Source: Desulfosarcina sp.
Lineage (GTDB): Bacteria > Desulfobacterota > Desulfobacteria > Desulfobacterales > Desulfosarcinaceae
Direction of reading: 5' to 3'
NCBI GenBank assembly: GCA_030145105.1
Contig: JAQYWF010000005.1
Coordinates: 1-37,097, forward strand
DNA length: 37,097 bases
Below, piece after piece: positions 1 to 37,097 of the stretch. How positions within the stretch are numbered: the first letter of the stretch is position 1; each line of letters opens with the position of its first letter. The translations under genes were made by a program, and so were the position numbers. The notes under the pieces were generated by a model. It did not search any database and had not been told where the DNA came from. It was given only the letters and a program-made list of their open reading frames with translations.

Positions 1-48
1 ATTATCTTCAAGAATACATTACCGACCTTCAGGACGCTGTACAGGATT

Positions 49-173
49 GACGGTTCCGGAAAAAACCCGATATCTGCGTTATGCTTCACCCCTCGTCACT
101 GCGACGTACTCCCATGTACGACTCGTTCCTCGGGGTTCGCAAGCCTTGATCTCGGGCTTTTTACGTAACCGTC
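49..173. repeat. Palindromic intergenic repeat, family A, copy 1
   Basis: An imperfect palindrome bounded by GACGGTT and AACCGTC. The next inner blocks also pair: aaaaaacccgatatctgcg on the left against cgcaagccttgatctcgggc on the right. The left end continues as gttatgcttcacccctcgtc, which recurs almost unchanged in copy 2 at 974. It sits just upstream of the iron-sulfur gene at 189. It resembles a REP/MITE-like non-coding element, and no protein is encoded. The ORF called on the minus strand across it is a shadow. Confidence 0.8.
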
Positions 174-188
174 TAAATAGGATGAACC

Positions 189-968
189 ATGATAGAAATC
201 ACCATTGATGGACAGGCCTATGCGGCTGAGGAGGGCCAGACCGCCCTTCAGGCGGCCCGGGAAAACGGAATCAGCATCCCGACCCTGTGTTACCATCCAG
301 CGTTGAAACCCTCCGGGTCGTGCAAGCTTTGCGCGGTTGAGGTGACCGGACGGACCGGCGGCCGACAGATCGCCATGCTCTCGTGCATCCTTAAAGTCTC
401 CGATGGCCTGGATATCAGAACCACCGGTCCCATCGTGGAGGCAGCCCGCAAAAAAGCCTTTAAAAACCTGCTGCGCATGGCGCCCCAGTCGACACGGCTG
501 CGTCAGATGGCCATGGATTACGGTGTGGATCTTGGACCGCCGCCGGACGGTTGCGTGCGCTGTCGCCTGTGCATCCGGGTGTGCAAGGAGATCGTCGGTG
601 CGGGCGCCCTGAAAATGAAGAAGGTTGACGCGTTCAGTTGTGTGGTGCCGGAGCCGGACCGCTGTATTGGCTGCGGCACCTGCGCCAATATTTGCCCCAC
701 CGGTGCGATCCGCGTGGAAGATCGTGAGAACGTCCGCACGGTGACCATCCGGGATGAACTGATCGGCAAACACCCCCTGGAGCGATGCGAGGGCTGTGGC
801 CGCTGGTTTGCCACCACTCGGTTTATGGACTACATCGAGCGCCGTACCGCTCCCCATCCCCATGTCAAGGAGACCCACAAATACTGCCCCACCTGTGCCA
901 AGCTCTTTTCGGACCGGACGCGGGCGCTGACCGATCATGCGGTGAAGACGCGTATGCCCGGTCATTGA
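189..968 (+). CDS. Iron-sulfur electron-transfer subunit (HoxU/NuoG N-terminal-like, [2Fe-2S] + 2x[4Fe-4S])
   Basis: A 259-residue soluble protein. Residues 1-70 form a plant-type [2Fe-2S] domain with C34, C45, C48 and C66. Two [4Fe-4S] motifs follow: CVRCRLCIRVC, and CIGCGTCANICPTGAI near residues 155-175. The C-terminus has two further Cys pairs (CEGCG and YCPTC), which could hold zinc or iron. Related subunits (HoxU, HymC, NuoG N-terminus) carry electrons between a flavin NADH site and a hydrogenase, formate dehydrogenase or Hdr-type partner. The His-Cys3 cluster domain usual between the [2Fe-2S] and [4Fe-4S] parts of HoxU/NuoG is not seen; a Cys-free stretch takes its place. The ATG at 189 is followed at once by a good ferredoxin fold start (MIEITIDG). 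The partner genes probably lie left of the window. It is convergent with the acs operon and flanked by palindromic repeats. The enzyme complex it serves is unknown. Confidence 0.85.
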   Translation: MIEITIDGQAYAAEEGQTALQAARENGISIPTLCYHPALKPSGSCKLCAVEVTGRTGGRQIAMLSCILKVSDGLDIRTTGPIVEAARKKAFKNLLRMAPQSTRLRQMAMDYGVDLGPPPDGCVRCRLCIRVCKEIVGAGALKMKKVDAFSCVVPEPDRCIGCGTCANICPTGAIRVEDRENVRTVTIRDELIGKHPLERCEGCGRWFATTRFMDYIERRTAPHPHVKETHKYCPTCAKLFSDRTRALTDHAVKTRMPGH

Positions 969-973
969 AAATT

Positions 974-1188
974 GGCGGTTCCGTATAAAGCCCGATATCT
1001 GCGTTACGCTTCATCCCTCGTCATTGCGGAGTACCATATGTACGCTGCCTGCGGCACCCGCGATAGCGGTATTCTCGGGATGGAACATGAATGTTCGCCG
1101 TAATGATGAAGATCGATATACGGTTCGCTCGCCAAAACTCGCTTTTGCGGCCCGCAAGCCTTGATCTCGGGCTCTATACGAAACCGCC
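974..1188. repeat. Palindromic intergenic repeat, family A, copy 2 (long form)
   Basis: The terminal arms are GGCGGTTCCGTATAAAGCCCGA and TCGGGCTCTATACGAAACCGCC, nearly perfect inverted complements. The left 55 bases match copy 1 (cccgatatctgcgtta, ccctcgtca), and the right end (cgcaagccttgatctcgggct) also matches. The interior is about 90 bases longer than in copy 1. It begins five bases after the stop codon of the iron-sulfur gene, so it may also form that transcript's 3' end. No clear target-site duplication is visible. Confidence 0.8.
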
Positions 1189-1223
1189 TGAAAGGCACCT
1201 TTTTACGAGGTCAAAAAAAGCGG

Positions 1224-1258
1224 AAAAAAAACCCCTTCCACGTGGAAAGGGGTTTTTT
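1224..1258. terminator. Bidirectional Rho-independent terminator
   Basis: The hairpin AACCCCTTCC-ACGT-GGAAAGGGGTT has A-rich sequence on its left and TTTTTT on its right, so it can end transcription in both directions. It lies between the convergent iron-sulfur gene and acsE. On the minus strand it is followed by eight Ts, which suits the end of the acs operon. A small perfect palindrome, GCCGATTTTAATCGGC (1266-1281), sits between it and the acsE stop codon. Confidence 0.85.
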
Positions 1259-1283
1259 ATTAGGGGCCGATTTTAATCGGCGC

Positions 1284-2180
1284 TTAGATTTCCAGCCAGG
1301 AGTCTGAATACAGGGTTTTGCCGAGGATGACATCCACGGTTTTGGCGTAATCCAGCAATTCTTTTGAGAGGCTGGCGCGATCGGGTTCGGTGCCGTCCAG
1401 CATGCCGTAGATCAGGTCCACGATATCCTGGCGTTCGCCCTTGCAGATGGCCGTTTGCTGCTCGTCACGCGGATCGGTGATGATCGATTCCATGCCGCAT
1501 TTCATCAACATCACCGTGTAGGTCTGGTTCAGGATAGGACGCAGGTGGTCGGGCGGTCCGTTGGAGATGTTGGAGAGGCCGCAGGTGCTCCTGGCGCCCG
1601 GGGCTATATCCGGGATCATCTTCTGGAACTCCATCAGGCTGATGGCCTGGGGCTGCTGGATGTTGACCGGGGTTACGATGCCGTCCACCCAGATCTTTTC
1701 GTTGGGAATGCCGGCTTCATTTGCGAAATAAAGCAGTTCCACGCACAGGGCGGCACGCTCGTTCTCATCGCGGGGAAGGCCATCGGGGCCCCACATCAGG
1801 GCGACGAAATCGGCGTTGTACTCGGCCGTCATGGGCACCATCCGCTCGTAACGGTTGGGACGGCACATGATGGAGTTGACGATGTGCGGCGTGCCGGCAG
1901 GGATCTGCTTGATTACCTTCAGGGCCGCTTCGATGGCGTCAATGTTGGAGGTGTCCAGGGCCAGGGGCAGATCCGGCACCACATCCTGAACCACTTCGAC
2001 TACCCACGGCATCAACTCGTGCCCGTCTTTCTTGGCAGGTCCCAGGTTGATATCGATGTAGTCCATCCTTTTCTCTTTTTGAAAAAGGGCTTCTTCCTGG
2101 ATCGGCTTGGGATCCCGCTCCTTGAAGGCGCGACCGATCTTTGTCGAAATGACATTCAAACTTTCGCCGATAAGTAGCAT
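1284..2180 (-). CDS. acsE: Methyltetrahydrofolate:corrinoid/iron-sulfur protein methyltransferase (AcsE)
   Basis: Transfers the methyl group of 5-methyltetrahydrofolate to the cobalt of the corrinoid/iron-sulfur protein in the Wood-Ljungdahl pathway. The protein has the pterin-binding TIM-barrel (DHPS-like) pattern: GESLNVISTKIG at the N-terminus, IDINLGPAKKDG, then LALDTSNIDAIEAALK and IVNSI, as in the Moorella enzyme. The ORF track starts at 2210, but the ATG at 2180 is the better start. It is preceded by AAAGGAAGATCGT, and MLLIGESLN is where the family begins. That gives 298 residues, a little longer than the roughly 260 of the Moorella enzyme. It is the last gene of the acs operon, 152 bases after acsC, and is followed by the bidirectional terminator. 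In a sulfate reducer the direction may be methyl removal from acetyl-CoA during acetate oxidation, or synthesis during autotrophy; sequence cannot decide. Confidence 0.93.
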   Translation of the reverse strand: MLLIGESLNVISTKIGRAFKERDPKPIQEEALFQKEKRMDYIDINLGPAKKDGHELMPWVVEVVQDVVPDLPLALDTSNIDAIEAALKVIKQIPAGTPHIVNSIMCRPNRYERMVPMTAEYNADFVALMWGPDGLPRDENERAALCVELLYFANEAGIPNEKIWVDGIVTPVNIQQPQAISLMEFQKMIPDIAPGARSTCGLSNISNGPPDHLRPILNQTYTVMLMKCGMESIITDPRDEQQTAICKGERQDIVDLIYGMLDGTEPDRASLSKELLDYAKTVDVILGKTLYSDSWLEI

Positions 2181-2215
2181 ACGATCTTCCTTTCTTTTTC
2201 TCGGCATCATGCTCC

Positions 2216-2313
2216 GGCCAGTGCTCCGGCCACGGATGACGCTATTGCCAACATGATGGCCGGCGTGCCGGCCAGGAAACGACGATCAGGGCGGACTGAA
2301 TGCCCGCTCCTGA
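2216..2313. repeat. acsC-acsE spacer with tandem 11-mer and hairpins
   Basis: The spacer holds a directly repeated TGCTCCGGCCA, a perfect hairpin TGGCCGGC-GT-GCCGGCCA (2257-2274), and a weaker one, CAGGGCGG...CCGCTCCTG. None has a T-tract on the minus strand. They are more likely to shape mRNA stability between acsC and acsE than to stop transcription (inference). Confidence 0.5.
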
Positions 2314-2332
2314 CCGTTAGATCACACAGCGG

Positions 2333-3670
2333 TTACGCTCTGAGGAAGCCGGGGATATGTGCGGCCTCCCGGGGACCCACGGTAATGGTCCAGCCGGGCA
2401 GTTCCTCTTCCACGTCGCCTACGATGGAGGCGGCATAGCCGGGAATGACCAGTTCCTGGTGCTTTATCTTGTCGGTGATGCCGCTTTTTTTGACGAACAT
2501 GCCCACATCGTCGCCGGCGAACTTGCCTGCGGCCCAGGCGGTGAGAACGGACAGTCCTTCGGAGTCTTTGATCAGCAGCCAGGTGGGTACCTTGCTGGCC
2601 TCGATCTCACCGGATACGATGAAGTAGGTCAGGGCAAAGTTGGTGGTCACCAGCACGCGTGAGCTCTCATCGGGATTGTTGACCGGATAGATGCCCTCGG
2701 TGACCATCATGGGCCGCTGCGGGTCGGTGAAGATGTTGAGACGCTCTAGCAGCAGCGGAAACAGACTCTCGCCGGCAAAGTCGGACATGACCACGATGCC
2801 GCCATACTTGGCAACATACATGGCACCCAGCATGGTCTCCGTGTCCAGATTGGAAGCCATTTCGCAGGGGAAGGCGATGGTGGGGAAACCCACTGCCCGG
2901 TTACCGTTCTTCAGGGCGGCACGACGCAGGGCGATCATGTCTTGGTGGCATTGTTTGGGTTCGCGTGAACCGGGGTCAAGGACCAGATCCTTGAGGCCCA
3001 TGCCGGTGAGTTTTTCGGACAGCGGAAGCAGGCCTTCGATGGAATCGGCCTTGATGGCCAGGGGCAGGTCGTTCTCTTTGGCAATGGCACCGAAAGCATC
3101 GACGTTGGCCGCAGTGGCGGCGTACATCAGGGGGCGCTTGAAGGCACAGGCGGCCACGCCGGCCTTCATCACGTCGGCGTCTTCGGTCATCAGAATCAGG
3201 TTGAATTCCGAGGTCTCGGCCACCTGTTTGGCCACGGCGGCAAAGGCGTCGGCATTTCCGCCCGCATCTTTGACGGCCACCAGCTCCGGACGCAGGTTCA
3301 GGCCCACACGCTCGAACTGCAGGGCGTTCCAGCCTTTGAGTTTGGCTGTCAGGTCTGCCGCGGTAATGTCGGAACCCACTTGGGCCGCCAGTAGAGTCGG
3401 ATTGTAAAAGGTTTTTTCATGGCGGTATTGAACGGTCTCGCCGCCGGTGGTGGCCTTGCGCACGCCCTTGCCCAGAACAACCGGACGAATGGGAGGTGCG
3501 GAGGCTTCGGAGAGTTGTGCCCTCGCGTCGTCGGAGACGTAGGGGCAGGCGTCCAACTCTGCCTTGCCGGATGCCAGGTTCATGGCAAAGGCAAGACAGG
3601 TGGGTACCCCGCATTCCTTGCAGTTGGTCTTGGGCAGGAGTTTGAATATCTGAATACCGGTTAATGCCAT
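2333..3670 (-). CDS. acsC: Corrinoid/iron-sulfur protein large subunit (AcsC, CdhE-type gamma subunit)
   Basis: The large subunit of the corrinoid/iron-sulfur protein carries the methyl group between methyltetrahydrofolate and the acetyl-CoA synthase A-cluster. At 445 residues it matches the Moorella protein (about 446). The N-terminal [4Fe-4S] motif is clear: C17-x2-C20-x4-C25-x16-C42 in KTNCKECGVPTC...DACPY. This cluster reduces Co(II) to Co(I). The middle is a TIM barrel, and the C-terminal part (about 320-445) is the corrinoid-binding region, with NFALTYF and a final PGYAA...VEEELPGW. A strong ribosome site (AAGGAG, six bases before ATG) fixes the start. The gene lies between acsB and acsE. 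Confidence 0.95.
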   Translation of the reverse strand: MALTGIQIFKLLPKTNCKECGVPTCLAFAMNLASGKAELDACPYVSDDARAQLSEASAPPIRPVVLGKGVRKATTGGETVQYRHEKTFYNPTLLAAQVGSDITAADLTAKLKGWNALQFERVGLNLRPELVAVKDAGGNADAFAAVAKQVAETSEFNLILMTEDADVMKAGVAACAFKRPLMYAATAANVDAFGAIAKENDLPLAIKADSIEGLLPLSEKLTGMGLKDLVLDPGSREPKQCHQDMIALRRAALKNGNRAVGFPTIAFPCEMASNLDTETMLGAMYVAKYGGIVVMSDFAGESLFPLLLERLNIFTDPQRPMMVTEGIYPVNNPDESSRVLVTTNFALTYFIVSGEIEASKVPTWLLIKDSEGLSVLTAWAAGKFAGDDVGMFVKKSGITDKIKHQELVIPGYAASIVGDVEEELPGWTITVGPREAAHIPGFLRA

Positions 3671-3738
3671 ACTATTCTCCTTATCTGTATGGGCAATTCG
3701 TCCGGTCGCAGCGACCGGGGAATCGGTTCGTCTATGAT

Positions 3739-3768
3739 GACGGGACGGGCACTGCTGCCCGCCCCGTC
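3739..3768 (-). promoter_or_regulatory. Stable intercistronic hairpin between acsB and acsC
   Basis: On the minus strand the RNA would read GACGGGGCGGGCA-GCAG-UGCCCGUCCCGUC, a 13-bp stem whose only non-Watson-Crick pair is G-U. On the plus strand the same position is an A-C mismatch, so the structure appears built for the acs transcript. No T-run follows on the minus strand. It is therefore more likely an mRNA stabiliser, processing site or partial attenuator than a full terminator (inference). Confidence 0.65.
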
Positions 3769-3779
3769 GTTTTTACCTG

Positions 3780-5993
3780 TTAGCCGATCAGCGGATCCAT
3801 GGAGAGGGCCGGATGGCCTTTTTCCTGGAGGAAGGGCAGGATCTCCTCCTCGGTGATACCCACGGTTTCGTCGGCGATCATGTCGTAAAAGTTATCAATT
3901 CCCATGGCCTTGCCGGCTTTTTCCAGACGCTCCTTGATCTCTTCTTTGAGAATCTTGGGCATCCAGACCATGCGTGCCAGGCCGCCGTCACCCTTGATGA
4001 ACTTGCCCTGGGTGATGTTGTACTTGGAGTGGCCCACGAATCCGGGCGAGGAGGCACCGCCGCCCATGACGCCGGCCAGGGTGGTGAATTTCATGCCGCA
4101 GGGGGTCTCCCCGGCGTAGTCACGACCCACGGTCATCACGCCGTTGCATGACGGCAGCATGGCCGCGATGCACTCGCAGCAACCGCAGGTGGTCATGGGA
4201 TCGGTGACCATGGAATAGAAGTTGTAGTGGGTCACGGCGCCGCGGGAGGCCTTGTAGACGAAGTCGTTGACGCCCTTCCACTGGCCCATCACCGGATCGA
4301 TGCACTCACCCTTTTCAATGGGTTGGTTGGGGCCGGTGGGGTTGATCTCGAAAGAGGCCTTGCAGTCCATCCAGTTGTAGGCGCCGCAAAGGCCGGTCCG
4401 TTCCGGGCTTACCGAACAGACATGGCTGGGGGCAAAAGACTGGCACAGGGTGCAGGAGTAATAGATCTCCACGTCCTCGTCGGTCATTTTTTCTACACGC
4501 TCGTCGCGCATCTTGTATTCGGCACGCGCCGTTTTGGTAAGTTTATCGACATCGGCTTTTTTGGTCTTCAGGGTCACCTGAACCTTGTCCAGGATCTTGC
4601 CGAAGTCCTGGTGGAACTTGGCGTGCAGGACGACACCGATGTCCTTGAGGGTAAAGCCCTTCTCGATGCCGGCCTTGCTGATGCGCACCCAGGAGATGTC
4701 GCGTTGACCGATGTGCATGATACCCTGGATGTAGTTGATCAGATGGTGGATCTGGCGCTCCAGGATCGGCTCGAAGTCGGCCTGCATCTCGCGGCCGGCC
4801 ACCTGAACGAAGATACCCATGGGGAAGGTGTCTCCTTCCTTGATGTCGGTGATTTCCGGACCATCGACGATCACCTTGCCGTCTTCGATTGCGTTCATAT
4901 CGGCCATCTTGACCAGCTCGGTGCACTGGGTCTTGCCGCCGCCGCATTGGGCGTAAAGGTCGGCACCGCGTACACGCTCACCCTCGTAAGCCGGACCGAA
5001 GGCGCAGGGAATCTCGATGTCGGAGATGATGGTTTTGAGCCCGCGGACTTCCACGGAGCGCTGGCACATTTCATCGTGGGGTACATTGGCCACGACGTGC
5101 TCGTAGGTACAGATACCCGTCGGCAGGATTTCGGGAATGTCGGTGTCCGCCAGGGTCGGGAAACCCCAGTTGACGCAGCCGGCAGCGGCCACACCCCACT
5201 CGGTGCCGATGTCGCCCAGGGCGTTGACGAAGGCAAATACGCGGTCTTTGTTGTAGTGCAGGATTTTTTGGTGGTCACCGGGTTTGACACCACCGAAGGC
5301 CATGGCCGCGCGGTTGGCGAATCCGAGGGCGAAGACGGCCGAGGAGATGTCCGGCCCGAAGGGAACGATACGGGTGTTCCAGCCGATCTGGACACCGGCT
5401 TCCAGGAGCTGGTCGATCAGCGTGGTGCCATTGTGGTTGGCCGCGCAGAAGATGTAGAGGCTTCTTCTCTGGTACTCTTCGACGATTTCCTTGGCGATTT
5501 CCGGATTTGGGGCGGCGCCGACCATGGCGGCAAAACCGGGTGCCGAGCCGTCTACGAACTCCACGCCGCGTTTTCTCAGGATGGTGTCGTCCGCCGGGCC
5601 CACCCAGATCTTGCCGGCATCGATGTCCGGGTCCTCTTCGGGATGGTAGAAGTCCGGTTGGTCCAGGATACGCAGGGCTTCCAGGATCTCGTAAGAGAAG
5701 ATGGCGGCCATGCCGGCGTCCAGAAGGGGGCCCAGGTAGGGCAGGTGGTTCTTGCCCTTGACATGCGGGGGCAGCAGGCCCCGGGCGAATGCCAGGGGTT
5801 TTTTCAGATCTTCCAGGGTCTCCACCTTCATGCCGGTGAGGGAGTAAATCACCGGCAGGTAGTAGGCGGTGTTGGGAAATCCGATCTTGGTATCGGCGTT
5901 GTAAGTGTCAAGTGCCTTCTTGTAGCGGCCTTCAGCGCTGGAAACTACTTTGTATCCACCCTGAATGGCGGCAAATGCGACTAATTTCGACAT
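3780..5993 (-). CDS. acsB: Acetyl-CoA synthase, alpha subunit of the CODH/ACS complex (AcsB)
   Basis: Joins a methyl group from the corrinoid protein, CO from CODH and CoA into acetyl-CoA (reversible) at the nickel-containing A-cluster. The length of 737 residues is close to the 729 of Moorella AcsB. Expected A-cluster ligands are visible: CTLCQSFAPSHVC plus a following Cys (about 513, 516, 525, 535) for the [4Fe-4S] part, and Cys-Gly-Cys in TTCGCCEC (about 602-604) for the distal nickel. The bacterial N-terminal CODH-contact domain is present, unlike archaeal CdhC. The start has a strong ribosome site (GAAGGAGGAATAGAGT before ATG). It follows acsA by 40 bases, so the two complex subunits are probably made together. 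The long plus-strand ORF across it (585 codons) is a shadow. Confidence 0.96.
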   Translation of the reverse strand: MSKLVAFAAIQGGYKVVSSAEGRYKKALDTYNADTKIGFPNTAYYLPVIYSLTGMKVETLEDLKKPLAFARGLLPPHVKGKNHLPYLGPLLDAGMAAIFSYEILEALRILDQPDFYHPEEDPDIDAGKIWVGPADDTILRKRGVEFVDGSAPGFAAMVGAAPNPEIAKEIVEEYQRRSLYIFCAANHNGTTLIDQLLEAGVQIGWNTRIVPFGPDISSAVFALGFANRAAMAFGGVKPGDHQKILHYNKDRVFAFVNALGDIGTEWGVAAAGCVNWGFPTLADTDIPEILPTGICTYEHVVANVPHDEMCQRSVEVRGLKTIISDIEIPCAFGPAYEGERVRGADLYAQCGGGKTQCTELVKMADMNAIEDGKVIVDGPEITDIKEGDTFPMGIFVQVAGREMQADFEPILERQIHHLINYIQGIMHIGQRDISWVRISKAGIEKGFTLKDIGVVLHAKFHQDFGKILDKVQVTLKTKKADVDKLTKTARAEYKMRDERVEKMTDEDVEIYYSCTLCQSFAPSHVCSVSPERTGLCGAYNWMDCKASFEINPTGPNQPIEKGECIDPVMGQWKGVNDFVYKASRGAVTHYNFYSMVTDPMTTCGCCECIAAMLPSCNGVMTVGRDYAGETPCGMKFTTLAGVMGGGASSPGFVGHSKYNITQGKFIKGDGGLARMVWMPKILKEEIKERLEKAGKAMGIDNFYDMIADETVGITEEEILPFLQEKGHPALSMDPLIG

Positions 5994-6033
5994 ACTCTAT
6001 TCCTCCTTCGTTGAGGATCTGGTTGAAATTCAA

Positions 6034-8061
6034 TTATCCTTCCAGTGCCTGGCGGTCGGCCATATCCATCAGGACGCGCTCCCTGGCCTTGTCGATGCCC
6101 AGCTCTTTGCGCTTCTTGTCGATGTGGGCGATCATCATCTGGGCATGCTTGATGGGATCGGCTTCCAGGTCCCACCTGCCGCCGTAAATCTTTTCCATCT
6201 CTTTGGACAGGTAGTCGTGGAATACCGGGGCACCGGAGGTGGGCAGGTGCAGGCCGAAGACCGTGTAGACGCCCGAGGAGACGAAGTAGTGGCCGATGGA
6301 GATGGCTTTTTCGCTCATCCATTCCGGGGCGCTGCCGGCCAGCGGCAGGTCACAGATGTCCTTGCCCAGACCGCCGGCCTTGACCACTTCGGTGGCTGCC
6401 AGCAGAAGGCGGCTGTTGTCGACGCAGGAACCCATGTGCAGAACCGGCGGAATACCCACGGTTTCGCATACCTCGGCCAGGCCCGGACCGCAGTGAACGG
6501 CGGCGGATTCCGGGGTCAGCAGCCCTTCCATGGCGCAGGCGATGCCGTTGCAGCCGGTGGTCAGGACGATGACGTCGTTCTTGATCAGTTCCTTGACGAC
6601 CTGGATGTGGGCCTCGTTGTGGCGGGTGCGGGCGTTGTTGCAGCCCACGACGCCGGCCACGCCTCGGATGCGGCCGTTGATGATGTTGTCGTTCAGGGTA
6701 TAGTAGGTCCCACGGAAGGTGCCGCCCAGGTGATACTGAACGGATTCCACGCTGAAACCGCCGATGGCCGATGCCTTGTACTGGGGGATCATGACTTCAC
6801 TGCCGCGGTTTTTGAAGTTGTCGATGGCCATGCGGACGATCTTTTCCGCATCTTCCAGGGCGTGGTGCTCGTCGAACTCGATGTGGATCACGTTTTCCTG
6901 CTCCATCTTGGCGATGGGGTGGGTGGTGATCAGTTTGGTGTGGAAGCACTTGGCCACGTTGGCCAGGTTCTGGAACACGCACTGGATGTCCACCACCATG
7001 GCGTCGCAGGCGCCGGTGATGATGGCCAGCTCCTGCTGCAGGTAGGTACCGGCCTGGGGCACGCCGTGACGCTGGAAAATTTCGTTGGCCGTGCAGCAGA
7101 TGCCGCCCAGTTGAATGCCTTTGGCGCCCTTGGATTTGGCGTACTCGATCATTTCCGGCTTCTGGCTCATGGCCACGATCATCTCGGAGAGTACCGGCTC
7201 ATGGCCGTGGACGATGATGTTGACGTGGTCTTCCTTCAAGACGCCCAGGTTGGCTTCGGACTGCAGGGGGTAGGGGGTGCCGAAGAGCACGTCCTGCAGG
7301 TCCGTGGCGATCATGGAACCGCCCCAACCGTCGGCCAGGGAAGCGCGGGTGCACTGTTTGACGATATTCTTGTAGTCCTGGTCCACACCCATATGAGTGC
7401 GGTGCATGATTTCGACGATCTCGCGGTCTATGTTACGCGGTTTCACACCATTTTTGGTCCATTTTTCATACAGGGGGGCCGGCGCGCGTTTGAGGTAGTC
7501 CAGTTCGCCTTCGGCCTTGCCCCATTCATTGAGGGCTTTTTCGGCCACTTCCAGAGCGATTTCATCGATGTTGCGGTCCTGGACCGCACCATCCGCTTCC
7601 ACGGTTGTGGCCACGCCAAAGTGCGGTGCAACCGCCAGCAGCTTATTGGTGTCCTTGATTTTGTAGGCTTCGGTCTCCTTGCGGGCCGCACTCATAAACA
7701 CTTCGGCCACACAGCGGCCATGGTCGGAGTGGGCGGCTGCACCGGCGGCCACCATGCGGGCAAAGTTACGGGCTGCGATGGTATTGGCCGTGGCGCCGCA
7801 CAGGCCCTTGCGGGTGTCTTCACCGTCGATACCGCCCTTGGGCAGGGGCAGGCGGCAGGGGCCCATGGCACAGTTTTTACAGCAGATTCCCTGGAGGCCA
7901 ATCGCGCAGGGTTTCATCTGGGCCGCGCGGTCGAATACCGTGTCGATATTCAGTTGCTGGGCTCGGGCGATCAGTTCCTGGGTTGATTTATCGATGGATG
8001 AAGCGATGGGGTCGGCCAGTTTGGGGGCCTTCGCCGCGGCTGTCTTATTAATTTCTGCCAT
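6034..8061 (-). CDS. acsA: Anaerobic carbon monoxide dehydrogenase catalytic subunit (AcsA/CooS)
   Basis: A nickel-iron CO dehydrogenase that interconverts CO2 and CO and passes CO through a tunnel to AcsB. It has 675 residues, nearly the same as Moorella AcsA (674). The N-terminal cysteines for the D- and B-clusters are seen as C52, C60, C61, C64 and C69 in CAIGLQGICCKNCAMGPC. Later Cys-rich segments (GGICCTANE, GVVGCNNAR, TTGCNGIACAM, HMGSCVDNSR) match C-cluster ligand regions of the family. The ribosome site GAGGAGG lies ahead of ATG 8061. It is placed between acsD and acsB. No cooC/acsF-like nickel-insertion ATPase is found in the window. The symbol acsA is used because of the operon; cooS is equivalent. 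Confidence 0.96.
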   Translation of the reverse strand: MAEINKTAAAKAPKLADPIASSIDKSTQELIARAQQLNIDTVFDRAAQMKPCAIGLQGICCKNCAMGPCRLPLPKGGIDGEDTRKGLCGATANTIAARNFARMVAAGAAAHSDHGRCVAEVFMSAARKETEAYKIKDTNKLLAVAPHFGVATTVEADGAVQDRNIDEIALEVAEKALNEWGKAEGELDYLKRAPAPLYEKWTKNGVKPRNIDREIVEIMHRTHMGVDQDYKNIVKQCTRASLADGWGGSMIATDLQDVLFGTPYPLQSEANLGVLKEDHVNIIVHGHEPVLSEMIVAMSQKPEMIEYAKSKGAKGIQLGGICCTANEIFQRHGVPQAGTYLQQELAIITGACDAMVVDIQCVFQNLANVAKCFHTKLITTHPIAKMEQENVIHIEFDEHHALEDAEKIVRMAIDNFKNRGSEVMIPQYKASAIGGFSVESVQYHLGGTFRGTYYTLNDNIINGRIRGVAGVVGCNNARTRHNEAHIQVVKELIKNDVIVLTTGCNGIACAMEGLLTPESAAVHCGPGLAEVCETVGIPPVLHMGSCVDNSRLLLAATEVVKAGGLGKDICDLPLAGSAPEWMSEKAISIGHYFVSSGVYTVFGLHLPTSGAPVFHDYLSKEMEKIYGGRWDLEADPIKHAQMMIAHIDKKRKELGIDKARERVLMDMADRQALEG

Positions 8062-8110
8062 CAGAGGTTCCTCCTCGTATTGATTTTGGCAAGGGTTAGC
8101 GATTCAAAGT

Positions 8111-9679
8111 TTAGTACAATGAGACACGTTTGTGGACCCAGTCGAGTCGGGCGAGAATCTTCTCGGGTTCGCTCTTCTGCTCGATGGCAGGGGTCATGGG
8201 AACCACCTTGTCGGTGGCGCCGGTTTTACGCTTGGCAGCCATCTTGGCCCGCTCGGCGGCACGCTTCTGGCGCAGGGACTCTTCGGCGGCGTCTCTTTCG
8301 GCGGCTGCCTTGGCGGTGGCTTCCTTCTCCGCCTTTGCCTTGGCGTCTGCTGCTGCTTGGGCCTTGGCGTCGGCATCCGCCTTTGCTTTGGCTTCCGCTT
8401 CGACCTTTGCCTTGGCTTCCGCGTCGGCTTTGGCTTTGGCGGCGGCTTCGGCGTCGGCTTTTGCCTTGGCGTTGGCTTGTGGGTCTACCGCCGCTGCGGC
8501 CGGGGCAGCTGCCGGAGCCGCTTCGGCTTTCTTTGCAGCGGCCGGCTTGGCTGCTGGGGCGGCTGCCGGTTTGGCGGCCGGTTTAGCGGCAGCCTTGGGA
8601 GCAGCGGCGGGTTTGGCCGGCGCCGCTTTTTTCTCTTCTTCTATGGTCAGATCCGGTGCCGGTGCCAGGGCGGCCAGGTCCACGGAGACGCCTTCCAGCC
8701 GTTTGGCGATGGGGGCGATATCGGCGGCGCTGCCACCATCCATGGCGATGTCGATGAATGCCTTGACCAGCCGGATGGCTTCGGGGTGGCGCATGATCAG
8801 GATGTCGGAACCGGCCATGAGGTAGGTGACGGCACCCACGGCTTCCATGAGGACGCCGCGTTTTTCCGGATCACCCAGTGTCGGGGCTTCGTCCACGTCC
8901 TGTTTGGCTTCCTTGCACTTCCAGATTTCGTTGGCCAGGTTGTTGATGATGGGCATCTGGAGTTTGTCGTCGCCCTGGGCCATGGCGGCCATTCTTAAGC
9001 GCTCCATGACCGAGTAGCTGTACTCCAGGCCGTAGCCCAGGCCGCCGGTGGTGGGGTCGATGAGCACCCGATCCATGGGCATGCCCAGGTTTTCCAGCAG
9101 GATGTTGACCTGCTTGGCCAGGTTGACGTCGATGGGAGACGAACTGATGATGGCATGGCCGTAGCCCATGGCGGCGGCGCCGATGCCCTTGTGGTTCTTG
9201 TCCTCCACCGGACCCAAGGTCAGCTGCACATCCTGGCAGTCTTCGGCGATTTGCTTGAAGACCGCTTCGTCCTTTTCGTGGTTGGCGATGCCCCAGACCA
9301 CCAGGGGAACATCGATAGCGCCCAGCACCTTTTTTACCGTTGCCGATGCTTCCTTCGGGCTGGCGTCGGTGCCGTTGGGGTCGATGCTTTTAAGTTGGAG
9401 CACGATAATCTCGGCGCCGTATTCCTCAACGCATTTTTTTGCCCATGCGGCCGGGTCGGAGACCACGTCCTTAAAGGGTTCCATTGCCGCTGCCGGCCAC
9501 TCATCGGGGGCCATGTCCCAGATCTCCATGGCCACTTTCGGTTTGTGGGGCATTTCCCCCTCAAACTGATAGAGTGGGTAGCAGGTTTCGCCTCCGACGG
9601 TAATGGCTTTGTCGCCTTTACCGATGGAGATCGCCTTTATCGCACCTGCATAGGATTCCTTGTAGAATTCGAAACTCAA
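8111..9679 (-). CDS. acsD: Corrinoid/iron-sulfur protein small subunit with TolA-like C-terminal extension (AcsD)
   Basis: The small subunit of the corrinoid/iron-sulfur protein pairs with AcsC and helps hold the corrinoid. Residues 1 to about 340 form the normal TIM-barrel CdhD/AcsD domain (IDPTTGGLGYGLEYSYSVMERLRMAAM). The family is usually a little over 300 residues, but this protein has 522. From about residue 345 comes IEEEKKAAPAKPAAAPKAAAK, then an Ala/Lys/Glu/Asp-rich stretch of AKADAEAKAK units to about residue 490. It ends in a non-repetitive tail (KILARLDWVHKRVSLY). The first part recalls Pro-Ala linkers of dehydrogenase E2 proteins and the second the helical TolA stalk. The start is TTG at 9679, supported by AAGGAGGTAACT directly before it. 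It is the first acs gene after a long leader. The function of the tail is unknown; it may tether or dock the mobile corrinoid protein (inference). Confidence 0.93.
   Translation of the reverse strand: MSFEFYKESYAGAIKAISIGKGDKAITVGGETCYPLYQFEGEMPHKPKVAMEIWDMAPDEWPAAAMEPFKDVVSDPAAWAKKCVEEYGAEIIVLQLKSIDPNGTDASPKEASATVKKVLGAIDVPLVVWGIANHEKDEAVFKQIAEDCQDVQLTLGPVEDKNHKGIGAAAMGYGHAIISSSPIDVNLAKQVNILLENLGMPMDRVLIDPTTGGLGYGLEYSYSVMERLRMAAMAQGDDKLQMPIINNLANEIWKCKEAKQDVDEAPTLGDPEKRGVLMEAVGAVTYLMAGSDILIMRHPEAIRLVKAFIDIAMDGGSAADIAPIAKRLEGVSVDLAALAPAPDLTIEEEKKAAPAKPAAAPKAAAKPAAKPAAAPAAKPAAAKKAEAAPAAAPAAAAVDPQANAKAKADAEAAAKAKADAEAKAKVEAEAKAKADADAKAQAAADAKAKAEKEATAKAAAERDAAEESLRQKRAAERAKMAAKRKTGATDKVVPMTPAIEQKSEPEKILARLDWVHKRVSLY
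8225..8640 (-). repeat. Degenerate tandem repeats encoding the Ala/Lys-rich AcsD tail
   Basis: The DNA is a run of GC-rich, six- to twelve-base degenerate units (on the plus strand gccttggcg, gctttggctt, gcggcttcgg) encoding AKADAEA-type repeats. It stays in frame with acsD throughout. Such tracts change length easily, so the exact copy number may differ between strains or assemblies. Confidence 0.8.
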
Positions 9680-9749
9680 AGTTACCTCCTTATCAGCTAC
9701 CGGTTAATGATTGAGGTGTACTACAGCAATGCGGTGGTTGATTGTGCAT

Positions 9750-9775
9750 GTGACAGGGCGAAAAGCCCCGGTCAC
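9750..9775 (-). promoter_or_regulatory. Leader hairpin upstream of acsD
   Basis: GTGAC-a-GGGC-GAAAA-GCCC-cg-GTCAC pairs into a nine-bp interrupted stem about 70-95 bases before the acsD TTG. No T-run follows in the minus direction. It would lie in the acsD mRNA leader if transcription starts at the promoter near 10055. Confidence 0.4.
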
Positions 9776-9824
9776 AAAATGAAAAACTCAGGCCCCCTTT
9801 CGTTTAAGTATTTTTTATATATAG

Positions 9825-9842
9825 TATCTACAGCGGTAGATA
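9825..9842. promoter_or_regulatory. Perfect dyad upstream of acsD, possible operator
   Basis: TATCTAC-AGCG-GTAGATA is an 18-bp dyad with perfect seven-base arms. It lies next to a TATATATA-rich stretch about 150 bases before acsD. It could be a regulator binding site for the acs operon; no known consensus was recognised. Confidence 0.4.
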
Positions 9843-9886
9843 AAAAGCCGTGGGAGAGAATAGGCGGGTATAGGATAGGGTTGCGG

Positions 9887-10078
9887 TCAGTGTGATGGAT
9901 CGTTTTCTTTTTCATGCAGCACAACATCGTCAAAACAGCCCTCTGGTACGCAAATGATGACTAATTTGTCAGCCGGTAAAACAGATTGTATTTTGTTGCG
10001 AAAGGGCCACTGGGGCCGAGATGGCCTCCCGCTTCCCAAAGGCGGAAAACCAAGGATTATTCTTATAGGTTGAATGGT
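9887..10078 (-). other. Open, protein-like stretch in the acsD leader (63 codons, no clear start)
   Basis: Read on the minus strand this stretch is open for 63 codons and looks protein-like: ...LGFPPLGSGRPSRPQWPF, KLVIICVPEGCFDDVVLHEKE, ending NDPSH-stop. There is no ATG or GTG start and no ribosome site; the only usual alternative is a TTG at 10039. It overlaps the predicted promoter at 10062. It may be a gene remnant, a leader peptide with a rare start, or chance. It shares no obvious similarity with neighbours. The remainder of the 9680-10230 gap holds the promoter, dyad and hairpins listed separately. Confidence 0.25.
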
Positions 10079-10089
10079 TTATTTGTCAA
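10062..10089 (-). promoter_or_regulatory. Sigma-70-like promoter for the acsD-acsE operon
   Basis: On the minus strand, TTGACA (10089-10084) is followed by a 16-base spacer and TATAAG (10067-10062), one base from the TATAAT consensus. The predicted start near 10055 would leave a leader of about 375 bases before acsD. It lies after the acsV stop, so acsD-acsE could be transcribed separately from the two upstream genes. Confidence 0.5.
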
Positions 10090-10154
10090 TAGAGGAGTGG
10101 GATTAAATCCCAATTTCCTACTATATTGTCTTCAATACGCAACGGGCATCGACA

Positions 10155-10175
10155 GCCGGTAAAACACCTACCGGC
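10155..10175 (-). other. Hairpin downstream of acsV
   Basis: GCCGGTA-N7-TACCGGC is a perfect seven-bp stem about 55 bases after the acsV stop codon. It has no T-run on the minus strand, so it would be at most a weak or Rho-assisted 3' end. Confidence 0.3.
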
Positions 10176-10230
10176 AGAACCGCTGTTATCCTTTATAGTT
10201 ATGACCATATGCGCGTCTAACAGGCCCCGG

Positions 10231-12177
10231 TCAGGACGGTTGTCGGCGCCGGGCCAGTCGTTCCTTGAGCCGGGGAAACTGATTCATGTCCGTGTGGGGC
10301 AGAAACAGGGCCGCCACATAATTATCCATGTAAGATGGGGTTTCCGACAGCTCGAAGTTGGTCATGCTGCGGGTCGCCTCGACCACATCCTTGCGGATCC
10401 GGTTGGTCAGGCTGCTCATCTTGGCCCCCAGAAGGGAGCTGTTACCGATAAAGGTGACCTTATCCGCGTCGATCTCGGGCAGCAGCCCGATGGTGATGGC
10501 CTTTTCCAGGTCCACATAACTGCCGAAACCGCCGGCCAGGATGATGCGGTCGATGTCCTGCATGCCCATGCCCACCTCGGTCAACAGGGTCATGCAGCCG
10601 CTGTAGATGGCCCCCTTGGCCCGAATCAGGTTTTCGATGTCGATTTCGGTAAAGGCGATGTCCCGGCCGATCTGGGTCTCGCCGGCCCAGGCCAGCACAT
10701 ATTCCCACACCCCGTTGTCCTCCCGTATACGATCTGTGGCCAGGTCCCGGTTGAACTTGCCCAGGTTGTTGATCAGGCCGAGTTCGAACATGACGGCGGT
10801 CATGATGATCACCCCGGATCCGCAGATACCCTTGGGACGCACACTGCCAATGGTCATCAACATAGGCTCCCAGGTGACCGGATCCAGGGAGAAGTCCTCG
10901 ATAGCACCTTTGGCTGCCCGCATGCCGAATTTGATACCGCCACCCTCGAGAGCCGGTCCGGCGCTGCAGGCGGCGCAGGCCAGCCAGTCCCGGTTGCCGA
11001 TGACGATCTCCGCGTTGGTGCCGATGTCCATGAACAGGGTCAGCCGGTCGTCCAGATACATCCCCCACCCCATGACCCCTGCCACGATGTCTCCGCCCAC
11101 ATAGCTGGAAACGGCCGGATAGACCAGGGCCGTGACGTGATCCCGCAGATCCAGGCCGATATCCACCGCCCGGATGGGCGGGTAGAGCGTGGACGCCGGC
11201 ACGTATGGGGAACGGCGGATATAGCGGGGATTTATCTGAAGCAGCAGCTGGGTCATGGTGGTGTTGCCGGCCAGGGTGATGGCGGCGATGTCGTCCGGAT
11301 CCACTTTGGCACGGCGCACGATCTTGCCGATGATGGTGTTGATGGTTTCCAAAACCATCTTGTGGAGACGCTCCAGTCCACCCTCTTTTTCGGCAAAGAC
11401 AATCCGGCTGATCACATCTTCCCCGTAACTGATCTGGCCGTTGAACTGACCATGTTCGGACATGACCTCACCACTTTTAAGGTCGATGAGCTGGCCGAAA
11501 ACCGTGGTGGTTCCGATGTCCATGGCGATGGCATAGTTGCGGTTGGTGGTGTCTCCGGACTGGACGTTGATGATCTCGGTCTTGCCGCTGTCCATTACCG
11601 GCCGGGCCAGGGTGGCGGTGACCCGGAATGCGTCCTTTCTCAGGGCGTCGGGAATTTTGCGGATTACCGGCAGGCTCACCGTCAGGTGGTGTTCGTCGTG
11701 GTGCAGCTTCAGGTGGCTGACCAACCGGGTGACGTCGGGCAGGTGATCCTGATTGTCGGGTTCGGGCAGTTCTATGTAAACCTTTTCTACTGGCGGGAGA
11801 AACAGCCCCTGTTCCTTCAGATCGTTGAGATCCATCTGCCGGATGCTGGCCGTACGCCGCGGGACGTAGTGCTGGCTGAGCACGCTGATGTCGATGGCCG
11901 ACTCTACAGGCACGCGGACGACCACATTTTCAGTGATCGTCGACCGGCAGGCCAGACGGAAACCTTTTTCCCGGTCGGCCTGGCTCAACTGCTCGCTGAG
12001 GCCTCCCTCCACCTCGCCGGTTTCCACGATAACCCGGCATTTGCCGCAGACGCCCTCGCCGCCGCACGAGGCGTTGATGTGCACCCCGGCCTCCATGGCT
12101 GCCCGGATCAGGCTTTCGCCGTCGTTTACCTTGATTTCGCGATTGTGGGGTAGAAATTTGATCGTATAGGTGGTCAT
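10231..12177 (-). CDS. acsV: Reductive activator of corrinoid/iron-sulfur protein (RACo/AcsV type, ferredoxin + ASKHA ATPase)
   Basis: Uses ATP to return inactive Co(II) corrinoid in AcsCD to the active Co(I) state. The 648 residues match the size of the Carboxydothermus protein. Residues 1-90 are a plant-type [2Fe-2S] domain with C38, C44, C47 (CGGEGVCGKC) and C77. A linker domain follows, then an ASKHA (actin-like) ATPase from about 205: DIGTTTVFGQLIDL (phosphate 1), CACSAGPALEGGGI, MDIGTNAEIVIGN (phosphate 2) and IILAGGFGSYVDLEKA (adenosine). The start has AAAGGA eight bases before ATG. It lies between the CoA-transferase gene and acsD, in the same direction. Homologues reactivate other corrinoid methyltransferases, but the position beside acsD/acsC makes the acs role likely. 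Confidence 0.9.
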   Translation of the reverse strand: MTTYTIKFLPHNREIKVNDGESLIRAAMEAGVHINASCGGEGVCGKCRVIVETGEVEGGLSEQLSQADREKGFRLACRSTITENVVVRVPVESAIDISVLSQHYVPRRTASIRQMDLNDLKEQGLFLPPVEKVYIELPEPDNQDHLPDVTRLVSHLKLHHDEHHLTVSLPVIRKIPDALRKDAFRVTATLARPVMDSGKTEIINVQSGDTTNRNYAIAMDIGTTTVFGQLIDLKSGEVMSEHGQFNGQISYGEDVISRIVFAEKEGGLERLHKMVLETINTIIGKIVRRAKVDPDDIAAITLAGNTTMTQLLLQINPRYIRRSPYVPASTLYPPIRAVDIGLDLRDHVTALVYPAVSSYVGGDIVAGVMGWGMYLDDRLTLFMDIGTNAEIVIGNRDWLACAACSAGPALEGGGIKFGMRAAKGAIEDFSLDPVTWEPMLMTIGSVRPKGICGSGVIIMTAVMFELGLINNLGKFNRDLATDRIREDNGVWEYVLAWAGETQIGRDIAFTEIDIENLIRAKGAIYSGCMTLLTEVGMGMQDIDRIILAGGFGSYVDLEKAITIGLLPEIDADKVTFIGNSSLLGAKMSSLTNRIRKDVVEATRSMTNFELSETPSYMDNYVAALFLPHTDMNQFPRLKERLARRRQPS

Positions 12178-12204
12178 GAAAAAATCCTTTGATTATGGAA
12201 TATA

Positions 12205-12269
12205 GGAATTGGGGGATTGAGGAATAGAAGGAATGTTGTCTTTTTGATATTTTAATTCCCCAATTCCTG
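12205..12269. repeat. Imperfect inverted repeat between acsV and the CoA-transferase gene
   Basis: AGGAATTGGGG (12205-12215) pairs with CCCCAATTCCT (12259-12269). The surroundings are simple aattcctcaatt-like repeats. It fills the 106-base spacer. It could fold in the mRNA, but lacks a clean T-run on the minus strand. Confidence 0.5.
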
Positions 12270-12283
12270 AATTCCTCAATCTC

Positions 12284-14164
12284 TCAATTGGTTTTAATGT
12301 CGTCAAACCGGCAACTCAAGGCGGCCATGCCGTCTTCCATGGCGGTGAACACGTGCACCGGCAGGCTGTTGAACAGGCTGATCATGCCCTGGTTGTCCGG
12401 TGCCGTATACGCGGTAAAGCCGGCAATGCCGTTGTCCCGGGCCCCTTCGAAGAGCTTTTTCATCAACCGCTTGCCAAGTCCCTTGCCCTGCCAGGTGCCG
12501 CTGACGGAGAATGCTACCTCGGCCAGGTTGCAGGACGGATCCAGCAGGTACTCGCCGATGCCCACCACCTTGCCGAAGCCAAACTCGCCGACCACCGCCA
12601 AAATGGTGAGATTTTCGATGTAGTCGACCTGGGATACCGCTCCCACATCGTCGGTGACGAAACTGGTCTTCTCATGAAAAAAGCGTGAGACAATATCGTC
12701 CTTGTCCAGGGTGTAAAAATGCTCCTGAATCCGCCGCTCGTCGACCGGTTTGGCCGGCCGGATGGTTATCGTTTGGCCCTCGATTTCAAGCGTCTCTTCC
12801 AGGCGGAGGGGATAAACGCCGTGCAGGGAGCCTTTCACCGTTCGTTCGGCGCCGATCAGGTTCAGCCGCTTGGCCTGGTGCAACAGTTCATCCCGAAAAT
12901 CCGGGTGGGCGATGCTGATCATGGCCATGGCCCGCTCCTGGAAACTTTTGCCGAACAGGTTCACGACACCGAATTCGGTGGCCACGTAATGGACGTCGGC
13001 CCGGGGCACCACGACGGCAGTGTCGCTCAGCATGGGAACGATGCGGCTTTTTTCCCCACTCTCGGCGGTGGCGGGAAGCATGATGATGCTGCGTCCCCCC
13101 TCGGACTGAAAGGCGCCTCGAATGAAATCGAGCATGCCGGTGACACCGGAAAAGTTGTTGAACTCCAGGGCGTCGGCGGCCACCTGGCCGGTCAGGTCCA
13201 TGGCCATGGCGACGGACAATGAGACCATTTTGTTGTGGGCGGCGATGACAGCCGGCGCGTTGACCACATCCGACGGGTGAAATTCAATCGCCGGGTTATC
13301 GTTGATAAATTCGTAAAGGCTGGGCGATCCGATGGCGCTGCTGGCCACCATTTTCCTGTTGTTCAACCCTTTACGGCGATTGGTGATCACCCCCCGGGCA
13401 AACAGGTGCATGATTTCGTTGGTCATAAACTGGGTGTGAATGCCCAGATCGCTTTTGTCCGAAAGGGTCATCAAGGTTGCCTGGGGAGCCGTACCCGGAC
13501 TGATTTGAAGCGTGGAACCATCCTCGATGAGCCGGGCAATCAGCTGTGCGATGGTGTCGGCTGCCTCGGATTCAGGGACGGCCGGCAGGGTTAGGAGGGG
13601 CTCATGCTTTTCAACCACGAGGTGGACGTCGTTGACGTGAATGAAACTGCGGCCCAGCACCCGGGGCATTTCCGGGTTCACCTGGACGATGACCAGATCC
13701 GCGGAGCTTGCCGCCGCCAGGGTAATGTCCACGGAAACCCCCAGGCTCATCCAGCCGAAATCGTCGGGCGGCGTCGCCTGGATCAGGGCCACGTGGATAG
13801 GCATGCGGCGGCTTTTGAACAGCCGGGGCACGGCCGACAGATTCAGCGGCGTAAGAAAGCGGGCCTGTTCGGCCAAGTGGCTTGATTTTGCCGAGCCTGT
13901 ATAAAATGATCGAATGTTCAGACGTTGGCCCCGGGTGCGGTTGGCGATCAGCGAGAGCGGGGCGGTTTCCAGTGACATGAGCCGGACGATCTCCAGATCG
14001 GTGAACCAGGCGGTCGCTTCGGCCAGGGTTTTTACCAGATGCTGGGGTTCCCCGCAGGACGAACCGATAAACACCCGCTGACCGGGTCGGATATGCCCGA
14101 TGGCATCTTCGGCCGTGCATCGTTTCTGCACGTAGTTGTCCGCCCAGTATAAATTCCCCGCCAT
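12284..14164 (-). CDS. Acetyl-CoA hydrolase/CoA-transferase fused to a GNAT acetyltransferase
   Basis: A bifunctional protein of 626 residues. Residues 1 to about 430 are an acetyl-CoA hydrolase/transferase (Cat1-like) domain, recognisable by FIGSSCGEPQHLV near the N-terminus and the C-terminal ATEFGVVNLFGKSFQERA block. Such enzymes move CoA between acetate and another acid, or hydrolyse acetyl-CoA. From about 465 a GNAT domain follows (ITIRPAKPVDERRIQEHFY, VGIGEYLLDP, and the acetyl-CoA loop QGKGLGKRLMKKL), so it may acetylate a protein or small molecule. The combination is a known but poorly characterised fusion family. The start ATG 14164 follows GGGGAG. It opens the minus-strand series ending in acsE, suggesting exchange of acetate with the acetyl-CoA handled by CODH/ACS (inference). 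Confidence 0.85.
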   Translation of the reverse strand: MAGNLYWADNYVQKRCTAEDAIGHIRPGQRVFIGSSCGEPQHLVKTLAEATAWFTDLEIVRLMSLETAPLSLIANRTRGQRLNIRSFYTGSAKSSHLAEQARFLTPLNLSAVPRLFKSRRMPIHVALIQATPPDDFGWMSLGVSVDITLAAASSADLVIVQVNPEMPRVLGRSFIHVNDVHLVVEKHEPLLTLPAVPESEAADTIAQLIARLIEDGSTLQISPGTAPQATLMTLSDKSDLGIHTQFMTNEIMHLFARGVITNRRKGLNNRKMVASSAIGSPSLYEFINDNPAIEFHPSDVVNAPAVIAAHNKMVSLSVAMAMDLTGQVAADALEFNNFSGVTGMLDFIRGAFQSEGGRSIIMLPATAESGEKSRIVPMLSDTAVVVPRADVHYVATEFGVVNLFGKSFQERAMAMISIAHPDFRDELLHQAKRLNLIGAERTVKGSLHGVYPLRLEETLEIEGQTITIRPAKPVDERRIQEHFYTLDKDDIVSRFFHEKTSFVTDDVGAVSQVDYIENLTILAVVGEFGFGKVVGIGEYLLDPSCNLAEVAFSVSGTWQGKGLGKRLMKKLFEGARDNGIAGFTAYTAPDNQGMISLFNSLPVHVFTAMEDGMAALSCRFDDIKTN

Positions 14165-14232
14165 CGGCTCCCCTTTGTCGGTCAGACACCTACTTTATGA
14201 ATGCCTTAACCGAGTCGCTGTTCGAGCGTATA

Positions 14233-14261
14233 TTCATAACGGTTCGTTGAACCTTTATCAA
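14233..14261 (-). promoter_or_regulatory. Promoter with embedded dyad for the CoA-transferase gene
   Basis: On the minus strand, TTGATA (14261-14256), a 17-base spacer and TATGAA (14238-14233) form a fair sigma-70 promoter about 60 bases before the ATG at 14164. The spacer contains the perfect dyad GGTTC-AAC-GAACC (14241-14253), a possible operator. Confidence 0.45.
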
Positions 14262-14481
14262 GAAAAAGTCCTTCCGCTGCCCTGACACGGCAACCGTCCT
14301 CGACCTGGTATTGACGGGAACTGAATGTGATTCACTTTCTCTGCTTGTTGACATTGTGGCGCATATATTGTAGCGAGTTAAAGCTTTTAGCTATTTATAT
14401 CCAACGCCGGGAAAGTTGTTGTACAACAGGGTGGTTTAACGCAAACGCAATATTTGGCTGGCATCTTTTCAGGCGGTGTTC

Positions 14482-14739
14482 ATGCTCAATTGGTTGAAGG
14501 TCTTCAGCGGCGCCATCGACAGATCCAATGTGGCGTTGGGCCGTTTGGTCTCCTAGGTCACCCTGCTGCTGCTGCTGGTTGTTTTTTTGATGTGGTCATC
14601 AATCACGTTTTGGCACCAGACCACACAGAAAATCTGCTACAAGCTCGAACAAATCTGTATCTCTGTGGTTATTGAAATAATGAAAAGGCGCTTTGGGCTG
14701 CTGTCAAGATGGCAACTTGAAATTTCCCTGGTAAATTGA
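14482..14739 (+). pseudogene. Relic of a TRAP transporter small permease gene (dctQ-like), amber-interrupted
   Basis: From ATG 14482 the frame reads MLNWLKVFSGAIDRSNVALGRLVS, stop (TAG at 14554), then VTLLLLLVVFLMWS. TRAP small permeases typically begin AIDRxNxxxGRLxSW followed by a hydrophobic helix, so the TAG very probably replaces a Trp codon. Beyond about 40 residues the match fades (FWHQTTQKICYKLEQ) and the frame ends at TGA 14739, far short of a working subunit. It lies just before dctP, while a complete, larger dctQ lies after it. A possible plus-strand promoter (TTGACA at 14348, poor -10) lies upstream. Nothing else was seen in 14262-14481. Confidence 0.6.
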
Positions 14740-14791
14740 AGTGTTGCCGGAAGTCTAATGATTTATCAACCACCCATCAAGGAGGAATACT

Positions 14792-15886
14792 GTGAAAAGA
14801 CGAGAATTTATTAAAAAAGCTGGTGCTGGTGCTATTGCTGCTGGAGCCGTGATTGCAGGTGCTCCTGCGGTACATGCAAAAAAGACGATAGACATTACAA
14901 TGGTTGCTACGTGGGGTCGAGATTTCCCCGGCCTGGGGACGGGGGCGCAACGTTTTGCAAAGCGATTGTCCGATATGACCGATGGTCGTATGAAAGTGAA
15001 CTATTTTGCCTCTGGTGAACGGGTAAAGGCATTCGATTCCTTCGATGAGGTCGCCTCGGGCAATGCACAGATTTATCATGCCGCCGAATACTATTGGAAA
15101 GGCAAGCACCCTGGTTTTCCTTTTTTCTGTTCTGTTCCTTTTGGACTAACCTACACCGAATTTAACGCCTGGATTCGCTTCGGCGGCGGTCAGGAACTAT
15201 GGGATGAACTGGGTGCCGAATTTGGCGTCAAAGGCTTGATGTGCGGCAATACCGGCTCGCAGATGGGCGGATGGTTTCGCAAGGAAATCAACTCTGTCGA
15301 TGACCTGAAGGGGCTCAAAATGCGTATTCCCGGCCTTGGCGGCGATGTCATGGCCAAGCTGGGCGCTTCCCCGGTTTCCCTTCCCGGTGGCCAGATTTAT
15401 GAAAACCTGATTTCCGGATCAATTGATGCGACGGAGTGGGTCGGCCCCTGGAATGATGGATTCATGAAGTTCTACGAAGCCGCCAAGTATTACTACTACC
15501 CGGGCATGCATGAGCCGGGGTCAATGCTGTGTATCGGCTTGAATAAAAAATGGTGGGATGGCCTTTCAAAATCCGACCAATTGATTATTGAAGCTGCCTC
15601 ATCCATGGAAAACGATGTCATGATGGCTGAATTCAATGCGAAAAACGGAGCGTCCCTTGCCAAGCTGGTCACCGATCAAGGCGTACAACTACGTGAATTT
15701 AATGATGATATATACGATGCTTTTGGTAAAGCATCTGCGGAAGTATATGCAGAGACAAGAAAACATAGTAAACTGGCAGCAAAAATATATGACAGTTTTG
15801 CCGACGCACGCAAAGAGGTGGGAAGCTGGATGAAGATCTCCGATCAGGCCTACCTTAACCAGCGTAACCGTGTGCTTGCTTTCTGA
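14792..15886 (+). CDS. dctP: TRAP transporter periplasmic solute-binding protein (DctP, TakP-like)
   Basis: Captures a carboxylate in the periplasm and delivers it to the DctQM membrane unit. The 364 residues start at GTG 14792, just after AAGGAGGAATACT. The signal is of Tat type: KRREFIKKAGAGAIAAGAVIAGAPAVHA, with likely cleavage after about residue 28. The segment MRIPGLGGDVMAKLGASPVSLPGGQIYENLISG, then IDATEWVGPWND and YYYYPGMHEPGS, matches the TakP branch, which binds 2-oxo acids such as pyruvate in characterised members. The exact ligand here is not known. A relic dctQ lies before it; a hairpin and the functional dctQ and dctM follow. Confidence 0.92.
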   Translation: MKRREFIKKAGAGAIAAGAVIAGAPAVHAKKTIDITMVATWGRDFPGLGTGAQRFAKRLSDMTDGRMKVNYFASGERVKAFDSFDEVASGNAQIYHAAEYYWKGKHPGFPFFCSVPFGLTYTEFNAWIRFGGGQELWDELGAEFGVKGLMCGNTGSQMGGWFRKEINSVDDLKGLKMRIPGLGGDVMAKLGASPVSLPGGQIYENLISGSIDATEWVGPWNDGFMKFYEAAKYYYYPGMHEPGSMLCIGLNKKWWDGLSKSDQLIIEAASSMENDVMMAEFNAKNGASLAKLVTDQGVQLREFNDDIYDAFGKASAEVYAETRKHSKLAAKIYDSFADARKEVGSWMKISDQAYLNQRNRVLAF

Positions 15887-15912
15887 TCGATACCTAAACG
15901 TCTCTCATTTAA

Positions 15913-15943
15913 AATATGGTACCCCCTGGGGTACCATATTTTT
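15913..15943 (+). terminator. Hairpin with T-run after dctP (attenuating terminator)
   Basis: AATATGGTACCCC and GGGGTACCATATT form a 13-bp near-perfect stem followed by TTTTT including the stem end. Placed between the binding-protein gene and the permease genes, it probably lets dctP be expressed above dctQM, as is common in such operons (inference). Confidence 0.7.
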
Positions 15944-16028
15944 CGTCTATGGTGGACGTTCCAAATAACCAATTCAGCTGTCCGGTTTCGTACCGCCGCA
16001 CAATCACATTATATCTACTACCTCACAT

Positions 16029-17117
16029 ATGAACAGCCCACAACTTATGAGCTCATCAGACACCATCGATACCAATGATTTATCAACCACAGCTATGGAA
16101 AACGATGCTTCAGGCCATAAAGTCATCATTTTGGTGGTACGAACATTTGCAGTATCGATTGTCGCGATCATGCTGCTCTTTCTGTTTAACAACTACCTGA
16201 ATTTCTGGCGGCAATGGCCTGGATTGCCATCTTTTTTTTCACACCAGGGCTGGTTTGGCATGCAAGCCCTAAGCACCCCTCTCGATAATGGTCAGATTGC
16301 AAAAGGGTGGCTTCAGCTTCTGAGCTATGTAGGCGCGGTTGCGCTAGTTGTCCTTTATGTCCTCCGGACTCGCCAACGGCCCTTGCGCGTGGATGCTGCT
16401 TTACTGTCCGGATTTGCCGCCTATATCATTCGTGCGGCCTTTTGGGTCGTATTAATTATAGGCTTAGTCGACATACTCATCTCTTTTCTTAGGGTCGAGA
16501 ACCTGCTGTCACCACTGGTTGGTGATGAGTTAACCGAAGCCCTTGGGCGCCCCCAATTTCGTGGCCTTTATGTGCACTATCCCTTGATCCTTCTATCGTT
16601 TGTCATCGCTATTTTTAATCGGTCGCTGGGATTTACCTGGTTGGCCTTTCTGGTCGTACTGGCAGAGTTTCAGATTGTTATTTCCCGATTTGTTTTTTCC
16701 TACGAACAGCCGTTCATGGGGGATCTCGTGCGCTTCTGGTATGCGGCATTATTTCTTTTTGCCAGTGCCTATACGTTGGTTCATGAAGGACATGTTCGTG
16801 TCGACGTGCTTTATTCTCGTTTCGGTAAACGCAGCAAAGCATGGACCAATACGGTCGGCACATTGCTGTTGGGCCTGCCATTGGGGGGGATTATCCTCAT
16901 GACCGGCATGTGGGATAAAACGAGCAGTATCAACAGCCCGCTGTACAGTTTCGAAGTTTCACAATCCGGTTATGGATTGTATGTGAAGTACCTGATGGTT
17001 GGTTTTCTAGCCGTTTACGCGGTGTCCATGATCATACAATTTTCCAGTTACCTGCTCGACAATATCGCTGACCTCCGTCAGGAACCAGGTGGTGATCAGT
17101 TAGCCGGTAAGTCCTAA
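16029..17117 (+). CDS. dctQ: TRAP transporter small permease, enlarged (DctQ-like)
   Basis: The small membrane subunit that pairs with DctM. The DctQ signature lies in the C-terminal half: FSYEQPFMGDLVRFWYAALFLFASAYTLVHEGHVRVDVLYSRF (about 220-260), then LLLGLPLGGIILMTGMW. At 362 residues it is about twice a usual DctQ. The first 200 residues add several extra hydrophobic helices (IILVVRTFAVSIVAIMLLFLF, LLSYVGAVALVVLYVL, AAFWVVLIIGLVDILISFL). The start is uncertain: no ribosome site precedes ATG 16029, and the first 25 residues are polar (SSSDTIDTND). It is 28 bases before dctM. The added helices may be a lineage feature of TakP-type systems. Confidence 0.85.
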   Translation: MNSPQLMSSSDTIDTNDLSTTAMENDASGHKVIILVVRTFAVSIVAIMLLFLFNNYLNFWRQWPGLPSFFSHQGWFGMQALSTPLDNGQIAKGWLQLLSYVGAVALVVLYVLRTRQRPLRVDAALLSGFAAYIIRAAFWVVLIIGLVDILISFLRVENLLSPLVGDELTEALGRPQFRGLYVHYPLILLSFVIAIFNRSLGFTWLAFLVVLAEFQIVISRFVFSYEQPFMGDLVRFWYAALFLFASAYTLVHEGHVRVDVLYSRFGKRSKAWTNTVGTLLLGLPLGGIILMTGMWDKTSSINSPLYSFEVSQSGYGLYVKYLMVGFLAVYAVSMIIQFSSYLLDNIADLRQEPGGDQLAGKS

Positions 17118-17145
17118 AACGATACAAAATAATAAGGATCACTAC

Positions 17146-19806
17146 ATGGAAGTAGTCTTTATCGCTATTCTCCTTTTAATGATGATGGTTGCGCTTTCTT
17201 CCGGTTACCCGGTCGCCTTCTCATTGCCGGGAGCCGCCATTTTGTCGATTGGCTTGGCAGCGTTAGGTGGGTATCTGTTTGCTGGAGACCCCAGCGCCTT
17301 CTTCGTAGAAGGCGGCCCCTTAACGTGGCTCAATGCCGGCGTGACCAATTTTCGAAGTCTCTATTGGAATGTCGAACGAGATACGCTGATAGCGGTTCCA
17401 TTGTTTATCTTCATGGGCATTATGCTGCAGCGTTCCAAGATCGCAGAAGATCTTCTGGTTTCGATGGCCCAACTGTTTGGACCGGTACCCGGAGGGTTGG
17501 GAATCTCCGTTGTCCTTGTCGGTGCCTTGCTGGCGGCGACGACCGGAATCGTTGGGGCAACGGTCATTGCCATGGGGTTGATTTCACTTCCGGCAATGTT
17601 GCGCAACAATTATTCTAAACCCTTGGCAACGGGCACGATTTGTGCTTCGGGCACGCTCGGCCAGATCATTCCCCCCTCTATTGTTCTGATTATCCTTGCC
17701 GACCAGTTGGGCGGTGCTTCCGATCAGGCCAGTACGATCCGCAAAGCCGCTTATAAGGCTGCAACCGGCGAATTCAGTATGCCTTCGGTACTGGATGTCA
17801 CCTCCACCAGCGCCGGTGAAATGTTTATGGGGGCCCTCGTGCCTGGTTTGGTACTGGTAGGATTGTATATCATGTATATCCTGATGGTCGCCTTGTTTCG
17901 GAAAGGGTCCGCGCCGCCGGTACCCTATGAAGGCAATTGGGATCTAACATTCGCCAAACGTGTCGTGTTGGCTTTGGCACCCCCGTTGACCCTCATTCTT
18001 CTGGTGCTCGGTTCGATCATACTGGGCGTGGCCACGGTTAACCAGGCCGGTGCGGTGGGCGCCGTTGGCGCCATGATCATGGGGGGGTATCGCCTTGCCG
18101 AAGGTCAACGCAACGCCTATTACCCGGCAATTCTGGCCGTCGTCTCAACCATTGTCATTGCGATTGTACTCGCCTTTTATGACCTCAACGTCAAAAGTAT
18201 CAAGACGGGGGATGCCATCGGTCTCTTCCTGGCCGCGGTTGCTGTTACCGGGCTGTTGATTGCCGTGGCCTGGAGTACCTGGCGAATATATAAAATTGAA
18301 GATACCCTCAACTCGGTCATGGTTGAAACGGCCAAAACGACATCCATGGTTTTTATTATTCTGATTGGTGCCGCCATGTTGACCGCTGCCTTTCGTGGTT
18401 TTGGCGGGGAAGAATTGGTCAAGCATTTTTTAACCAATCTGGAAGGTGGATTCTGGATCCAATTTATGGTCGTCATGGCGGTGATGTTCGTTCTCGGTTT
18501 TTTTATCGATTTTCTCGAAATAGCCGTCGTCGTCGTTCCCATTGTCGCCCCCATTCTGCTGGCCGACCCGGGTGCCAATGTGACCGCCGTGTGGTTTGGC
18601 GTGATGGTGGGTCTTAATCTTCAGACTTCATTTCTGACGCCGCCCTTTGGTTTTTCTCTGTTTTACCTTCGTGGCGTCGCCCCCCCCATTGTAAAAACAC
18701 TGCATATTTATCGTGGATCTATTCCCTTTATTGGATTGCAGGTGGTTGCATTGGTGATAGTTGCGGTTTCGCCTGCGATAGTGAACTACCTGCCCACGCG
18801 TATTTCGCTGTCTTCCGATACAGCGCCACCGCCGATCAATCCGCGAATGCAATCCTGCATTGAAGAATATCTCTTTGATCACTATGATGATCAAGGTGAG
18901 CAACTGCGCGGCGATGTCAAAACCTTAGGTGCCTTGGAACTCAGTGTTTTACCGGAAAAACGACAGAAAGCGTTGAACGAAAGCCTGGATCGGACCTTGA
19001 ACACATTCGATTTAGTCGCCACGGTTCGCATGGCTGAAGAACATCGTGTCGGCTATTCATCTGAATACCGCCCACAGCATCAATTTGTTCGCCGTTTGCA
19101 GTCAGATATGCGTCTTATCCACTTGAAAGTCGTTAAATTGAAGCAGGTTTTGACGAGGACGTCTCGGAGCGAGTCCCCGGACAGGGATGAAATCACCCGA
19201 ATTGAAGCAGCAATCGAGAAGGCAGAAGCGGCGATAACAGACCTTCAAAACCAGATTCCCGAGAGCTGGGCTGGCGTCAACAAACGTTATGCGGATTTGG
19301 AAAAAGCCGAAAGTCAAGCGCGCCGTGATTACCGCAACAACGTCGACCAGGCGTATAAAACGATTGCGGAATTACGAGAGGTCATCGATGGCGCAGATGA
19401 ACTGGCCGGTCTTGAACAACAAATGACTGCTCTCGAAAAGGCAGTTGTCAATGAGCCGGCTAAAGTTGCTTTGGAACGGATCAAACAATCAGAATCGGCT
19501 CTTGGTAAGGTTGCCGGCACAAGCGCCATCAAGTCCAAGCTTTCCAAAGCGCGCAGGGCGCTTAAAGGAAATCAACCAGATCCGGAAAAGGCAATTCAGC
19601 TTCTGAGCGAGGGCTTAACGTTATATGCTGCTGAAGTCGATTGGCGTCGTCGCGCAGCAGTTGAAATCGCCCCAGCGCTTGCTTCCTATGACAATGCCAT
19701 CAAAGATTCCATTGGTCTTCGATTGCAGCGACGGTTGACGGATGATCAGGTCAAAGCGGTTGCCAGTTGCTTATCGGAACACCGCGATTATTCATTGCAA
19801 TTCTGA
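17146..19806 (+). CDS. dctM: TRAP transporter large permease (DctM) with long C-terminal coiled-coil domain
   Basis: The ion-driven transport subunit of the TRAP system. Residues 1 to about 547 are membrane-embedded: GYPVAFSLPGAAIL, VPLFIFMGIMLQRSKIAEDLL, GALLAATTGIVGATVIAMGLISLPAML, GTICASGTLGQIIPPSIVLIIL, and late helices MVVMAVMFVLGFFIDFLEIAVVVVPIVAPI and NLQTSFLTPPFGFSLFYL. Ordinary DctM has about 430 residues; this one has 886. The last 340 or so residues are soluble and rich in heptad-like charged helices (LEKAESQARRDYRNNVDQAYKTIAELREVI, LEQQMTALEKAV, SKLSKARRALKGN). ATG 17146 follows AAGGATCACTAC. The extra part has no recognised family. It may be a cytoplasmic or periplasmic regulatory stalk, or a fused neighbouring gene. 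A strong terminator follows. Confidence 0.9.
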   Translation: MEVVFIAILLLMMMVALSSGYPVAFSLPGAAILSIGLAALGGYLFAGDPSAFFVEGGPLTWLNAGVTNFRSLYWNVERDTLIAVPLFIFMGIMLQRSKIAEDLLVSMAQLFGPVPGGLGISVVLVGALLAATTGIVGATVIAMGLISLPAMLRNNYSKPLATGTICASGTLGQIIPPSIVLIILADQLGGASDQASTIRKAAYKAATGEFSMPSVLDVTSTSAGEMFMGALVPGLVLVGLYIMYILMVALFRKGSAPPVPYEGNWDLTFAKRVVLALAPPLTLILLVLGSIILGVATVNQAGAVGAVGAMIMGGYRLAEGQRNAYYPAILAVVSTIVIAIVLAFYDLNVKSIKTGDAIGLFLAAVAVTGLLIAVAWSTWRIYKIEDTLNSVMVETAKTTSMVFIILIGAAMLTAAFRGFGGEELVKHFLTNLEGGFWIQFMVVMAVMFVLGFFIDFLEIAVVVVPIVAPILLADPGANVTAVWFGVMVGLNLQTSFLTPPFGFSLFYLRGVAPPIVKTLHIYRGSIPFIGLQVVALVIVAVSPAIVNYLPTRISLSSDTAPPPINPRMQSCIEEYLFDHYDDQGEQLRGDVKTLGALELSVLPEKRQKALNESLDRTLNTFDLVATVRMAEEHRVGYSSEYRPQHQFVRRLQSDMRLIHLKVVKLKQVLTRTSRSESPDRDEITRIEAAIEKAEAAITDLQNQIPESWAGVNKRYADLEKAESQARRDYRNNVDQAYKTIAELREVIDGADELAGLEQQMTALEKAVVNEPAKVALERIKQSESALGKVAGTSAIKSKLSKARRALKGNQPDPEKAIQLLSEGLTLYAAEVDWRRRAAVEIAPALASYDNAIKDSIGLRLQRRLTDDQVKAVASCLSEHRDYSLQF

Positions 19807-19889
19807 TTTCATCCAGCCCAAATTTAGATTGAAGGGGTAGTCGGCATATCCGGGGTTTTGAGCTTCGGGCAGTCAATGCAAATCCACTC

Positions 19890-19928
19890 CATCGGTTCCG
19901 GAAGTATGCCGGAACCGATGTTTTTTTT
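19890..19928 (+). terminator. Rho-independent terminator of the TRAP operon
   Basis: CATCGGTTCCGG-AAGTATG-CCGGAACCGATG is a perfect 12-bp stem followed by TTTTTTTT. It lies 84 bases after the dctM stop. Confidence 0.92.
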
Positions 19929-19932
19929 ACGT

Positions 19933-20093
19933 GTTTGTCCAAAAACAGGATCTTGCGGCCCAGCTCGGCGTTCTCGTGTTCTGGAGCACGTAGTGAAGCT
20001 TCAGCGCTATCCTCGACGGTGCGCTGCTACGCCTACGGTCTCCAAAACCCCGTGGCCTTGATTTGAACCGCAAACTACCATTTTTGGACGGAC
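19933..20093. repeat. Palindromic intergenic repeat, family B
   Basis: The ends GTTTGTCCAAAAAC and CATTTTTGGACGGAC are inverted complements with few mismatches, and inner blocks atcttgcgg and ccttgattt lie symmetrically. The layout matches the family A repeats at 49 and 974 (short inverted ends around a GC-rich core of about 130 bases) but the sequence differs. It fills the space between the TRAP terminator and the rapA ribosome site. The ORF called on the minus strand across it is not credible. Confidence 0.6.
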
Positions 20094-20112
20094 CCGAACC
20101 GGAGAGAGATTC

Positions 20113-20682
20113 GTGCCAATGACCGAATGTGCGGTGGGTCAACGCTGGGCCAGTGAAATGGAGCCCGAACTGGGTGTGGGTATTGTTGACGCCATCTCGG
20201 GAAGGCGGATTCACCTGAGGTTTCCGAAAAGTGGCATCACCCGGATATATGCAATCCAAAGCGCCCCTATCAGGCGGATCGTCATTCATCCTGGTGATCG
20301 TATTCAAAGCGAGGGTGGCGAGTCCATGACCGTCGATTCGATTGAATCGGAAGAAGGACTGAATGTGTATTGTGGTCCTGGCATGCGCCTGCGCGAAGAC
20401 CGGCTGACCGACACCATGGTGCTCGACACGCCTAAAGAACGGCTCATGGCCGGGCAGCGCGACCCGTCGACCCTTTTTGACCTGAGGTGTCGTCTCCTCC
20501 ACTACCGGCACCGCATGGCCCGGTCACCGGTGTCGGGGTTCGTGGGCGGGCGGGTGGCGTTGATTCCCCATCAATTCGCCATTGCCGCCGAGGTCAGCGA
20601 TCGCCGCCTTCCCGGGTGCTGCTGGCTGACGAAACCGGTTTGGGGAAAACCATCGAAGCGGGTCTCATTCTGCATCGCCTGA
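20113..20682 (+). CDS. rapA: RapA-type helicase, N-terminal fragment (frame broken near 20608)
   Basis: Residues 1 to about 165 match the start of RapA, the RNA-polymerase-recycling Swi2/Snf2 ATPase: GQRWASEMEPELGVGIV, LRFPKSGITRIYA, IHPGDRIQS and PKERLMAGQRDPSTLFDLR, then VALIPHQFAIAAEVSDRR. This is the Tudor-like double domain that touches RNA polymerase. After DRR (20607) the frame loses similarity and ends at 20682, while the expected RVLLADETGLGKT continues in the next frame. One base appears to be missing at cgccgccttcccgggtg. GTG 20113 follows GGAGAGAGATTC; ATG 20119 is an alternative. Real mutation, assembly error or recoding are all possible. Confidence 0.8.
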   Translation: MPMTECAVGQRWASEMEPELGVGIVDAISGRRIHLRFPKSGITRIYAIQSAPIRRIVIHPGDRIQSEGGESMTVDSIESEEGLNVYCGPGMRLREDRLTDTMVLDTPKERLMAGQRDPSTLFDLRCRLLHYRHRMARSPVSGFVGGRVALIPHQFAIAAEVSDRRLPGCCWLTKPVWGKPSKRVSFCIA

Positions 20683-22940
20683 CGGTCACGGGCCGGGTCA
20701 ACCGGATCCTGACCATCGTTCCCGATGCCCTGGTGGTGCAGTGGTTTGTGGAACTGGCGCGCCGGTTTAATCTGCGGTGTCGCATTTTCGATGATGCGTT
20801 TATGGCGGCGCAGTTTCAACCCGCTGCCGGTGACAATCCCTTTTACGACGAACCGCTGGGGCTTTGCGGCTTCTCTTTTCTGACAACGGCCCCACCCGCG
20901 CTGCTGTCCCGATTGATCGACGCCGGCTGGGATATGGTGGTGGTGGATGAAGCCCATCACATGCAGTCGGGCGGCTCCTTGTTCCAACAGGTTCAACAGC
21001 TGTCGGAAACCGTTGAGCGGATGATTTTGATTACCGCCACGCCGGGGCACCTGGCGGCACGAAGCCATTTTGCTCGACTGCGCCTGCTGGATCCGGATCG
21101 CTATACCGACTACGGGCAATTCAAAACGCAAAGCCGGGCCTTTGGACAGGTCGCCCGGATTGCGCAGACGCTGGCGGATGGCCGCCATGCCGATCCGGAC
21201 AGCCTGCGGCGCATTTCGCACTTACTCGGCATCCCTGCCCACACAATTAAAGAAAAGCTGACCCAAACCGCCGGACGGCAGGATTTGATCAAGACGCTCA
21301 TCGATCGGCACGGCACCGGCCGGGTGATGTTTAAAAACACGCGGCGCACCGTTGGCGGGTTTCCGGGTAGGCGGGCGCATTTGGTGCCGCTCGATGTGGA
21401 TGGCAACGGGGTGTCGACGCGCCGTCGGCTCAACCTGGAAGCCATGCAGGATTTCGGATTGCAGCCGGTAAGCGGGGAGACCACTTTTAAAGATGACCCC
21501 CGGGTGGCCTGGTTGGAAAACTATCTGCGCGATCATCGTGAAGAGAAGGCGCTGCTGATCTGCCGAACGTCCGGGAAGGTCAACGCCCTTTATGAAGCGC
21601 TGGAAAAGCGCATCAACATTAATGTCGGGCGCTATCACGAAGAGATGACCTTGGTGCAGCGGGATCGTAATGCGGCCTGGTTTGCCGAGGCGGGCGGTGC
21701 GGAGCTGCTGCTATGTTCCGAGATCGGCAGCGAGGGGCGCAACTTTCAGTTTGCCCGCCATCTGGTCCTTTTCGATCTGCCGCCCGATCCTGAATTGCTG
21801 GAGCAGCGCATCGGCCGTCTGGACCGTATCGGCCAGACCGGGCTCGTCCAGGTGTGGGTGCCATTTGTCCGTGGAACCGGCGGGGAGATCCTGACACGAT
21901 GGTACCATGAAGCCCTGAACGCATTTGAAGAAAATGGCCCGGCCGCCGGCTGGGTGACCAGCCGGTTTTTTGGCGAACTGGCGGCACTGATCGGTGACCT
22001 GGAAAGGAAAGCGACCCATGCCCGTTTGGACAGGCTGATCCGCGGTGGCCGGATATCCGTCATCCGCCAGCAGCGCCGGATCGATTTGGGGCGGGATCGG
22101 CTCCTGGAGTTGGATGCGTTGCCGCCGGAGAAGATGGCGGGCTTGATGGAAGCCATTCGGGATATCGACGGCGATCCCAGTTTCCTACAATGGATCGAAC
22201 CGCTTTTAGACGTCTGGGGAATTGTGATGGAGCCGCTTGCCCCCCATGTCTATCGATTGCGCCCTGATCATCGCTATGCAGACCCGCTACCGGGGTTCCG
22301 GCCCTCAGGTCTGACGGTGACCACGGACCGTGCCAGTGCCCTGATTCGTGAAGATCTCGGATTCCTCACCTGGGATCATCCGCTGGTGAGCGGTGCCATG
22401 GAGCACTATCTGGGCAGCGGGAAAGGAAGTGCCGGATTCGCCTGCTGGGCGGCAGCCGGGGAACCGGCATTTCTGCTGGAGATGGTATTCTTGATCGAGG
22501 CGATCGCCCGGCCGAACCTTACCGTTGAGCGATACCTGCCGCCCACCCCGTTTCGGGTGGTCGTGGATCACCACCTGAATAATCGGGAAAAGGACCTGCC
22601 CGAGGGGCTGTCGGACCTACTCACCGACGGTTCAGCCGCCCTTTTCGCTGAAATAATGCCTGTTGTTTCTCACCGGATCCCGGAAATGCTCGAGGCCGGC
22701 CGGGTGATGGCCCGGGCCAGGTCCCGGCCGGTCATCGAGGCGGCGCATCAGGCGGCCGGCCGGTCGATGGATGACGCCGTCAGTCGCATTGAGGCGCTTT
22801 CCCGGGTAAATGCCGCTATCCGTGATAGGGAAATTAACGCGGCAAAACTGGAACGGAATGCCGTATTGTCGGCAATTTCATCGGCTCGGGTGAGACTCGA
22901 TGCCATGCGTCTGATTGTGACAGATACTGTCACTCCATAA
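20487..22940 (+). CDS. rapA: RapA-type Swi2/Snf2 helicase, main part (frameshifted from its N-terminus)
   Basis: RapA frees stalled RNA polymerase after transcription. True similarity begins at about 20610 with SRVLLADETGLGKTIEAGLILH (Walker A). It continues through VVVDEAHHMQSGG, ITATPGHLAARSHFARLRLLDPDRY, GTGRVMFKNTRR, and the C-terminal helicase motifs SEIGSEGRNFQFARHLVLFDLPPDPELLEQRIGRLDRIGQ. It ends like E. coli RapA (INAAKLERN, VRLDAMRLIVTDTV). Residues encoded before 20607 in this frame (MSSPPLPAPHG...) are out-of-frame noise. Joined with the fragment at 20113 the protein would be about 940 residues, close to the 968 of E. coli. Without the N-terminal part it would probably bind polymerase poorly. 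Confidence 0.88.
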   Translation: MSSPPLPAPHGPVTGVGVRGRAGGVDSPSIRHCRRGQRSPPSRVLLADETGLGKTIEAGLILHRLTVTGRVNRILTIVPDALVVQWFVELARRFNLRCRIFDDAFMAAQFQPAAGDNPFYDEPLGLCGFSFLTTAPPALLSRLIDAGWDMVVVDEAHHMQSGGSLFQQVQQLSETVERMILITATPGHLAARSHFARLRLLDPDRYTDYGQFKTQSRAFGQVARIAQTLADGRHADPDSLRRISHLLGIPAHTIKEKLTQTAGRQDLIKTLIDRHGTGRVMFKNTRRTVGGFPGRRAHLVPLDVDGNGVSTRRRLNLEAMQDFGLQPVSGETTFKDDPRVAWLENYLRDHREEKALLICRTSGKVNALYEALEKRININVGRYHEEMTLVQRDRNAAWFAEAGGAELLLCSEIGSEGRNFQFARHLVLFDLPPDPELLEQRIGRLDRIGQTGLVQVWVPFVRGTGGEILTRWYHEALNAFEENGPAAGWVTSRFFGELAALIGDLERKATHARLDRLIRGGRISVIRQQRRIDLGRDRLLELDALPPEKMAGLMEAIRDIDGDPSFLQWIEPLLDVWGIVMEPLAPHVYRLRPDHRYADPLPGFRPSGLTVTTDRASALIREDLGFLTWDHPLVSGAMEHYLGSGKGSAGFACWAAAGEPAFLLEMVFLIEAIARPNLTVERYLPPTPFRVVVDHHLNNREKDLPEGLSDLLTDGSAALFAEIMPVVSHRIPEMLEAGRVMARARSRPVIEAAHQAAGRSMDDAVSRIEALSRVNAAIRDREINAAKLERNAVLSAISSARVRLDAMRLIVTDTVTP

Positions 22941-23013
22941 AAATATCGGGGCTGAATCGTAATTGAAGCCTCCCCTCCATTTAGGTGATTGGTTGATCCT
23001 ATAACGGAGGAAA

Positions 23014-23121
23014 ATGAAAAAGGTTACATGGGAGCCTTCAATAATACAAAATGGCTTTGGCTTTATTCACGCTTATCCGGTTGATCCCTTTGGGCAATTC
23101 ATACCAGTCACCGATACCTGA
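23014..23121 (+). CDS. Possible 35-residue small ORF with good ribosome site
   Basis: ATG 23014 follows GGAGGAAA and opens MKKVTWEPSIIQNGFGFIHAYPVDPFGQF, ending at TGA 23119-23121. It overlaps, antisense, the last 84 bases of the minus-strand gene at 23038. The ribosome site is the only positive evidence; no family is recognised. Confidence 0.2.
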   Translation: MKKVTWEPSIIQNGFGFIHAYPVDPFGQFIPVTDT

Positions 23122-23607
23122 CGATTCCGTTCGGTATACCAATGCAGCCGTGTGGATAACGAAGTCCAGCACCTGCGGATCAATGGGTTGGCCGTTGAGC
23201 TGCAGGGAGATCAGGTCGATACGGCCAGCCCCATCCCGGGTCAGAAAAACACCCTTGAAATCGAAAACCAGGTTTTCGCCCAGCAGGGTGTCCAGGTTGA
23301 GCCGCTGCGCATCAAACCTCATTTTACCGCGGACATGGTTATGATCCAGCAGTTTCACCGTCAGACTGTCGAAAACCGACGCCTTCTCCTGTGCCAGACG
23401 ATAGGTAATGTAGGCGTTGAGCTCCTTCTCGGTCACTTCAGCGCTAAGCTCTTGGGTGTTGGACCGGGGGGGCTTCTCGGCGATGACCCTGAGGATGTGC
23501 CTGACCGTGAGCGCATCCTTGGTGGTCTGATCGATGGCGCCGATCAAAAGCAGGGCACAACCTAAAACGGTGATCAATCCACGCCAGTCCAAATAGTTCC
23601 TTGTCAT
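23038..23607 (-). CDS. Membrane-anchored protein of unknown function
   Basis: Not recognised. From ATG 23607 it has 189 residues: a short charged start (MTRNYLDWR), one hydrophobic helix (GLITVLGCALLLIGAI), then a soluble domain outside the membrane. The domain starts with LSAEVTEKELNAYITYRLAQE and alternates strands (VRGKMRFDAQRLN, ENLVFDFKGVFLTRDGAGRIDLISLQLNG). That pattern recalls beta-rich lipid-binding or AsmA/DUF2993-like folds, but this is only a guess. It ends ELPKGINRISVNKAKAILYY. The ORF track starts at TTG 23718 without a ribosome site; GGAGG lies 15 bases before ATG 23607, also imperfect, so the start is uncertain. It is convergent with rapA and divergent from hrpA. Confidence 0.65.
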   Translation of the reverse strand: MTRNYLDWRGLITVLGCALLLIGAIDQTTKDALTVRHILRVIAEKPPRSNTQELSAEVTEKELNAYITYRLAQEKASVFDSLTVKLLDHNHVRGKMRFDAQRLNLDTLLGENLVFDFKGVFLTRDGAGRIDLISLQLNGQPIDPQVLDFVIHTAALVYRTESSGIGDWYELPKGINRISVNKAKAILYY

Positions 23608-23720
23608 CTCTTGGTTTGTCAACCTCCGCGTGTTGTTGAATCCTGCCTCGATGTCCAAGCGCATCACCAGCAGCGCTAACTCAATGACCAGTTTAGCAGA
23701 TCGTGCGAACCGGCACAATT

Positions 23721-23754
23721 AAAGAATCCCCGCGGCTTGCCGCGGAGATTCTTT
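23721..23754. repeat. REP-like hairpin
   Basis: AAAGAATC-cc-CGCGGC-TT-GCCGCG-ga-GATTCTTT is a compact 14-bp stem with a small internal mismatch. It lies just upstream of the minus-strand gene and of hrpA. It has no long T-run, so it looks more like a REP-type element than a terminator. Confidence 0.55.
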
Positions 23755-23763
23755 ATCGAAAGA

Positions 23764-23874
23764 ATGAAAACCGATTTCCAGTTCGCTCGCATTGCCCGTC
23801 CCACACCGCGGGGAATACCCGATTTGCTGACCTCCGCCGGTAAAAAGGGTTGTTTTCGTTATTGGTCATGGTAG
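23764..23874 (+). CDS. Possible 36-residue small ORF before hrpA
   Basis: ATG 23764 opens MKTDFQFARIARPTPRGIPDLLTSAGKKG and ends at TAG 23872-23874, 45 bases before hrpA. No convincing ribosome site is seen and no family is recognised. It may be chance. Confidence 0.15.
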   Translation: MKTDFQFARIARPTPRGIPDLLTSAGKKGCFRYWSW

Positions 23875-23919
23875 AAAAGGGCGCGACAAGTCCGGCCAAG
23901 CAGACGAACAGGACCATCC

Positions 23920-26900
23920 GTGACCGACAACCAAAAGCAAATTAACCAATTCCGCAACCTGCTTAAAAAGGCCATGCACAGCGACGCCATCGCCCTGCGC
24001 CGTGAACTGGACCGGCTGGCCCGGTCTCGGAAAAAGATGGCGGCCGTGGAGATTGCGCGACGCCTGAATGGCCTGGCGCCGAAAATTCGTGAAGCCGTTG
24101 CCAGAGGGCAGCGGCGCAGTGAAAGGGTTCCCCGATTTCAGGATCTGACCCATCTGCCGATCACCGCGGCAAAGGCGGCGATCATCGACAGCATCCACAA
24201 TCATCCGGTGACCATCATCTCCGGTGAGACCGGATCGGGAAAAACCACGCAGATTCCCAAGTTCTGCCTGGCTGCCGGGCGCGGCATCAACGGCAAGATT
24301 GCCTGCACCCAGCCCCGGCGCATTGCCGCCACCACGGTGGCCGCCCGTATCGCCGAGGAGTTGGGAGAGGACCTCGGACAATCGGTGGGGTACAAGATCC
24401 GCTTTCAGGACAAGAGCGGTCCCGACGCCTACATCAAGGTAGTTACCGACGGCATTCTGCTGGCGGAAACCCAGGGCGATCCGTGGCTCAACGAGTACGA
24501 TACGATTATCGTCGACGAGGCACACGAGCGCAGCCTGAACATCGATTTTGTGCTCGGCATCCTGAAACAGCTGGTTCGCAAACGAAGGAACCTGAAGTTG
24601 ATCATTACCTCGGCCACCATAGACACCGAGAAATTCTCAAAGGCATTTGACGATGCACCGGTGATCGAGGTGTCCGGGCGGCTTTATCCGGTAGAGACAC
24701 GCTATTTCTACCCCGATGCCGACCGGGAAGACAAGGAGGACCACACGCCCGTTGAGTTGGCGGCAACCGCCGTGGATCGGCTGGCGGCCAGCCGCAGCCG
24801 AGGGGACATCCTGATTTTCATGCCCACCGAGCAGGATATCCGGGAGACCTGCGAGACACTGGGGGGGCGCCATTTTGCGAGGACCGTGATTCTGCCCCTG
24901 TTTGCTCGGCTCAGTGCCGGGGAACAGCGAAGGGTTTTCGCGAGCACCGCGGCCCGTAAGATCATCGTGGCCACCAACGTGGCCGAGACATCCATCACGA
25001 TTCCGGGGATCAAGTACGTGGTGGACACGGGTTTGGCGCGCATCTCCCAGTATGTTCCCCGATCCCGGACCACCTCGTTGCCGGTGGTGCCGATTTCCAG
25101 GAGCAGCGCCGATCAGCGCAAAGGGCGCTGCGGGCGTGTGGAAAACGGGGTGTGCATTCGTCTCTATACCGAGGAAGACTACGCCAACCGGCCCCTGTTC
25201 ACCCAGCCGGAGATCCTGCGATCAAACCTGGCCGAGGTCATCCTGCGCATGATCGCACTGAAACTCGGAAACATTGCCGATTTCCCATTCATCGACCGGC
25301 CGGCTGGAAAGAGCATCCAGGACGGATTCGACCTGCTGCTCGAACTGGGCGCCATTGTTCGCCAGGATAAGAACCGCAGCGAGGCCGGGGGATACCGGTT
25401 GACGGAAAACGGCCGCACCATGGCCCGCCTGCCCATTGATCCACGCCTCTCGCGAATGCTCATCGAAGCCCGCGAGGAAGGCTGCCTCGATCCTGTCGTA
25501 ATCATTGCCGCCGCCCTCAGCATCCAGGATGTGCGTGAGCGGCCGTTGGACAAGGAGGCCCTGGCCGACCAGGCCCACAGGCGGTTTGTGGATCCGCTTT
25601 CCGACTTTGCGACCGTGCTCAACATCTGGCACGCGATCCATCACGGCAGCAGCCGGCCCGGCAGCATGAACGAACTGAAAAAGTTCTGCCGACAGCATTT
25701 CCTCTCCTTTCGCCGGATCCGAGAATGGCGGGATATTCACGGCCAGATCAAGTCCGTGCTGAAGGAGCAGCGGTTCGGTCCCATGGTAAGCAACGGGCAG
25801 GCCTTTAAGGAACTGGCGGCAGGCGGCCAGGCTGCCGACGGGTCGTTCCATCCCCTGTATGCCGCCATTCACCGCGCCATCCTGAGCGGGTTTTTGTCCA
25901 ATATTGCCATGAAAAAAGAAAAGGTTTTCTTCCGGGCATCCAAGGATCGTGAGGTGATGCTTTTCCCCGGTTCTGGACTGTTCAAGAATCCGGGCAACTG
26001 GATCGTGGCGGCGGAGATGGTGGAGACCTCGCGCCTGTTTGCCCGCAAGGCAGCGACCATCGACGTGACCTGGCTGGAGCCGCTGGGCGGAGACCTGTGC
26101 CGCACGAGTTGGTCCGATCCGCACTGGGAACGCAGCCGCGAAGCGGTGGTGGCCCGGGAGCAGGTGACCCTGTTCGGCCTGCCGATTGTCCAGGACCGGC
26201 GCGTGGCCTTTGGCCGCATCGACCCACTTCAGGCATCGGACATCTTTGTGCGCAGCGCATTGGTGGAAGGCGACGTGAAACAGCCGCTGGATTTCATGCA
26301 CCACAATACCGAACTGGTCCAAGCCGTGCGCAGCATGGAAGACCGCATTCGACGGCGGGATATCCTCGTAGACGACGATGTGCTGGTGGCGTTTTACAAA
26401 GCGCGGCTGCCCGGAGTGTTCGACATCCGGACCCTGAAACATCGCATCCGCAAGAAGGGCGGTGACCGGTTCCTGCGGCTGGATCGAGAGATGCTGATAC
26501 GCTATGCGCCGGATCCTGATGTGTTGGACCAGTTTCCCCGTCAGTTGGATTTGGGCCACCGGGTCCTGGCCTGTGACTATGCCTTCGAGCCGGGAACGGA
26601 GGTTGATGGCGTCACCGTCACTATCCCTGTCGAGACCACCGGGGATCTCCCCCGGCAGCAGCTGGACTGGCTGGTTCCGGGTTTGCTGCCCGAGAAAATC
26701 ACCGCTCTGATCAAGGGGCTGCCCAAGACCTACCGGGTTAAACTGGTGCCGGTGGCCGACACCGTGCAGACGATTCTCCAGGAAATGCCCCGTGGCCGAG
26801 AAAGTCTGCCCACCGCCCTGAGCCGCTTTCTCTTCCAGCGATTGAAGGTGGATATTCCGGCGTCGGCCTGGCCGGTGGACGGGCTGCCAGACCATTTGAA

Positions 26901-27918
26901 GATGCGCCTGGCCATCACCGATGCCCGGGGCCGGGTGGTGGCCAGCGGCCGTGAGGACGCCTTATTGGATCAAAACGTCTCCGAGTCATCCAGACCCAAA
27001 GGCATGCAGGCCTTGACGAGGCGATGGGAGCGCCAGGGAATTACCGCCTGGGATTTCGGTGACCTGCCCGAAGCGGTCAGCGGTGACGATGGAAGGGGCG
27101 GGCAGTGGCGGTTCTACCCCAGGCTGGAAACCGATGGCAGCGGGATTCGGATCCGGTTGTTCCTTGATCTGACGGCCGCTGAAGCGGCGCACGTCAACGG
27201 GGTCGCGGCCCTGCTGACCCGCCATTTTTCCGACGATCTCAAATTCCTGAAAAAGAGCCTGAAGCTGCCGGTGCTGTTGAAACGCCAGACCGTTTATTTC
27301 GGTGGGATGGCCGCTGTCGAAGCGCAGTTGTTCCATTGTATCACCCGAGAGTTGTTCGCTCACCCGATCCTCACCGAAGTGGACTACAAGGCCCGATTGA
27401 ACGAACTGACTGGTTTACGGGTGCACCAGTGCGGCCAGGACTTGCGTGATCGGGTCATTGCCGTAGTCGAAGCCCATCATGACGCTCATTGCCGGATTGC
27501 GGATGTGGAGCGAAAATGCATTGCCTCGCCGGTGGTGGGGCAGTTCCTGCAGACCCTTAAAAACGAACTGACCCGCCTGGTTCCCGATAACTTCGTCCTT
27601 CTATACGACCGTAAGCGCCTTTCGCACTTGGTGCGATACCTCAGCGCCCTGTCCATACGGGCCCAGCGGGGATATACCGACCTGGAGAAGGACCGTTCCC
27701 GGCAAAACCTGGTTGTGCCGTTTGTCGACCACCTCAACCGCATGCTGCAATCCTTGGATTCATCGACCTCCTCGGAAAAGCGGGCTGCCGTGGAAGCGTT
27801 TTTCTGGATGATCGAAGAGTACAAGGTGTCCATTTTTGCTCAGGAGGTGGGCACCGACGGGCCAGTCTCAGTCAAGCGATTGGACCATTTGATTGGTGAG
27901 ATCAATCGCATAATATGA
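23920..27918 (+). CDS. hrpA: ATP-dependent RNA helicase HrpA (DEAH/DExH box)
   Basis: A DEAH-box helicase that in E. coli is linked to mRNA processing and rescue of stalled ribosomes. The 1332 residues compare with 1300 in E. coli. After an N-terminal helical part come the core motifs in order: Walker A GETGSGKTTQ (about 102), ACTQPRRIAA, DEAH in VDEAHERSLN (about 199), ITSATIDTEKF, IIVATNVAETSITIPGIKYVVDTG, and DQRKGRCGRVENGVCIRLY (the family's QRxGRxGR with Lys). The helicase-associated (HA2) and OB-fold parts follow at about 440-700. The HrpA-specific C-terminal DUF3418-like region reaches the end (SVKRLDHLIGEINRII). It starts at GTG 23920 after ACAGGACC. No terminator is seen after it. 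Confidence 0.95.
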   Translation: MTDNQKQINQFRNLLKKAMHSDAIALRRELDRLARSRKKMAAVEIARRLNGLAPKIREAVARGQRRSERVPRFQDLTHLPITAAKAAIIDSIHNHPVTIISGETGSGKTTQIPKFCLAAGRGINGKIACTQPRRIAATTVAARIAEELGEDLGQSVGYKIRFQDKSGPDAYIKVVTDGILLAETQGDPWLNEYDTIIVDEAHERSLNIDFVLGILKQLVRKRRNLKLIITSATIDTEKFSKAFDDAPVIEVSGRLYPVETRYFYPDADREDKEDHTPVELAATAVDRLAASRSRGDILIFMPTEQDIRETCETLGGRHFARTVILPLFARLSAGEQRRVFASTAARKIIVATNVAETSITIPGIKYVVDTGLARISQYVPRSRTTSLPVVPISRSSADQRKGRCGRVENGVCIRLYTEEDYANRPLFTQPEILRSNLAEVILRMIALKLGNIADFPFIDRPAGKSIQDGFDLLLELGAIVRQDKNRSEAGGYRLTENGRTMARLPIDPRLSRMLIEAREEGCLDPVVIIAAALSIQDVRERPLDKEALADQAHRRFVDPLSDFATVLNIWHAIHHGSSRPGSMNELKKFCRQHFLSFRRIREWRDIHGQIKSVLKEQRFGPMVSNGQAFKELAAGGQAADGSFHPLYAAIHRAILSGFLSNIAMKKEKVFFRASKDREVMLFPGSGLFKNPGNWIVAAEMVETSRLFARKAATIDVTWLEPLGGDLCRTSWSDPHWERSREAVVAREQVTLFGLPIVQDRRVAFGRIDPLQASDIFVRSALVEGDVKQPLDFMHHNTELVQAVRSMEDRIRRRDILVDDDVLVAFYKARLPGVFDIRTLKHRIRKKGGDRFLRLDREMLIRYAPDPDVLDQFPRQLDLGHRVLACDYAFEPGTEVDGVTVTIPVETTGDLPRQQLDWLVPGLLPEKITALIKGLPKTYRVKLVPVADTVQTILQEMPRGRESLPTALSRFLFQRLKVDIPASAWPVDGLPDHLKMRLAITDARGRVVASGREDALLDQNVSESSRPKGMQALTRRWERQGITAWDFGDLPEAVSGDDGRGGQWRFYPRLETDGSGIRIRLFLDLTAAEAAHVNGVAALLTRHFSDDLKFLKKSLKLPVLLKRQTVYFGGMAAVEAQLFHCITRELFAHPILTEVDYKARLNELTGLRVHQCGQDLRDRVIAVVEAHHDAHCRIADVERKCIASPVVGQFLQTLKNELTRLVPDNFVLLYDRKRLSHLVRYLSALSIRAQRGYTDLEKDRSRQNLVVPFVDHLNRMLQSLDSSTSSEKRAAVEAFFWMIEEYKVSIFAQEVGTDGPVSVKRLDHLIGEINRII

Positions 27919-27951
27919 GAACTGAAATGGCGGGTCCCCGAATCGATCGTT

Positions 27952-28060
27952 GATAACCGTTATCCTAAATATGACATCATCTATAATCACATTTTGGAGG
28001 GGGCTAACGATGGCACCCATCGATATGGAGGCGCCGCCTTACCATTCGGTAACGGTTATT
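27952..28060 (+). promoter_or_regulatory. Candidate promoter with two operator-like dyads before the acyl-chain cluster
   Basis: GATAAC-C-GTTATC (27952-27964) is a perfect dyad. A related imperfect copy, GGTAAC-G-GTTATT, lies at 28048-28060. Between them is a perfect -10 box, TATAAT (27982-27987), with a poor -35 (GTTATC) overlapping the first dyad. Two like sites on either side of a -10 suggest repression or activation of the 28.3-37 kb cluster by one dimeric regulator (inference). The rest of 27919-28287 holds a coding remnant and nothing else clear. Confidence 0.4.
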
Positions 28061-28125
28061 AAAGATTGAAAATTTAAATAAGGTTTGCTAAACGATGCAC
28101 GGGTTCAAATGATTTAATAGTTTCA

Positions 28126-28269
28126 TATGATTGGAGGATTTTCCCAAGCGGCGTACATATTGTAAATGGTACGGATGCTTATGGCGACGGTGGGCGCGTT
28201 GACTATCGACGTCTGGTGAGTGAACCCAGTGCATCACTTCCCTGGTTGGATCGCGTCAGATACCTCTGA
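28126..28269 (+). pseudogene. Coding-like remnant without a start
   Basis: This frame reads YDWRIFPSGVHIVNGTDAYGDGG, then RVDYRRLVSEPSASLPWLDRVRYL and a TGA at 28267. It looks like the C-terminal end of a lost protein. No start codon, ribosome site or upstream part is present, since the frame is closed by TAA a short way upstream. The parent family was not recognised. Confidence 0.3.
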
Positions 28270-28287
28270 ACGTGGAGTTGAAAAAGT

Positions 28288-29049
28288 ATGGATGGAATTA
28301 GTGGAAAAGTTGCTTTAATTACAGGAAGTTCTCGCGGTATTGGCAAGGCGATCGCGCAGAAGCTGGCTCATACGGGTGCTGATATTGCGATCACTTACAG
28401 AAATGATCGCGGCTCCTCAAGAGCCAAAGCCGAAGCACTCCAGGTTGAAATTGAGCGAAATAACTGCAGATCTATATTGATTCAATCGGATATTTCAAAA
28501 AAAGATTCGGTAAAGGCAATGATCCAGGCCGTATCGGATGGGCTCGGTAAACTTGACTACCTTATCCTAAATGCCGCCAAGGCGCCCTTCAAACCGATCG
28601 AGAAGCTTTTTGAGAGGGAACTGAAACAACTTGTAGAAACGAATTATCTTGGTAATATCTTCTGTATCCAGCAGGCGATCCCGCTGCTGGAGAAAAATCA
28701 CGGCAAGATAATATTTTTATCAAGTCTGGGGAGCCGTTTTTTCAACCCGTCCTACCCGCTTGGGAGTATGAAGGCTGCTATGGAAGCAGTGGTCAGGGAC
28801 TGCGCCGAAAGCCTGAGGGAAAAAAATATATCTGTCAATGCGGTATGCGGTGGAATCGTTAAGACTGATTCCTTTAAGGTGTACCGGCAATACTGGGACC
28901 ATCTCGAGAAACTTCCGGACGACCTTGTTGTAGAAACCTCCGAAATCGCGGACGTGGTTGCCTTTTTGTGTAGCCCTTTAAGCAAGGGAATCAACGGTCA
29001 GACGATCATTGTCGACAAGGGGCTCAGCAGCACCCTAATCAGGCAGTGA
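28288..29049 (+). CDS. SDR-type enoyl-ACP reductase, FabL-like
   Basis: A short-chain dehydrogenase of 253 residues, probably reducing the enoyl-ACP double bond with NAD(P)H. TGSSRGIG at the N-terminus is the nucleotide-binding loop, and LILNAAKAPF replaces the usual NNAG. The C-terminal half follows FabL (enoyl reductase III) more closely than FabG: SSLGSRF, ISVNAVCGGIVKTDSF and INGQTIIVDKGLS. The catalytic pair reads Y156-PLGSM-K162, a Y-x5-K spacing. FabG has Y-x3-K and FabI/FabL have Y-x6-K, so the exact activity is uncertain. ATG 28288 follows GGAG at ten bases. It is the first gene of the cluster, so complete reduction of the chain may be possible. A ketoreductase role remains an alternative. 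Confidence 0.75.
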   Translation: MDGISGKVALITGSSRGIGKAIAQKLAHTGADIAITYRNDRGSSRAKAEALQVEIERNNCRSILIQSDISKKDSVKAMIQAVSDGLGKLDYLILNAAKAPFKPIEKLFERELKQLVETNYLGNIFCIQQAIPLLEKNHGKIIFLSSLGSRFFNPSYPLGSMKAAMEAVVRDCAESLREKNISVNAVCGGIVKTDSFKVYRQYWDHLEKLPDDLVVETSEIADVVAFLCSPLSKGINGQTIIVDKGLSSTLIRQ

Positions 29050-29121
29050 TAAGCCGTATTTGTAGCCTATAACCCATAAATCCAAACTGTTTTAACATCT
29101 AAAGGAGCCCTAAAGAATAAA

Positions 29122-29685
29122 ATGAAGAATAATCTTGTATCGGAAGCGACCGTTTTAAATGAGCTCAAAAAAGCCCTCGTTGAAACCCTTCAGGTGGATG
29201 AGGGCGTGATCAAGCCGGAATCGTCATTCACCGATGATCTGGGTGCGGAATCACTCGATTTTCTTGATATCAACTACAGGCTTGAACAGGCCTTTGGCAT
29301 CAAGATGGCGCGCCACTTTTTGCTGGAACACATCGAAGAGATGTTCGGTGAAGGGACGGCCATTGATGACGAGGGTCGCTTGACCGAAAAAGCCGTAACC
29401 CTGCTGAATCTGCGCTACGGTGGAAATATTCCTAAGATTGAAGCCGGCATTGATATGGATGAAGTTCCCGCGATGTTAACTGTCGGGCCTTTTGCTAAAG
29501 GTGTTTTGGATATACTCAACACGCTGCCGGATCAATGTCCGCAATGCAGCAGCAGTGACTGGAAATCGGAAGATGGTATGAAAGTGAGCTGTGGGTCATG
29601 CGGTGAAAGCGCTGCCTACACGAATGGTGACGACCTGATCGTAGCCTGGCTGACTAACGTACAACAAGAGAAAAACATTTTTTAA
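29122..29685 (+). CDS. Acyl carrier protein with C-terminal zinc-ribbon extension
   Basis: Carries the growing acyl chain on phosphopantetheine attached to S44 in DDLGAESLDFLDINYRLEQAF. The first 100 residues are an ordinary ACP fold with a slightly long helix 2-3 region (HFLLEHIEEMFGEG). An ordinary ACP has about 80 residues; this one has 187. The added part begins near residue 100 (RYGGNIPKIEAGIDMDEVPAML). It includes a four-Cys module, CPQC...CGSC, at about 139-158, that looks like a zinc ribbon or rubredoxin-like knuckle. It stands second in the cluster and 13 bases before the first ketosynthase. The AcpS at 34874 is its likely activator. The role of the ribbon is unknown; it may dock the ACP to a ketosynthase. 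Confidence 0.85.
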   Translation: MKNNLVSEATVLNELKKALVETLQVDEGVIKPESSFTDDLGAESLDFLDINYRLEQAFGIKMARHFLLEHIEEMFGEGTAIDDEGRLTEKAVTLLNLRYGGNIPKIEAGIDMDEVPAMLTVGPFAKGVLDILNTLPDQCPQCSSSDWKSEDGMKVSCGSCGESAAYTNGDDLIVAWLTNVQQEKNIF

Positions 29686-29698
29686 TTTTCGCTTTCAT

Positions 29699-30994
29699 AT
29701 GAATCCCGATACCAAAAAATCCAGAGTGGTAATAACCGGATATGGAATGATTACCCCATTGGGGAGGAATTGTGAAGAAACCTTCAGCAATTGCAGTCAT
29801 GGCAGATCCGGTATTGATTATATTCAATCATTCGACACGTCCGGGCTTCCATGCCACATTGGCGGTGAAGTCAGTGATGCGTGGATAGAAAAACTTGAAA
29901 ACAAGGACGCGCAGAAATATCGAAAATATTCATCCCGCGGCCTCAGGCTGATGCAGATCGCAACTGCCGAGGCGGCTGCACAAGGAGGCCTTTCCAGCAT
30001 TGAAGACAGGCATGCCATCGGCGTGGCACTGGGTTCGCACGGAGAAAACCCCAAGCCTCAGGATATGCATCATTTGCATCAATTCCTCGATGATAACGGG
30101 AATTGGGATATACAGGGGCTGATAAAGGACGGTGGATATCGCTATTGGAATTTTTTTCGTAGGAAACCCGACGTGGCCTCAAGTATACTTGCAACTGCAT
30201 TTGACTGCAAGGGACCCAACCTGACGATCGTGTCGGCTTGCGCGGCGGGGTCACAGGCGATCGGAGAGGCCCTGAGACTGATAGAAGATCAGCAGTGCAA
30301 GGTCATGATCGCCGGCGGTTGTGACGCATTGCTTGATATTATCGGGATGGCCGGGTTTCTGCTTCTAAAAGCCTTATCTGAAAAACATCCAACCCCTCAG
30401 GCGGCTTCACGACCCTTTGACCGCCGACGGAATGGTTTTGTCATGTCCGAGGCTGCCGGAGCGCTCATTCTTGAGGAACGTGAACATGCCTTGGAGAGAG
30501 GCGCCACGATACTTGGCGAACTGAAAGGGTATGGCGCATCAGCCGATGCTTACCGGATTACCGATCCCCACCCCAAGGGACTGGGTGCAATCATTGCCAT
30601 GAAATCAGCCCTTGACGATGCCGGTGTGGACATAGCGGATATTGACTATATCAATGCACATGGGACCTCAACCAGCCAGAACGATTTAACAGAAACAAGG
30701 GCGATAAGACAAATATTCGGAGAAAGGGCTGACGCGATTCCGGTAAGCTCAAATAAATCCATGCTTGGCCATAGCATAGCGGCTGCCGGCGCTATAGAAT
30801 GCATCCTGTCACTAATGGGAATCAACAGCTCAACGATCCTACCGACGATCAATCAGGAATTCAAGGACCCAAAATGTAATCTTGATTATGTGCCCAATAA
30901 ATCAAGAACAAAAGAACACCATACGGTCCTTTCCAATTCCTTTGGGTTCGGCGGGCAAAATGCCAGCCTCTGCATCAGTCGCTATAATGACTAA
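29699..30994 (+). CDS. Beta-ketoacyl-ACP synthase, FabF type (KS 1, complete triad)
   Basis: Extends the acyl chain by condensing acyl and malonyl-ACP units. The 431 residues carry the complete Cys-His-His triad: C181 in VSACAAGSQAIGEAL, H321 in NAHGTSTSQND and H358 in SMLGHSIAAAGA. The C-terminal NSFGFGGQNAS loop is normal. It has a cluster-specific insertion around 105-140 (PQDMHHLHQFLDDNGNWDIQGL). No ribosome site is obvious before ATG 29699. The next gene encodes a KS-like protein lacking the catalytic Cys, which suggests a KS/chain-length-factor heterodimer (inference). Confidence 0.92.
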   Translation: MNPDTKKSRVVITGYGMITPLGRNCEETFSNCSHGRSGIDYIQSFDTSGLPCHIGGEVSDAWIEKLENKDAQKYRKYSSRGLRLMQIATAEAAAQGGLSSIEDRHAIGVALGSHGENPKPQDMHHLHQFLDDNGNWDIQGLIKDGGYRYWNFFRRKPDVASSILATAFDCKGPNLTIVSACAAGSQAIGEALRLIEDQQCKVMIAGGCDALLDIIGMAGFLLLKALSEKHPTPQAASRPFDRRRNGFVMSEAAGALILEEREHALERGATILGELKGYGASADAYRITDPHPKGLGAIIAMKSALDDAGVDIADIDYINAHGTSTSQNDLTETRAIRQIFGERADAIPVSSNKSMLGHSIAAAGAIECILSLMGINSSTILPTINQEFKDPKCNLDYVPNKSRTKEHHTVLSNSFGFGGQNASLCISRYND

Positions 30995-31100
30995 CCCCTT
31001 GCTCCGCTGCACCTCCTTTTACGTTCCTGCGCTATCAACAAACGGAATTCGTGCTTTTTTTTAAGATCGGTGGTCATCATTTTGGGATCATGTTATTCGA

Positions 31101-32369
31101 ATGCAAGATAAAGTGGTAATAACAGGTGTCGGTCTGGTCAGCGCTTTAGGCAACGACCTCGATACCACCTGGAAAAACCTGCTCAACGGCCAATCGGGCA
31201 TCAGCAGGATAGATGAATTCGATGTTGAAGGGTTCCACTGTCAACATGGCGCATTCGTTCGCGGCCTGGATCCTGATGAACTGGGGGTCCGCGGAAAAGG
31301 CGGCCGCATCATGGACCGTCACGCGTATATGCTTTTGAAAAGCACACGAGATGCATTTCGATATTCCTCGATTGATCTTGAAGTGACACCGCCGGAACGT
31401 GTAGGCTATTTTGCTGCCATGGGGATGGTTGATTATCATGTCGATGATCTTTTGGAGGCGGTGATCAATGCAACCGACGATGATGGAAAACTGAACTACG
31501 AAAAGTTCTTTTCCGGCACTTACCAAGATATTCATCCGCTATGGCCGCTTTCCATGCTGAACAATATTCATTTCTGTCAGGTAGCGATAGACTTGGGGAT
31601 AAAAGGCGAAAGTATCGTATTCTGCCCTCACTCCCCCGCTGCGGTGGATGCAGTGATGGAAGCCTATCATACGGTATTGGGCAATAAAGCTGATTTGGCC
31701 CTAGCCGGAGGCGTCAGCGAAAATATATCTCCCATGAGCCTGACTCGTGCATCACTGGTCAATCTTTTAAACAACGGCAGCAGCGGCTGTCACCCCTTTG
31801 AGACGCCTGCAACCGGGACCATCCTCGGCGAGGGTGCCGGCGTTTTGGCGCTTGAGCGGCTGTCATCGGCCAAGCAAAGAGACCTGCCAGCACTGGCCTG
31901 GATTAAGGGCTATGGAGCCTCCTTTGGACGAGATGGCGAAGACTGCAGCCCATCCGAAAAGGCGATCTCACTGTCGATCAATGACGCCCTGACAAGGTCA
32001 GGGCTGGGCCCTGGCGAGATTGATCTCATCATCGCCCATGGGGATGGAACTTTCGACGGGGACCGAAACGAGCTCAAAGCGATCACCGGTGTATTTGAAC
32101 ATTGTATCGACGATCTGCACGTCTATACATCCAAGTCAGCGCTTGGGCATTCACTCTCAGGCGCCTCGGCCATGGACATGGTGCTGGGAACCTGCATGCT
32201 GAAGCATTCAATCATCCCTGCAATCGGCCATCGGTATGAGGCTGATAAAAGAATCGCAAAAAACCTCGTCAGAGAAAAACCGGTAAGCAGGGAGATCAAG
32301 AACATACTGATCAATTCTCAAAGCTACGAAGGGCAATGCGCCTCAATCATATTGGGGAAGGTGGAGTAG
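31101..32369 (+). CDS. Ketosynthase-like protein without catalytic Cys (chain-length-factor-like, KS-beta 1)
   Basis: A thiolase-fold protein of 422 residues that begins like a FabF (KVVITGVGLVSALGND). By eye the active-site Cys aligns with Pro176 in IVFCPHSPAAVDAV, with a Cys one residue earlier. The two His motifs stay (H313 in IIAHGDGTFDGD, H350 in SALGHSLSGASA). The usual GFGGQN loop is altered to INSQSYEGQCAS. Proteins of this kind (KS-beta/CLF in type II PKS and aryl-polyene clusters) pair with an active KS and set chain length. It stands 106 bases after KS 1 and four bases before the first dehydratase. It could instead be an inactive paralogue. Confidence 0.85.
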   Translation: MQDKVVITGVGLVSALGNDLDTTWKNLLNGQSGISRIDEFDVEGFHCQHGAFVRGLDPDELGVRGKGGRIMDRHAYMLLKSTRDAFRYSSIDLEVTPPERVGYFAAMGMVDYHVDDLLEAVINATDDDGKLNYEKFFSGTYQDIHPLWPLSMLNNIHFCQVAIDLGIKGESIVFCPHSPAAVDAVMEAYHTVLGNKADLALAGGVSENISPMSLTRASLVNLLNNGSSGCHPFETPATGTILGEGAGVLALERLSSAKQRDLPALAWIKGYGASFGRDGEDCSPSEKAISLSINDALTRSGLGPGEIDLIIAHGDGTFDGDRNELKAITGVFEHCIDDLHVYTSKSALGHSLSGASAMDMVLGTCMLKHSIIPAIGHRYEADKRIAKNLVREKPVSREIKNILINSQSYEGQCASIILGKVE

Positions 32370-32373
32370 ACAT

Positions 32374-32826
32374 ATGCGGTTTTTATTTTACGACCGGGTT
32401 GACCATATCGAAAAAAACAGCACGATTACAGGCGTCAAGACATTTACGCTTTCAGAGGAGTTTCTAAGAAATCATTTCAGGAAAAAAGCCATCGTTCCAG
32501 GAGTAATCTTTATAGAGGCCATGGCCCAGCTTTTAGGCTGGCTCGTCGTTTACTCACACGATTTTAAACTCTCATCTGTCATGTCCCTGGTCCAGGACGT
32601 CACGGTCCCTCCAGATCGACGTCCGGGGTTCAGCGCGAAAATCCATGCAGAGCTCATCTCCACATCACAAAGGGACTCGCTGGGAAGGGCATGGATCACG
32701 GATAACGGCCAAGAGATCGCCCGCGTGGACCGCATCATTTACAGCCATGTCAGGCACGTAAATACCGAAGCGCTTAAACGTCTTTTCTACTACTATAGCG
32801 GAATTGAAATCGAGAAGGACGCATAG
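32374..32826 (+). CDS. 3-hydroxyacyl-ACP dehydratase, FabZ-like hotdog (DH 1)
   Basis: Removes water from 3-hydroxyacyl-ACP to give an enoyl chain. The 150 residues form a single hotdog fold with H34 in NHFRKKAIVPGVIFIEAMAQLLGW and E48 in EAMAQ. The usual HFPxxPxxPG is kept only in part (HFRKKAIVPG). It abuts the next gene with no gap and follows the KS-beta gene by four bases, so translation is probably coupled. The second dehydratase (35301) has its catalytic pair at the same residue numbers. Confidence 0.88.
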   Translation: MRFLFYDRVDHIEKNSTITGVKTFTLSEEFLRNHFRKKAIVPGVIFIEAMAQLLGWLVVYSHDFKLSSVMSLVQDVTVPPDRRPGFSAKIHAELISTSQRDSLGRAWITDNGQEIARVDRIIYSHVRHVNTEALKRLFYYYSGIEIEKDA

Positions 32827-34128
32827 ATGAGACAAGAAAGAAGGGTTGTGGTTACGGGCCTTGGCCTGGCAACACCGCTTGGGCTTGATCTTGAAGCGTC
32901 TTGGCAAAAAGCACTCGCCGGCGTCTCCGGTATAAAGAAACTGTCTTTGCCGTTAAGCGCTAAATCTCCCGTGCAGGCAGTCGGTTCGGTGTCTGCGGAT
33001 GACTGGGAAGAAATAAAAAAGTATTGCAAGGCCGATCGTATTAAAGAAGGAGAACGCCGCACGCTGTTTGCACTCTGGTCAGCCAAAGAAGCCATCAATG
33101 ACGCCGGTCTCATGCCCGACGCAGCCCAAAAGGTCAACCGAGACCGTTTCGGTGCCATCATTGGCACCGGGGTCAGCATAAACCAGCTTGAAGATATTCA
33201 CCGATGGGTTGGGAAAAATAAAGCATTTGACCTGAAGCAGTTCGGTATGGAATCAGAGCGTGTACACAGTGATTCGATCATGCGATATAACACCAACCGG
33301 CCGGCAGCACTAATTGCCGAAACGTTTGTATTATCGGGTTATAACGCCAGCATCACCACGGCTTGTGCATCCTCAGCACATTCGATCGGTACAGGATACA
33401 GGCTGATAAAAAGAGGCGATGCCGACATGATGTTAGTCGGAGGCGCTGACGCAATGATCAATCCTGTGGGGCTGGTATTCTTCGTTCTGCTGAGAGCAGC
33501 GGCAACATCCGCAGATACGCCTGAAGAAGTCAGCCGACCCTTTGATCGAAAGCGTTCAGGGCTTGTAATGGCAGAGGGGGCTGGAATGGCGATACTCGAG
33601 GAAGAAAGGCATGCATTGAAAAGAGGCGCCTCGATCTACGCCGAAGTTGCCGGATATGGGTCTTCCATGGATGCCTATAAAGCCACTGCGCCCCACCCCA
33701 AAGGAATTGGTGCCCAGCAGTCCATGCAAGCGGCGCTTGTCGATTCAGGGCTTGATCCAGATGAGATTGATTATATCAATGCCCATGGTACCAGCACCAA
33801 ACTGAATGATACCGCAGAGACAGCGGCAATAAAAAAGGTATTTGGCGACCATGCCTACAGACTTTCGGTAAGTTCAAGCAAATCCATTATCGGTCACCTG
33901 TTGGCGGCTTCAGGAGCTGCCGAGTTTGTCTTGACCACGCTGTCGGTAAACCGGGACGAGATTCATCCAACCATCAACCTGAAACATGCCGATCCGAAAT
34001 GTGATCTCGACTATGTGCCCAATGTTAAAAAACAGACGACGGTGCGGGCGGCATTATCCAACTCCTTTGGATTTGGCGGACAGAATGCAACCGTTATCAT
34101 AAAAAAATACAAAGAAGATGCCCAATGA
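32827..34128 (+). CDS. Beta-ketoacyl-ACP synthase, FabF type (KS 2, complete triad)
   Basis: A second condensing enzyme of 433 residues with C180 in TTACASSAHSIGTGYRLI, H320 in NAHGTSTKLND and H357 in SIIGHLLAASGA, plus the normal NSFGFGGQNAT loop. It is most like KS 1 in the C-terminal half (DPKCDLDYVPN in both), so the two probably arose by duplication. Its stop overlaps the ATG of fabG (ATGA). The second KS-like, Cys-less partner lies at 35755. Confidence 0.93.
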   Translation: MRQERRVVVTGLGLATPLGLDLEASWQKALAGVSGIKKLSLPLSAKSPVQAVGSVSADDWEEIKKYCKADRIKEGERRTLFALWSAKEAINDAGLMPDAAQKVNRDRFGAIIGTGVSINQLEDIHRWVGKNKAFDLKQFGMESERVHSDSIMRYNTNRPAALIAETFVLSGYNASITTACASSAHSIGTGYRLIKRGDADMMLVGGADAMINPVGLVFFVLLRAAATSADTPEEVSRPFDRKRSGLVMAEGAGMAILEEERHALKRGASIYAEVAGYGSSMDAYKATAPHPKGIGAQQSMQAALVDSGLDPDEIDYINAHGTSTKLNDTAETAAIKKVFGDHAYRLSVSSSKSIIGHLLAASGAAEFVLTTLSVNRDEIHPTINLKHADPKCDLDYVPNVKKQTTVRAALSNSFGFGGQNATVIIKKYKEDAQ

Positions 34129-34877
34129 AAATCGATCTAGCGGATAAGATTGCACTGGTTACCGGAGGCGCCAGAGGTATCGGCCGTGAAACCAGCCTGG
34201 TTCTGGCCGAAGCCGGGGCGACCGTCATCATTAATTATAAAAAATCGTCAGAAAAGGCTGAGGCGGTCAGTAACGCAATCAGCGAACGCGGCGGCGCATG
34301 TTGTATCTTCCAAGCGGATGTGTCCGATCCGCAAGAGACCACCCGTTTATTCGACCATATCAGGGACAAATATGGAAAGATCGATATCCTGGTCAACAAC
34401 GCCGGGGTGATCAAGGACAATTTGCTCCTTTCCATGCGGCTTTCCGAATGGGACGCGGTCATCGATACGAATCTCAAAGGGGCCTTTCTATGTGCCCAAA
34501 AGGCTGCTGAGATGATGATTGTCAGGCATTCAGGAAAAATCATCAACATGTCGTCGATCGCATCGCAAAAGGCGGTCAGGGGGCAATCCAACTATGCGGC
34601 GTCCAAAGGCGGACTGGTCTCATTTACCCGGGCCTGCGCCGTTGAACTGGCAGGCAAGGGTATCCAGGTAAATGCCGTATTGCCGGGACTGATTCAGACC
34701 GACATGACCCGGCGAACGATCAAACGGGCCGGCGACAAAATTGACGGGATGATCCCGGCCGGGAGAATTGGGACACCGTCGGATGTGGCCAATTTAATTG
34801 TCTTTTTGGTTTCGGACAAAGCCGACTATATCACCGGTCAAGCGATTCTCGTCGACGGGGGCATGAGCGTCTCATGA
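34125..34877 (+). CDS. fabG: 3-oxoacyl-ACP reductase (FabG type)
   Basis: Reduces 3-oxoacyl-ACP to the 3-hydroxy form with NADPH. The 250 residues have every SDR hallmark: TGGARGIGRE, NNAG in ILVNNAGVIKDN, the catalytic Ser in NMSSIASQKA, Y-x3-K in NYAASKGGL, and the end ITGQAILVDGGMS. It overlaps the preceding KS 2 by four bases and the following acpS by four bases, which points to coupled translation. It is the ketoreductase of the cluster. Confidence 0.93.
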   Translation: MKIDLADKIALVTGGARGIGRETSLVLAEAGATVIINYKKSSEKAEAVSNAISERGGACCIFQADVSDPQETTRLFDHIRDKYGKIDILVNNAGVIKDNLLLSMRLSEWDAVIDTNLKGAFLCAQKAAEMMIVRHSGKIINMSSIASQKAVRGQSNYAASKGGLVSFTRACAVELAGKGIQVNAVLPGLIQTDMTRRTIKRAGDKIDGMIPAGRIGTPSDVANLIVFLVSDKADYITGQAILVDGGMSVS

Positions 34878-35272
34878 TAAAGATCCTCCAGGGCGTTGAT
34901 ATCGTAGAAATTGGCAAGTTTCGCAAGGTTTTTAGGAAAAGTGACGCCTTTGTGTCTGAAATATTCACCACCGCCGAGAGGCGCTACTGTGAGTCTAAAA
35001 AAGATCCCTTGCTTCATTTTGCGGGTCGATTCGCCTCTAAAGAGGCTACGCTGAAAGCCTTGGGGCTGGGGCTGACCGGGACCGGTATCGACAAGACCTT
35101 TCAAGAAATAGAGGTGGTCACCGGGCCATCGGGAAAGCCGTCGCTCTCATTAACCGGATGGGCCGGCAAAATAAGTCAAAAGAAAAAGATTGACCAACAT
35201 ACGATTTCGATCTCCCACTCAGGAAATTATGCCGTCTCGACAGTCATACTGATCGGCAGTGATAACCGATGA
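34874..35272 (+). CDS. acpS: Holo-ACP synthase (AcpS-type phosphopantetheinyl transferase)
   Basis: Attaches 4'-phosphopantetheine from CoA to the ACP serine. The 132 residues match the AcpS family: GVDIVEIGKF with the magnesium-binding Asp, FTTAERRYCESK, and FAGRFASKEATLKALGLGL with the FxxKEA motif, then TGPSGKPSLSL and ISISHSGNYAVSTVIL. It begins within the fabG stop (ATGA). A dedicated AcpS inside the cluster suggests that its ACP, with the zinc-ribbon tail, is not served well by the housekeeping enzyme (inference). Confidence 0.92.
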   Translation: MIKILQGVDIVEIGKFRKVFRKSDAFVSEIFTTAERRYCESKKDPLLHFAGRFASKEATLKALGLGLTGTGIDKTFQEIEVVTGPSGKPSLSLTGWAGKISQKKKIDQHTISISHSGNYAVSTVILIGSDNR

Positions 35273-35300
35273 TCGTTTAGCAGATGAAGGGAAGCTGGCC

Positions 35301-35753
35301 ATGCGCTATTTATTAGTCGATTATATCCATGCATATGAACCAGGGAAATCCATTGAGGGCATCAAGAATGTGGCCATGAGCGAGGACTACCTCGAGTTTC
35401 ACTTCCCCAATAATCCCATTATGCCCGGGGTGATGATGCTGGAGGCCTTCACCCAGCTTGCCGGATGGCTTGTGGCCGCATCGTCGGATTTCCAAAACTG
35501 GTTTCTTGTCAACACGGTTAAAAAATCAAGCTTCTATGGATTGGTTCTGCCTGGCGATCAGTTAAAACTATATGTGCAGCTCGTTGCTGAGGATGGTTCC
35601 GGGCAAATAACATTTAACGGGTTGGGATCGGTAAACGGCAAAAAAAAGGTCATGGCAGGATTTTCGGGGAAAGCGGTGCCCTTAGATGCGTTTGATGATC
35701 GTGAGGCTCAACAAGACTTTTTCAAAATTTTGACAAGGACTGCGAAAAGATAA
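35301..35753 (+). CDS. 3-hydroxyacyl-ACP dehydratase, FabZ-like hotdog (DH 2)
   Basis: The second dehydratase, 150 residues from ATG 35301. The ORF track starts at 35259, but GAAGGGAAG stands just before 35301 and MRYLLVDYIHAYEPG matches the start of the other dehydratase. The catalytic motif is complete: H34 in EFHFPNNPIMPGVMMLEAFTQ and E48. A conserved Trp-Leu follows (AGWLVAAS, as in DH 1 LGWLVVYS). The two dehydratases share length and motif position, so they are likely duplicates, perhaps working as a pair. It is one base before the last KS-like gene. Confidence 0.88.
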   Translation: MRYLLVDYIHAYEPGKSIEGIKNVAMSEDYLEFHFPNNPIMPGVMMLEAFTQLAGWLVAASSDFQNWFLVNTVKKSSFYGLVLPGDQLKLYVQLVAEDGSGQITFNGLGSVNGKKKVMAGFSGKAVPLDAFDDREAQQDFFKILTRTAKR

Positions 35754-35754
35754 A

Positions 35755-37044
35755 ATGTCAAACCGAGATGTTCTGATTACAGGCGTAGGCCTTATTTCAC
35801 CCTTGGGCAAAAATACAGCGGAGAACTGGGCGAAGCTGAAAAAGCTTGAAACAGGAATCTGCCATTACCCAGGTGACGGTCTGCCTGAATTCATGCAATA
35901 TATTGGAAAAATAGATGATTATCATCTTCCGGACAGTATTTCCCCCAGGCAGCGGGGTCAGCTAAAGTTTTTAAACCGCGCGGCGCTGTTTGGTTTGAGT
36001 TCCGTCGATGAAGCCCTCCCATTGGAATCTACGCATTTAGATCATATTGAACCCGGCAGAAGATCGCTTTTTGTCGCCTCGGGCGAACATAATCAGATTG
36101 GCGCGGAGTTTATGTACCCGGCGATCAAGGAAACCCTCGGCAAGGAATGGAAGGATACGGACGGTGATAAATTTAACCGGTCGATGATGGATCGATTCAA
36201 TCCTTTTTTTCTGCTTGACTCCTTGCACAACAACCTGTTCAGTTTTATATCGGCCTATACGGGATTCATGGGTCCTGGTACCAGTTTGTCCAGTATGCCA
36301 CCATGCGGTAATCAGGCGTTGGCGCTCGCCTGCAGAGATATTAAACTAAACAAGGCCGATATCGCTGTAGCCTTGGGTTATGGCAGCTGGATCGCGGATA
36401 TCGCCCGCTATGAGCTGCAAGGCGTTGGCCGGCTGTCTGCCTGCAGCGCAGGCGCAGCTTCATACCGGCCCTTAAATGTGCGCAGAGATGGGTTCATAAC
36501 AGGCGAAGGTGGCGCCGCAATCGTTTTAGAGTCGGCCGAAAGTGCCAAAAGAAGAGGCGCCCAGGTGTTTGGAAAAGTGCTGGCAACAAGCAATTCATTT
36601 GCGTTGAACGAAGATGACAATACGGCCGTGCCGCCCATGGTCAACAACCGGAATATGGCCACAGCCATAAAGCGTTCAGGATGCAGTCAATCTGAGATCG
36701 CCTTTCTGATATCTCAGGGGGATGGCACCCAGGCGGGTGACCGTTCAGAGCTGGAATCGATCGGATCCGTATTGAGCGATCCATCTATCCCTGTTTGTGC
36801 GTTAAAGCCTTACACCGGCCATATGGGCCCTGCAAGTGATCTTGCCGAGATCATTTTTGGAATCTTGGCCGTGAAGGAGGGGTATATTCCGGCAACCCTT
36901 AATTTCACAGAAACGGAAAAAGCGTTCTCCAATCTGAATATTTCAGGTTCTCCTATAATGACTGAAAAAACGATCTTCCTGTCAACAAGCTATGGCGCAA
37001 GTGGCCAGGCTTCCACCGTTTTAATCGATGCCCGCAAAAGTTGA
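35755..37044 (+). CDS. Ketosynthase-like protein without catalytic Cys (chain-length-factor-like, KS-beta 2)
   Basis: A thiolase-fold protein of 429 residues starting like FabF (DVLITGVGLISPLGKN). By eye the catalytic Cys position falls on Pro182 in SSMPPCGNQALALACRDI; a Cys occurs two residues later. The first active-site His is replaced by Q321 in LISQGDGTQAGD, while H356 in YTGHMGPASD remains. The GFGGQN loop reads SYGASGQAS. It therefore cannot condense in the normal way and is probably the partner of KS 2. It is the most divergent of the four KS-fold proteins here. Confidence 0.85.
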   Translation: MSNRDVLITGVGLISPLGKNTAENWAKLKKLETGICHYPGDGLPEFMQYIGKIDDYHLPDSISPRQRGQLKFLNRAALFGLSSVDEALPLESTHLDHIEPGRRSLFVASGEHNQIGAEFMYPAIKETLGKEWKDTDGDKFNRSMMDRFNPFFLLDSLHNNLFSFISAYTGFMGPGTSLSSMPPCGNQALALACRDIKLNKADIAVALGYGSWIADIARYELQGVGRLSACSAGAASYRPLNVRRDGFITGEGGAAIVLESAESAKRRGAQVFGKVLATSNSFALNEDDNTAVPPMVNNRNMATAIKRSGCSQSEIAFLISQGDGTQAGDRSELESIGSVLSDPSIPVCALKPYTGHMGPASDLAEIIFGILAVKEGYIPATLNFTETEKAFSNLNISGSPIMTEKTIFLSTSYGASGQASTVLIDARKS

Positions 37045-37073
37045 TGCTTAAATAAGCGAGACCATTCATTGCT

Positions 37074-37097
37074 ATGAAAAAGAAGAGCAAATTCATC
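37074..37097 (+). CDS. Start of a further gene, cut by the window edge
   Basis: ATG 37074, 29 bases after the last KS-like gene, opens MKKKSKFI and runs off the window. The Lys-rich start would suit a signal peptide or membrane anchor, but eight codons are too few to say. The ribosome site is weak. Confidence 0.35.

Follow-up and report, generated by a model that had tools for sequence, protein, structure and literature searches.

The analysed stretch of DNA (37,097 nucleotides, referred to below as the window) ends in a group of fatty acid synthesis genes on the forward strand, among them a gene for an acyl carrier protein (ACP) with a predicted zinc ribbon, here called ACPZn. The features of the locus are as follows.

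28288..29049, + strand: SDR1, FabL-like short-chain reductase (motif YPLGSMK), directly upstream of ACPZn
29122..29685, + strand: ACPZn, predicted zinc-ribbon acyl carrier protein, 187 aa (PF00550 9.7e-8; orthologues with four invariant Cys; AF2 pLDDT 90.6)
29251..29253, + strand: Ser44 codon of ACPZn, predicted phosphopantetheine attachment site in DLGAESLDFLD (PF00550 match and invariance in orthologues)
29308..29451, + strand: probable insertion between ACP helix II and helices III/IV, residues 63-110, also in ribbonless relatives (Foldseek and hhalign; weak at the sequence level)
29527..29619, + strand: C4 zinc-ribbon motif C139-x2-C142-x14-C157-x2-C160 with invariant W147, residues 136-166 (orthologue alignment, ribbon-family and structure matches)
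29620..29682, + strand: conserved C-terminal helix (GDDLI..WL...Q), residues 167-187 (orthologue alignment and AF2)
29699..30994, + strand: KS1, FabF-type ketosynthase with catalytic C/H/H, directly downstream of ACPZn
31101..32369, + strand: CLF1, KS-beta-like, Ser at the catalytic Cys position (Ala in relatives)
32374..32826, + strand: DHx, FabA/FabZ-like hot-dog dehydratase
32827..34128, + strand: KS2, FabF-type ketosynthase with C/H/H
34125..34877, + strand: FabG-type ketoreductase
34874..35272, + strand: dedicated AcpS-type phosphopantetheinyl transferase (PF01648 1.2e-17; TIGR00516 above cut-off)
35259..35753, + strand: FabZ-type dehydratase
35755..37044, + strand: CLF2, KS-beta-like, Pro at the catalytic Cys position (Ser in relatives); phyletic pattern matches ACPZn

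From CLF1 onward the genes overlap or nearly touch, and neither CLF1 nor CLF2 has the catalytic Cys. Further upstream in the window, CODH/ACS subunits, a RACo-type activator and a second protein with a CdhD domain are encoded at 2333-14164, and a TRAP transporter comes next, at 14792-19806.

The reading frame of ACPZn starts with ATG, preceded by a Shine-Dalgarno-like AAGGAG, and residues 14-70 match the PP-binding family PF00550 at 9.7e-8, better than the curated cut-off. With this domain and a DSL-like motif (GAESLD) in which S44 is invariant, the protein has the features of a type II ACP, as the first-pass annotation had proposed for 29122-29685; the housekeeping ACP is encoded by a separate gene in the genomes searched. 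Judged from its sequence, ACPZn represents a genuine type of acyl carrier protein that has been conserved, and titles and abstracts of the literature on "zinc ribbon" and "acyl carrier protein" yielded no published zinc-ribbon ACP.

The whole protein contains four cysteines, arranged in the two pairs pointed out earlier, C139/C142 (CPQC) and C157/C160 (CGSC). All four, together with W147, are invariant across 31 aligned orthologues that share 47-70% identity with the window ACPZn over the aligned regions, and the same holds for G169, D170, L172, W176, L177 and Q181 near the C-terminus. Against this invariance, the ribbon region as a whole shows a mean pairwise identity of 56% among orthologues. 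The C4 motif was present at 55 of the 56 loci examined, with slightly varying spacing and with CxC as the first pair in three; the single exception is a distant carrier of 200 aa (L050), and L040, a locus whose ACP lacks the ribbon and is continuous with KS1, was left out of the count. Chance occurrence of the pairs was thereby ruled out, and the observation named beforehand as fatal to the ribbon proposal, cysteines that are unconserved in orthologues, did not materialise. Profile matches of the ribbon to several unrelated zinc-ribbon families were weak but consistent, all of them sub-threshold; comparison of the tail profile with the PDB gave weak matches alone (the best, at E 0.011, was a viral non-structural protein), and a Foldseek search of the isolated tail returned weak, non-significant matches that included many ribbons (TFIIB, TFS and ribosomal zinc-ribbon proteins). 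Together with the invariant CxxC/CxxC pattern and a confident AF2 model, the ribbon-family and Foldseek matches support the zinc-ribbon reading, and the C4 site most likely binds a structural zinc.

The AF2 model, built from the orthologue alignment, has a mean pLDDT of 90.6 and a pTM of 0.85, and ACP structures are its top Foldseek matches (best E 1.3e-3). The four-helix ACP fold was recovered in the model across an insertion: alignments of 120-124 columns with complete ACPs (about 78 aa) reached target TM-scores of up to 0.80, compared with about 0.67 for helices I-II alone. Since alignments that skip about 45 residues score higher than helices I-II by themselves, we read the ACP fold as split. 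In the model it is probably interrupted by an insertion of about 45 residues after helix II, and residues ~111-133 (the DMDEVPAMLTVGPFAKGVLDIL region) would then probably be ACP helices III/IV, an assignment that is not significant when compared by sequence alone. The description of a single tail of about 90 residues after the ACP domain is thus probably wrong; according to the Foldseek alignments the extra sequence would comprise the insertion (~63-110) and a C-terminal addition proper (~134-187), the latter probably consisting of the ribbon at 136-166 and a last helix at 169-184. The tail is predicted with high confidence in the full model (pLDDT ~94) and poorly when modelled alone (pLDDT 62.5, pTM 0.40), which would fit a tail that packs on the ACP body.

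Ribbonless relatives of 126-138 aa occur in the window's phylum (L044-L049). They match ACPZn by hhalign with an E of 6e-24 over residues 7-130, the insertion included, at about 40% profile identity, and like ACPZn they have neighbours that include FabG, AcpS, FabZ and KS. Unlike ACPZn they end after a helix IV-like segment, without the Cys ribbon and the C-terminal helix, and no SDR1 neighbour was seen. As the insertion is common to both, the ribbon and the last helix look like a gain to, or a loss from, a family of long ACPs. The ribbonless long ACPs in KS-rich clusters of this phylum (L044-L050; 126-138 aa, L050 200 aa) apparently form an unnamed carrier subfamily. At L040 (2549-4252), on a short MAG contig, the ribbon is missing and ACP residues 1-143 are joined in frame to KS1; the resulting 568-aa reading frame is a natural ACP-KS fusion or else an artefact of assembly.

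The triplet SDR1-ACPZn-KS1 was found in nearly all loci. In the window, as in many of the other loci, it is followed by CLF1, DHx, KS2, FabG, AcpS, FabZ and CLF2, and where the triplet stands alone the remaining cluster is at another place in that genome (ten such clusters read). The earlier expectation that the carrier sits beside dedicated KS pairs is therefore true in part: an active-site-complete FabF-type KS (and the SDR) always adjoins, but the two KS-beta-like genes are elsewhere in some genomes, though CLF2 was found, adjacent or not, in all 19 ACPZn genomes tested. The motif YPL-GS/T-MK (Y-x5-K) recurs in all SDR1 relatives viewed, with a spacing between those of FabG and FabL. From its gene content the cluster would encode a second, nearly complete type II fatty acid synthase with its own AcpS, by which ACPZn is putatively converted to the holo form.

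When 84,980 species genomes were scanned, in a search that reached close relatives only, 39 ACPZn loci were returned; nearly all of them carry the label Nitrospirota or Thermodesulfovibrionia. In a sample of 246 Nitrospirota genomes ACPZn was present in 17 and CLF2 in 15, all of them inside the ACPZn set (hypergeometric 4e-22 assuming independent genomes, a nominal value inflated by shared ancestry). CLF2 was missing from two ACPZn genomes, G339 and G528; both assemblies are small, and in both the ACP gene lies close to the start of a contig. Full-length ACPZn was found in just 2 further genomes out of 297 from the window's phylum, and in none of the listed genomes of its order. In a concatenated tree the window operon is nested among Nitrospirota loci as sister to L010 (support 0.98). 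Contamination of the contig was considered and set aside, because an HrpA-like gene upstream is typical of the window's order (27 of 30 genomes) and the contig hence looks native. A native-looking contig that carries an operon nested among Nitrospirota favours horizontal transfer, and the window lineage has probably acquired the operon in this way from outside its phylum. A second contig of the same bin (C422 of G000, locus L094) has an end that is 94.8% identical to the last 691 bases of the window; this near-repeat suggests a strain mixture in the assembly, with C422 probably a strain variant of the window locus.

The window contig stops just after CLF2, and C422 continues past the near-repeat into an LpxL-type gene. 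An LpxL-like acyltransferase gene directly follows CLF2 at L013, L017, L018, L020, L023, L027, L070, L074-L076, L079 and L080, and the lipid A acyltransferase family PF03279 was confirmed in all four that were scanned (L017, L018, L027, L080). Just beyond it lies lpxB at L074, L076, L079 and L080 (judged by the sequence start alone at L074 and L080), and waaA is likewise near the cluster end at L076 and L079. At L071, lpxB-lpxD is directly upstream of SDR1-ACPZn; at the triplet-only loci L004, L005, L007, L010 and L021, lpxD-fabZ-lpxA-lpxI is found a few kb (<9 kb) upstream, and kds genes are located within 9 kb of L011. These are raw neighbour counts, much of them common to related genomes, and do not represent as many independent events. 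The first-pass annotation had pointed neither to lipid A nor to the split fold. The adjoining LpxL gene is absent from the deep-branching L077, L082 and L083, and at L016 and L026 a condensation-domain-like protein takes its place. At L016, L026 and L080, condensation-domain (PapA-like) proteins and an unassigned protein of 225-355 aa adjoin the fatty acid cluster and possibly acylate its product further.

The best PDB sequence match of ACPZn is the specialised ACP RPA2022 of R. palustris (2kw2/3lmo), which we take to be an AcpXL. AcpXL is the rhizobial carrier of very-long-chain fatty acids for lipid A. RPA2022 has 94-101 aa in the PDB entries, and the match does not extend past query residue 65 (or 78, in the case of a variant). 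The AcpXL cluster combines a dedicated extra ACP with FabZ, two FabF and an LpxL-type acyltransferase (LpxXL/MsbB) (PMC11901934). ACPZn, too, is encoded with FabZ, a FabF pair and an LpxL-type acyltransferase, but its cluster differs from that of AcpXL by the KS-beta-like proteins, FabG, AcpS and the FabL-like SDR and has no alcohol dehydrogenase among its genes, and at 187 aa with a ribbon the protein is not the small ribbonless carrier of that system. On carrier architecture and gene content it falls outside the AcpXL group, and we propose that it works like AcpXL rather than being one. Metal ribbons are also known within acyl-transfer complexes of the thiolase fold, of the DUF35 or PhlB type; there the ribbon is on a separate OB-fold subunit, whereas that of ACPZn is on the carrier itself, and no sequence link between the two was found.

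Taking these observations together, we favour, at a probability of about 55%, the reading that a second type II synthase makes an unusual acyl chain for attachment to lipid A, that ACPZn is its dedicated, AcpXL-like carrier, and that the ribbon forms a docking surface. LpxL-family enzymes are used in pathways other than lipid A as well, which counts against this reading, and polyene clusters have KS/KS-beta pairs, dehydratases and an LpxL-family enzyme, which the ACPZn cluster recalls. An aryl-polyene-like or other type II polyketide synthase for a specialised lipid or pigment, in which ACPZn carries a polyene and the LpxL-type enzyme transfers it to a glycolipid other than lipid A, is a rival that we regard as unlikely: it would account for the two KS/KS-beta pairs, the two dehydratases, the LpxL-family enzyme and the condensation-domain-like proteins next to the cluster at L016, L026 and L080. 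On the other hand, the constant presence of the FabL-like reductase suggests saturation, lpxB, waaA or lpxD directly adjoin in several genomes, and the cluster genes examined included no recognisable ammonia lyase or MMPL exporter.

Clusters with several FabF genes, marked by radical SAM and phytoene-desaturase-like genes, were described in K. stuttgartiensis and D. psychrophila (PMC2649909), and the ribbonless long ACPs of the window's phylum sit in KS-rich clusters with FabG, AcpS and FabZ, so that the ACPZn cluster might be a branch of such clusters for anaerobic polyunsaturated hydrocarbon or ladderane-type (ladderane/PUHC) synthesis. The absence of both marker genes among the window cluster proteins scanned, and the different, lipid A-related gene context, make this very improbable. 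Slightly less improbable, though still quite unlikely, is that the C4 site senses redox state or metal (zinc or iron) and switches the carrier on and off instead of serving structure and docking. The invariance of the four cysteines would agree with a sensor, and iron is conceivable in a host that is probably anaerobic, given the CODH/ACS genes in the window; but invariant Cys and Trp amid drifting ribbon residues are the usual pattern of a structural ribbon, and no regulatory partner is visible.

For the AcpXL-like carrier the mechanism would be as follows. The two KS/KS-beta pairs, FabG, the two FabZ-like dehydratases and the dedicated AcpS would constitute the synthase, with the FabL-like SDR1 as its probable enoyl reductase, and the phosphopantetheine on Ser44 would hold the growing acyl chain, which is probably very long or otherwise unusual. 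Lipid A, or an outer-membrane glycolipid closely related to it, would then receive the chain from the LpxL-type acyltransferase encoded at the cluster end. The C4 zinc site is predicted to hold the conserved helix at the C-terminus to the body of the ACP, and ribbon and helix together would present a surface that the housekeeping ACP does not have and by which KS1, SDR1 and the acyltransferase may select their carrier. The ribbon itself may confer partner specificity, as suggested at first reading of the locus, which is a plausible idea. A tentative extension, which we consider rather doubtful, is that ACPZn represents a new carrier class, a split ACP in which ribbon and C-terminal helix serve as an addressing tag and separate a private lipid A synthase from housekeeping synthesis in Nitrospirota, with a lipid A chain that has not been described.

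If the lipid A reading is true, an unusual lipid A acyl chain is to be expected in Thermodesulfovibrionia and other Nitrospirota, and we found no description of such a chain in the literature. ACPZn, with its built-in metal domain and its co-occurrence with a second synthase, offers a direct test system for partner choice, by which acyl chains stay on the right assembly line in cells with several ACPs.
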